Below, piece by piece: positions 1-44,466 of a stretch of DNA of 44,466 nt. This stretch comes from a virus. The DNA is taken from IMG/VR virus record IMGVR_UViG_3300037231_000132, positions 1 through 44,466 of that record; one strand, given 5' to 3'. The notes below the pieces were generated by a model, which saw only the letters and a list, made by a program, of their open reading frames with translations, had not been told where the DNA came from and did no database searches. Positions within the stretch are counted from its first letter, which is position 1. Every line of letters starts with the position of its first letter. The position numbers and the translations under genes are program-made.

Positions 1-718
1 CGCTCATCGTGTGCCAGAACCACGCCGTCGCATCGATCGCAATCTGCCGGTACTCCATCTTCCGCATCATGCCCACAAAGCCCAGGCAGAACCCCAGCCC
101 CAGCACGCCCAGCACCAGGTGGGCCGCATGCAGCCCGGTAATCATGTAGAAGAAGTAGCTGGCCGGCGTCGACCAGCGGTCAAATGCAAACCCCTGTGCA
201 GTCAATTGCCGCCACGCAACCGCCTGGCCAATCAGGAACAGCACGCCCAGTCCCAGCGTAGCCCCCACCCAGGGCAGCGTCCGCCGCAGCGCCGGCTGGC
301 CCAGACCCAGCCACTCCTCCAGCACGTCAATCTCGCGAAAGATATTCTGCCGCGCCCGCTCCATGGTCAGGCTGCTCAGGATAATGAGTGCCGTGTTCAG
401 GTAGAGAATCGGCGGCAGCAGCAGCGGCCGCCAGTCGCCCACAAACCGGTGCGAGCGCGGATCCATATGCACTCCCGCCTGGCGGGCAAAGAAGAACAGA
501 ACCAGCACGGCGAAGAACAGCATGTCCGCGCCCAGCGCCGACAGCACGAAGAACCGCACCCGGTGCAGCAGCTCGCGCGGGCCGCGGCGCGGATTCCATT
601 CGTCATCGCCCCCGCCTCCGCCTCCACCCGTGGGACGGCGGTCGACAGGCGGTTTGCCGCCAATTCCCGGCTCTCTGCGTTCCGTTTCCGGAGGGGCAGG
701 CGTAAAAATGGAAGGCAT
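1..718 (-). CDS. ctaE: Cytochrome c oxidase subunit III (5' part, runs off the window)
   Basis: Host gene. Subunit III of the haem-copper terminal oxidase, an integral membrane subunit supporting proton-pumping oxygen reduction. The reading frame is open from an ATG at 718 to base 1 (239 codons) with no stop, so the C-terminus lies outside. A soluble Pro/Gly-rich leader of about 45 residues (MPSIFTPAPPETERREPG, then a run of glycines) precedes hydrophobic helices. The family signature YMITGLHAAHLVLG is near residues 190-205, and the glutamate-containing segment MERARQNIFREID follows helix 2. The long leader is, from memory, seen in acidobacterial COX3 proteins. The next gene upstream is the prophage, so any normal upstream partner such as ctaD cannot be seen. 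Identity is firm. Confidence 0.93.
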   Translation of the reverse strand, partial: MPSIFTPAPPETERREPGIGGKPPVDRRPTGGGGGGGDDEWNPRRGPRELLHRVRFFVLSALGADMLFFAVLVLFFFARQAGVHMDPRSHRFVGDWRPLLLPPILYLNTALIILSSLTMERARQNIFREIDVLEEWLGLGQPALRRTLPWVGATLGLGVLFLIGQAVAWRQLTAQGFAFDRWSTPASYFFYMITGLHAAHLVLGVLGLGFCLGFVGMMRKMEYRQIAIDATAWFWHTMS

Positions 719-1126
719 GGAGGGGCCTCTGTGAGGATGAGATTACACTCACTGAGGTTTGGACGCATCCGGAATCGCAGGGGATGTTCGATATTTTCTC
801 GAACTGTGGGAACGGCGGGAATTCTCCCGGTTTGCTTTCTCCGACCAAGGGCTCAATTTGGGAAGCTCTGATGCGTTGCTGCGATGAACGGTGCAGGCTT
901 CAGCCCGTACGTCTGCTTAGCGGCGATGAAGGGTACGGGCTTCACAGCTTGCGGAAAAGGTCCTTCAACGGAGGAATTACCGGGAGGGACTTTTGCAGCG
1001 GCTAAAGCCCGACGCTGATTGGATTGGCTTTATTGGCCCGACTAAAGTCGTGCCCTTGTTACAAAGCTTCTGAAGTGGTCATATAGAGGAGTTTTTCCGC
1101 ATCCTGTTCAGCCCGTACGTCCCCTC
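719..1126. repeat. Host intergenic region with REP-like stem-loop repeats
   Basis: No convincing gene. It contains palindromic pieces: AGCCCGTAC (902-910) pairs with GTACGGGCT (933-941), CAGCCCGTACGT recurs at 901-912 and 1110-1121, and GCGGCTAAAGCCC (about 997-1009) and CGACTAAAGTCG (about 1039-1050) are short self-complementary units. These resemble the dispersed intergenic repeats found in acidobacterial genomes (from memory, not searched). The 5' leader and promoter of ctaE should lie in roughly 719-880, but I could not single out a promoter. Confidence 0.55.
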
Positions 1127-1537
1127 TGTTCAAATGTGAGCACAGAAAGTGTACTGCACTGGTGGGAAGAGGAGGTCAGTCGCGGTCAGGTGCGGGATTG
1201 ACGCGGGTTTTCCCCTGATTCGGACAAACCTTGAGCGGGATGAGTACAGCCGCTGGACTGCACTACGGCGGCTGAGTTCCGCTGGATCGAACCCCTAAAC
1301 CATTGAAAACACGTTGCGCTCCAACGGAACCCGCGGAACTCGCCTCCGGGCCGAAAGCCCCAGAAACCTCGGAATCGATGAAACCCGCATCCCAAGCGGC
1401 GAAGGCAGCGAATCCACCCAACGGAACTAGCTAAACTACTTCCCAACAGGCCGAAAATCCAGCGGAACTCGGGCGGCGACCAGAACCAGTGCAGCGGAGC
1501 GGCTGTTTTTGGCCCTCCGAGGGGTCTGGATTTTAGC
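1127..1537. other. Presumed prophage end with clustered CCARCGGAAC repeats
   Basis: No gene. Five copies of a 10-base motif lie within about 190 bases. CCAACGGAAC occurs at 1321-1330 and 1418-1427, CCAGCGGAAC at 1459-1468, the same in reverse complement at 1276-1285, and a one-mismatch copy CCCGCGGAAC at 1330-1339. The copies at 1274-1287 and 1457-1470 form a perfect 14-base inverted repeat. Clustered sites in both orientations next to the boundary between host repeats and phage genes fit transposase-binding end sites such as the L and R sites of Mu. The exact terminus is not proven. TG dinucleotides at 1127 and 1135 are candidate first bases, since Mu-type ends begin with TG. Confidence 0.45.
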
Positions 1538-4500
1538 TCAGTTTGACGTGCAATACACGTCATAAGTCATGCCCGAAACTGCGGCGTGTGTGATGGTGAT
1601 CTGGTTGCTCGCCTTCGCGCTCACGTAGGTGGTTGCATAATTCGCCGCCGCGCTCGAACTGGTGGCTCCAAAGGTGCAGTGCGAAGCAGACGTGACGCCC
1701 TGGATCGTCACTGGATCTGAGGTCGCCGATGTCGATGTGAAAGAGTAGGGGATGACGACAGCGATGTTGGCAGAATCCGCCCAATTCAAAAGCCGATTGT
1801 TAGTCAATGTCCCGCTAAACTGGAAGCCTATATAATCCGGCTGCCCGATCATGTAGATCTTCGGCGACTCAAACACCTTGAGCACAGTGGGCGAACTGCC
1901 GCTCCCAAGGTCTATCTCGGTGAAGTTGGTTATGTCCATAAAAGACGTAAACGTCCCGGTGCATCCGGCAGCCGTCCAGGCCGCCTGAGTGGGGCCGGAT
2001 ATATTGAAGTAAAGAGCACTACTGGACAAGGAGCCCATGTCCTCGGCAATTACGGTGTCTAAAGCCCCGGTAGCAGTTGCGCACGCCCCAGGCCACACGC
2101 CGAACGATAGGGCATTACTACTGGCGTTGGACGATCCACTTAGCGCGGTGGGGTTTTCAACGATGCTGCCGTTGTAAGTCTGGGTGCCATTCCAGGTGTT
2201 ATCGCCCAGATATGGGTTTTGGCCGCCATCACCAACCTGTCCGTTGTTTCCGACGATGACCGCAAAGTGCGTGGCTGGTATCTTATTCCCGAGCGACTGA
2301 CTTAGATATTGCTGAGTAGGTAAGCCGGAATTGAATGACACCGGATTGACCAGGAAGTGCTGCAACCAGGCATTTGTTGTCGCATCCACGCCTTCGCATG
2401 TAGTCCCGGAGAATGACGGGCTGAAGCTATAAGTTACCTGTCCGGTGACAGTCATATAAACGACATCGTCCAAGTCGCACCCCATCAATACCGTGCCGGC
2501 AGGCAAAGGACCCTGACCGGCAAGCGAAGGGCTGTAAGACAAACCTCGCATCCCGGAAAGAGCGTAGCTGTAACTCACCGTGCCCAGAGATGCCCATCCG
2601 GCGGATGGATTGTAGGCATTCATCGCCGAACTGTTGCAGATGTCAGGCACCAAAGCCAGGGTGGAAGAGACCATGGCGACACCCGTGGGGAACTGCATGC
2701 CGCCGCCCAAAGCATAGCTCGCCACGAACGGCAAACCCGACGTGGTATTGAACACGCTGATTGTCGCGTTGCTGTAGTTAGAACTCCCGTGTCCCGAGCA
2801 GTTCGATCCGTTGGCCCCTGGCACAAACAACTGGCTGCCTGAAAACTCAAGGTCGCGCAGGACTGATACTCCAGCCGACGAATTGGCGGAGCCGTTCGCA
2901 TCTAGGACGGCCCAGGTGCTGCCGTTGTATTTGGTGATCATATTGCCTGCGCTGTTGATGCCGTAGCAGTTACCGCTTCCATCGCAGGCCCATCCATAGT
3001 AAGCATTCGCGAGAGTCGGGCTCTGCAAAGTGCCAATGCCAGGTCCGCCTGGGCCGAGCAGACCGTTTATGGGGTCAAGAGTGACGTTCGCAGCCTGCGC
3101 ATCGATAGCGTTTGTGGCGCTCTGCGGACCAAATGCCTGCAATAAGACCTTGCCGGGAGTTACTGTAACCTGGGCCGCGCCGTATGCCGGATTTGCGATG
3201 GTATGGTATCCCGGTGTGGAGTTGGTTATGTTCGCCTGGACTCCGGTGCCTGAGAGGGTTTGCGAGATAGTTGCAGGGCCGGGCACGGCGGCATAGAAGT
3301 TACCGGCCGGTGTGGGATAGATGAGGATTCCCTGCGCGGCTGTGCCTGCCTCCATCTCGCCAGGCGCGACACCATTAAGCGGCCACGCTCCGCCGTTGAA
3401 CTCATCGGCGGTCACCGCGCCGGTGGCGGGGTTAATATCCCAGAAGAAGCCATTCTGCATGCCGCTGTCGTCCTGGAAGCCGACCAGGGAGCCGTGCACC
3501 TGGTCGTAGCTAATGCCCTGCAGCCGCGGGAGAGCCGTTGAATAGGTGAGCGTCGGGCTGGAGTAGCGTGTGCCGGCTCCGGATGTTGTCTGGAAGTTCC
3601 ATACATCTGCTGTGGCGCCGCTGCCTGCGTAATAACTAGCGCAGATGAGCGTGTTATTGACGCTGTTGTAGGCCACGGCGCTGGCATCGCAGGAGCCGGC
3701 CGAAATGTCGATGTAGCTGTGAAAGGAGAGGTCGGCCAGGTTCAGCAAGACAATCGTCTGGGTGGTGAAGGTATCCCCACTGGTCTCATTGGCTTGAGCG
3801 ATGCAGAGGTAGGCACCGCATACCTCTCCCCCGCCGCTATGGTTAAGGCCGGATGGGACGCCGGTTCCCGTGAAGGTGGAAGTATTGGACGCCTCCAGCG
3901 CTCCGGTGAGGATGCTGTATTTATACGCGGCGCCGGTTGCGACGACATAAAAATTGCCGGCGGTGTCCATGGCCGCTCCGGCGATGCCAGACCCGCTCGA
4001 TATGGGCAACAAAGTCACATACGCCTGGGCACGGCCGTCGGGGGTGCCTACTTGATAGCTGGGAGCAAGCGAGCCGGTGTTATTGGTCACCGTTCCGGTT
4101 GGACCGGCCACGCCCTGGGGAAGCTGGCAGTTCAGCGCATAGCTTGGTATCTGGCCGGTGACGGTGATATTGCAGGAGACGGCGCTGCCGGGAGCGCCAG
4201 TAGTAAAGGTTCCGCCTTCGAGTGTCGGCGTGAGCGCATCGACCTGTCCGGGCGATGTCTGGACATAATCGTCGAAATTGCAGGTGTAGACACCGGAGAC
4301 CACTGAGCACCAGATGGTGCTCATCTGGACGCACTGGTAGCCGGTCTTTGCGGTGAGTGAGGAAGAGCCAATGATGACATCGCCGTAGGAGTCAGTGACG
4401 GTGGCGTTATAGCAGGCGTTGATGGGTGTGGTGATCTGCGAGTTGGTGAGGTTGAAGGCTGTCACCACCCCGTTCACGACGTTGCCGCAGACCGGTGCTT

Positions 4501-4708
4501 CCGAGCGCTGCCCGTCGCCCGTCACGGAGTACGACATCGGGAGTCCAGTCAACTGGCTGACTGGCTGAAAGCAGAGCTGCCCGGAGCTGAGCAGGTTGCC
4601 GCCTTCATCCTTGATCCCGGATGAAACGATGGATGCATAGGTTTGCGTTTGAGACCAGGCGGCGGAAGACGCGAGCAGCAACAGGAGAGTGAGCAGACGG
4701 GCGCGCAT
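1538..4708 (-). CDS. Exported fibre-like/beta-propeller-like protein (1056 aa)
   Basis: Large protein with a Sec-type signal peptide (MRARLLTLLLLLASSAAWSQ, predicted cut after SAAWS or SQ). The N-terminal 150 residues contain spaced cysteines and the pattern YTCNFDDY. They match the organisation of the 218-aa exported protein at 24866-25522 (SYxxxG...C..., then TTCDLGNY), so the two share a leader domain. Residues about 220-480 and 560-760 show repeated D.GN.Y/G.CYGI strands suggestive of a beta-propeller. The C-terminus (SASHCTFGAT, then ITITHAAVSGMTYDVYC) is beta-rich and fibre-like. It is the last gene of the leftward arm, 57 bases after a zinc-ribbon gene, with no strong ribosome-binding site. 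Function unknown: receptor-binding, decoration or lysogenic surface protein are all possible. Confidence 0.75.
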   Translation of the reverse strand: MRARLLTLLLLLASSAAWSQTQTYASIVSSGIKDEGGNLLSSGQLCFQPVSQLTGLPMSYSVTGDGQRSEAPVCGNVVNGVVTAFNLTNSQITTPINACYNATVTDSYGDVIIGSSSLTAKTGYQCVQMSTIWCSVVSGVYTCNFDDYVQTSPGQVDALTPTLEGGTFTTGAPGSAVSCNITVTGQIPSYALNCQLPQGVAGPTGTVTNNTGSLAPSYQVGTPDGRAQAYVTLLPISSGSGIAGAAMDTAGNFYVVATGAAYKYSILTGALEASNTSTFTGTGVPSGLNHSGGGEVCGAYLCIAQANETSGDTFTTQTIVLLNLADLSFHSYIDISAGSCDASAVAYNSVNNTLICASYYAGSGATADVWNFQTTSGAGTRYSSPTLTYSTALPRLQGISYDQVHGSLVGFQDDSGMQNGFFWDINPATGAVTADEFNGGAWPLNGVAPGEMEAGTAAQGILIYPTPAGNFYAAVPGPATISQTLSGTGVQANITNSTPGYHTIANPAYGAAQVTVTPGKVLLQAFGPQSATNAIDAQAANVTLDPINGLLGPGGPGIGTLQSPTLANAYYGWACDGSGNCYGINSAGNMITKYNGSTWAVLDANGSANSSAGVSVLRDLEFSGSQLFVPGANGSNCSGHGSSNYSNATISVFNTTSGLPFVASYALGGGMQFPTGVAMVSSTLALVPDICNSSAMNAYNPSAGWASLGTVSYSYALSGMRGLSYSPSLAGQGPLPAGTVLMGCDLDDVVYMTVTGQVTYSFSPSFSGTTCEGVDATTNAWLQHFLVNPVSFNSGLPTQQYLSQSLGNKIPATHFAVIVGNNGQVGDGGQNPYLGDNTWNGTQTYNGSIVENPTALSGSSNASSNALSFGVWPGACATATGALDTVIAEDMGSLSSSALYFNISGPTQAAWTAAGCTGTFTSFMDITNFTEIDLGSGSSPTVLKVFESPKIYMIGQPDYIGFQFSGTLTNNRLLNWADSANIAVVIPYSFTSTSATSDPVTIQGVTSASHCTFGATSSSAAANYATTYVSAKASNQITITHAAVSGMTYDVYCTSN

Positions 4709-4765
4709 GATGAGAGGCTATGCAAATGTGGAGCGTCTGATGGCGTACGGAGAACGAGGAGCGCG

Positions 4766-5083
4766 TCAGCTTCCACTGGGTTCTATGTAAGCGCGGGCGT
4801 GCGGACCAAATCCCACGAGGGGCTCGCAACCCGGCTTGTGCTTAAAGTAGATGCCCCCACACGCGCTGCACTTGCCTGGATAATCCAAGGTTACTTTGTA
4901 TTGGCCACGGCCATCCTGCATGCCTTCGAACGCTTCGGCGGTCACGGGTCTGCCGTCCACCATGATTTCGGAAATCTTGGTTCCACAACGAGGGCACGAA
5001 AGGCAGGTTTCGGCATGGATATTCTCGGACTCAGGGAAGAGCTTCTCAATCACCATCGGAGCGTGGCATTGCAGGCAGTTCAT
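4766..5083 (-). CDS. Small zinc-ribbon protein
   Basis: Hypothetical 105-aa protein with three CxxC knuckles: CLQC near the N-terminus, CPRC about residue 30 and CSAC about residue 72. A pair of these probably forms a zinc ribbon. The start at 5083 is chosen because GAGG stands 5-6 bases upstream. An ATG at 5113 would overlap the end of the gene before it and add ten residues. It is the last short gene of the early operon. No function can be assigned; such ribbons usually mediate nucleic-acid or protein contacts. Confidence 0.7.
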   Translation of the reverse strand: MNCLQCHAPMVIEKLFPESENIHAETCLSCPRCGTKISEIMVDGRPVTAEAFEGMQDGRGQYKVTLDYPGKCSACGGIYFKHKPGCEPLVGFGPHARAYIEPSGS

Positions 5084-5102
5084 AAAGACCTCGATTCCAA
5101 TT

Positions 5103-5648
5103 CTAGCTTCCATAAGGCCGCCCAATGCGCGGCGCGTTGCGGAAGCTTTCAATGTATTTGCTAAACGAGGAGCGGCTTATGCGCCAGGGTGAGACGCGCG
5201 CGAACTGGTAAGCCTCGAACCTGCCCGCCTCGATTCTGTGCAGCACCTTGCTGGGATGGATGGACAGTGCATCCGCAGCATCTTCGACGATCATTGTGTC
5301 AGACCAGGGGAACGGCAGCAGGTCATCGTCGCGATGGCGCCCCCAGATGGGCGCGGCGCGCCGATCGGCGATGGCGTGCTTGTGGCGGAGATGGTCAAGG
5401 AAGCGCACCAGGGAGTCATAGTCGATGCGCAGCGGCGCACAACGCATTGTGTTATAGGCAGACAGGCAGGTCTCCGTGGATCCATCCTTGAGCGGCGTCG
5501 CAGACAGGCGGCGCACCACAGGCGCTGTGACGTGCAGAATCGCACAGCAGCGCGCCATGTCGATGGTCTTCTCGTCAGGGAACGGGAGCAGCAGCTGGGG
5601 CGGCATCTCCTGTTCCATCGCATTTGTGACGCGCCGCCAGGCTTTCAT
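5103..5648 (-). CDS. HTH DNA-binding protein in the position of Mu Mor
   Basis: 181-aa protein. The C-terminal part (MIVEDAADALSIHPSKVLHR, then WRISRSSFSKYIES) reads as an excisionase/MerR-type winged helix-turn-helix, in which a helical DNA-reading unit is followed by a wing and an anchoring helix. The N-terminal part (TIDMARCCAILHVTAPVVRR) could be a second, degenerate HTH. It starts with an ATGA overlap at 5645-5648 and lies two genes after the GemA-like gene, close to where Mu carries mor, the activator of the middle promoter. I do not see the Mor/C family itself. A role as activator of late genes is inference from position and fold only. Confidence 0.72.
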   Translation of the reverse strand: MKAWRRVTNAMEQEMPPQLLLPFPDEKTIDMARCCAILHVTAPVVRRLSATPLKDGSTETCLSAYNTMRCAPLRIDYDSLVRFLDHLRHKHAIADRRAAPIWGRHRDDDLLPFPWSDTMIVEDAADALSIHPSKVLHRIEAGRFEAYQFARVSPWRISRSSFSKYIESFRNAPRIGRPYGS

Positions 5649-5908
5649 TCGCTCGGCCTCTCGCTGGGCGCCACGCTGATGTTGAGACTCTTCAGGAACT
5701 CGGCGTCTACATGCGTGGGCTCAAACCTGCCGCTCACCCTGACGGCCGGCAGCTCCTCGGTGTCAACGGCAATGTGCAGGGTGATGCCGGTTACCCGCTC
5801 GCCGATGCCGGTGAACGCCGCCACGGCTTCATTGACGGGTCTGAAGCCGCCGAGGGCGCAGGCAAAGGCTTCGGTAAGTTCATTGATCAGATCCATGCGC
5901 GTCTTCAT
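5645..5908 (-). CDS. Hypothetical early protein (87 aa)
   Basis: No family recognised. The start at 5908 (MKTRMDLINELTEAF) gives an ATGA overlap with the preceding GemA-like gene and has a purine-rich stretch upstream; an ATG at 5920 is the alternative. The protein begins with an amphipathic helix and continues with alternating hydrophobic strands (GITLHIAVDTEELPAVRVSG), suggesting a small alpha/beta fold. It overlaps the following HTH gene by four bases, so the two are probably translated together. Confidence 0.7.
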   Translation of the reverse strand: MKTRMDLINELTEAFACALGGFRPVNEAVAAFTGIGERVTGITLHIAVDTEELPAVRVSGRFEPTHVDAEFLKSLNISVAPSERPSE

Positions 5909-6420
5909 CTCTTCTCCCATTTACCGGCATGGACAAGCATGCCTTTGAGCGCCCAGCGGACGCGGTTGGCGTCGGCCACGGTAACGATGGTGGGCGCGGA
6001 TTTGTGCTTCAGCGGCGAGCGCGACGAACGCAGCCAGGAGTCAAAGCGGAAGCGATCCCAGCCAAGGCGCGTGTAGTAGTCGTCAATAACCTTCAGATCG
6101 CCCGCAGAGGCCAGCTGCGGCGCTCCCGAGTACTCCTTGCTGTCTGCGCGTCCATCCAGGCCTGCGCGGCGCGCCTGATCCCGGTCCACGCGCTTGCGCG
6201 GGGCTGCCGGCGCTTTGACGCCCAGCGTGGTCTGGATCACGTCGATCAGGAAGCCGGCATCAGCTCCCGAGAGATCGCTGAAGCTGCGCACCGGCTTGTG
6301 CAGGCTCTCGGCCGCCCACGCCAGGCGATCGGCGCGGCCGGTGCCGATGCCGATCTGATGGCGTGCGAGCTGGCCGTACAGCGTCTGCAGGCGAGCGAGT
6401 TGGGCTTTGTTGAGCGGCAT
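5905..6420 (-). CDS. GemA-like protein (Mu gp16 family)
   Basis: 171-aa protein starting at MPLNKAQLARLQTLYGQLAR. The N-terminal half matches the pattern of the Mu GemA/gp16 family: a leading helix, then RLAWAAESLHKPVRSFSDLS and a helix that ends before LGVK. In Mu the gemA product alters host gyrase and DNA topology and lies just before mor. Here the gene has the same neighbourhood, two genes before an HTH protein. The C-terminal half (after residue 85) contains a basic linker and a segment IDDYYTRLGWDRFRFDSWL that I cannot place. The ATG at 6420 is 2 bases after the stop of the preceding gene, with GGAGG at proper spacing. Assignment rests on motif memory, without a search. Confidence 0.6.
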   Translation of the reverse strand: MPLNKAQLARLQTLYGQLARHQIGIGTGRADRLAWAAESLHKPVRSFSDLSGADAGFLIDVIQTTLGVKAPAAPRKRVDRDQARRAGLDGRADSKEYSGAPQLASAGDLKVIDDYYTRLGWDRFRFDSWLRSSRSPLKHKSAPTIVTVADANRVRWALKGMLVHAGKWEKR

Positions 6421-6422
6421 GG

Positions 6423-6548
6423 TCAGCCTCCGAGATGTTGCGACATGGCTGCTTCGCAGAGTGCGCAGAGATAGCAACCGAGCAGGCGGCAGAGGCTCAC
6501 CTTCTCGGCTGATCCGCAGGCGGTGCAAACGATGCGTGGTTGGGTCAT
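6423..6548 (-). CDS. 41-aa double CxxC zinc-ribbon microprotein
   Basis: Very short gene supported by an ATGA overlap with the gene before it (6545-6548) and a GGAGG near its end serving the next start. It has two cysteine knuckles, CTAC (residues 8-11) and CALC (28-31), with additional cysteines at 20 and 25. The spacing fits a minimal zinc ribbon. Function unknown. Tight coupling on both sides makes it a real member of the operon despite its size. Confidence 0.7.
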   Translation of the reverse strand: MTQPRIVCTACGSAEKVSLCRLLGCYLCALCEAAMSQHLGG

Positions 6549-6832
6549 TTGGAACCTCGTGAGATTTCGTCTTCCCGTTTGAACTCTTCGATTGCGACGG
6601 TTACCCAGGCGCCAGCGGGGCGCCGGAAGCGGGTCAACCTGTCGCGCGATTCATTACAGGACTCCAACGCGCGCGCCAGGACTTCAGATGTCATGCGCTC
6701 TTTGAGCAGCTCACGAATAAACCAGGTGATGAGTGACACGGTTGAGCCGTCGCCGCTATCCTCGCGATTCTTGGCGTCGGCCTCAATGCCGTCCAGGATT
6801 GTTTGTTGGTGCGTCCGAGAGATTGGAGTCAT
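6545..6832 (-). CDS. Hypothetical early protein (95 aa), helical
   Basis: MTPISRTHQQTILDGIEADA opens a mostly helical protein with a central segment STVSLITWFIRELLKERM and a basic tail. It is coupled by ATGA overlaps to the genes on both sides (6829-6832 and 6545-6548). No domain recognised; the charged helical content suggests a protein-binding role but nothing more can be said. Confidence 0.7.
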   Translation of the reverse strand: MTPISRTHQQTILDGIEADAKNREDSGDGSTVSLITWFIRELLKERMTSEVLARALESCNESRDRLTRFRRPAGAWVTVAIEEFKREDEISRGSK

Positions 6833-7074
6833 GCTTCCTTCTGATCTGCTGTACGCCTGCGGCGATCAACTGCCAACATCTTGATTCCCTGCTTTTCATG
6901 GATACGGACATGGTTTATGCAGCATGTCACCAGGCCCAGATCTAACCCGTATTTCGCGCTGATGTAGGTCCGCGCCGGCCGGTCACAGGTAAACGAACCA
7001 CCGCGGGCGCAGACGATGATCTTGCATCGCAGCTTTTTATCTCCCGGCCTCACCTTCGGTCGTTTAGTCCACAT
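6829..7074 (-). CDS. Hypothetical basic Cys-containing protein (81 aa)
   Basis: The start MWTKRPKVRPGDKKL at 7074 is chosen for its GGAG 8-9 bases upstream. An earlier TTG at 7182 has no usable ribosome-binding site and its extra 36 residues look non-coding. Cysteines at CKIIVC, FTC and TCC are spaced around basic residues, and the C-terminus is very basic (VDRRRRTADQK), so nucleic-acid binding is plausible. A gap of 120 bases separates it from the gene before, one of only two non-overlapping junctions in the operon. It is a possible site for an internal promoter, though I found no clear -35/-10. Confidence 0.62.
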   Translation of the reverse strand: MWTKRPKVRPGDKKLRCKIIVCARGGSFTCDRPARTYISAKYGLDLGLVTCCINHVRIHEKQGIKMLAVDRRRRTADQKEA

Positions 7075-7194
7075 GTTTCTAACTCCGATCTGCGGCGGGG
7101 CGCTGGTTGCTCTTTGTTCAAGAAAAGTTCCCAGCGTCCCCGACTCAGGCTCTGCTTTCCCCTGGCCCGTCACCGCGGCCAAGCCTTTACAAAT

Positions 7195-7593
7195 TCACTG
7201 CTGAGGTCGCACCAGGTTGGTCCGCGTCGGATGATGACGCAACAGGTTGCGGGCTTCGCAATAGCGCAGCTCAAGCGCGCAGTAGTTCGCGCAATTTGAC
7301 GGGTCGTACCAGAGAGCGCCGCCCTCCATCACCTGCGGCTGCGAGACGCCCTCGACAGCGGAGACGGCGTGGATGTCGGCGATCTCGACGGCCATCGCAT
7401 TGACATCCTCAAAGCGATCCTGGACTTCATCGTCGGAAGGGACGCTCCTCTTGGCCCGCACCCATGCCTGCAGGTCGCCGGTACTGTTGATTCCAGCCTT
7501 CCGCGCCAGCCGGTAGCAGGCCGCGCAGACGGTAGCCGAAGCGCATTTAGGATCGCCGCAGAGAGGGCAGTAAACGGTGCTGACCTTTGTCAT
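7195..7593 (-). CDS. Zinc-ribbon protein (132 aa)
   Basis: An N-terminal CPLC (residues 9-12), then a cysteine at 17 and CAAC (23-26), form a likely treble-clef or ribbon. A helical middle (DDEVQDRFEDVNAMAVEIAD) follows, with a C-terminal segment containing WYDPSNCANYC. It starts by ATGA overlap with the GRHW-motif gene (7590-7593). No known family. It is one of about ten CxxC-bearing products in this operon. Confidence 0.72.
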   Translation of the reverse strand: MTKVSTVYCPLCGDPKCASATVCAACYRLARKAGINSTGDLQAWVRAKRSVPSDDEVQDRFEDVNAMAVEIADIHAVSAVEGVSQPQVMEGGALWYDPSNCANYCALELRYCEARNLLRHHPTRTNLVRPQQ

Positions 7594-7934
7594 GCGCGAT
7601 CCTCCGCGTTGCGTACAGTGGACTGGTTGAGCAGCACTTCTCGCGACCTTTCGAGCAGGCCGCAGTCAATGCCGTGCAGCTTGGCGACGTGGATGAGCGC
7701 GTTGGTGCGCGCGATCAAATACGGGTAGGCGTTCGTCTTTCGATCGAGCCACTCTGACAGCGTTCGCGTGACTTCGTCGCGCAGGCCCATCGGCACTTCA
7801 AGCCAGTGCCGGCCGCACACCAGCCAGCGGCGGTTGATGGCCGCTGTGCAGGTGGGCACCTGGCAGATGTGCACTGTGGCCTGATTCGTGATGCCGCCGA
7901 TAGCGTCTATCGCTCGTTTGGAACTGACATACAT
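7590..7934 (-). CDS. CGRHW-motif protein, paralogue of its upstream neighbour
   Basis: 114-aa protein with the pattern CQVPTC, WLVCGRHWLEVP, LRDEV, then YPYLIARTNALIHVAK. The neighbouring gene (7934-8239) shows the same order: C-x4-C, LVVCGRHWLMLG, IRDTI, CPYLTAITWARLYIA. The pair therefore arose by tandem duplication. The Cys/His pattern would suit a zinc knuckle. The start at 7934 (MYVSSKRAI) gives a TGATG overlap with the paralogue; a GTG at 7955 is the alternative. Function unknown. Confidence 0.74.
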   Translation of the reverse strand: MYVSSKRAIDAIGGITNQATVHICQVPTCTAAINRRWLVCGRHWLEVPMGLRDEVTRTLSEWLDRKTNAYPYLIARTNALIHVAKLHGIDCGLLERSREVLLNQSTVRNAEDRA

Positions 7935-8239
7935 CAGCAGGTTCCTTTCTTCCACTGGTTGCGCTCGGCTTCGAGCTGCTTCATGGTTTCAACGCTGCAG
8001 TGCTCGCGGATGGCGATGTAGAGCCGCGCCCAGGTAATCGCGGTAAGGTATGGGCAGACAGGCCCCAGGCCGCCCTGCGCTTCCTGTTGCGTGAGCTGAA
8101 TGGTGTCGCGGATGGCAGGCCCCAGCATCAGCCAGTGCCTTCCACACACCACCAGGCCCAGCGGGATCTGCTCTGTGCAATTCAGCGCATAGCAGGGCTT
8201 CCGTTTCGGCGTTATCATCGCGATCTCAGGCCTGGTCAT
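7934..8239 (-). CDS. CGRHW-motif protein, tandem paralogue
   Basis: 101-aa partner of the duplicated pair. CYALNC precedes VVCGRHWLML and a conserved helical tail with PYLTAITWARLYIAIREH. It starts by ATGA overlap with the winged-helix gene (8236-8239). Conserved cysteines and His in both copies point to a structural metal site. No family or function recognised. Confidence 0.74.
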   Translation of the reverse strand: MTRPEIAMITPKRKPCYALNCTEQIPLGLVVCGRHWLMLGPAIRDTIQLTQQEAQGGLGPVCPYLTAITWARLYIAIREHCSVETMKQLEAERNQWKKGTC

Positions 8240-8721
8240 CGCCCGCCTCCGCCCGGCCCGATCTCAAGCTGCAGCTGGCCCAGCAGCTCAAGCGCTGCGC
8301 TGGGGCCGTCAACGCAGCGCAGCACGCCCAGCTCCGCGCGCACCTGGTCCAGGATGTGGCGGCGCAGGATGGCGTGGTCCTCGTCGGTGACCATGATGAA
8401 ATAGCCGCCGCCCGCTTCCTTGCTGGAACCGATGGGCAGATGGAAGTTCATGCGCAGGTTGCGGACGGCCTGCTTGATCTGCCGGTCGCTGAGCTGGTCA
8501 TTCTTGGTCATGCGCACCTGCATCTCACGGATAGCCATGGACTGCTTGACGCCGCGGCGAAAACGCAGGAAGGTGAGCACGCGCTTCTCATCCGGGCCGA
8601 GGGTGAGGCCGAACGGGCCGCCGGACCTCCCGGTAAGCAGCGCCAGAATGTCTGAGTCGATGCGCTGCGTGCGCTCTTCAATGGACGGCTTGAGATCGGG
8701 AAACAGGGACTGTTCTGTCAT
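8236..8721 (-). CDS. Putative winged-helix protein (161 aa)
   Basis: It starts at MTEQSLFPDLKPSIEERTQR by ATGA overlap with the Cys-rich gene before it. The middle, about residues 50-115 (EKRVLTFLRFRRGVKQSMAI, LSDRQIKQAVRNLRMNFHLP, then GGGYFIMVTDE), reads as a winged helix. It has helices, a recognition helix with basic residues, and a Gly-rich beta wing that presents YFI. The C-terminus is helical and Gly-rich. A DNA-binding or replication-accessory role is inferred from fold alone. Confidence 0.7.
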   Translation of the reverse strand: MTEQSLFPDLKPSIEERTQRIDSDILALLTGRSGGPFGLTLGPDEKRVLTFLRFRRGVKQSMAIREMQVRMTKNDQLSDRQIKQAVRNLRMNFHLPIGSSKEAGGGYFIMVTDEDHAILRRHILDQVRAELGVLRCVDGPSAALELLGQLQLEIGPGGGGR

Positions 8722-8978
8722 GCTGCGTCTCCGAATAGGTGTTGCTGCGGTGGGGGAGCCTGTTGCTTGTGGCGTGGGCAGTAATCGAGATCCGGGCCGA
8801 CGCTTGTGGCGCACTTCTCGCACATGCCGGCATCGCAGGTTTTGTTCTTGCCGGTAGCGTAGTCGCAGAGCTTGGCCACCGGCAGGTTGCGGCAGAAGGT
8901 GCAATATCTAGTTCCACCCCGCGTACAGGCGTGGAAGGTAAGGGGACCGCTTTCCGTCTCAATCGTCTTCCAGGGCAT
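8718..8978 (-). CDS. Cys-rich zinc-binding phage protein (86 aa)
   Basis: It carries CTFC, then KTCDAGMCEKCATSVGPDLD with YCPRHK following, a Cys/His series that I recall from small conserved proteins in many proteobacterial phages, probably binding two zinc ions. The start at 8978 gives a TGATG overlap with the preceding gene. Function unknown across the family. Confidence 0.75.
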   Translation of the reverse strand: MPWKTIETESGPLTFHACTRGGTRYCTFCRNLPVAKLCDYATGKNKTCDAGMCEKCATSVGPDLDYCPRHKQQAPPPQQHLFGDAA

Positions 8979-9277
8979 CAGCGGCCTCCTTTCGTGAGCT
9001 GCAGGCGGCCGTTGCCGAGCGCGGGCCCGGTCGCTTCGACGGTGACCTTTCCGCGCTCATGCAGCGTCTCCCAAAAAGCGAACAAGTCGCGGCTCAGGTC
9101 GTGCGTGTTATTCAACGCCAGGGAGAGGCGGTCCTTGGCGGTACGCAACTGGCGTTCACTGCCGCGCGAGGCCAGGGCGCGCTGCAGCTCATGGCGCAGG
9201 CTCATCAGGTCCGTGGTGAGCTGCTTCGACGAGGCGATCAGTGTGTCAAGCGCCGGGGTCTTAATTTTGTCTGTCAT
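8978..9277 (-). CDS. Hypothetical coiled-coil early protein (99 aa)
   Basis: Almost entirely helical. Heptad-like hydrophobics run through TLIASSKQLTTDLMSLRHEL and TAKDRLSLALNNTHDLSRDL, ending in a Gly-rich tail. ATGA overlap at 9274-9277 with the gene before and TGATG at 8978 with the gene after. No family recognised. Confidence 0.7.
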   Translation of the reverse strand: MTDKIKTPALDTLIASSKQLTTDLMSLRHELQRALASRGSERQLRTAKDRLSLALNNTHDLSRDLFAFWETLHERGKVTVEATGPALGNGRLQLTKGGR

Positions 9278-9495
9278 CGGTTAGCCTCTCTGGAATCCCT
9301 CGTCAGTTCCACGCAGGCATCGCAGTAGTCGTTGCCGCGGCTATAGCGCCAACCGGCTGCTTTCGCATGTGCGCGAAGCTGACGGATGGTTGGCGGAGCG
9401 ATGAACGATTGTTCAGTGAGTTCATCAATGCTGGGGAAAGTCACCTCGACGCCGTGGTCTTCGCAGCAAAAGAGAATCTTGGTTGAACGGATCAT
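9274..9495 (-). CDS. Hypothetical Cys-containing early protein (73 aa)
   Basis: The start MIRSTKILFCCEDHGVEV at 9495 overlaps the preceding stop as TGATG. CC-x2-H near the N-terminus and CDAC at residues about 58-61 could form one zinc site. The segment APPTIRQLRAHAKAAGWRYS resembles a short DNA-contacting helix pair. No known family. Confidence 0.7.
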   Translation of the reverse strand: MIRSTKILFCCEDHGVEVTFPSIDELTEQSFIAPPTIRQLRAHAKAAGWRYSRGNDYCDACVELTRDSREANR

Positions 9496-9833
9496 CAACT
9501 CACCGTCCCTTCCACGCGGATGCCCTGACGGCGAGCGAACAGCGATTCCTTTGCGTCCAGGTCAAGCTCGCTCCATCTGGCGTCGAGCATCCGCTCGCGC
9601 GCCTCGCGGGCAAACGTCCCGGAGACCGCTGTCATCGCGGCGTAGCCGGGGATGAAGAGGCTGCAATGCGCGCCAAACTTCGGCAGGTAAACGCGCATCT
9701 CATCCGGACGCTTATCTGGAGGCGGCGGCCCAACATGCACGACAAAGTGAATGGCGGCGTCGCGCTCCACGCGGCACAGCGTGCCCAGCTCCCGATAAAC
9801 CTCCAACGCGGATTCACCGCGCGGCGCGTTCAT
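9495..9833 (-). CDS. Hypothetical early protein (112 aa)
   Basis: The start MNAPRGESALEVYRELGTLC at 9833 is fixed by an ATGA overlap with the preceding gene. The body alternates strands and helices (AAIHFVVHVGPPPP, RVYLPKFGAHCSLFIPG) and ends with a charged helix. Possibly a small alpha/beta fold. I do not recognise it. Confidence 0.68.
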   Translation of the reverse strand: MNAPRGESALEVYRELGTLCRVERDAAIHFVVHVGPPPPDKRPDEMRVYLPKFGAHCSLFIPGYAAMTAVSGTFAREARERMLDARWSELDLDAKESLFARRQGIRVEGTVS

Positions 9834-10066
9834 CGTTTGCCTGCTTTCTTGGATATTGACGAGAGCACGGCCTCCGCAGCGTCGCGCCACGCGTTGCGCG
9901 GTGAATCGCAGATACCTGACAACGGTGCTCCTTGAAAGGCGCGCCGGATGAACCAGCAGGGTTTGTCGGCACCGCGCATCGACTCATAAAAATCGAGCCT
10001 CGCCGTCTCTTCCACTGCGAGCACGGCCTGCCTGTTCGTCAATTCAGCAAAAACGCGATCCCTCAT
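9830..10066 (-). CDS. Hypothetical early protein (78 aa)
   Basis: The start MRDRVFAELTNRQAVLAVEE at 10066 overlaps the stop of the Gam-position gene as TGATG. It has a mixed helical protein body with a middle ADKPCWFIRRAFQGAPLSGI and a basic end. No domain is visible. Confidence 0.66.
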   Translation of the reverse strand: MRDRVFAELTNRQAVLAVEETARLDFYESMRGADKPCWFIRRAFQGAPLSGICDSPRNAWRDAAEAVLSSISKKAGKR

Positions 10067-10626
10067 CACGCGCCTGCTTTCTTGGCCTTCTTCGCAGGCT
10101 TGGCGGGATCGGCGAGGATGACCTTCAGCGACGGCTTCTTGGGCTTGACGGTGATGCAGCGGCCCCACAAGTTCAGCACCTTTTCGCTGAGCCGCCTGGG
10201 CAGGCTCTCGGACTTCAGTGCGGCCTCGGCACCCTCTACCACTTCCCACTTCACGCGCTGGGCGAACAGCTTCATAAAGAATTCGCCATAGCCATTGGCA
10301 AACAACGCGTCTTTCAACAGGTCCACGCGGTCATCCATGATGGTGAGCGTGTCTGACTTGGTGACCTGAAGCGAGCCAAGCTTTCCGGTCAGGATGCGAC
10401 TCTTTTCAGCGCGGGGCACCACAATGCCCCAGGTCTGAACAAGGTGGACGCAAATAGCTTCGTGCCCTGCGAGCAACTCGGCCGCGTTCTTCGCCTGCTG
10501 CTTGTATTCGAGGTACTGTTGCGCGAAGACGTCGATCTCCTCCGGCGTCGGTTTGTAGGAGTAGTTTTCGGCCGCGCATTTATCTAAAACGGCCTGAGAC
10601 GAATTGGGAGTGATCTCTGGAGTCAT
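10066..10626 (-). CDS. Possible Gam-like protein (186 aa)
   Basis: The N-terminal helical half is followed by TGKLGSLQVTKSDTLTIMDD, then a helix VDLLKDALFANGYGEFFMKL and a strand KCITVKPKKPSLKV-like end, finishing in a Lys/Ala/Pro-rich tail. The order (strand pair after a long helix, LxxALxxxG helix, late strands) resembles the Mu Gam/host-nuclease-inhibitor family, which binds DNA ends and shields them from exonucleases. The gene also lies downstream of the B-type ATPase as gam does in Mu. Similarity is weak and motif-based. A different early DNA-end protein is equally possible. Confidence 0.5.
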   Translation of the reverse strand: MTPEITPNSSQAVLDKCAAENYSYKPTPEEIDVFAQQYLEYKQQAKNAAELLAGHEAICVHLVQTWGIVVPRAEKSRILTGKLGSLQVTKSDTLTIMDDRVDLLKDALFANGYGEFFMKLFAQRVKWEVVEGAEAALKSESLPRRLSEKVLNLWGRCITVKPKKPSLKVILADPAKPAKKAKKAGA

Positions 10627-10871
10627 GCGGTCACACTTTCCTGGGTTGTTGGAGCGGTTTGATTTTCGAGCCAGCGTGAGAGCCGCTTATGCAGGCACTC
10701 CTCGCCGCAGATGTCTTCGAACTGCAGGTCTCCGTCTGGCTTCCCGGCGCCGCTGCCGGCCGGAGCGAACATAAGAACGCCGGTGGTCTTATCCAGCGCG
10801 ACGACGAACCAGTGATTGGTCTCCTGCTTTTGCCGCAGGCAAACGTCGCACTTCTTGGTTTGCACGTCCAT
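10623..10871 (-). CDS. Zinc-binding early protein (82 aa)
   Basis: CDVC (residues 8-11) and ICGEEC (about 54-59) flank a beta-rich segment (NHWFVVALDKTTGVLMFAP), consistent with a single zinc ribbon. TGATG overlap with the gene before at 10871 and ATGA with the gene after. Function unknown. Confidence 0.72.
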   Translation of the reverse strand: MDVQTKKCDVCLRQKQETNHWFVVALDKTTGVLMFAPAGSGAGKPDGDLQFEDICGEECLHKRLSRWLENQTAPTTQESVTA

Positions 10872-11104
10872 CAGTTGGCCTCTTTGCCATGCGCGAAGTC
10901 GTTCTCGCGGTCATGCACGAGCGGAGAGTTCCAAGTGGGGTGAAGCTCAATCATGTCGACCAGACCACCGCCATCTGCCTGGTTGGTCCAGCCGATTACC
11001 TTGCGTTCGCCGGGGTTCTCGCCATCGAATCCGAGGCAGGAGACCGCATAGCGCTGGCCGCGATCGCCAGTGCGCTCCGCCATTGCTCTGCAGGTTTCGC
11101 ACAT
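10871..11104 (-). CDS. Hypothetical early protein with CETC motif (77 aa)
   Basis: The start MCETCRAMAERTGDRGQRYA at 11104 overlaps the preceding stop as TGATG. Longer in-frame readings upstream are not supported. One CxxC at the extreme N-terminus may bind metal with a partner or in a dimer. The rest is polar with a segment ERKVIGWTNQADGGGLVDMI. No family known. Confidence 0.68.
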   Translation of the reverse strand: MCETCRAMAERTGDRGQRYAVSCLGFDGENPGERKVIGWTNQADGGGLVDMIELHPTWNSPLVHDRENDFAHGKEAN

Positions 11105-11391
11105 CAATGCACCTCGCCTTCGCTGACACCGTGCTTCATGTCGTGCATGAGATGAGCGTGGAAGAGCCCCTGCCGTGCCGTGGAGATGCTGCGCATGATG
11201 GATTGCTTGACCGGGATCGGAACGCCAGCGAACACGTCCAGGCAATCGAGTGCGAGGCTCAGGTTGTCGCGCAGTTCAACCATGGCGGCAAACGTCTCGG
11301 CGGAAATCTGTATGCAGCCCGCGCCGGTGAAGCACTGCACGTCGCCGCCCCCATCGGCGCTGACTATGAGGTGGGAATCCTTCTCGGTCAC
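11104..11391 (-). CDS. Hypothetical early protein (95 aa)
   Basis: It starts at a GTG (11391) in a GTGA overlap with the coiled-coil gene before it. An N-terminal strand region (HLIVSADGGGDVQCFTGAGC) precedes helices (ETFAAMVELRDNLSLALDCL, IMRSISTARQGLFHAHLMHD). No domain recognised. Confidence 0.68.
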   Translation of the reverse strand: MTEKDSHLIVSADGGGDVQCFTGAGCIQISAETFAAMVELRDNLSLALDCLDVFAGVPIPVKQSIMRSISTARQGLFHAHLMHDMKHGVSEGEVH

Positions 11392-11603
11392 AGGGAGCCT
11401 CCAGTCTTGACTAGCTCGGCTTCCGCCTCAGCGAGACGCAGGTTGATCAACGTGGCTGTTGCCTTGGCACGGCGCAGTTCCCTTAGCGTCCTCTCATAAG
11501 AGCCGCCAATTATTTCGTAAGCGCGTTCGGTGGCCTCAAGGTCCGCTTGCAGGTTGACGGTGAGTAGCGTTGCCTCGCGGAGACTGATTTGGAATGGAGT
11601 CAT
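11388..11603 (-). CDS. Short coiled-coil early protein (71 aa)
   Basis: Continuous helix with heptad-like leucines and many charged residues (TVNLQADLEATERAYEIIGG, ELRRAKATATLINLRLAEAE). ATGA overlap at 11600-11603 with the membrane protein gene before. It may act as a dimerising accessory factor, but there is no direct evidence. Confidence 0.7.
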   Translation of the reverse strand: MTPFQISLREATLLTVNLQADLEATERAYEIIGGSYERTLRELRRAKATATLINLRLAEAEAELVKTGGSL

Positions 11604-11836
11604 CGGGCACCTCCGGCGATGCGGTCGACAGGGCCGCCGTGGAAGAAGACCGGCGCAACCTCGCCGACCAGGTAGACAACGACCAGGATCAGGAAGACAT
11701 AGAGCATCAGCTCGATCCTGCTGCAGGAGCGCCGGCAGAGGCGCTCAAAGTAGTCGCAACGGGCATCGACGAGGCTGCCGTCCATGAGCCAGGTCCACGC
11801 GTTGCGGAGCGATTGAACAGGGTGCAGGAGGGTCAC
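11600..11836 (-). CDS. Small single-span membrane protein (78 aa)
   Basis: It starts at GTG 11836, which makes a GTGA overlap with the MuB-type gene and places GGAGG (11843-11847) at good distance. An ATG at 11851 is the alternative. One strong membrane segment (MLYVFLILVVVYLVGEVAPV) follows a basic, Cys-containing region. Role unknown; its place directly after the transposition genes is unusual. Confidence 0.7.
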   Translation of the reverse strand: MTLLHPVQSLRNAWTWLMDGSLVDARCDYFERLCRRSCSRIELMLYVFLILVVVYLVGEVAPVFFHGGPVDRIAGGAR

Positions 11837-12801
11837 TGGACAGCCTCCCATTCCCCGCTCAGGTCAGTGGCCGGTGCGTTGGTGGCCAGCGTCTCTCGTG
11901 CGTCGCGGGCAGCGGCCATGAGGCGGCCGATGGAGATGTAGCGCTCGCGCTTCTTGTTAATCCGGACGGTGATGGAGGCCAGGTCAATCTGCTCCTGGAT
12001 CACCGCGGCTTCAAGATGCGGAGCCACCTCGACCAGCTCCTGCCGCAGGATGCCGGCCGCCTCATCGCGGGTGAGCGCGGGCAGGTGCACCTTGTCGGTG
12101 ACGCGGCGCTCCAGCTGCTCCAGCGTCTCGGCGAAGTCGTCGAACACCTTTTCGAGTTCATGCGATCCGGCGAAGCAGAGCGAGAAGCGCGGGCTCTCGT
12201 CAAGCAGCTCGCGCACCGTCTCGAAGCAGTCCATGGAGAGATGCTGTGCTTCATCTAAATAGAGAGCCACGCGCTGGCCGCGGAAGTCATACCGCAGGTT
12301 GGCGATGGAGCGCTCAATAGAGGAGTGCATGGTGGTGCCGCAGGCGTAGCAGATGCGGCGGATCAGATCGCGTGGGCTGATGCGCGCCCGGCAGTAGATG
12401 CGGAAGACACGCGGCGCGCCGTGGGCGGCTGTGTCCTCGGTGATCAGGTGCCGTGCGATATCCGTCTTGCCGGATCCAGGAGGCGCGTATGCCAGAAACA
12501 GCCTGGGCCGTTCCAGGAGGCGCTTGAAGATGTCGCGCATGGCGGTGACCGCGCCGGTCTCGTAGATATTGCCGGTGAAGCCGTCGGCCGCCTCCAGGGG
12601 GTTGCTCTCAAGGAAGGTGAGGACGGCGTTCACCAGGCCCTGATCCTTGATGCGTTCGTACTTCCCAATGAGGAAGAGATGGATGGACTTGTAGCCATAG
12701 CCGACGCGGGTTGCAAAGTCCGCGGGGGCCATGCCGGTGCGTGCGATGAATGCCAGCGCCAGCTTCTGCACGCGCTGCTGTTGCGGGTCGTAAGGGGTCA
12801 T
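11833..12801 (-). CDS. MuB-type AAA+ ATPase, transposition target-DNA activator
   Basis: 322 aa, close to Mu B in size. Residues 1-70 form an HTH-like N-terminal domain (DFATRVGYGYKSIHLFLIGK). Walker A is GSGKT at 109-113 (in APPGSGKTD), and Walker B is VALYLDEAQ at about 178-186. A sensor-like segment FAGSHELEKV and an arginine-rich stretch follow. In Mu, the B ATPase forms filaments on target DNA, attracts the transpososome and stimulates the transposase. The gene overlaps the transposase gene by ATGA (12798-12801), as expected for a coupled pair. TniB-type proteins share the fold, but the neighbouring MuA-like transposase decides the call. Confidence 0.9.
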   Translation of the reverse strand: MTPYDPQQQRVQKLALAFIARTGMAPADFATRVGYGYKSIHLFLIGKYERIKDQGLVNAVLTFLESNPLEAADGFTGNIYETGAVTAMRDIFKRLLERPRLFLAYAPPGSGKTDIARHLITEDTAAHGAPRVFRIYCRARISPRDLIRRICYACGTTMHSSIERSIANLRYDFRGQRVALYLDEAQHLSMDCFETVRELLDESPRFSLCFAGSHELEKVFDDFAETLEQLERRVTDKVHLPALTRDEAAGILRQELVEVAPHLEAAVIQEQIDLASITVRINKKRERYISIGRLMAAARDARETLATNAPATDLSGEWEAVQ

Positions 12802-14861
12802 TTGCGGAGTGCCTCCAAAAGTTTGTTTGCAGCCGCAGCCGTGGTTCCCGGCTGCGTGGTTGGGGTGGGTGGTTGGAGCCGGGCGGGTGTGGGGCGGTGG
12901 ACAACAAGCTGATCAATGTCGATAGGCAGGCTGCCGATGGCCAGCATCTGATCGTGCTGGGGCATGTAGCCGGTGGCCAGGACGCGCTTCTTCAGCTCGT
13001 CGAGCTTGCCGCGCGTCTCCTTGTAGCGGCGTCCGCGCTCCTGCATGCTGGCGGCGATCGCGGCCTGGGTGTCGGCATCCTTGGCGTGGCGCACCAGCGT
13101 CTCCGCCTCAAGGTGCGCGATCACATAGCCGTCCGCGTCGATCACGGCCAGCAGGTCGGCGTCCGGATAGTCATAGGCGACGGTGTACTTCTCGCCGGTG
13201 CCGCTGTGGTCATGCAGCGCCTTGCGGCTGTCATCGTCCACGCCGGTGTACTTGCGGCCCATCAGTTCAACGCGGCCGTCGTGGATGGTGCGCTGCGTGC
13301 GCTCTGCCAGCAGGCAGGCCAGGACGTGCGGCTCAGGCGTGGGCGGCTGCTGCTGCCAGCGGTACTGCGCAAAGGCCTGGTTGGGCGTCAGGCCCTTCAT
13401 GCCTTCGACATCCTTGGTGCGCTCGTTGTACTCGCTCTCGATCCACGCGGCAGCGGCACGAATGTACTCGGAGGCGAGCGGCAGATCGGACTCATCGGCG
13501 CGACCCTTGGCCAGAAGTTTTTGATGGCGTTCGAGAGCGGCGATGCAGCGGTCCGGCCGCTTGTCCGGCGATGGGCCGGAGTAGGTTTTGAAGCGGCGGT
13601 CCAGCCGCTGGTGCATCGTGTTGTTGTAGCGCTCAATGGCCTTGGCTTGTGGATGGAACGGCTGGCAGTACTGCGTCTCCATACCCACGCGGCCGATTAC
13701 GCCGATGACTTCGGGCGGCATGTCATCCAGGAGCCACGCGCCGCCGCGCTTGCCGCCGCCGGCCTTCTTGTAATCCTTGCCGTTGTCGCAGTAGAAGAGC
13801 CGGCCAGGGCCGTGCAGCTGGATGGCCATGCGCAGGCAGCGGGTGATGGACCTGGATGAGCCTTCCTGCGACCAGGCATAGGCCAGCATCTTGCGTGAGC
13901 GCATGTCGAGAATGCCGGTGAAACGCAGCCGGATGGCCTCGCGGGTCTTTTGATCGAAGAGATCGTTCTGCACCAGCACATCGATGATGGCGTGGTCCGA
14001 TACCCAGATCTCGTTCGCCTCAAAGTCGGTGTAGCCGCGGCGGATGTAAGGCGCGAAGATCTCGTCATACTTCCTGCGGCCTTCAAGGGCGAGGGTGCGG
14101 AGAGGCGCGGGCAGGTTGTCGAGCTGCGCGCGGACGGTCTCATAACTGGGGGGCGTAATCCCGAGCTGCTGCGCGCGAGCTTTCACGATCTCCCAGCTCA
14201 TGCGCTTGTGGAGATGCTCGTGCAGGTAGGCGTAGGCGGCAATCTCCGCCAGCTCGCGATGCTGCGCGCTCTGCTTGGCCCAGCGGAAGGTGTCCTTGTC
14301 GGCGCGTGTCTTATCGGCCAGGGCCGCAAAGCCGCCGGCGCGGAAGCGGGCCAGCCAGATCTTCAACGTGCGCTCGGAGACTTTGTTGCTGCGCGTGCTG
14401 GTTTCCGCGATGTATCGAATGAGCCTGGTCTGCGATGTGACCGGCGTGCCGTTGGCCAGGCGGAAGGCTGCCCAGCGGTTGGGATCGGCTGCGTAGTCCA
14501 GGATGGGGCGGATGGTGGCCAGGCGCTGCTCGGCTTGGGCCTGGTCTGCCGGATCGGGCAGCAGGATGCGGCGCTCCGGAATGGGCGCGGCGGCTACGCC
14601 CTTGAAGAGCGGGCCGCAGATGAAGGTCTGCGGCTGCTCGCCGAGCAGCTTCTCGCGGATCTCTGCCGGGAACGACGCGGCCAGGTAGAGCTTCTTAAAG
14701 CGGCCGTTGGCTGCCTTCTCAGTGGATTCGCGCGAGACAATCTCGCCGCGCGATTCTTTCTCTCTGAGCCAGCGGTCGGTCCAGCCGGTCGCGGCGATAA
14801 TCTCTTCGGCTGTGAGCCAATGATCTTTGTGGCGGGGAACGAGGGCGAGAGCGGTGCTCAT
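12798..14861 (-). CDS. MuA-type DDE transposase
   Basis: 687 aa, similar to Mu A (663). The N-terminus (HWLTAEEIIAATGWTDRWLR, then RFKKLYLAASFPAEIREKLL) fits the Mu-type winged-helix domain that binds enhancer/operator DNA. Helical end-binding domains lie at about 100-260. The catalytic core has D289 in EIWVSDHAIID, D359 in LFYCDNGKDY and E410 in QPFHPQAKAIERYNN, giving a DDE triad spaced 70 and 51. A beta-barrel-like Mu C-terminal domain and a basic Pro-rich tail follow, where Mu A contacts B and ClpX. It cuts and joins phage ends during replicative transposition. Coupled by ATGA overlaps to the tiny membrane gene upstream and to the ATPase downstream. Confidence 0.94.
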   Translation of the reverse strand: MSTALALVPRHKDHWLTAEEIIAATGWTDRWLREKESRGEIVSRESTEKAANGRFKKLYLAASFPAEIREKLLGEQPQTFICGPLFKGVAAAPIPERRILLPDPADQAQAEQRLATIRPILDYAADPNRWAAFRLANGTPVTSQTRLIRYIAETSTRSNKVSERTLKIWLARFRAGGFAALADKTRADKDTFRWAKQSAQHRELAEIAAYAYLHEHLHKRMSWEIVKARAQQLGITPPSYETVRAQLDNLPAPLRTLALEGRRKYDEIFAPYIRRGYTDFEANEIWVSDHAIIDVLVQNDLFDQKTREAIRLRFTGILDMRSRKMLAYAWSQEGSSRSITRCLRMAIQLHGPGRLFYCDNGKDYKKAGGGKRGGAWLLDDMPPEVIGVIGRVGMETQYCQPFHPQAKAIERYNNTMHQRLDRRFKTYSGPSPDKRPDRCIAALERHQKLLAKGRADESDLPLASEYIRAAAAWIESEYNERTKDVEGMKGLTPNQAFAQYRWQQQPPTPEPHVLACLLAERTQRTIHDGRVELMGRKYTGVDDDSRKALHDHSGTGEKYTVAYDYPDADLLAVIDADGYVIAHLEAETLVRHAKDADTQAAIAASMQERGRRYKETRGKLDELKKRVLATGYMPQHDQMLAIGSLPIDIDQLVVHRPTPARLQPPTPTTQPGTTAAAANKLLEALRK

Positions 14862-14983
14862 CGTTTCCCCCAGCGCCGGCTAATGGCCCAGCAGAAACAC
14901 ACCATGAAGCTTGCGAAGAACCACACTGCGGAACCGGCTAAGACAATCCCGCTGTAGAAGCAGAAGCTTTGAAGGGTTGTCAT
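14858..14983 (-). CDS. 41-aa membrane microprotein just upstream of the transposase
   Basis: It starts at ATG 14983 with GGAGGG about 7 bases upstream and ATGA overlaps on both sides (14980-14983 and 14858-14861). The sequence begins MTTLQSFCFYSGIVLAGSAV and has one membrane span followed by a basic end (SRRWGKR). Its opening MTTLQS and its layout match the 33-aa protein before it (MTPLQC), so the two look like a tandem duplication. Function unknown. Confidence 0.72.
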   Translation of the reverse strand: MTTLQSFCFYSGIVLAGSAVWFFASFMVCFCWAISRRWGKR

Positions 14984-15081
14984 CGTCTGCCCTCCGGCCG
15001 GTTGATGTACCAGGAGAGCCATGCGGCGAAGGCAGCAAAGGCGGCGCAGGCGCCAAACACGAGGCATTGCAGGGGTGTCAT
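14980..15081 (-). CDS. 33-aa membrane microprotein, tandem partner
   Basis: Tiny gene read MTPLQCLVFGACAAFAAFAA then a short tail ending in a basic RPEGRR. It has a single hydrophobic span and a positive C-terminus. Support comes from ATGA overlaps with the 166-aa gene (15078-15081) and the next microprotein (14980-14983), and from the shared MTxLQ start and topology. It may modulate the host membrane or a partner protein early in infection, but this is speculation. Confidence 0.68.
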   Translation of the reverse strand: MTPLQCLVFGACAAFAAFAAWLSWYINRPEGRR

Positions 15082-15578
15082 AGTTCTTCAACCCCCGAGA
15101 GCCGTTGCTCTAGTAAGCGAGCCTTCTCTGTTGCCCGCTTCTGCTTCAGGTATTCCCGGCCAAGGTTGAGCAGATCCCACTCGACTGCATTGATGAGCTG
15201 CAGCCCCAGCCCCGCGACGACGCTGCGAAGAAGATTGGTGTCGCCGGTCACCACGCAGAAGGCGCGGGCCAGTTCCATAGGGAAGCGGAGATCCTCGCGG
15301 GATTCTGCGGTGAAGCCGTCAAGGCGGCGCACCGTGATCTCCACCCCAGATAAAGCGGACATTTCATCCGCAATGGTTTCGCGGCTCTTGCCGCATCCCC
15401 GAATGGCATCCACAAGCGCGGCGCGCACGATATGCGCGTCATGCATGGACCCTGGAATAGGCGGCGGATCATCGGGAAAGAGGGAGGGTTGCGTGGGTGC
15501 AAAAAATCGCTGCACATTTGCAGTGGATTCGCCGCGCCGGAATGCCTCAGAGTTGGTGCATGGCGTCTTTCCCATCAT
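15078..15578 (-). CDS. Conserved early protein of transposable phages (166 aa)
   Basis: The centre (AALVDAIRGCGKSRETIADE, MSALSGVEITVRRLDGFTAE) followed by an ELARAFCVVTGDTNLLRSVV helix matches a family I recall next to transposase genes in Mu-like phages. It has a helical, HTH-like layout suggestive of a regulator. The C-terminal helix ends EKARLLEQRLSGVEEL. The first 40 residues are low-complexity and may be flexible. It overlaps the Ner-position gene by ATGA (15575-15578). A regulatory or replication role is inferred; the biochemical function is unknown to me. Confidence 0.72.
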   Translation of the reverse strand: MMGKTPCTNSEAFRRGESTANVQRFFAPTQPSLFPDDPPPIPGSMHDAHIVRAALVDAIRGCGKSRETIADEMSALSGVEITVRRLDGFTAESREDLRFPMELARAFCVVTGDTNLLRSVVAGLGLQLINAVEWDLLNLGREYLKQKRATEKARLLEQRLSGVEEL

Positions 15579-15787
15579 GCAGCCTTCTTCCCGAGCTGAT
15601 CCATGCGCCGCTTAATCTCTTGGCGGAGGGCATTCTCGATCCGGCGCGACCGCGAAATTCCACACGCGACCTGCCGGACAGCTTGCGGGGAGACTTTCAG
15701 CTTCCGGGCGATTGCACTGTACGTGCCATAAAAGGCCGCAGCATTGGCGATCTCAGGCGAGATGGTCTTGTGGTAACTTTGGTTCAA
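15575..15787 (-). CDS. Small HTH regulator in the Ner position
   Basis: 70-aa protein starting at TTG 15787, with AGGAG 8 bases upstream on its strand. A helix-turn-helix is clear: YGTYSAIARKLKVSPQAVRQ, then VACGISRSRRIENALRQEIK. It is the first gene of the leftward early operon and diverges from the repressor, as ner does in Mu, where Ner damps early and repressor transcription. A palindrome TTCAAGTTGAA (15783-15793) lies on its own start codon and could be an autoregulatory site. Longer in-frame readings back to 15874 would cover the operator and the repressor start and are less likely. Confidence 0.78.
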   Translation of the reverse strand: MNQSYHKTISPEIANAAAFYGTYSAIARKLKVSPQAVRQVACGISRSRRIENALRQEIKRRMDQLGKKAA

Positions 15788-15802
15788 GTTGAAACTCCTG
15801 AA

Positions 15803-15832
15803 TATGAAACCGAGACTAGCACCGCTTTCATA
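15803..15832. promoter_or_regulatory. Candidate operator between repressor and early operon
   Basis: TATGAAA (15803-15809) and TTTCATA (15826-15832) form a perfect inverted repeat around 16 bases. It covers the -10 of the leftward early promoter candidate and lies upstream of the repressor start. This is the expected place for repressor or Ner binding in a genetic switch. No binding data; inferred from symmetry and position. Confidence 0.5.
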
Positions 15833-15841
15833 CAACGTCAA
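15813..15841 (-). promoter_or_regulatory. Candidate leftward early promoter
   Basis: On the minus strand TTGACG (15836-15841) serves as -35, followed by 17 bases and TAGTCT (15813-15818) as -10. Spacing is ideal, the -35 is near consensus and the -10 weak, which suits a repressible promoter. Transcription would begin about 15805 and reach the TTG start at 15787. A facing promoter for the repressor could use TTGAAA (15789-15794), but its -10 is poor. Confidence 0.45.
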
Positions 15842-15853
15842 GAGGGTTTTTCT

Positions 15854-16414
15854 GTGCACGATAGAGACAAACAATTAGCCCTGATCGCGCAGGCAATTCG
15901 GCGTGTGCGGAATGAGCTGAAGCTCACGCAGGTGGAATTCTCTGAAAGACTGGGCCAATCTCAGACAGCCATCTCCAAATGGGAGAAAGCAAAGGCGCGC
16001 CCGGTCCCTGAGGCGCTGATTCGCCTGGCGTCCATGGCGAGCGGTGTAGATAAACTGTTTTTCTTGGAGCACGCCGGCCTGCCCGAGCAGTATTTGATGG
16101 GCAAGCCGATGATTCCCGAGATACAGGAAGCTTCAGACCGTGTGGTCGGATCAGTTATGGGTGGCCAAAGGCGCGCTCCCGCGCCATCGCCTCAAGCCCA
16201 AAGATCAAAGACAAGCGACGACCCGGAGGCGGTGCCATGGGACCGGGAGGTTATGGCTTTTGCAATTGAGACAGTCGATGCGGAACTAAAAAAGAGGGGA
16301 CGGAAGCTCTCGATTCATAAATATGCCCAGATGATCATCGTTTTCTATGAGTTGTGCCATGAAACCAAGAGCCGTGATCCCGAAATGGTGGCGCGACTAT
16401 TGAAAATAGCGTGA
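15854..16414 (+). CDS. XRE-family phage repressor
   Basis: 186 aa from GTG 15854, preceded by AAGAGGG. Residues about 8-62 form an XRE helix-turn-helix (AQAIRRVRNELKLTQVEFSE, RLGQSQTAISKWEKAKARPV). A polar linker follows. The C-terminal helical domain (VMAFAIETVDAELKKRGRKL, then YAQMIIVFYELCHE) recalls the oligomerisation tails of phage repressors. It diverges from the early operon across a palindromic operator, so it likely holds the prophage silent as the Mu c protein does. The open frame extends upstream to 15497, but that part is antisense to the small HTH gene and is not accepted as coding. Confidence 0.83.
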   Translation: MHDRDKQLALIAQAIRRVRNELKLTQVEFSERLGQSQTAISKWEKAKARPVPEALIRLASMASGVDKLFFLEHAGLPEQYLMGKPMIPEIQEASDRVVGSVMGGQRRAPAPSPQAQRSKTSDDPEAVPWDREVMAFAIETVDAELKKRGRKLSIHKYAQMIIVFYELCHETKSRDPEMVARLLKIA

Positions 16415-16418
16415 TCTT

Positions 16419-16724
16419 GTGCCGATTAGTCCTCATTTCCTGGGAGATAAGGTGCGAGAGAGAGAATTGTTTTTGAAAGAGCAGCTGGGGGACATCATGG
16501 ACGGAGCAGAACCCGAGGAGAGGAAAGACGAACCGGCAGCGCCTCGACAATTGATCAACATCAACTCGCCTGGCGATCAACGGATTTTCGGGGGAGACCA
16601 CATTGAGTTGAATGTGTATCTCGGCCAAGCCGCCGGGACACGCTTAGACGCTGAGCAGACAGCGGAACTCCGAGCCCATGTTATGGAAATGGTCGAAAAC
16701 TGGTTCCCAACGGTGGGAAGGTAG
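16419..16724 (+). CDS. Hypothetical protein after the repressor (101 aa)
   Basis: GTG start at 16419 four bases after the repressor stop; an ATG at 16497 (MDGAEPEERKDEPAAPRQLI) is an alternative that would remove the first 26 residues. The acidic, Pro-rich middle is followed by NINSPGDQRIFGGDHIELNV and a C-terminal helix ELRAHVMEMVENWF. It is probably co-transcribed with the repressor. No family recognised. Confidence 0.6.
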   Translation: MPISPHFLGDKVRERELFLKEQLGDIMDGAEPEERKDEPAAPRQLININSPGDQRIFGGDHIELNVYLGQAAGTRLDAEQTAELRAHVMEMVENWFPTVGR

Positions 16725-16726
16725 GG

Positions 16727-17032
16727 ATGGCAAATTGCAAGTACTGCGGGCAGCCGGCAGGCTGGTTGGTCTATGAACACGGAGCCTGCGAAAAGGCGCA
16801 CAAGGCTGCCGGCCTGAAGGAGTACGAGATGCTGCCTGAGCGCGCGCCCGCTGGATCGCCAGCGGAGATGCTGCAGGGACCTGTGGGTCCTGCGCGGCCA
16901 GTCACCGCTGGCGGCGTGTTCTGGGCTGTCTTCTTTGCACTCTGTCTCTACGGACTGCTGTCTGGGGTGATCGGCGCAATTATTAGCGACCTCGACCGTC
17001 CCCATCCGACCTATACCCAGCCTCCCTACTAA
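16727..17032 (+). CDS. Membrane protein with N-terminal zinc knuckle (101 aa)
   Basis: It begins MANCKYCGQPAGWLVYEHGAC, a CxxC with a further Cys 15 residues on. It ends with one membrane span (GGVFWAVFFALCLYGLLSGV) and a short Pro-rich tail. GGAAGG stands 5 bases before the ATG. Its place after the repressor suggests expression in the lysogen, perhaps as an exclusion or signalling protein, but there is no direct evidence. Confidence 0.68.
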   Translation: MANCKYCGQPAGWLVYEHGACEKAHKAAGLKEYEMLPERAPAGSPAEMLQGPVGPARPVTAGGVFWAVFFALCLYGLLSGVIGAIISDLDRPHPTYTQPPY

Positions 17033-17052
17033 TCCTTCCGCTCCACGTATTG

Positions 17053-17076
17053 CGTAAGCGCGTCGCCGCGCTTGCG
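17053..17076 (+). terminator. Hairpin ending the repressor transcription unit (weak terminator)
   Basis: CGTAAGCGCG (17053-17062) pairs with CGCGCTTGCG (17067-17076) around a TCGC loop, one G-U pair included. It lies 20 bases after the last gene of the lysogeny unit and is followed by CCCTTCT instead of a clean U-tract, so termination may be partial. The remaining bases to 17286 hold no gene; the late promoter may be here, but I could not identify it. Confidence 0.4.
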
Positions 17077-17286
17077 CCCTTCTGCGTGCAACCTATCTCC
17101 AAAATCAAATCATTCCTCAAGGGGACTGTGCACCGCGAAATCTTGAGAAAGGTTCAGCGGAGTTGCCAGAGCAGTGAGTGTCCGTGGAGCTGCATGCGTG
17201 CGACGTTTGCGCGTCCCAGCTCCCGGCCTCCGATTGCCTGCCTCGACCTCCTGGGATGCTGCGTTGCGTGCGAAGGAGTGGGTGCG

Positions 17287-17859
17287 ATGACTGAGAGCGA
17301 GCAGAAGTACCTGGCGGCCACGGTGCCGGCGGCGATTGCGACGATGCGCGAATACGGCGTGCCCGCCTCGGTAACACTGGCGCAGTCGATCCTGGAATCG
17401 AGCAACGATCTTGGCTGGGGCTGCTCGATCCTCGCTACCGCTTATAACAACTATTTCGGTATCAAGGCTGCGAGCACGATTGATCCCGAAACGTACGTCG
17501 CGCTGCCCACCGAGGAGTACGTCAACGGGAAAGAAGTGAAGACGACGGCGGACTTCGCCCGCTACCCGTCGCCGCAGGGCAGCTTTGAGGCGCATGCCCG
17601 GTTGCTCTCGCTGGCCGCCCGGTACAAGCCAGCGATGGCGGTGAAGACCAACCCGGAGCTGTTCGCCACCGAGCTGCAGCGTTGCGGCTACTCGACCTCA
17701 CCCATCTATGCCCAGACCCTGGTGAAGCTGATCCAGGAATTCGACCTGACGCAGTACGACTTGCCGCCGACGCTGGCGGCGTTCGTCCTCTCGCCGGCCG
17801 CGCCGGCGCCCCCACAGCAGGCGCCAGCTGCGCCGGCTATACCCCAACCCCAAAAGTGA
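17287..17859 (+). CDS. Endolysin, GH73 glucosaminidase (FlgJ-type)
   Basis: 190 aa from ATG 17287, with AAGGAG 9 bases upstream. The motif AQSILESSNDLGWG with NNYFGIK is diagnostic of the GH73 N-acetylglucosaminidase fold, with E37 the likely general acid. A segment with SFEAHARLLSLAARYKPAMA and a conserved YAQTLVKLI helix completes the domain, followed by a Pro/Ala-rich tail. It would cut the glycan strands of peptidoglycan at lysis. There is no signal peptide, so release should depend on the holin-like gene that follows 11 bases later. The upstream in-frame extension to 17050 has no support. Confidence 0.88.
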   Translation: MTESEQKYLAATVPAAIATMREYGVPASVTLAQSILESSNDLGWGCSILATAYNNYFGIKAASTIDPETYVALPTEEYVNGKEVKTTADFARYPSPQGSFEAHARLLSLAARYKPAMAVKTNPELFATELQRCGYSTSPIYAQTLVKLIQEFDLTQYDLPPTLAAFVLSPAAPAPPQQAPAAPAIPQPQK

Positions 17860-17870
17860 AGGAGAGTTTC

Positions 17871-18716
17871 ATGCAGACGATTCAGAAGTGGTTTGCGAAG
17901 TACAGCGTGTGGACGCACCTGGTTGCGTTCGCGGCGTTCCTGGTGGGCGCCTTTAACTACCTGCCCCAGTTTCACGCCCTGGTGCTGCAGGTCTATGGCC
18001 TGATTCCGGGATATGCGCAGTCGGCGGTCCTGACCGGCATCGCGCTCTATGCCTGGTATCGCAAGGGAGAGCCGACTTCAGGTCCTCCGATCAGCTCCAG
18101 CTCCACGCTTCCAGTGCTGATGCTGTGTGCGCTGCTTGTCACCGGGACTCTGCCGATGGCCGGCTGCTCCGGAGCGACGGTTGCCCAGGACATTGTGAAC
18201 TGGACGCCGGCGCTGCAGGGCGCGGTGGCCACCGTCGACACGACGGCGTCACTGCTTGCGCCGTTGGATGCGCCCATCTTTGCGGCGGCTACGGTGGGCT
18301 TCGATGCCGCGTCGAACGCGCTGGTTACTCAGGCCAAGGCGTATCTGGCAAACCCATCCGCCGGCGTCCTGGCCACGATTCAATCGCAGATCGTTACGTT
18401 CCAGCAGCAGGTAAACGCCAGCCTGCTTACCGCCGCGAAGATCACGGACAGCGCCAGTCAGAAGCATGCGCTGGCTGCGATCCAGGGCGTGGCGACGATC
18501 GTCTCCGCGATGCTTGCACTGGTGCAGTCCATCAGCTCCAAGGCAGCCGTGGCGCAGATGGCGCACGACTCACCTATCAAGCTGGCCGCAGTTAAGCCCT
18601 ACCTGGACGCCGACCGCGCAGTCGAGCTGGTGGCCGCGCACTATCAGGAGCCGGCATCTTTCGCGGCCTTGCAGGTCGCCAACGGGTGGGGGAATCTCTA
18701 CCTGGCAGGTTTCTAG
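17871..18716 (+). CDS. Holin-like membrane protein fused to a lipoprotein-like domain
   Basis: 281 aa from ATG 17871 with GGAGAG upstream. Residues 14-30 and about 48-63 are two membrane spans, then a polar Ser/Pro linker. A third hydrophobic stretch (79-95) runs straight into a lipobox-like LPMAGC with Cys99. The remaining 180 residues are Ala-rich helix without further spans. The first 70 residues suit a small holin. The rest looks like an acylated outer-membrane or spanin-type subunit. An internal ATG at residue 84 could produce the lipoprotein alone. Position just after the endolysin supports a lysis role; the division of labour is inference. Confidence 0.62.
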   Translation: MQTIQKWFAKYSVWTHLVAFAAFLVGAFNYLPQFHALVLQVYGLIPGYAQSAVLTGIALYAWYRKGEPTSGPPISSSSTLPVLMLCALLVTGTLPMAGCSGATVAQDIVNWTPALQGAVATVDTTASLLAPLDAPIFAAATVGFDAASNALVTQAKAYLANPSAGVLATIQSQIVTFQQQVNASLLTAAKITDSASQKHALAAIQGVATIVSAMLALVQSISSKAAVAQMAHDSPIKLAAVKPYLDADRAVELVAAHYQEPASFAALQVANGWGNLYLAGF

Positions 18717-18829
18717 ATAACCCCAAACAGAGAAAGACCCCAGATTGCAGCAGCCGCCCTGGTGGGTTTGAAGGCTGCGAAGACCGTCCGAAGTACGGCG
18801 CGCGTACCTGGGTAAATCAACCAACCTGT

Positions 18830-18856
18830 AGTGCCGGGAGCAACCAGCCCGGCACT
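18830..18856 (+). other. Perfect 9-bp hairpin in an intergenic gap
   Basis: AGTGCCGGG (18830-18838) pairs with CCCGGCACT (18848-18856) across a 9-base loop, with no U-tract after it. It may be an RNA-stability or processing stem in the late transcript, or a remnant of a repeat element. It ends 23 bases before the next gene. Confidence 0.4.
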
Positions 18857-18879
18857 GCAGCAGCACACGGAGAAATCCC

Positions 18880-19149
18880 TTGCCAGCAAGCAAGCCGGTC
18901 GCGGTGGTGTTCAAGGAGATCACACGCGATCGCTTCAAGGCGTTTCGGGCGCGGATCCGCGTGGAGGCCGTCGAGGTTGTCTCGGTTGGCGACCAGGGAT
19001 CGGCGAAGGATGCGGACAGCAAAGTGCTGTGGACCTATGAGGAGCCGGCGCAGACGCTGAAGCTGATCTGCACCGAGAGCCCCTGGTGGATGACGAACGC
19101 GGCAGTGGAGGCGCGAATGCGCAGTTTGATGGAGGGTGTATGCGGATGA
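18880..19149 (+). CDS. Hypothetical protein (89 aa)
   Basis: TTG start at 18880 with GGAG 8 bases upstream. It begins with basic residues and strands (PVAVVFKEITRDRFKAFRAR, VEAVEVVSVG) and ends with an amphipathic helix (NAAVEARMRSLMEGV). Its last ten bases overlap the start of the exported PLD-like gene, which suggests coupled translation. No family recognised. Confidence 0.6.
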   Translation: MPASKPVAVVFKEITRDRFKAFRARIRVEAVEVVSVGDQGSAKDADSKVLWTYEEPAQTLKLICTESPWWMTNAAVEARMRSLMEGVCG

Positions 19150-19787
19150 GGATTGCGAGATTGATTGGACCGGCCGCCATGCTGGCCGGGATGCTCTGCG
19201 GCTTCGCTGGGCAAGCAGTTGTGGATGCCCAGACGGGCAACGATCTGCAGGCGAAGCTGGTGATTCCGGTCGAGGCGGCGACCGGACTTCCCCTCGGCAC
19301 CTACTACTCCCCGGAGACGAATCTTGAGCCGTTCGACGTGAACGCGATCAAGTCCGCGGTGAAGTCGATCGACCTGGCCGCCTTCTCGCTCACCGACCAG
19401 GCGATGATCGACGTGCTGAAGGCCCAGGCTGGCCATGGCGTCGTTATCCGAATCTATCTCGACCGGGGAGAACTCCAGGCCGAGTGCCGGGGAGATATAA
19501 GTTGCCAGCGGTCACCTATCCACGAACTTATGGACGTGCCCGGCGTGACTATCAAGGTGAAGTACTCCAAGGTACTCATGCACTTGAAGAGTTATCTGGT
19601 GGATGACTGCCTCTTACGGGACGGCTCGGCCAATTTTTCTGTCCAGGGCGAGAGCCGCCAGGACAATTCGGCGGTGTTTTCCACAGACGCCGGGGCCATG
19701 AAGGGGTTCGGCACGAAGTTCGCTGAGATGTGGATGCGCCCGGACAACCTCGGGGTTGCCCAGGCTGTGACCGAGGCGAAGAAATAG
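19140..19787 (+). CDS. Exported phospholipase-D-like (HKD) protein
   Basis: 215 aa from ATG 19140 (ATG 19146 also possible), with GGAGGG just upstream. The signal peptide is MRMRIARLIGPAAMLAGMLC through AVVDA. The single-HKD Nuc/EndA-type PLD pattern is present: FDVNAIKSAVKSIDLAAFSL, GHGVVIRIYLDRGE, then MHLKSYLVDD (H148, K150, D155) and GSANFS with N165. The order and spacing are canonical, so it is likely an active phosphodiesterase acting after export on nucleic acid or phospholipid. It sits between the lysis genes and the terminase, fitting release of virions or digestion of competing DNA. Exported single-HKD nucleases act as dimers. Confidence 0.82.
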   Translation: MRMRIARLIGPAAMLAGMLCGFAGQAVVDAQTGNDLQAKLVIPVEAATGLPLGTYYSPETNLEPFDVNAIKSAVKSIDLAAFSLTDQAMIDVLKAQAGHGVVIRIYLDRGELQAECRGDISCQRSPIHELMDVPGVTIKVKYSKVLMHLKSYLVDDCLLRDGSANFSVQGESRQDNSAVFSTDAGAMKGFGTKFAEMWMRPDNLGVAQAVTEAKK

Positions 19788-19968
19788 GAAAACGGGCAGG
19801 CGGGGCTCCAGGGCGCCGGGACGATTTTAGGCACCCTACCCCCCAGCCGGGGTCCAAAACGGGCTTGGCGGGGCAAAAACGGGGCAGGAAACCGGCAAAA
19901 ACCTGGGCGGCCTAACCTTCCGGGGACGATTTTGGAGCCGGGGCGGGATTCGAGGGGGAAGAGACGGC
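19788..19968 (+). repeat. G-rich intergenic region with short direct repeats
   Basis: No gene. CCGGGACGATTTT (19816-19828) recurs as CCGGGGACGATTTT (19920-19933), and CAAAACGGG, GGCAAAAACGGGG and GGCAAAAACCTGGG lie between them. Several runs of three to six G could form G-quadruplex or strong secondary structure. It may be a regulatory region for the packaging genes. Confidence 0.4.
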
Positions 19969-20493
19969 ATGGTGATGCTGAACCTGAAGGGCGCTGCCGA
20001 GCAGGTCTCGGAGGTCAAGGTTGGGTTCCGGAGCGGCTGGTTCCGGAATGTCGGGGTGGTGATCGGCGGCGCCAGCGGAACGGCCCTGGTGCTCAGCGCT
20101 TTCGAGGTACTTAGAAGCGAACCTACGAAGGCTTTTGCCTTGTTACAAAACTGGGGTCCGGCGTTCCTGATTGCTATGTTGGCGATCTTCGTTCTGGGTA
20201 AGTTCCTGGACGGACTTAACCAGACAGTCAGGGAAAGTTTCACTTTGATGGCTGGTGGAGTAAGTGCCCAGGCCGAGGCGGCGGGGCGGACGGCGGATGC
20301 ACTTACCCGGCTGGCTGAGCAGGGTGGCAAGCAGGCGCAGGAGGTTCAGCGGCTGGCGATCTACGCGGCGCAGGAGTTCCCGAGCGTGTATGAGCGGCTG
20401 GACCGCCAGGACGTGGTTCTCGACAAGATCAACCAGACGATCGGCGATCTGGCTAAAGCGGTGATGACGTTGACGGTGCGGGGGGAGAAATGA
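19969..20493 (+). CDS. Two-span membrane protein with helical tail (174 aa)
   Basis: The first half has two hydrophobic segments (VGVVIGGASGTALVLSAF, then WGPAFLIAMLAIFVLGKFLD). The second half is a soluble Ala/Glu-rich helix (GRTADALTRLAEQGGKQAQE, then VYERLDRQDVVLDKINQTIG) likely to be coiled coil. The arrangement resembles phage membrane proteins placed near holins or involved in virion assembly. It ends with an ATGA overlap with the next gene (20490-20493). Function unknown. Confidence 0.62.
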   Translation: MVMLNLKGAAEQVSEVKVGFRSGWFRNVGVVIGGASGTALVLSAFEVLRSEPTKAFALLQNWGPAFLIAMLAIFVLGKFLDGLNQTVRESFTLMAGGVSAQAEAAGRTADALTRLAEQGGKQAQEVQRLAIYAAQEFPSVYERLDRQDVVLDKINQTIGDLAKAVMTLTVRGEK

Positions 20494-20810
20494 TCTCGGA
20501 TCAAGAGTTCAAGCAAATCAAACGGCGGCGCGGGAATATGTTGAAGTTCATTCGGCAGGGCCACGAAAAGCAGCTCGACCGCATGAACGATTCGCTGCTG
20601 CAGGAGATGATGCGGGACATCGGCTCCAACATGAGCGCGCGCCAGACGATGACCATGCTTCAAGATCTTCAGGTGTTGAACTACGTCACCTTCGCGCAGT
20701 CGTTCAGCGACGAGCTGGAGCGCTACATCGCCGAGGAGATCATGCTCACCCCCGCGGGCCTTGCCGTTGTTGCGCGCCGCAAGGACAACGACGAACTGAT
20801 GTTCAGTTGA
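20490..20810 (+). CDS. Small helical protein before the terminase genes (106 aa)
   Basis: MISDQEFKQIKRRRGNMLKF starts a basic, helical protein with a winged-helix-like C-terminus (QDLQVLNYVTFAQS, EIMLTPAGLAVVARRK). It sits where Mu carries gp25/gp26, immediately before the gp27-type small terminase. It may be an accessory packaging factor; homology is not certain. Confidence 0.6.
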   Translation: MISDQEFKQIKRRRGNMLKFIRQGHEKQLDRMNDSLLQEMMRDIGSNMSARQTMTMLQDLQVLNYVTFAQSFSDELERYIAEEIMLTPAGLAVVARRKDNDELMFS

Positions 20811-20816
20811 GGCCGC

Positions 20817-21563
20817 ATGACAAAGCCCAGACCAAAGACCGGCGAAAAGCGGGAAGTGAATCAACCGCTCAAGATCGACAGACTGCCGCAGGGCGCGCGG
20901 GATGCGATCAAGCTGCTGTATGACCGCGGCCGCACCTGGATCGAGATCGAGGAGCAGTCGAGCCGGCCGTTCAGCAAGGACTGGGAGAAGGACGGCGGCG
21001 GCTTTATCGAGTGGGAGACGCTCGATCTTAAGACGCTGGAGATGTTCCCGGAGCTGAAGCTGGCAAAGACCACGCTGCAGCGGTGGTTCGATCTTCGCAT
21101 TGCCCAGGTGCGCAGCCAGGTGCTGAAGGAAGGCGAGCAGGCGCGGCAGTGGGCCGCGGCGCTGGCAACGAAGTCACTGCCGGAAGGCAATGCCGCGGTG
21201 ATCAACGCCATGCGCGACCAGGTATTCAGCCTGATGCGCAACGTGGGGCCTGGCGACCAGGATAAGTTTCTGGGTGGCCTGAATGCCCTGGCGCTGACCA
21301 TGAGCCGGCTACAGCGCGTGGAGCTGCAGGCGCGGCGTGTGGAAGCTGACCTGGCGAAGATCGAGGCCGAGCGCGCCAAGCTGGCGGCCGAGGCCGGCGA
21401 TCCGCGCGAGATCTACCTGCTGGCAGCCCAGGACCTTTTGAAGAAGCTGCGGACCCGCACCCAAATCCGCGAAGTGCTCGACCCGATTCAGGAAGATTTG
21501 ATCCAGGAGTTAACTCATGCCGCCGAGGCCTTCGCAAAACAAATCGAAGCGACAGCGGCGTGA
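20817..21563 (+). CDS. Small terminase subunit, Mu gp27-like
   Basis: 248 aa. The opening LKIDRLPQGARDAIKLLYDR with TWIEIEEQSSRPFSKD and KTTLQRWFDLR matches the Mu gp27/DUF3486 pattern, in which an HTH recognises phage DNA. A long Ala/Arg/Leu coiled coil (SRLQRVELQARRVEADLAKI) and a helical tail that could join the ring follow. The gene overlaps the large terminase by 47 bases. It would recruit the large subunit to packaged DNA. Confidence 0.72.
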   Translation: MTKPRPKTGEKREVNQPLKIDRLPQGARDAIKLLYDRGRTWIEIEEQSSRPFSKDWEKDGGGFIEWETLDLKTLEMFPELKLAKTTLQRWFDLRIAQVRSQVLKEGEQARQWAAALATKSLPEGNAAVINAMRDQVFSLMRNVGPGDQDKFLGGLNALALTMSRLQRVELQARRVEADLAKIEAERAKLAAEAGDPREIYLLAAQDLLKKLRTRTQIREVLDPIQEDLIQELTHAAEAFAKQIEATAA

Positions 21564-23136
21564 GGAGGCCGGAGCGTCCCTCCGGTCTGTCTTCTCCAAA
21601 GTCCCTGTCAAGCCGCGCGGTGAACGCTCGGAGGGAACGGTTGTTCTCTCTAAAGCGTGGGAGCTGGCCGAACAGATCAGCGATTTCGCGGTCAAATATC
21701 TGCGCCACTTCATGCTCGATCCAGAAACTGGCGCGTTCATCCCTCCGGCCCAGTTCCACCGCGAACTTTACACGATCCTCCTGACCGAGCGATTCGCTGC
21801 GATCGCTGCGCCTCGCGAGCATGCCAAATCTACGGTCGTATCGGTTATCTTTCCGCTCTATTGCATCTGCTACAAGCTGCGCCGTTTTATTATCCTGATC
21901 GGCGATAGCCAGCCGAACGCCGCGCTTCAGCTCGCCTCGATCAAGGAAGAGCTTGAAACCAACGCCGAGTTGCGGCAGGATTTTGGCGACCTGGTCGGCG
22001 ATAAGAAGTGGGATGTAAACGACTGCCGCACGAGTACCGGTATTACGATCGCGGCGCGCGGAGCGGGCCAGAGCCTCCGCGGGATGCGTTATCGGCAGTA
22101 CCGGCCTGACTTGATCATCATCGACGATCTCGAAGAAGAGGAGTCTGTCGAGAATCCCGAGACCCGCGCGAAGTTGATGAAGTGGTTTAAGGGAACTGTG
22201 ATGAGCCTGGGCAAGCGCGCCCAGATTTTCGCGGTCGGCACCATTCTTCACTTCGACTCGTTTCTCTCTAATCTTCTTGATCCTGATAAATTCAAGCGTT
22301 TCGTTAAAAGGAAGCTGGAGGCCGTCGACGATGAATGGTCTCCGGAGTCGGTCCTCTGGCCGGAGAACTGGGACATCGAATCCCTCAAACAAAAAGAAGA
22401 AGACATTGGGTCGGTTGAATTCAATCAGGAATTTCGCAACCGACCCATTAGCGCAGATACGCAAGTCTTCCAGGAGGACTGGATAAAGCGCCATGCGTTC
22501 ACCCGCGAAGAGCTGCGCCAAAAGACCACGGTAAGGGTTACCTATTACGATCCAGCGATCAGCCTCAAGAAACGCGCGGACTTCTTCGCAAGCGTTACGC
22601 TCGCGATCGACGGAAATGGATTTCTGCATGTCGAGCGCTCCGAGGGCGTCAAGCTGCCCTATATCAAACAAAAGGAATTCATTCTCAACCGCTTCGATGA
22701 AGAGCAGCCGATGGTTGTCGGCATCGAAAACCAGGCTTATCAGGATGCGCTTAAGCAAGAGATGGAAGAGCAGAGCCGTGTCACTGGCCGCTATATCAAC
22801 ATCGTCGGCGTCCCAAACCTGACCGACAAGTTTCTCCGAATCTCCAGCATCTCAGGTCTGGTGGAGAATGGCACGATTCGCTTCTGCCTTGATGGGACAC
22901 AGAAGACGCTGATCAACCAGCTCATCTTTCTCGGAAAGATGAAGGATGACCAGGCCGACGCGCTGCAGGGCGCGGTGCAGCTCGCGAGGCAGTTCAACTT
23001 TCAAGCTGCGATTGCGTCGAGCAATGTCCAGGTGGGCGGCCGAGAAATGACATTCGGCCGCGGCGAAGTGATGACGGCCACAGGCCGGGGCGATGGCGAT
23101 TTCGTGCGCCGTGACAGGAGTTCCAGATGGGGTTGA
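21517..23136 (+). CDS. Terminase large subunit
   Basis: 539 aa. The N-terminal ATPase has a terminase-type Walker A APREHAKST (98-106) and Walker B LIIIDDLEEEE around D203/D204. The C-terminal RNase-H-like nuclease has VTYYDPAISL (D345), VGIENQAYQD (E404) and MKDDQADALQ with acidic residues at 477-481. The motor feeds DNA into the prohead and cuts it at headful, as expected for a transposable phage that packages flanking host DNA. AGGAG precedes the ATG 21517. Its last ten bases overlap the portal start. Confidence 0.92.
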   Translation: MPPRPSQNKSKRQRREEAGASLRSVFSKVPVKPRGERSEGTVVLSKAWELAEQISDFAVKYLRHFMLDPETGAFIPPAQFHRELYTILLTERFAAIAAPREHAKSTVVSVIFPLYCICYKLRRFIILIGDSQPNAALQLASIKEELETNAELRQDFGDLVGDKKWDVNDCRTSTGITIAARGAGQSLRGMRYRQYRPDLIIIDDLEEEESVENPETRAKLMKWFKGTVMSLGKRAQIFAVGTILHFDSFLSNLLDPDKFKRFVKRKLEAVDDEWSPESVLWPENWDIESLKQKEEDIGSVEFNQEFRNRPISADTQVFQEDWIKRHAFTREELRQKTTVRVTYYDPAISLKKRADFFASVTLAIDGNGFLHVERSEGVKLPYIKQKEFILNRFDEEQPMVVGIENQAYQDALKQEMEEQSRVTGRYINIVGVPNLTDKFLRISSISGLVENGTIRFCLDGTQKTLINQLIFLGKMKDDQADALQGAVQLARQFNFQAAIASSNVQVGGREMTFGRGEVMTATGRGDGDFVRRDRSSRWG

Positions 23137-24866
23137 TTCCGGGGCGGATCAAGACGATGTTTTCGCGGCGCGGCGTGAGTGAACGCAATAGCCTGACCAT
23201 GCTGAACCTCAATGAGGCGAAGCGCTGGGAGGCTGCGCGCGAGGATCAGGACACGGCCGCGGTGCGCGGCGCGCTGGTAAAGGCAGGTATGACAAACGTG
23301 GCGGAGAGCGATATCCCCATGCTCACCGCCGCCTACAAGATGCTGGGCACGGGCAAGATCACGGAAGAGCAGCGCCTGGCTGCCGAGGCTGTTGCACCGC
23401 AGCTCTTCACGCTGACCACGGGCGATGGCGAGGATCCTGGCTTTCGCCGCATCACCAGCCTGGCTACGCTGCGCGATCTGAACCCGCTGATGCATGACCG
23501 CATGCTGCAGGTCTGCTACTTCCTCGCGGTCACCACGCCCTTCGGCAAGCGCATCGTCGAGATCCTCACTGACTACACGCTGGGCAAGGGCGTTCGCATC
23601 ACGGCCAAGGATCCGCGCGTCCAGGAGGTGATTGACAACTTCTGGAACGACGAAGTGAACGACATGGACGCCAACATCGAGAGCTGGTGCGATGAGAAGA
23701 CCATCTTCGGCGAGCTGTGCGTTCCGGTTGCGGTGAACCCTGTCGATGGCAAGGTGCGCGTCGGCTACATCGACCCGATGAACATCGACACCATCCAGTT
23801 CGCTGAGATGGCCACGGCAGACGGCACGGCCAGCATCAACGTGCCTTTCGCTGTCAGGCTGCGCCGCGAGGTTGGCGAGGTACTGCAGAAGCCGATGCTC
23901 ATCATCCGCCGCGTCGAGGATCCGAACGATGAGAACTACGGCCGGCTGAACGGCGAATGCTTTTACTGGTCGCTGAACAAGGTGAAGAGCGCCAGCCGCG
24001 GCTTCAGCGAGCTGTTCGCCCTGGCCGACTGGATCGACGTATTCGATCAGCTCATCTTCGACTTTGCGGACAAGTGCCGCTTCCTGAACTCGTTCGTGTG
24101 GCATTACACGCTGACCGGCGCGGATCCGAAGAAGGTGAGCGAGTTCAAGGACAAGCTGACCAAAGACCCGCCGCGCCAGGGCGGCGTGCAGGTAACCAAC
24201 GAGCAGGTCAAGATCGAAGCGCAGACGCCGGACTTCAAAGGTCAGGACATGGCGCAGGGCGCGGCCATGGTGAAGAAGTATGGCCTGGGCGGCGCAGGCA
24301 TTCCGCCAGTGCTGATGGGCGATGGCGACGATGCCAACCGCGCGTCGGCGCTGGAGATGAATGCGCCGTTCACGAAGAAGATCCAGAAGCGGCAGAACCT
24401 TTTGTCGCGCTGCATCAAGGCCGTGCTGAATTTTGTGCTCGATCGCGCGCAGCAGGCCGGCGTACTGCCCACGGGCGTGGACCTGACTTACACCATCGAG
24501 TTTCCCGAGGTCGCAGTCAAGGATCTGGACAAGGGCGCGCAGACGCTCACGGGCGGCGCCACGGCGCTGCAGGTGGGCCAGCAGGAGGGATGGATTACCG
24601 GCATCACCGCGGCGCGCGCATTCCACACGCTCCTCTCTGAGATCGGCGTGGATATCGACGATAGCCAGATGGAATACAAGGCGGCGCAGCAGGAGAAGGA
24701 CGATCGCGCGGCCAAGCAGCAGGACAGCTTCTTCCCGCAGTCGGCCCTGGCCGGCGTCCTGAAGACGCTGAAGCTGCCGGGCACGCCGAACTCGAAGGAT
24801 GAAACGGGCCAAGGCCCGGATGCCGACGAGCTGGACGAAGACGAGCAGCGCACGGGGGTGAAGTGA
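23127..24866 (+). CDS. Portal protein
   Basis: 579 aa. Segments such as HDRMLQVCYFLAVTTPFGKR, IVEILTDYTLGKGVRITAKD and IIRRVEDPNDENYGRLNGEC, with a clip and helical stem (FRFLNSFVWHY-like) before a long C-terminal crown, fit the dodecameric portal. Position right after the terminase agrees. It is the DNA gate and head-tail connector base. AGGAG precedes the ATG. The last 60 residues are acidic and low-complexity. It ends in a stop that overlaps the exported-protein cassette (TGATG). Confidence 0.83.
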   Translation: MGLIPGRIKTMFSRRGVSERNSLTMLNLNEAKRWEAAREDQDTAAVRGALVKAGMTNVAESDIPMLTAAYKMLGTGKITEEQRLAAEAVAPQLFTLTTGDGEDPGFRRITSLATLRDLNPLMHDRMLQVCYFLAVTTPFGKRIVEILTDYTLGKGVRITAKDPRVQEVIDNFWNDEVNDMDANIESWCDEKTIFGELCVPVAVNPVDGKVRVGYIDPMNIDTIQFAEMATADGTASINVPFAVRLRREVGEVLQKPMLIIRRVEDPNDENYGRLNGECFYWSLNKVKSASRGFSELFALADWIDVFDQLIFDFADKCRFLNSFVWHYTLTGADPKKVSEFKDKLTKDPPRQGGVQVTNEQVKIEAQTPDFKGQDMAQGAAMVKKYGLGGAGIPPVLMGDGDDANRASALEMNAPFTKKIQKRQNLLSRCIKAVLNFVLDRAQQAGVLPTGVDLTYTIEFPEVAVKDLDKGAQTLTGGATALQVGQQEGWITGITAARAFHTLLSEIGVDIDDSQMEYKAAQQEKDDRAAKQQDSFFPQSALAGVLKTLKLPGTPNSKDETGQGPDADELDEDEQRTGVK

Positions 24867-25522
24867 TGCGGAGAGTGGTTCTCATTTTCGCCCTGGTCGC
24901 GGCGGCGATCGGCGCTCAGGCGCAGACCGTGGTGTTTCAATCCACGTCCGTTACTGACTCAGCTAACAAGCCGGTGACGGGCACGATCTACGCGCAGCCA
25001 GTGCTGCCGAACGGAACGCCAACGAGCTATCACAAGCCTGGCGGCGGTGTGGCCACGTCGGCTCAATTTCCCATCTCCGTGACAGCGGGTGCATTCTCTG
25101 TGCCGCTTTCAGATACGGCGCTGACTTCTCCGCCTATCTGTTTCAAGCTGACCTACTCAACGGTGCTCACCGCGGCCTATAGCTGCGTGCCAGTATCGGC
25201 CTCCGCTTCCTACTGCACAACCACGGCGGGCGTCACAACCTGCGACCTGGGCAACTATATTCCCACCGCGCCGCCCACATCGCCTGCAAGCTATGTCGCT
25301 TCGATCAATGGGCTGTCGGGCAGCTTCACTATCACCGGGCTGAGCTGCAACTCCACAACGCTTGTTTGCACGTTGAGCGGTAGCAGTTCTAGCAGCAGCA
25401 GCGTGTCTGTGTACGTCAACGGAACGCTCCTCTCAAGCACCAGCCCGGCCGTGTATGTCAATGGAACTCTTATCGCCAACGCGGGCGGCGCAAGCCCCAC
25501 CGTCAATGGAGGAACACTTTGA
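24866..25522 (+). CDS. Exported fibre-like protein 1 (218 aa) in the head operon
   Basis: It starts at ATG 24866, overlapping the portal stop; a GTG at 24863 is the alternative. The signal peptide is MRRVVLIFALVAAAIGAQAQ. The mature part carries spaced cysteines, SYHKPGGG, a GAFSVPLSDTAL strand and a C-x5-TTCDLGNY end. The same pattern occurs in the N-terminal 150 residues of the 1056-aa protein at 1538-4708. The last 60 residues are Ser-rich with repeated SVYVNGTLLSS/VYVNGTLIAN units. It couples to the next gene by a TTGA overlap. A secreted protein here is unexpected; fibre/decoration or lysogen surface role are possible. Confidence 0.75.
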   Translation: MRRVVLIFALVAAAIGAQAQTVVFQSTSVTDSANKPVTGTIYAQPVLPNGTPTSYHKPGGGVATSAQFPISVTAGAFSVPLSDTALTSPPICFKLTYSTVLTAAYSCVPVSASASYCTTTAGVTTCDLGNYIPTAPPTSPASYVASINGLSGSFTITGLSCNSTTLVCTLSGSSSSSSSVSVYVNGTLLSSTSPAVYVNGTLIANAGGASPTVNGGTL

Positions 25523-26655
25523 AGCTGATCCGTTTGTCCGCCGCCCTCGCGCTCTTGCTGCCTCTGACCGTGGCCGCGCAGACCGTTCCTTACAACTTCT
25601 CAGGCTCAGTGCCTGCAGCACCGACCGCCGCAGTTAATCTGAGCTGGCAGCATGACAGCTCCACTCCTGCGAACCTCTCCGCGTACCTTACGCTGTCACA
25701 GATCGCGGCGCTCTTTCAGTCCCTCACGGGCTGTAACACCCCCACCTGGCTGTGGAGCCCAGAGGACGGGGTCTGCCACGCGCCAAGCTCGGGCTCCATA
25801 ACTGGCGTCACCGGTACCGCGCCTATCGTTTCCAGCGGCGGAGCCGCGCCCGTGATCTCGATCACGCAGGCGACCACGTCGACGCCTGGTTATCTCTCCA
25901 GCGCGGATTGGAATACGTTCAACGGCAAGCAGGCCGCCCTCACCAACCCTGTGACCGGTCCCGGCAGCGGCGCCACTGTCGGACATCCCGCTGTGATGAA
26001 CAGTACGTCGGGGGACTCGATTATCGACGGGGGTAGCACGGTCATGGTCGACGGGGCCAACTCCACCACCACGCCAGGCATGGTGCCCATGTCGACATCC
26101 GCGGCCGGCGCGTACGCTCCAGGCGATCTCTGGCTGCGCGAAGTGATAGTGACTGCCAGTTGCAATGGGACCATGGCGGCCGCGGGGCTGAGCCTGCCGG
26201 CTACCTCCGCGCCCAGCCCCGTGTGCCGCACCGGCACAAACGTGCAGACCGGCTACCTGCAGTTTGTGGCCTCGCAATGCGCGCAGTTCCAGGATGAGAT
26301 TCCCGGCGATTGGGACACGGCGAACGGTCCGGAGGTGCGCCTCAATTATGCGCAGAGCGGAAGCACTGCTTCGCAGAGCATCGTCTTCACCGTCCAGGCC
26401 GCGGCGTCCACAACCACAGACGATGCGGCATTCACCGCGGCGCAGACTTTCTCCACCACCACGACTGGGGGCACCGCGAACACGCCTTACAGCCAGAGCC
26501 TGCAGCTGAACTCCACGTCCATCACCGGCTGGGCTGCCGGCGACGTGGCCAACTTCAAGGTGTGCACCGCGTCCGGATCGAGCGCGACCGCCAACCTTCA
26601 ATCGGTGACCCTGACCTGGCCGCATAAGACGCCTGGTGTGGCGGAGGCGAACTAA
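25519..26655 (+). CDS. Exported fibre-like protein 2 (378 aa) in the head operon
   Basis: TTG start at 25519 with GGAGG 6 bases upstream, overlapping the preceding stop. The signal peptide is MKLIRLSAALALLLPLTVAA. Around residues 90-150 the sequence GVTGTAPIVSSGGAAPVISI with TTSTPGYLSSADWNTFNGKQ is a segment widely seen in phage tail fibres and similar beta-helical proteins. The C-terminal half (residues about 210-370) is beta-rich with repeated Thr/Ser strands. It overlaps the next gene as TAATG. The fibre motif favours a virion or receptor role, but the signal peptide implies passage through Sec. Confidence 0.75.
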   Translation: MKLIRLSAALALLLPLTVAAQTVPYNFSGSVPAAPTAAVNLSWQHDSSTPANLSAYLTLSQIAALFQSLTGCNTPTWLWSPEDGVCHAPSSGSITGVTGTAPIVSSGGAAPVISITQATTSTPGYLSSADWNTFNGKQAALTNPVTGPGSGATVGHPAVMNSTSGDSIIDGGSTVMVDGANSTTTPGMVPMSTSAAGAYAPGDLWLREVIVTASCNGTMAAAGLSLPATSAPSPVCRTGTNVQTGYLQFVASQCAQFQDEIPGDWDTANGPEVRLNYAQSGSTASQSIVFTVQAAASTTTDDAAFTAAQTFSTTTTGGTANTPYSQSLQLNSTSITGWAAGDVANFKVCTASGSSATANLQSVTLTWPHKTPGVAEAN

Positions 26656-28400
26656 TGAAACAGCTACTCCTGCTCGCACTGTCGGCTTCGCTGTCCTGCA
26701 CCTCATGGGGACAATTCCGGAATGCGTTCGTTCCCGTGCAAAATCTCACCGCGCAGAACTGGAGCGTGATGGATTGGAGCGCCTGCCCTAACGGCGCTGT
26801 GCCCACGGCCACGAATATTCAAAACTCGATGTTCCCATTTCCTTCCGGGGCATCCGTCACTATCTCGAACCCTGCCAGTGTTCTTAATTGCATAACCCTG
26901 GCGCAGGGCAATCCGTGGATGGTGAAGCCGAACATCGCTGGACTCTCGTGGCCAAACAATGGCGTTAGCGGCATGGAGTTGACCAGCGGTGGTGCTACGG
27001 AGGATAACGACATCCTCATCACGTTCCCGGCGTCTGGCACTACAAATCAGCGTGCTTACTGCGTCTGGATAGCGCCTGACATTCCGCAGAATCAAGCAAG
27101 CTGGGGCGCCACCGACATTGCCAGCCTCAACGGCAACGCGGGTGGCGGCGACTTTGTGAACATGCAGATGCGTGGGACTGGCACGTACTTGCAATGGAAT
27201 CTTGAAAGCGGCGTGGGAACCAACTACGCGTCGAATAATGCCTTCACCACTGCGCCGCCTGCCACCATCGTGTGTGGCCAGGTCAACTATTCTGGCACAG
27301 ACTATCTTGGCCTGTGGAACGCGGCGACAGGACAGATCATCCCTGGAAGTCTCGCGCAGAATCCCGCAAATGGATCAACCTCCGGGTATATCTATCTGGG
27401 GGCTGGCGCGGGCACAGTCTCGATTCCTGCCGGCACGGATATACGCTTTGGCTCTGTCATCATGTGCGGCCTTGTCTCAACTGCAGCCAACTGCAACTTC
27501 CCTTTGGGTACTGGGCTTGAGCTTTACCCAGCCGTGGACTCACCCGGCAATGGAGCCTACACCGGCACAACTGCTGTAACCATCAGCGATACGCCCTCGG
27601 CCGGGAACATTTACTACACGCTCGACGGCAGCACCCCGGCATGCGCCAACGGCGCGGCCACCCACGGGACGCTCTATACCGGCAGTTTTAACATCAGCAG
27701 CTATCCCACCACGCTCAACGAGATCGCCTGTCTCCCTGGCTACGCCAACAGCGCGCTTAATACCAGCGTCTACTCTGCGCCGACGCCGCCCGGCGCGGTT
27801 GTGCAGTCCATCGGCAGTAACAACTATGGATCGTCGGTCTCCGCCGCCCTGCTGTCGAACACGACAAGCGGGAACAATTTGACAGCCGCTATTCAGGCGG
27901 GTTCGAGTGCCTGCGCTATCGCGGCGCCGACTGGCTGCGGTGTGACCTGGACGCAGGATGGAACTGGCGGATCTGCCGGCGGAACGGTCATGGCCGTTTA
28001 CACCGCACCGATTGTCGCCGGCGCGGCGTGCACGGTGTCAGTGTCGGTAAGCGGATGCTCGACGGATATCCATGTTGGTATTTGGGAGACCAATGGAACC
28101 GGTGCGGCCGATGGCGCGCCCGTCTATCACCAGAACACGCAATACTGCACCACTGGATGCACCGGGGCAACTTTCAGCAGCGCGAACGCCGGAGACCTGG
28201 TGCTGGATGACGTGTTCACCGGATACTCCACGGCGCTATCAGCTGTGACAACTTTCTCCATCGACACCCAGGCCGAGACAGGCGATGGGTCCTACGCGCT
28301 TCTCCACTACGGGTGGACAGGCTCAGGGTCCACAAACGCGACGTTCACGCAGACTTCTGGAAACACGTTCACCGAAGTGTTGGTGGGCCTGAAGCCGTAG
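26655..28400 (+). CDS. Exported protein 3 with chitobiase C-terminal-like domain (581 aa)
   Basis: It starts at ATG 26655 with GGAGG 7 bases upstream. The signal peptide is MKQLLLLALSASLSCTSWGQ. Residues about 60-280 are a beta-sandwich with WGATDIASLNGNAGGGDFVN-type strands. About residues 290-375 (AVTISDTPSAGNIYYTLDGS, TPACANGA) match the CHB_HEX_C-type domain found in surface glycosidases. The last 180 residues form another Ser/Thr/Gly-rich sandwich ending FTQTSGNTFTEVLVGLKP. Sugar binding is plausible; no catalytic residues are apparent. It closes the three-gene exported cassette before the Mu F-like head gene. Confidence 0.75.
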   Translation: MKQLLLLALSASLSCTSWGQFRNAFVPVQNLTAQNWSVMDWSACPNGAVPTATNIQNSMFPFPSGASVTISNPASVLNCITLAQGNPWMVKPNIAGLSWPNNGVSGMELTSGGATEDNDILITFPASGTTNQRAYCVWIAPDIPQNQASWGATDIASLNGNAGGGDFVNMQMRGTGTYLQWNLESGVGTNYASNNAFTTAPPATIVCGQVNYSGTDYLGLWNAATGQIIPGSLAQNPANGSTSGYIYLGAGAGTVSIPAGTDIRFGSVIMCGLVSTAANCNFPLGTGLELYPAVDSPGNGAYTGTTAVTISDTPSAGNIYYTLDGSTPACANGAATHGTLYTGSFNISSYPTTLNEIACLPGYANSALNTSVYSAPTPPGAVVQSIGSNNYGSSVSAALLSNTTSGNNLTAAIQAGSSACAIAAPTGCGVTWTQDGTGGSAGGTVMAVYTAPIVAGAACTVSVSVSGCSTDIHVGIWETNGTGAADGAPVYHQNTQYCTTGCTGATFSSANAGDLVLDDVFTGYSTALSAVTTFSIDTQAETGDGSYALLHYGWTGSGSTNATFTQTSGNTFTEVLVGLKP

Positions 28401-28422
28401 CAGCAGCTCACGAGGGGGACAG

Positions 28423-29325
28423 ATGGCAGATAGCCGCGCACAGGCCTACGCACAACAGCTCGACGCGCTCACGCGCGCGGCGGCGGCCCTGTCTCCCGAG
28501 GCGCGGCGGCGCATCCAGCAGCTGCTTGACCAGGCGAACAAGGAGATCCTCGCGGACCTGGCTCAGGCGCGGCCGGAGAGCTACAACGCCGCCAGGCTAC
28601 AGGCGCTGAAGGCCCAGGTCAACCGCGTGATGGCTGACTTTGCGCAGCAGGCATCGAGCGCGATCGCGGCGATGGAGGTGAAGGCTTACGAGCAGACGGC
28701 TATCGCGATCGACGCCACGGTGGCGGCCGGGACTGCGACGCTGGCCGTGCATCCGGTGGTGGATCGCGCCCTGGTGCAGGTGGTGCAGGGATACTCGGCG
28801 GATCTGATCGGAGGCCTCACGCACGACATGAGCGCCAAGATCAATGCGGCCATCCAGCGCGGCGCCCTTGGCGGAATGAAGCTGCAGCAACTGGTGACGG
28901 AGATCGGCACCACCCTGGAGGACGGCAAGTTCAGCGGCCTGTTCTCCCAGGTGGGCGAGCGGGCCATGACCATCGCAACCAACGAGATCATGCGCATTCA
29001 GTCGCTGGCGTCGGTTACGCGCATCAACGCGCTGGCTCCGCACCATCCGGGGCTGATGAAGCGCTGGAAGCATATCCCCGTGGCGCGCGTGCCGCGTGTG
29101 AGTCACCTGCTGGCGAACAACCAGGACCGCAAGCCGGCAGAGCCTTTCCTTGTGGAAGGCGAAGAGCTGCAGTACCCGCGCGACCCCAACGGCAGCGCGG
29201 AGAACACCATCAACTGCCATTGCCTGGTGCAACCACACCTGAGCGAGACCCTACTGAAACCCACTGACGCCGAACGCCAGCTCCTCAAGGACATGGGCAT
29301 CGGGGTCACAGCCCGCGCCGCTTGA
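28423..29325 (+). CDS. Minor head protein, Mu gpF/SPP1 gp7 family
   Basis: 300 aa. The C-terminal signature KRWKHIPVARVPRVSHLLAN, with PRDPNGSAENTINCHCLVQP after it, is that of the phage Mu F-like head morphogenesis family, which has ART/SPP1 gp7-like cores. The N-terminal half is helical. It is injected or incorporated with the portal and helps head assembly. GAGGGGG precedes the ATG. In Mu-type phages this gene follows the portal directly; here the three exported genes separate them. Confidence 0.88.
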   Translation: MADSRAQAYAQQLDALTRAAAALSPEARRRIQQLLDQANKEILADLAQARPESYNAARLQALKAQVNRVMADFAQQASSAIAAMEVKAYEQTAIAIDATVAAGTATLAVHPVVDRALVQVVQGYSADLIGGLTHDMSAKINAAIQRGALGGMKLQQLVTEIGTTLEDGKFSGLFSQVGERAMTIATNEIMRIQSLASVTRINALAPHHPGLMKRWKHIPVARVPRVSHLLANNQDRKPAEPFLVEGEELQYPRDPNGSAENTINCHCLVQPHLSETLLKPTDAERQLLKDMGIGVTARAA

Positions 29326-29356
29326 GAACATGCAGGGCGGAACGAAAGGAAACATC

Positions 29357-29827
29357 ATGCCCGATACGAAAGCAATCGATCCAACGATCCCGGCGCCTCC
29401 GGCCTTCCTGAGCGCCAAAACCGCAAACGTGTGGCGCACCAGCTACGCCGCCGCACTGGCCCAGGCGAAGGTGGATTTGCCCGGTAATGAGCGTGCGCAA
29501 CGCATTGCTGCGCTCAAAGCAGCGAACAAGCTTTTCAGTGTGCCCGCGCCAACCAGCGCAGCCGATGTCGACAAACTGGAACCGTGGCAAAAGCTCAAGG
29601 ACGTAACCGTCGTCATCGACGGAGTTGCAACGCGCGTCTGCGTAACCAGCGACGGGCGCAAATACAGCTTCGCGATCGATGCCGCAACGGACTCGACCCC
29701 GAACCTGCAGGCCATGAACAAAGCGGAGATCGTAGCTCACGCGCTCGATGTTCACGGTTTGACGCTTGATCCAGGCCTGAAGAAAGACGACTTGATTGCC
29801 GCAGTGGCAGCCAAGCACGCGCAGTAG
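29357..29827 (+). CDS. ChaB-like protein with C-terminal HeH/SAP-like motif (156 aa)
   Basis: It starts at ATG 29357 with AAAGGA at good distance; an earlier ATG (29330) is less suitable. Residues about 8-52 (PPAFLSAKTANVWRTSYAAA, then NERAQRIAALKAANKLF) resemble the ChaB fold. The last 40 (MNKAEIVAHALDVHGLTLDP, then LKKDDLIAAV) resemble the HeH/SAP/Rho-N helix-extended-loop-helix that binds nucleic acid. The middle has strands VTVVIDGVATRVCVTSDGRK. Located between head genes; may package with DNA. Assignment by motif memory. Confidence 0.5.
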   Translation: MPDTKAIDPTIPAPPAFLSAKTANVWRTSYAAALAQAKVDLPGNERAQRIAALKAANKLFSVPAPTSAADVDKLEPWQKLKDVTVVIDGVATRVCVTSDGRKYSFAIDAATDSTPNLQAMNKAEIVAHALDVHGLTLDPGLKKDDLIAAVAAKHAQ

Positions 29828-29854
29828 GCCTTAACCAGCAACGCAGGGGAACCG

Positions 29855-32275
29855 ATGAAGCAACCACTTCAATTCCTGATCGCCGCCGAGGCGGATCTGT
29901 CGCTCGATGAGCAGCAGAGCCTTCTCGGCGGCGCCCTGCGCGAACAATTCGGCCAGGATGCCGATGGCTGCTCGCGCTTCTATCTCTACGAGACTTTCAA
30001 CGATTACGTGATTGCCCGCGGTCCGGACGGCGCGCTATTCCGCATTACCTACACGCTCGATGGGCAGACGATAACCTTTGGCGCGGCCGAGGAAGTGACC
30101 ACGGCCTATGTGCCGGTGGCTGAGAGTTCCGAATTCGATACGGTGGCCGAGGCGGATGCCGCGACTTCAACGCCTGGCCGCTACAAGATCACCGCAATCC
30201 GCGCCGGCTGGGGAACTGGCTCGGTGAGCGGCCATGCGGTTCCTCACTACTATCCGCCGGCGTTTGTCGGCCTGGTTGCAGAGGCGATGAACGGCAGGCC
30301 GTTCGGCCGCCGCCATCCCGATCCCAAGGGGCCTGATCCGACCGGGGCAACGCAGCCCGAGCGGATCGCAGGCTGGCTGGATGGAAGCAGCGTGGAAGGC
30401 CAGCGCGCCGTGGGCTACGTGAACCTATTCGCCGCTGAATCTGAACTCCGTTCCAAGCTTGATGAAGCGCGTCAGGCTGGACGCCTCAATCTCTTCGCCG
30501 TTTCGATGCTGGCAAACGTGGGTTACAAGGCCGGCGTGATGGAAGGCAAGCAGTGCCTGGTGGCGGAGAGCCTCGGCACGCTGTACTCCGTGGATCTGTG
30601 CGCGCGCGCCGGGGCCGGCGGCGAGTTCTTGACCGCGGCAAGTTTTGCAGGGAGCGATGTGGCGGCGGCGCAGGCAGCCGCTGTGAAACCGAACACCACC
30701 GCGATTGTGCCAAATCGCCATAACCGCGGCGGCGCTCCCAGCGCTACCGAAGGAGCACCTATGAAGAAGTCGATTCTTCAACTGCTCGAAGCGCTGCGCA
30801 AGAAGTCCGCCCCGCGCTGCGCCGAGCTGAGCTTGCAGTTTGCCAATGTACAGGAATCCGATTATCCGGCTTTCCTGGAAACAGTCACGAGTGCGCTCAC
30901 TGAAGCGCCTGCTGTGGATCCGGCGATCGCTGCCGCGGCTGCCGTCACCGCGGAAGCTGCCGCAACGCAGCTGGCCGAGGCGAAGCGCATCCAGAGCCGC
31001 AACCGCATTGAAGCTTCGCTGGTTGCATCCAAGCTCGCGAAGCCGGCGCAGGATCTGGCGCGCACGCATCTGGAAACCATGCTGACCTCCGAGTCGGACC
31101 TGGCTCAGACTGCGATCGACGCCGAGATCGCCAGCGTGCGCACGGCGTTCGCGGCATTCTCCAACGTCGGCCGTGTTCATCCGGCTGCTCGCGTGGAGCT
31201 TGACTCGGCCGACAAACTCAGTCTCGCCATGGAAGCGGCACTGGGCGTGCGGGAGAGCCAGAGCAAGGGCGTTCCCGCGTTCCGTGGGTTGATGGAAGGC
31301 TACAAGCAGATCACGGGCGATTGGAACCTCGACCGCTTGCGTGGTGGCGGCACGTTCAGCGGTAACCTGCTGACCGCGGAAGCCGTGTTGACGGGCGACT
31401 TCCCCAACATCCTGCTCAACTCCATGACCAAGCGGCTGCTGCAGGACTGGGCGGAGCTGGCGCTCGATGGATTGAAGAGCCTGTACACCAGCGCGCCGAT
31501 CAGCGATTACAAGCTGCAGGACCGGGTGCGTGAAGGTTTCTTCAGTGAACTGCCGGTGGTGACGGAAGGCGCGAACTATGCCGAAGTCAGCTATCCGACG
31601 GACGAGCTGATCACCTACCAGATGGTCAAGTACGGCGGGATGCTCACGATCTCTGAGGAGACCATCCGCAATGACGATTTGGGCGCCATCGCCCGCTTCC
31701 CCGGCCGCCTGGCCCGCGCCGGCCGCTTCACCCTGAAGCGGTTCATCACCGGGTTCTACCTCAACAACCCCAACTACACGGCTGACTCCGTGAGCTGGTT
31801 CAACGCAGCGCATAACAACGTGGGCTCCTCGGCGCTCAGTGTTGCGGCACTGATCGTGGTGCGCACGGCTCTCCGGCTGCAGTCGGAAAAGAACTCCGGC
31901 GAGCCGTTGGGCCTGCCCCTCAACTGGCTGATGGTGCCTGCGGCTCTTGAGTCGACGGCAATCGCCATCAACCAGACCGACACCGCGGGCAGCAACCAGT
32001 TCTTCCACGCCTTCGGCGCGAACAACGAGCGGATCATCGTGAACGAGATGCTCGACGCCACCGACAACCAGAGCTGGTATGCGGGGACGGATCAGAACAA
32101 CGCTCCGTTCATGGAACTCGGCTTCCTCGACGGTATCGAGAATCCGCAGATATTCCTCGCCAACCAGCCCACTATCGGCACCCAGTTCACGGCCGATGAG
32201 CTGCAGTACAAGGTGAAGTTCCCGTTCTCGGGCGCCATCACCGACTACCGCGGTGTTTACAAGCAGGTCGTCTAG
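29855..32275 (+). CDS. Prohead protease-scaffold-major capsid fusion (806 aa)
   Basis: Three parts in one frame. The protease (1 to about 265) has His154 in FGRRHPDPKG, Ser217 in LNLFAVSMLANVG, and LGTLYSVDLCARAGAGGEFL, which resembles the end of prohead protease domains. Residues about 303-460 are an Ala-rich helix that fits a scaffold. From about 460 the sequence (RGGGTFSGNLLTAEAVLTGD, ELPVVTEGANYAEVSYPTDE, ISEETIRNDDLGAIARFPGR) is the HK97-fold capsid. At residue 303 an ATG (30761) preceded by AAGGAG at 7 bases would start scaffold-capsid alone, recalling Mu gene I/Z. Cleavage must free the capsid. The fold call is strong; internal initiation is inferred. Confidence 0.8.
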   Translation: MKQPLQFLIAAEADLSLDEQQSLLGGALREQFGQDADGCSRFYLYETFNDYVIARGPDGALFRITYTLDGQTITFGAAEEVTTAYVPVAESSEFDTVAEADAATSTPGRYKITAIRAGWGTGSVSGHAVPHYYPPAFVGLVAEAMNGRPFGRRHPDPKGPDPTGATQPERIAGWLDGSSVEGQRAVGYVNLFAAESELRSKLDEARQAGRLNLFAVSMLANVGYKAGVMEGKQCLVAESLGTLYSVDLCARAGAGGEFLTAASFAGSDVAAAQAAAVKPNTTAIVPNRHNRGGAPSATEGAPMKKSILQLLEALRKKSAPRCAELSLQFANVQESDYPAFLETVTSALTEAPAVDPAIAAAAAVTAEAAATQLAEAKRIQSRNRIEASLVASKLAKPAQDLARTHLETMLTSESDLAQTAIDAEIASVRTAFAAFSNVGRVHPAARVELDSADKLSLAMEAALGVRESQSKGVPAFRGLMEGYKQITGDWNLDRLRGGGTFSGNLLTAEAVLTGDFPNILLNSMTKRLLQDWAELALDGLKSLYTSAPISDYKLQDRVREGFFSELPVVTEGANYAEVSYPTDELITYQMVKYGGMLTISEETIRNDDLGAIARFPGRLARAGRFTLKRFITGFYLNNPNYTADSVSWFNAAHNNVGSSALSVAALIVVRTALRLQSEKNSGEPLGLPLNWLMVPAALESTAIAINQTDTAGSNQFFHAFGANNERIIVNEMLDATDNQSWYAGTDQNNAPFMELGFLDGIENPQIFLANQPTIGTQFTADELQYKVKFPFSGAITDYRGVYKQVV
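30761..32275 (+). CDS. Internal in-frame start: scaffold-capsid form (504 aa)
   Basis: ATG 30761 (MKKSILQLLEALRKKSAPRC) has a near-perfect AAGGAG with 7-base spacing, which is hard to explain by chance inside a coding sequence. It would produce the scaffold-capsid part without the protease. This resembles how Mu makes Z from inside I, but with the capsid still attached. In most phages the capsid must outnumber the protease by far, and this start would give that ratio. No proteomic data can be seen here. Confidence 0.5.
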   Translation: MKKSILQLLEALRKKSAPRCAELSLQFANVQESDYPAFLETVTSALTEAPAVDPAIAAAAAVTAEAAATQLAEAKRIQSRNRIEASLVASKLAKPAQDLARTHLETMLTSESDLAQTAIDAEIASVRTAFAAFSNVGRVHPAARVELDSADKLSLAMEAALGVRESQSKGVPAFRGLMEGYKQITGDWNLDRLRGGGTFSGNLLTAEAVLTGDFPNILLNSMTKRLLQDWAELALDGLKSLYTSAPISDYKLQDRVREGFFSELPVVTEGANYAEVSYPTDELITYQMVKYGGMLTISEETIRNDDLGAIARFPGRLARAGRFTLKRFITGFYLNNPNYTADSVSWFNAAHNNVGSSALSVAALIVVRTALRLQSEKNSGEPLGLPLNWLMVPAALESTAIAINQTDTAGSNQFFHAFGANNERIIVNEMLDATDNQSWYAGTDQNNAPFMELGFLDGIENPQIFLANQPTIGTQFTADELQYKVKFPFSGAITDYRGVYKQVV

Positions 32276-32309
32276 GCATTACCCAACAACGATGCTGTCG
32301 CATTGCTGG

Positions 32310-32338
32310 CGCGGCCCTGGACAACCTCCAGGGCCGCG
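32310..32338 (+). other. 11-bp hairpin after the capsid gene
   Basis: CGCGGCCCTGG (32310-32320) pairs perfectly with CCAGGGCCGCG (32328-32338) across a 7-base loop, 18 bases before the next start. There is no U-tract, so it looks like a transcript-stability or partial-attenuation element that would keep capsid mRNA abundant relative to what follows. Confidence 0.5.
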
Positions 32339-32355
32339 GATGAAAAGAGGAACCG

Positions 32356-32736
32356 ATGCAGGAACGCTTTCGCAGAAACCAGATCACGCTTCCGCTGCCC
32401 GCGGCGCTGGCTGTCAGCGTTGGCCAGGTCACCTTCACGGCGACCAGGCCGATGACGATCTCCGGCGCGCAGCTCTGCCTTTCCGATACGGGCACGGGCG
32501 CGGGCAACACTACCGTCAACATCAAGCAGAACGGCACGCTGATCGGCACCATCTCAATCGCGGGTGCGGCTACGGGCAAGTCGCTCGCCACCGCGCTGGC
32601 CACCACGTCGCAGTTTCCGTCCGGCATCCGCTTCAATGTGGGCGATGTGCTCACGCTTGACCTGGCTGCGCTGCCGGCAACCACGAATCCGAAGGCTGGG
32701 TTTGTTGTGCTGGATGTCTACGAGCTGGACGTTTAA
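32356..32736 (+). CDS. Probable head decoration or minor beta-sandwich protein (126 aa)
   Basis: Beta-rich, low-charge protein with repeated strands (LAVSVGQVTFTATRPMTISG, NTTVNIKQNGTLIGTISIAG) and no signal peptide. It directly follows the capsid gene, the usual place for a decoration or trimeric cement protein. GAGGA precedes the ATG. Family not recognised. Confidence 0.6.
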   Translation: MQERFRRNQITLPLPAALAVSVGQVTFTATRPMTISGAQLCLSDTGTGAGNTTVNIKQNGTLIGTISIAGAATGKSLATALATTSQFPSGIRFNVGDVLTLDLAALPATTNPKAGFVVLDVYELDV

Positions 32737-32746
32737 CAACAGTGAA

Positions 32747-32796
32747 CAGTGGTCAGTGACCAGCTTTGGTTCCTGACCACTGACGACTGACCACTG
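32747..32796. repeat. Inverted-repeat element CAGTGGTCAG/CTGACCACTG
   Basis: CAGTGGTCAG (32747-32756) is complementary to two later copies of CTGACCACTG (32773-32782 and 32787-32796). It lies in the gap between two head genes. Arrays of GTGGTCAGTG-type units are typical of acidobacterial intergenic DNA (from memory), so this is host-style repeat DNA inside the phage structural operon. It can fold into a strong stem-loop on either strand. Confidence 0.6.
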
Positions 32797-32803
32797 GATT
32801 GCG

Positions 32804-33535
32804 ATGCCCTTTCCATATTCCATTCCGGACTTTGTTGGCGAGATCCCGAACGTGCTGTCGGATGATCTCAACCGCGTTGCATCGTCTCTGCCGGCGTTTG
32901 CGGCGCGAGCCATCCTGCAGCGCTACTCGGCGGACTCGCCGCTTTACATCGTTTCGGACATCGAAGGCAACGGCACCAATTACATTCCGGTTCCTGTTGC
33001 TCCTGGCGAGGGCAACGACCTTCCGGTTTGGGAGAGCAACTTCTCTGCGATCCAGACGATTGAGTTTCCCATCCTGCAGCAGCCGCCGCAGTACGTCCTG
33101 GACTCGGACTTCCGCTTGTACCGTACGCCGGGGCAGCCCGACACCATCCTGATCAACTTCGACACGCCCAACAACGGCGATGTGCTGCGCTGCACCTGGA
33201 CGGCTCGTCACCTGGCGGATGGATCCACGGTGCCGGATAAGGACTTTTACGCGGTGGTGGATTTCGCCGCGTCGCTGGCTGCCGAGCGGCTGGCCAGCTT
33301 CTATGTGGGGGTGGGCGATTCAACCATCCAGGCAGACGTGGTGCAGTACCGGTCGAAGTCGTCGGAGATGCTGAAGGTGGCGGCGGCGCTGCGCAAGCGC
33401 TACTACAACCACATGGGCATTGAAGAGGGCGCGACGGGCGAGGCGGACACCGGACCGGCCTTCGCGATCGGCAACCAGTACCTGGAACAAAACTCCGGAG
33501 TGGACCGGCTTGTCCACGACAAATACTCACGATGA
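32804..33535 (+). CDS. Structural protein, possible head-tail connector (243 aa)
   Basis: MPFPYSIPDFVGEIPNVLSD opens a protein with a beta-rich middle (PVPVAPGEGNDLPVWESNFS, LYRTPGQPDTILINFDTPNN) and a C-terminal helical part (QYRSKSSEMLKVAAALRKRY). Its place between the capsid and tail completion genes fits an adaptor. No family recognised with confidence. It ends in an ATGA overlap with the next gene (33532-33535). The ribosome-binding site is weak. Confidence 0.62.
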   Translation: MPFPYSIPDFVGEIPNVLSDDLNRVASSLPAFAARAILQRYSADSPLYIVSDIEGNGTNYIPVPVAPGEGNDLPVWESNFSAIQTIEFPILQQPPQYVLDSDFRLYRTPGQPDTILINFDTPNNGDVLRCTWTARHLADGSTVPDKDFYAVVDFAASLAAERLASFYVGVGDSTIQADVVQYRSKSSEMLKVAAALRKRYYNHMGIEEGATGEADTGPAFAIGNQYLEQNSGVDRLVHDKYSR

Positions 33536-34077
33536 GCTGGTCAGTCAACATCACGGGGACGGCGGGGCTTGCCAACGAGTTGCTGGCGGCCGTGCAGGAT
33601 GGCACGCAGACGGGCCTGGAAGCGCTGGGCGTGAAAGGCGCGGAGATGGTGCAGGAGTTCATCACGACGCCCTACAACGGCAAGCCGGCGGCCGTCTGCT
33701 TCGGACACCTGGCCGGCAGCATTGCCTCAACCTATCTGCGCGATGCTTCGCAGATGGGCGTGATTATCGGCGTGGGTCCGCAGCTGGGCGCAGACGCTTA
33801 CGCCGCGCCGGTGGAGACGGGCGCACGGCCGCACATGCCGCCGGCGAGCGAGCTGGTGCCGTGGGTGATGAAAAAGTTCGACATCACTGATGAGAAGCAG
33901 GCGCTGAGCGCCGCCTTCGCCGTGGCGCTGTCGATCCGCAAGAAAGGCACGCAAGGTCACCAGATGTTCAGCCGGGCCCTGGTGGAGCTGGAGCCGCTTT
34001 GCGCGCCTACTCTCGAAGCCAACCTGGCTCGCGCCTTCCAGTCGCACGGCTTTGTTCCGCTCGGAGGCCTGGCATGA
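33532..34077 (+). CDS. Tail completion protein, HK97 gp10-type
   Basis: 181 aa. VETGARPHMPPASELVPWVM followed by SIRKKGTQGHQMFSRALVEL is the HK97-gp10/tail-completion pattern, which caps the tail tube at the head end. ATGA overlaps on both sides (33532 and 34074). Mu gpG family proteins are related in fold and role. Confidence 0.72.
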   Translation: MSWSVNITGTAGLANELLAAVQDGTQTGLEALGVKGAEMVQEFITTPYNGKPAAVCFGHLAGSIASTYLRDASQMGVIIGVGPQLGADAYAAPVETGARPHMPPASELVPWVMKKFDITDEKQALSAAFAVALSIRKKGTQGHQMFSRALVELEPLCAPTLEANLARAFQSHGFVPLGGLA

Positions 34078-34574
34078 GCGCCTTTGACGCGGTGAATGCC
34101 GTGGAAGCGCGCCTGGCGGCCGTGGCCGGCGTGGGACCGAACGTGTACAACATGACGCGCGCGGCCATCACAGATCTGGAGTTCAAGCAGATTTTTATTG
34201 ATGCAGTGACCACGCCGGGCACGCAAATAGTGCGCGCGTGGCAGGTGACGCGCGAGGCCACGGCGGCGAAAGACGAAGAGATGAATGCGATGAGCCGCAC
34301 CCACCAGGTGGTGATGACCGGCTTTATGGGCTTTCAGGATGGAGTCTCGGAGCCGATCTTTCAGCAGCTCATCGAGACGGTGTGCGCGGCCTTCGACACC
34401 TACGCGCAGCCGACTGGATCCGCGTTGCGCCGCTTCGTGAGTGCGCAGTATCCGAATGGCCAGTTCGATTGGAGCGGGCCGACACAGGTTGAGTTTGTGA
34501 AGTTGGGAATGCTGGCCAGTGTGCTGGTGCACGCAGCCCGGCTGGTTTATCCGGTTCGAGAGTATCCGCTCTAA
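34074..34574 (+). CDS. Tail terminator-like protein (166 aa)
   Basis: It starts at ATG 34074 in an ATGA overlap with the completion gene; the frame upstream to 33999 is antisense-like noise. Helix-strand order (AVEARLAAVAGVGPNVYNMT, then AFDTYAQPTGSALRRFVS, and VEFVKLGMLASVLVHAARLV) fits small tail terminator proteins that stop tube growth. Homology is positional, not proven. Confidence 0.62.
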   Translation: MSAFDAVNAVEARLAAVAGVGPNVYNMTRAAITDLEFKQIFIDAVTTPGTQIVRAWQVTREATAAKDEEMNAMSRTHQVVMTGFMGFQDGVSEPIFQQLIETVCAAFDTYAQPTGSALRRFVSAQYPNGQFDWSGPTQVEFVKLGMLASVLVHAARLVYPVREYPL

Positions 34575-34594
34575 GCGAGCAGAAGGAGCAGTCA

Positions 34595-35611
34595 ATGCCA
34601 ATTGGAATCCAGGTCCAGCGGTCTATCACGCGCAACGTGGTGCTGAGCGCCAAGTCGCAAGAGACCGTCGGCGAGGTATTTGCCGACGCGTCGCTCACCT
34701 ATCTTTGCCGCGCGGAGACATCCGGCTATGCGCAGCTCGAACTCGGCAAGGAATCCGATCTGGCCTACACCAGCAAGAACGGGCTCTCCGCAGCGACGGA
34801 GAGCCGGCTCATTACGCAGTCGAGTGCATTCACGCTGAGCACGCGACTGGATGACTTCCTGGCCGGCTACCTGTTCGCCTTCCTGATGGGCCAGGAGACT
34901 TTCACCGCCGGCGCGCCGAACACGCATCTGTTCACCATGAAGGACACCGGCGACCCAGCCGTGATGACCAATGTGTACATCGAAGACGGCGGCGGCATGA
35001 AGCGCAAGTGGTCAGACATGGCGCTTACGCAGCTGGTGCTCTCAGGCAGCGACAAGGGCTCCATCACGGCCAAGGCCAGCTTCCTCGGCCTGGGCACGGT
35101 GACGGCCGACATCACCAATGCCATGGCGGCGCTGCCCGCTCTGCCCACGGCGCAGTACCTCTACGGTTCGGACTCCACGGTGTCGATGGGGCCGATCGGC
35201 GCGCTCGCCTCCATGAATCCGCGCGTGCTGAGCTGGGAGGCGACGTTCGATCACAACTGCGAGCTGTTCCGCGCAACGGGCGGCGGCGTGAAGCCTTTCT
35301 TTGTGCGCCAGGGCAATCCGACGCACAAGCTCAAACTCGTAATCGCGGCCATCAGCTCCGCCGACATCTTCGATTGGATGACGGCGCAGACGCCGCTCGG
35401 CATCACCATCAACGTGGCCAGCGGTGCCACAACGCTGCTGATGACCTACCTCAACGTGATCCTGCCCAAGTCTGACCTGGGCGAGCAGGACAAGTACATT
35501 GCCTTCACGGTGGACCTGGATGAGAACTCTATCCTGCAACCTGCCGGCGGGGGCGCCCCTGTAACGGTGACGGTGGGCAATACCGATCCCGCTTACCTGG
35601 TCGGCGTCTAG
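34595..35611 (+). CDS. Major tail tube protein
   Basis: 338 aa, beta-rich from start to end with a repeat-like strand pattern (FADASLTYLCRAETSGYAQL, KRKWSDMALTQLVLSGSDKG) and a C-terminal beta domain. It lies directly before a strong terminator and ahead of the tape measure, the normal place for the tube gene, and no sheath gene is present, so the tail is flexible and non-contractile. GAAGGAG precedes the ATG. Confidence 0.75.
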   Translation: MPIGIQVQRSITRNVVLSAKSQETVGEVFADASLTYLCRAETSGYAQLELGKESDLAYTSKNGLSAATESRLITQSSAFTLSTRLDDFLAGYLFAFLMGQETFTAGAPNTHLFTMKDTGDPAVMTNVYIEDGGGMKRKWSDMALTQLVLSGSDKGSITAKASFLGLGTVTADITNAMAALPALPTAQYLYGSDSTVSMGPIGALASMNPRVLSWEATFDHNCELFRATGGGVKPFFVRQGNPTHKLKLVIAAISSADIFDWMTAQTPLGITINVASGATTLLMTYLNVILPKSDLGEQDKYIAFTVDLDENSILQPAGGGAPVTVTVGNTDPAYLVGV

Positions 35612-35629
35612 GCCAAACAAGTTGTCTCC

Positions 35630-35664
35630 AGGGGAAGGCTCATGCGCGCCTTCCCCTCCTTTTT
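35630..35664 (+). terminator. Rho-independent terminator after the tail tube gene
   Basis: A perfect 10-base stem AGGGGAAGGC (35630-35639) with GCCTTCCCCT (35648-35657), loop TCATGCGC, then CC and five T (35660-35664). It ends or attenuates the head/tube transcript, giving excess head and tube over the tail-tip genes. Confidence 0.85.
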
Positions 35665-35706
35665 ATCTGATGTGACCTTTGGACAGCCGAATTGAAGGAG
35701 GGAACG

Positions 35707-35886
35707 ATGCAACGTAGAGCAGACGCCTTCAATCGCCACATCGAGTGGTGGAAGAAAGCGAATGCGGCCAATTTGGCCGATCAATCGCAGGAGCCGCGGG
35801 CCGAGCTAGTGGTGGGAGCAGCTGCAGCTGCCTGGAATGCGGCTCTTTCCTGGGCGGCTGAGCAAATAGGCGAGAAGAAGGATTGA
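35707..35886 (+). CDS. Small hypothetical protein (59 aa)
   Basis: It starts at ATG 35707 with a full AAGGAGG at proper distance. The helical sequence MQRRADAFNRHIEWWKKANA followed by an Ala-rich helix gives no family. It sits between the terminator and the tail chaperone-position genes, where a small regulator or assembly factor could lie. Confidence 0.65.
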   Translation: MQRRADAFNRHIEWWKKANAANLADQSQEPRAELVVGAAAAAWNAALSWAAEQIGEKKD

Positions 35887-35934
35887 AGTAAGCCGCTTCT
35901 TCTTTTCTGAATTAATCGAACAAATCTGGAGGAC

Positions 35935-36711
35935 ATGATGGGTAGGCTGAATCAGGTTGTGCACGAGGTTCCGCGCGAGGACGTTGGAACAGAAACGAAG
36001 CCCGCGCTGTTGCCGTTGGATGCGCCGCGCGCGGTGGCATTCAAAACAAAGACCGGGAATTTTGTCTACCACTTCCGCCGCATCGAGTTGAAGGACTGGG
36101 AGAAGTACTTCCAGTCGATCGTGCACCAGACCATCAACACGAGGGGCGCGCGCGAAGAGGTATTTGAATCGGATAGCGCGCTGGTCGACCTGGTGGACCG
36201 CACAGTGTCTTCCGTCGACGGTTACGCGCTTCACCCCGAGCCCAAGGATTGGAAGCGGACGCTTCCCATTCAGCACAGACTTGTGGCCGGCACTGTGCTC
36301 CGCGCGGTGGGGCAGAGCACCGGTGCGCGCGACCTGGGGACGCTGTGCGACCTGGTGGATGTGAGCCTGGATGCCAACTGGGGTGTGAGCGACGGCAAGA
36401 CGACGCAGTACACGGGCCTCATCCATCGCTTCCGGCAGCCGGGCATTGCGGATCTGAAGCGCTTCAACTTTGAAGCGGCGCGCGTGCGGGTGACGGGCAA
36501 CGCCGAGAACGGCATAACCAGCTACCCGGCGCGCCAGGGCATCGCGATGAAGATCTACGACGATCTCATTGAATCGGTGGACGGCTACAGCGTGAAGGGC
36601 CTTCCGCTCTCAGAGACGTTCGACGAAGTGAAGGAATGGATGGACGGCGCGCACAAGGCAGCCGCTGTACTGGCTTTGTTCTCGCAGGATGAGCAGATCA
36701 CCGTTGAGTAG
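35935..36711 (+). CDS. Probable tail assembly protein (258 aa)
   Basis: ATG 35935 or 35938 after GGAGGA. AFKTKTGNFVYHFRRIELKD and a helical body with strands suit the tail assembly chaperone that coats the tape measure in siphophages, since the gene stands one gene before the tape measure. I saw no clear slippery site for a frameshifted longer form. Family not recognised. Confidence 0.58.
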   Translation: MMGRLNQVVHEVPREDVGTETKPALLPLDAPRAVAFKTKTGNFVYHFRRIELKDWEKYFQSIVHQTINTRGAREEVFESDSALVDLVDRTVSSVDGYALHPEPKDWKRTLPIQHRLVAGTVLRAVGQSTGARDLGTLCDLVDVSLDANWGVSDGKTTQYTGLIHRFRQPGIADLKRFNFEAARVRVTGNAENGITSYPARQGIAMKIYDDLIESVDGYSVKGLPLSETFDEVKEWMDGAHKAAAVLALFSQDEQITVE

Positions 36712-36722
36712 GAAGGCTCCCA

Positions 36723-37103
36723 ATGCGCGACTTGGCAATGCTGCGGCGCGCGGCTGCGGAGTTCTTTATCGAAGGCTTCATGGCTCCGGAGGTTGCGCGC
36801 ATGCTGGCCAACACAGCTCCGGAGCTGCAGGAACGGGCGCGGGCGTCGCTGATGTCCGTGGACGGCAAGCCGATGCGCACCGTGCCGGATGGGGCCTTTC
36901 TGTGGATACGGTATCTGATCTGGCTGGAGCAGGTGCTGGAGATTATGCCATTGACGCTGAACGCCGTGGAAGTGGAAGCGCTGATGGTGCTGAAGCGCGA
37001 GCGAGGCAGGTTTCAGGCCGCGCATCCGGCATGTCCGCACTGCGGGCTGCCTAACGAGGCGCACGCGCTGCGGTGCAGGGAGTGCATGGGGGAGATCAAG
37101 TAA
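36723..37103 (+). CDS. Helical protein with C-terminal zinc ribbon (126 aa)
   Basis: Helical N-terminal two thirds (AMLRRAAAEFFIEGFMAPEV, WIRYLIWLEQVLEIMPLTLN) and a C-terminal CPHCG with CRECMGEIK, a compact zinc ribbon. Located where the second chaperone product of siphophages is usually encoded. The ribbon makes it unlike the known ones. Ends three bases before the tape measure start. Confidence 0.6.
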   Translation: MRDLAMLRRAAAEFFIEGFMAPEVARMLANTAPELQERARASLMSVDGKPMRTVPDGAFLWIRYLIWLEQVLEIMPLTLNAVEVEALMVLKRERGRFQAAHPACPHCGLPNEAHALRCRECMGEIK

Positions 37104-37106
37104 GCG

Positions 37107-40100
37107 ATGGCAACGAGCGTACAGATCGAGCTGCTGGTAGACGAGAGGGGCGCCGTCTCCGGCATTCGCTCGTTCGATACGGCAGTGAAGGGCTCGACGG
37201 GCTCTGTGCGCCAGCTCAACACTGAGATGCAGCGCATGTCAGTGGCCGCGCCTCCGCTGCGCTGGTCGAAGGCTGTCAAGGAGATCGGCGATCATGCGCT
37301 GACCTCGCTCGATAACGTGCGACTGCTGCGCGATGACCTGGGCATCCGCATTCCGCGCTCGATGGAAAAGGCGATCGCATCGAGCAAGGTGCTGAGCACC
37401 GCGATCGGCGGCATCGGCCAGGGGCTTCTCGCGGTGGGCGCGATCCAGATCGGCGCTTCTGTCTTTCGGAGTCTGATCGACGAAGGGCAGAAGGTCTGGA
37501 ACCACTTCCAACTTCTCACCAAGGCATCGCAGGACTATATCGCCGAGGTCGAGAAGACGCGCAACCAGGAGTTTGGGAACGCGCGCTCGATTGAGACCAC
37601 GCGGCTGCGGATCGACGAAGCAACGGAGGCGATCAAGGAGTACAAGCGCCAGGCTGAAGCGGCGCAGAAAGCGCCTCCTGGATGGCGCAGTGTTGTGCCG
37701 GTTGTCGGGCCGCTCCTTGATAAATGGCACCAGTCCACCGTGGCGGGCGATCTGTCGTCACAGGCATACGACAAGCAGCGGCAACTGGACCGCCTCAACC
37801 AGGTGGGCGAGAGTTCGCAATATCACGAACACCTCGTCGGCGGCATTGAAGCGCAGCACGCCGGCGACGATCGGCTCACCGGGCAGAAGAAGATCACCGC
37901 CGAATTCCAGAAACGCAGGGATCTGGCGGCGGAGACGCGCCGCTATGAAAATGAGCAGGACCGCATTCAAGGAAATAGCGTCGCGCCGGATGCCGGCGCG
38001 GATAAGGAATCGCTTGAAGTAAAGTCTGCCAGAAAGCAGATGGAGGCCCAGGAGTTCGCCGAGGGCCGTGAGCATGCCCAGGAGCTGGCTCACATGCGCC
38101 AGCAGGCGCTTGAGGCAGGCCTGAGCGGCATCGCGCTTTACCATGCGCAGGAGTCGGCTGCGATCGAGGATCTGAAGTTCAAGGACATGGACTCGGTTGC
38201 GGCGCGCCAGGCCGTCCATACCAAGTTTCACAACGAAGAGTTGAAGCGGCTGCAGGAAGAGAACCGCGCGATCGCCAAGATGCGCGAAGAGACGCAGCTG
38301 GCCGGCATGACCGGCATCGCGCGGATCCAGCAGGAGGGCAGCAACAAGCTGGCCGATGTTTATGCTCGGACCGATCTGAACCCCGGCCAGCGGCTTGCGG
38401 CCGTGAACAACGTGAAGCAGCAGACGGATGCTGAGATCGTGCAGGCTCAGCAGACCTTCGCTGAACAGGTCGACGCGATCGCCGAGCAATCCCAGAATCG
38501 CGAAATGACAGGCTTTGCGCGGATCCGCGCCGATGCGGAGAAAACAGCCAGCGAATTGATGAAGCAGTTCGATCGGGCGCACAGCGGCATGGATTTGTCC
38601 AAGCCCGGTGCTCAGGCCACCCTTGATGCCGATACAGCAAAGCTGGGAACGGGGTTGAATGCGATCGGCGCGGGCGCGGACCGCCAGAGCGCGGAGCTTG
38701 CACAGCGCAATAGCCAGCAGACGGTGGAGATCGAAGAAGATGCCCGCATCAAGAGCCTCTCGGCGGAGAAGCAGAAGACGGCCGCGATCAAGGCGGAATA
38801 TGACAAGCGCTTGGAAATGTATCAGGAGGAGCTGAGCAAGCAGGAGATCTCCGAGGATGACTTCAACCGGCGCGTGGCAGCGGCGGCCGAGGAGCGCGAT
38901 GCGGAGATGGTGGAGGCCTCGCGCGAGGCGCACGAGAAGATGGCCAGCCAGTTCGATTCGCTCTTCAAGAGCCTCGACCATCCACTGAAGGCGCTGGAGA
39001 GCATGGGGGACAAGGTTGCCGGCAACGCCGCGGCAAGCCTGGTGCAGTATGTGCAAGGCCGCGGGCACGGCGGCAGCGCCGGCACGCAGCAGGGCGGCTT
39101 CCTTGGCATTCTGGGAGGCTTCCAGTTCGGCAAGAAGAAGCCGCTCGGCGTTGGGGCTGACCAGGCTGCCGAGACCGGGCCTCATGCAGCTCATGGCGCA
39201 TCTACCGGAACGTTCACAATTGCGCAGGCTGTGATCCGCGTGGGCAGTGCATCCTTTGCTGGCGGCGGTGGTTCGGGCGGCGGCAGTGGTAGTTCAGGCG
39301 GTGGCTCAGACTTCAGCGGTGGCGGCTTCAGCGGCGCTGGCTTCAGTGGCGGAGGCTCATCATCGTGGATGAGCCCGGCCGGTGGCACGAGCCTTCTTTC
39401 CAGTTCTGGTGTGAACTTCAGCGGCGATACAACTGGCTCAATCTCACGCGCGGCCATGAACGCGGCCACCAGGCCGGCTTTCGGCGCATCTGGATCAACC
39501 GGCAGCAGTGGAAGCATCAGCTTTGGAGGCGGCGCGTCGAGCGGGGGCAGCAGCTCATATGCGGGCGGCGGCGGCGGCGCTGGGGGCGCGGGCGATAGCA
39601 GTGTGGCGTCCGCATCGCCACACTTTGCGGGCGGCGGTGGACCGGCCGTGCAGGGCCGCGATCCGCTGGGTAGCGCGCTGGGCGGCATCAACTCCGGCAT
39701 CAAGTTTGCGCAGCAGGCAAACAGCATCTTTGGCAAGAAGGGCCAGGTAACACCTGCGGGCGCCGGCGGCGACGGCACGGCCGAGACCCAGGACGATCCG
39801 ATGGACGGAAGCATGAACGCGGATGGCAGCTTCAGCGCGGCCGGATCAGGTTCGGGCTTGACGAGCGCGTTGGGCACAGCCAGCGGCCTGGCTGGTGGCG
39901 CCCTCGGCATGTACTCGGCAGTGAAGGGCAACGGCGGCTTTGGCGGCGCGGCACAGGGCGCGATGAGCGGGATGCAGCTGGGCATGATTGTCGGCGGCCC
40001 GATGGGCGCGGCGATCGGCGCGGCGGCCGGCGCGGTAGTGGGAGCGATCGGCTTTGGCGGGCGTGAGAAAGCGCGCGTGTACGACCTGAAGAATGTGCGT

Positions 40101-40655
40101 CCGACACTGACGGCCGACCAGGACGCGTATGCGCAGGGCTCCATGGATTACATGACCGCCTACAGCAACGCGCAGCAGATGATCGGCAGCAGCTGGGGCG
40201 CGATCCGCAGCATGGGACCGGCTGCGATGAGTTACTGGAACGACACCATTAAGCCTGAGCTTACGCAGGCGATGGCCAAGTTCACATCGGAGGAGCGCGC
40301 GGGGCGAAGCCTTTATCCAGCAGCTGCTGCAAGCTACGCAGTGGGCACGGACTATATTCCGACAACAGGCTTCAACCTGAATCACCAGGGCGAGCGCATC
40401 ATGCCCAGCGACCAGAATGAGCGCATTACGCGCGCGGTGGAGAGCGGAGCCGATCTAAGTTCGGTGCACAAAAGCTACCAGCAGGCAATGCGTACCGGAT
40501 CTTCCCAGGGCAGCAGCGGCCCGAGCCGCACGATGAATATGAACGTGCATGCGATCGACTCAAGCGGTGTGGCGCAGTTCCTGGATAAATACAAGCACCA
40601 GATCCGTGGAGCTGTGAATGACAGCTATGCGGAGAACTCGGGAGGCGGACTCTAA
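37107..40655 (+). CDS. Tape measure protein (1182 aa)
   Basis: Residues about 130-640 are coiled coil with Glu/Lys/Arg heptads (AEFQKRRDLAAETRRYENEQ). Residues about 714-844 are Gly/Ser-rich (GGGSGGGSGSSGGGSDFSGG), and about 948-985 is a Gly zipper (MSGMQLGMIVGGPMGAAIGA). The C-terminus has FNLNHQGERIMPSDQNERIT, a common tape measure end signature. It sets tail length and is ejected into the host. About 1182 residues would suggest a tail on the order of 170-180 nm if the usual 0.15 nm per residue holds. The start follows GGGGGAG at a long spacing. Confidence 0.85.
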   Translation: MATSVQIELLVDERGAVSGIRSFDTAVKGSTGSVRQLNTEMQRMSVAAPPLRWSKAVKEIGDHALTSLDNVRLLRDDLGIRIPRSMEKAIASSKVLSTAIGGIGQGLLAVGAIQIGASVFRSLIDEGQKVWNHFQLLTKASQDYIAEVEKTRNQEFGNARSIETTRLRIDEATEAIKEYKRQAEAAQKAPPGWRSVVPVVGPLLDKWHQSTVAGDLSSQAYDKQRQLDRLNQVGESSQYHEHLVGGIEAQHAGDDRLTGQKKITAEFQKRRDLAAETRRYENEQDRIQGNSVAPDAGADKESLEVKSARKQMEAQEFAEGREHAQELAHMRQQALEAGLSGIALYHAQESAAIEDLKFKDMDSVAARQAVHTKFHNEELKRLQEENRAIAKMREETQLAGMTGIARIQQEGSNKLADVYARTDLNPGQRLAAVNNVKQQTDAEIVQAQQTFAEQVDAIAEQSQNREMTGFARIRADAEKTASELMKQFDRAHSGMDLSKPGAQATLDADTAKLGTGLNAIGAGADRQSAELAQRNSQQTVEIEEDARIKSLSAEKQKTAAIKAEYDKRLEMYQEELSKQEISEDDFNRRVAAAAEERDAEMVEASREAHEKMASQFDSLFKSLDHPLKALESMGDKVAGNAAASLVQYVQGRGHGGSAGTQQGGFLGILGGFQFGKKKPLGVGADQAAETGPHAAHGASTGTFTIAQAVIRVGSASFAGGGGSGGGSGSSGGGSDFSGGGFSGAGFSGGGSSSWMSPAGGTSLLSSSGVNFSGDTTGSISRAAMNAATRPAFGASGSTGSSGSISFGGGASSGGSSSYAGGGGGAGGAGDSSVASASPHFAGGGGPAVQGRDPLGSALGGINSGIKFAQQANSIFGKKGQVTPAGAGGDGTAETQDDPMDGSMNADGSFSAAGSGSGLTSALGTASGLAGGALGMYSAVKGNGGFGGAAQGAMSGMQLGMIVGGPMGAAIGAAAGAVVGAIGFGGREKARVYDLKNVRPTLTADQDAYAQGSMDYMTAYSNAQQMIGSSWGAIRSMGPAAMSYWNDTIKPELTQAMAKFTSEERAGRSLYPAAAASYAVGTDYIPTTGFNLNHQGERIMPSDQNERITRAVESGADLSSVHKSYQQAMRTGSSQGSSGPSRTMNMNVHAIDSSGVAQFLDKYKHQIRGAVNDSYAENSGGGL

Positions 40656-41497
40656 TGCCTCAAACCGACATTCTGAACCCCGCGCCTGGCTGGGATCCCG
40701 AGTTGGGAGACAGCATGAATCCCAGCTATGGATTCACGCGCAAGCGGGCGAGCACGCAGCTGCATAAGAAGGCCGTGGGCGGAACGCCCTGGACGCGCGA
40801 GACGGCAAACACTGGGCATGCCTTTAGCCTGAGCTGGCTGGGCCGCACGCTAGCGGTTGCGGAGCGTCTGAAGTGGTATCAGGAGCAGTATGAGGACGGC
40901 TTCTTCACCATTGTGGATTGGGATGGCGGAGCCGGCGAGCAGGGCAGGCACTATGTTGGCCGATTCACCAGTGAGGTGGTTCCAACAGAGACCGCGAACA
41001 ACCGCTGGGATGTACAGAATGTGATGTTCGAGGAGATCCCGCAGCAGCCGATGGTAAAGTATCCCAGCGACTGGCGGAAGAACGCAATCTGGGTTTGGCC
41101 GTACAACGATTTCGGCGACCAGAAGACAGCGACGCAGGGAGCGTGGACTGCGGGCTACCCAGAGGGCGCGCCACCTCCCGGCAAAGTGCAGAGCAAAGCT
41201 TTCACCAACCCTGGAACCAATGCAGGCGACTGGGCACAGCATGAGTATCGAGGCTACGGCTTCAAGCTTTACATGCTCAAAGGGCCTGCTTTCGGCATTG
41301 TGCAGGTCTATGTGGATGGCGCGCTGGTGGAGACGGTCGATCTCTATTCGGCGGCTGCAACAGGGCCTGCCGTGGTTGTGTTTCAGGGCTCGCTCGCGCT
41401 CGACATCCACCGCGTGCAGGTGCTTACGACGAACACCAAGAACGCCGCATCCTCCGCGCCGGCCGCCACCTGGTGGGGACTGCAGGTGATGCGATGA
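40655..41497 (+). CDS. Distal tail protein (280 aa)
   Basis: It follows the tape measure with a TAATG overlap. RKRASTQLHKKAVGGTPWTR, AERLKWYQEQYEDGFFTIVD and a C-terminal galectin-like beta sandwich (KLYMLKGPAFGIVQVYVDGA) fit the distal tail/gpM-type protein that joins tube and hub. It ends in ATGA overlap with the next gene (41494-41497). Confidence 0.66.
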   Translation: MPQTDILNPAPGWDPELGDSMNPSYGFTRKRASTQLHKKAVGGTPWTRETANTGHAFSLSWLGRTLAVAERLKWYQEQYEDGFFTIVDWDGGAGEQGRHYVGRFTSEVVPTETANNRWDVQNVMFEEIPQQPMVKYPSDWRKNAIWVWPYNDFGDQKTATQGAWTAGYPEGAPPPGKVQSKAFTNPGTNAGDWAQHEYRGYGFKLYMLKGPAFGIVQVYVDGALVETVDLYSAAATGPAVVVFQGSLALDIHRVQVLTTNTKNAASSAPAATWWGLQVMR

Positions 41498-42705
41498 GTT
41501 TCTACCCTCTGCCTCTTCAAGCTGTCGGCGGCGCGCACACCGGCATCGCGCCAGTCAACCTTCTCGACATCATGGACGTGAATGGCAATGTGTATCTGTG
41601 GGCTGACCGCAAGATCATTGCGCCGACGGCGATCCTGGTGCCGACTACCGCGGCGGCTCTAGCTGCTGCGGATGTAACGGCAGGGCCGATCCCTTTGCCG
41701 CTGCACGAAGAACTGGCATGGTCGCTGCCGACCAACTGGGGATTCTCAATGCCGGGCACGAAAGGAAGCGCGGCTGGCAATGGAGCGGGCGGCAACCTTC
41801 AATTGTCGGGCGGCGATGCGCAGGCTTTGGGGCAGTGGGCCGGATTCAAGATGCCTTCGATTCCAGCAGGTGTAACCATAGACAGTGCCTATCTTGTGCT
41901 GAATTGTACCGGCACCACTGGCGCCGAGTCCACGGATGCAAACATGGTGTGTGCAACCAATGCTGGGAGCATGCCCACGGGCGGCAACTTCAGCGGCCAG
42001 TACTTCAGCGCGATCGCTGGGCCGATCACGGCAGCTGTGATTGAAGCCGCCCTGATCTCTGTATCGATCACAAACGAGATCATGGGCGATGTGGGCTATC
42101 AAGAGATCGACATCAGCTTTCTAGGCATCGCCATCTACTACACTCCGCTTCCTGTTGCTTTGAGCACTTCATTCTCAGGGTCATACGAATCGAACGGCAA
42201 TCTGCTGTATTCGCCGTGGCTGCTGAGCGTGCCTTCCTTCAGCTTCCACCGTTCTCTGCAGACAGACTCAGGATCGTTTGTGATCCAGAACGTGAGCGGC
42301 GATTCACTGAGCCGCGACTTTGAGAAGCTGGCGCGCGTCTCCGCACTCGAAGGCGCGATGTTTATCTACCGCTGCTGGCAGCCCGACGCCGAGGCCGCCT
42401 GGATTGAAGTGCATGGCACGCTCACGGTGGGCACGGTCGGCGTTGACACCGTGCAGATGAAGGCAAAGAGCCTGCTGGATCCGGCTGGCCTGGATACACC
42501 GCACGAGATCTATTGCGAGACCTGCCAGCTGATGTGGGGCGGCGCTCGATGCCGATCGAGCGAGACGACGGAATGCAGCTATAGCTTCGAAACCTGCCAG
42601 GTGGTTCAGAGTCCCATGATGATCTTGAATAACTACGAGAAGAACTATGGCGAGGCCACCGCGAACACCGCGTACAACGTGATCAACCGGAGGCGGAAGA
42701 TTTGA
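41494..42705 (+). CDS. Tail tip protein, lambda gpL-like with Cys cluster (403 aa)
   Basis: It starts at ATG 41494. The C-terminal segment has five cysteines (CETCQLMWGGARCR, then TECSYSFETC, residues about 342-370), matching the place of the [4Fe-4S]-binding cysteines of lambda gpL and the related BR0599/DUF2163 family. The N-terminal two thirds are beta-rich with an unusual insertion (about residues 70-230) absent from short family members. The protein plugs the tip complex. It precedes the gpJ-like gene, as in lambda. Confidence 0.68.
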   Translation: MSFYPLPLQAVGGAHTGIAPVNLLDIMDVNGNVYLWADRKIIAPTAILVPTTAAALAAADVTAGPIPLPLHEELAWSLPTNWGFSMPGTKGSAAGNGAGGNLQLSGGDAQALGQWAGFKMPSIPAGVTIDSAYLVLNCTGTTGAESTDANMVCATNAGSMPTGGNFSGQYFSAIAGPITAAVIEAALISVSITNEIMGDVGYQEIDISFLGIAIYYTPLPVALSTSFSGSYESNGNLLYSPWLLSVPSFSFHRSLQTDSGSFVIQNVSGDSLSRDFEKLARVSALEGAMFIYRCWQPDAEAAWIEVHGTLTVGTVGVDTVQMKAKSLLDPAGLDTPHEIYCETCQLMWGGARCRSSETTECSYSFETCQVVQSPMMILNNYEKNYGEATANTAYNVINRRRKI

Positions 42706-44466
42706 TCTTTTCAACTCCCAACACGCAGAGCAGCAGCGCGACCGACACGACGGGTTCGCCCATCCCTCTGGCCTATGGCTATCAGTGGGTGACGGGGAAA
42801 CGCCTGGCGTATTACCAGCTTGGGGAGCCGCTGACCACGGGTAACTCCGGATTGGACTATACGAGGCTGGGACTCTGGGCGCTGGGCCACGGGGAGTGGG
42901 ACGGCGCGATCGAACTGTGGATCAACGACGTGCTGGTGTGGAACGGCAATACGGCGATTGTGAGCACAAACCTTGGTCAGAACTGGATGGGCTGCCTGGA
43001 CAACACGGCCCAGCCGATGGTCTTCAACTTCCATCGCGGATCCGATACGCCGCTGACCTGCAATATGGTGCCGTCTTCGAACGGCCCTGACCAGAACGTC
43101 GATGTTCTCTTTGCCCTGTTGCCGCCGGCAATTCAAGCACTTTCTTATTCCCGTATTGCTTACTACGGGCTGATGCGCAAGCAGCCGATTGAGAACCAGA
43201 CGAACACGCACCAGACCGATCCGACACAGTGGACCGACATTGCGCCAATCGGCTTGTGGCGTGCGTTGCGGTGCAGGCTCTTCGACGATGAAGGAAACCA
43301 GACCGGCTATGCGTTCACAACGAACCCGGCCTGGCATTTTGTGGATGCGATTCTGCGCAGGAAGATCTACCCGGATTACGGCCTCGACCTGGTCAATGGA
43401 CCTGATCCGCTGACCGTTGGTGTGGCTAACCGCTTTGACTGGGGGTCCATTTATGCTTCGGCGCAGTATTTCGATCAGTTTCTTTCGAACGGACGCCGGC
43501 GTTTTGAGGGTAACTACTGTTTCACCCAGCAGACGACGCTGCAGGCCGTGCTTGAGCAGATTCTGCTTTGCTGCCGTAGTTATTCTTCTGAATACGCGGG
43601 GAAGATCGGACTGAAGGCTGATATGCCCAGGTCTTCGGTGTTCATCTTTAGCCGGGACCACATTCTGCCTGGCTCATGGGATGCATCGGACGCGTCGCTG
43701 ACCAGGAGCGGCAACCGATATATCTCCACTTTCAGGGATCTGCTGGTACCGGCATGCTCACAGATCGCGTCAATTACGGCTTCTGCCGGCGTTGATGGCG
43801 GGTTGCCGGAGGTGACGACTCAGGAGCCGCACCCGTTCCAGCCGGGAGATTACATCGCCATTGGTGGCACTAACACACCTTATGACCGTAACTGGCAGGT
43901 GAGCACGGTGCCGGCCATCATCAATCCGGGACAGCCGAATGAGGTGGATCCAAGCACATTCACGATGGTCAGTCAGGGTGAGAACTTCCCTGGCAGTGTG
44001 GGCGAGGTCGGCAGTTGTGGACTTCTCTATTCGCGTTTCGATAAACGGACGCCGATATTTGACCATCATGCTAACCAACTGGCGCGTGGTGCATTGGGTG
44101 TGGGCATCCCCAGACAGCGCGAGAAACAGAATGCGCCGCTAGACTTTGCAACGGCGACGTGGGACCAGGTCAGCCGGCTTACCTGCTATGAACGGGATCG
44201 GCTGCTGGGAATCGACCAGATGCCTTATGTGACGCCGCCGAACGTGAAGCTGAAGACTTCTATGTTTGCGCGCGATGTGAACGGTAACCTGGTCTGCGCG
44301 GTGCAGCCTGGCGACCATGTGACGATTGATTCCACCGCTAACTTCCAATATGCGGGCGAGTATGAGGTGCTCGATCCGAAGGTGGTTACGCCGCCCAGCT
44401 CAACTGCGCGCGGGACCGGCGCTTCAATCGCCGTAACTCCGGATGACAACAGTGGCGAGATCGAGT
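42702..44466 (+). CDS. Tail hub, gpJ-like (5' part, runs off the window)
   Basis: Open from TTG 42702 (TTGA overlap, GGAGG at 42689-42693) to the window end, 588 codons without stop. NPAWHFVDAILRRKIYPDYG, YFDQFLSNGRRRFEGNYCFT and TLQAVLEQILLCCRSYSSEY are the gpJ/tail hub order in which two hub domains surround the tail tip. A later stretch (EPHPFQPGDYIAIGGTNTPY) looks like an inserted beta domain. The C-terminal receptor-binding part, which would decide host range, is out of view. Confidence 0.82.
   Translation, partial: MIFSTPNTQSSSATDTTGSPIPLAYGYQWVTGKRLAYYQLGEPLTTGNSGLDYTRLGLWALGHGEWDGAIELWINDVLVWNGNTAIVSTNLGQNWMGCLDNTAQPMVFNFHRGSDTPLTCNMVPSSNGPDQNVDVLFALLPPAIQALSYSRIAYYGLMRKQPIENQTNTHQTDPTQWTDIAPIGLWRALRCRLFDDEGNQTGYAFTTNPAWHFVDAILRRKIYPDYGLDLVNGPDPLTVGVANRFDWGSIYASAQYFDQFLSNGRRRFEGNYCFTQQTTLQAVLEQILLCCRSYSSEYAGKIGLKADMPRSSVFIFSRDHILPGSWDASDASLTRSGNRYISTFRDLLVPACSQIASITASAGVDGGLPEVTTQEPHPFQPGDYIAIGGTNTPYDRNWQVSTVPAIINPGQPNEVDPSTFTMVSQGENFPGSVGEVGSCGLLYSRFDKRTPIFDHHANQLARGALGVGIPRQREKQNAPLDFATATWDQVSRLTCYERDRLLGIDQMPYVTPPNVKLKTSMFARDVNGNLVCAVQPGDHVTIDSTANFQYAGEYEVLDPKVVTPPSSTARGTGASIAVTPDDNSGEIE

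Follow-up and report, generated by a model that had tools for sequence, protein, structure and literature searches.

The tail fibres of tailed phages are normally cytoplasmic proteins. What, then, are three overlapping, fibre-like genes with Sec signal peptides doing inside the head operon of a Mu-like phage? We addressed this question in a 44,466-base IMG/VR virus record, the whole of which is referred to here as the window.

A three-gene insertion between portal and MuF

The early operon of this Mu-like soil phage runs leftward and includes an rve-type transposase (12798-14861) and a MuB-type AAA ATPase (11833-12801). The late genes are read rightward and comprise terminase, portal, MuF, a capsid/protease fusion, tape measure and hub, the last two being assigned partly by position and comparison and the hub gene being cut by the contig end. 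Gene order, transposase and MuB-like ATPase resemble those of phages with the Mu-like head operon (portal, MuF, protease-capsid), to which the window adds three fibre-type genes, here termed A, B and C, between portal and MuF. A fourth gene, T, lies at the left end and encodes a protein that shares an N-terminal domain (ND) with A; B and C lack ND. The features under study are:

1538-4708, minus strand: gene T, 1056-aa exported fibre-like protein (predicted) with ND, at the distal end of the leftward early operon
23127-24866, plus strand: portal gene (SPP1_portal, phrog_10963)
24866-25522, plus strand: gene A, 218 aa; predicted Sec signal 1-19, ND at about 20-145, short Ser/Gly-rich tail
25519-26655, plus strand: gene B, 378 aa, TTG start; predicted Sec signal 1-20, tail-fibre segment 94-144
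26655-28400, plus strand: gene C, 581 aa, ATG start; predicted Sec signal 1-19, chitobiase/hexosaminidase C-terminal-like domain 297-368
28423-29325, plus strand: MuF-like minor head gene (phrog_2468)

The earlier note's description of three overlapping genes between portal and minor head gene was confirmed for A, B and C. Start and stop codons overlap in the order TGATG, TTGA and TAATG, i.e. the genes are translationally coupled, with the TGATG at the portal stop opening A (start ATG at 24866; a GTG at 24863 is possible). A portal search retrieved 49 related viral contigs, 48 of which also carry a MuF gene. In all 48, the gap between the two genes measures −9 to 214 bp, as compared to 3,560 bp in the window, whose MuF gene is shifted by 3.56 kb relative to every relative compared; the portal stop itself overlaps the MuF start (TGATG/TAATG) in a number of close relatives, e.g. 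L002, L014 and L016. None of the 48 has A, B or C in this slot. Since portal and MuF lie within 214 bp of each other in 48/48 relatives, we regard A, B and C as an insertion, seen in this phage only. That Mu-type phages have nothing at this position, as was proposed earlier, thus holds for fibre genes, yet one lineage (L009-L013) fills the slot with an unrelated 66-aa ORF (L009:11737-11937), indicating that the portal/MuF junction takes extra genes. From their position between portal and MuF, A, B and C should be expressed late.

A set of genes seen once, and in 0/48 relatives, could reflect an assembly or gene-calling artefact, in which a foreign piece of contig was spliced into the head operon. 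We consider this very improbable, as the start and stop codons overlap exactly at the joints, including the portal TGATG, the GC content of the insert (0.613) equals the genome mean (0.612), reading frames are intact and coding periodicity is kept.

With respect to families, two domain assignments made earlier were borne out: B contains a common tail-fibre segment (residues 94-144 match phrog_19567, E 0.0018; 559 viral stretches encode relatives of B), and residues 297-368 of C match CHB_HEX_C_1 at E 5.7e-9, which passes the Pfam cut-off. The C-terminal part of B matched no family, and neither B nor C has full-length relatives. For A and T, no Pfam-A family was found at E 0.1 or better, and the sole PHROG match of A is weak and lies outside ND. 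Scans of viral contigs with A, T or C as single proteins returned no relatives, the domain having diverged too far for peptide patterns to pick it up; ND is detected by profile searches. T and C had no match in the isolated-phage collection.

Sec signals and paired cysteines

Signal peptides were assessed with a home-made Sec scorer of n-, h- and c-regions, using a strict threshold of 9.5. The predicted cut sites were MRRVVLIFALVAAAIGAQA|QT for A (score 14.8), MKLIRLSAALALLLPLTVAA|QT for B (11.6), MKQLLLLALSASLSCTSWG|QF for C (8.3) and MRARLLTLLLLLASSAAWSQ|TQT for T (11.7; the scorer's own cut falls after residue 17). All four N-termini display an n-h-c organisation with small residues at −3/−1; A, B and T exceed the threshold, and C, the weakest, stays below it yet has the same form. 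At the first start codon, the scorer gave no false positives among 382 known cytoplasmic phage proteins; with any start allowed, 4 of the 382 scored positive, three of them in a single family (19969). Out of 2000 shuffled N-termini each, 0 scored as high as A, 24 as high as B, 53 as high as C and 4 as high as T. The claim of Sec signals on all three inserted genes was therefore upheld, with C falling short of the strict threshold, and because of these signals we file A, B and C as fibre-like and exported rather than as ordinary tail fibres. No lipobox and no C-terminal anchor or transmembrane segment was found in A, B, C or T, nor did any of them match a beta-barrel family in Pfam. Elsewhere in the window, a PLD-like protein in the putative lysis region (19086-19787, plus strand; PLDc_2, E 3e-16) also carries a signal peptide, as do 5/6 of its homologues in relatives by score.

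The cysteine content offers a second line of evidence. The mature parts of A, B, C and T contain 6, 6, 14 and 22 cysteines, respectively (1.7-3.0%), as compared to 0-1% in terminase, portal, capsid and tape measure. Exported proteins of Gram-negative bacteria are biased toward even cysteine numbers (PMC7678975). Indeed, 48/51 signal-bearing fibres with ND (L291, cut by a contig end, was excluded from this count) have an even number in the mature part, compared to 11/32 cysteine-bearing, signal-less control fibres (Fisher p 6e-9, a value that overstates independence, as members are related, though they diverge strongly in their C-terminal regions). Signal-less ND fibres have even numbers in 6/9 cases, too few to judge. 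Median cysteine content was 1.58% in signal-bearing ND fibres, 0.94% in signal-less ND fibres and 0.15% in controls. The even numbers independently support predicted export and disulfide bonding.

As a control for B, we inspected 80 viral loci encoding its fibre segment, 74 of them with complete N-termini. Signals were scored on 2/74 fibres (72 had none), both from soil viral contigs. In L121, the signal-bearing fibre (3955-5472) overlaps a hub gene with Phage-tail_3 and Rcc01698_C domains; in L123, the signal-bearing fibre genes (7213-9204 and 9135-9536) lie among structural-type genes. Thus, signal-bearing fibres exist outside the ND family too, but rarely. A different exported protein (~160 aa, '...QA|QKTYRDAT...') is encoded directly behind the capsid gene in several relatives (L029, L034, L039, L042, L046 and L049; e.g., on contigs turned such that the portal is on the plus strand: G033:26556-27074, G028:18363-18839, G038:7980-8471). 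It occupies the expected place of a decoration protein, weakly matches a major tail protein PHROG, and possibly represents a second case of an exported virion-type protein.

A predicted exported fibre family defined by ND

That the first inserted gene shares its N-terminal domain with the 1056-aa protein, as the earlier note had it, was confirmed by profile search: the ND HMM was built from thirteen domains including A, and a leave-one-out version omitting both A and T still recovered A at 2e-17 and T at 2e-37. Judged by the Pfam and PHROG searches of A and T described above, ND is an unnamed family. It occurs in 40/397 sampled Terriglobales genomes, for the most part on fibre proteins of large size; in a phylum-wide sample, it was found in 5/396, all five also being on the Terriglobales list. 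This restriction to one order and the portal matches in an Acidobacteriaceae and a Ca. Angelobacter MAG point to a host within the Terriglobales (Acidobacteriota).

The surroundings of ND genes were read from 48 fetched loci. In 19 Terriglobales tail operons, ND heads 23 signal-bearing genes that sit at or close to the gene for the tail hub (lambda J family, phrog_31) or the tape measure; eight signal-less ND genes occupy the same kind of slot. Two of the hubs were checked to be lambda J homologues (phrog_31), the remainder being assigned from their similarity to members of a reference set. In total, 31 ND genes lie beside a hub or tape measure, as opposed to A, B and C (head operon) and T (left end). 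Mu-type left ends hold a further seven ND genes with and one without a signal, and the remaining cases are in other or unclear surroundings. Signals are hence not tied to one gene position, an option ruled out by their occurrence in tail operons, Mu left ends and head/connector regions alike. The N-terminus of T is conserved at the left ends of relatives (G019 65%, G016 44%, G008 35%), the remainder of the protein differing, and in other relatives one to three signal-bearing genes stand together at the left end, e.g. three each in G042 and G049. The G042 set (294, 252 and 593 aa) resembles A, B and C (218, 378 and 581 aa) in layout only. Among the Mu-like relatives with contigs reaching past the hub, none has a fibre-type gene there; we give this little weight, since most of these contigs extend only 0.2-0.9 kb further.

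Several observations identify ND as a tail-fibre domain, as judged from its tail-operon positions, PHROG matches and the predicted fold of the T domain. ND proteins match tail-fibre PHROGs irrespective of the signal (L230, with signal, E 3e-15; L239, without, E 2e-52), and relatives of A and T have collagen, GDSL and tail-fibre PHROG matches. The AlphaFold model of the T domain is all-beta (pLDDT 78). Foldseek returned nothing below E 1e-3 against the PDB; predicted viral proteins yielded five matches at that level, including the tail fibre of Streptomyces phage BRock (TM 0.50/0.64), with SGNH proteins of Pseudomonas phages ranked lower. The model of A is of low confidence (pLDDT 56), its best match being the Bxb1 tail tip (E 0.015).

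To trace gain or loss of the signal, a midpoint-rooted tree was computed from 61 ND domains, omitting partial or broken genes in L244, L246, L288, L304, L309 and L311. Fifty-two of the 61 genes have a Sec signal and nine do not. The signal label requires three changes on the tree, with signal-less groups nested inside signal-bearing ones; the signal-bearing state is therefore likely ancestral (likely rather than shown, the root being a midpoint), with the signal lost a few times along with cysteine pairs. Signal-less proteins begin with a Met at about the cut site of the others (MPTGYTQVTG in L232; AQ|SSFVTISA in L229), which argues that the mature N-termini are equivalent. Four cysteines are invariant in the subclade of A (A5) and mostly lost in signal-less lineages (mean ND cysteines 1.4 vs 3.4). 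Broken or partial ND genes in L246, L244 (12603), L288 (10435) and L304 suggest turnover of such prophage fibres. In L241 (14117-16555, reverse-complement coordinates), the frame of an ND fibre is continuous with a holin-like stretch at its N-terminus, and translation probably begins at an internal start that has a signal of its own.

The tree also bears on the nature of the hydrophobic N-termini. ND being a fibre domain with signal-less members, the proteins might be ordinary virion fibres made in the cytoplasm, with an N-terminus that does not function as a signal and serves, for example, in attachment. This appears improbable to us: tripartite signals occur in 52/61 ND genes with a scorer that gave 0/382 false positives, cysteine numbers are biased toward even and the pairs are lost in signal-less lineages, and signal-less orthologues without any such peptide keep ND. 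The earlier note had named, as an outcome against its reading, that the N-terminal stretches be ordinary fibre domains of non-exported proteins; the first part holds for ND, yet the proteins still appear exported. Taken together, Sec export of A, B, C and T is well supported by scored signals with a known error rate, by even and enriched cysteines, and by retention of the signal in most of the ND family.

Within the tree, A groups with L300 and L237 (99/91) on a long branch, and T groups with G019; a recent copying of the T domain into A is accordingly not supported. The ND gene of L237 lies between head-tail connector genes and that of L300 between a capsid gene and the tape measure of a possibly decayed prophage, connector and capsid being named by reading the sequences. 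A represents a single relocated instance of a family of apparently exported fibres, the usual seat of which is behind the hub or tape measure or at a Mu-like left end. The suggested search for ND in acidobacterial genomes found the domain, mostly at those seats, and the idea of a special secretion cassette confined to one head operon gives way to that of a relocated member of a wider family.

Possible destinations of the fibres

Where would such proteins act? On balance, we favour A, B and C as an accessory set of receptor-binding fibre proteins that undergo export and periplasmic oxidation and would attach to virions when the cell lyses. As subunits of this fibre, encoded by genes inserted among the late head genes of a Mu-like siphophage, the three proteins would cross the inner membrane by Sec, lose their signals, form disulfides and fold in the periplasm. 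The fibres would be stored there, with capsids and tails assembling in the cytoplasm, and lysis of the cell would bring both populations together, allowing the fibres to attach to the virion. The ND of A may form the base, B the shaft and C the sugar-binding tip; the roles of B and C are guesses, as neither has full-length relatives. T would be another fibre produced in this way. A virion role is argued for most strongly by the signal-less orthologues, which carry ND and fill the same tail-operon slots; the location of the nearest kin of A (L237, L300) in head/connector regions of other prophages likewise counts in favour. Against it stand the usual cytoplasmic production of tailed-phage fibres, the direction of T, which follows the early operon at the prophage edge, away from the late genes, and the signal of C, the weakest of the set.

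Alternatively, the exported, fibre-derived proteins could have no place in the virion and instead target the cell that makes them, or its debris, by receptor masking, superinfection exclusion or prevention of progeny sticking to debris, or as lysogen adhesins or sugar binders. Sec export, well supported as it is, fits this reading, as do the sugar-binding-type domain of C and the position of T and its relatives at the prophage edge beside host DNA, a common site of lysogenic-conversion genes. A precedent exists in lambda, where lom is flanked by the tail spike and tail fibre genes and its product, made in lysogens, is an exported membrane protein (PMC12309495). A hub-adjacent position is therefore no proof of a virion role, and Lom, tail-gene-encoded yet located in the host membrane, is by analogy the strongest argument against one. 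The ND fibres of tail operons share with Lom their predicted export and their location among tail genes (PMC12309495), but Lom lacks fibre modules and forms a beta-barrel in the membrane, whereas no membrane anchor was detected in A, B, C or T. Lacking an anchor or lipobox, these proteins should be confined to the periplasm in soluble form until the cell lyses, unless carried out by another system. In addition, signal-less orthologues hold the same tail-operon slots as ordinary fibres, and coupling ties A, B and C to the late head genes. We therefore hold a role on the producing cell to be possible but rather unlikely. Of the two options raised in the earlier note, surface proteins of the lysogen are less favoured (no anchor, tail-fibre modules, structural-operon position); periplasmic parts joined to virions at release fit the sequence evidence best.

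Compared to PHROG tail-fibre families, ND fibres share modules (collagen-like, and GDSL-hydrolase in relatives), the place at hub or tape measure, PHROG matches and fold matches of ND, and add a Sec signal and paired cysteines. Virion proteins with Sec signals are familiar from the coat of filamentous phages (pIII, pVIII), whose virions assemble in the membrane; here, the phage is tailed, with a cytoplasmic capsid. No report of Sec-exported tail fibres was found in the open PMC literature, subscription journals being outside the scope of this search. A broader proposal, for and against which we see the case as evenly poised, is that Terriglobales tailed phages divide virion construction between two compartments: capsid and tail would come from the cytoplasm, and Sec-exported, periplasm-oxidised receptor-binding fibres would join them at lysis. 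The signal would be ancestral and lost a few times together with cysteine pairs, and the head operon of the window would hold a second such set.

As the ND family occurs in about one in ten sampled Terriglobales genomes, both readings are directly testable. Should the fibres act on the cell, phage-derived secreted adhesins would be carried by an entire host order. If they reach virions, tailed-phage assembly would extend beyond the cytoplasm by a new morphogenesis step, and disulfides and host periplasmic folding would become usable by fibres. Searches for fibre genes would then change as well, since a signal peptide normally counts against a virion protein.
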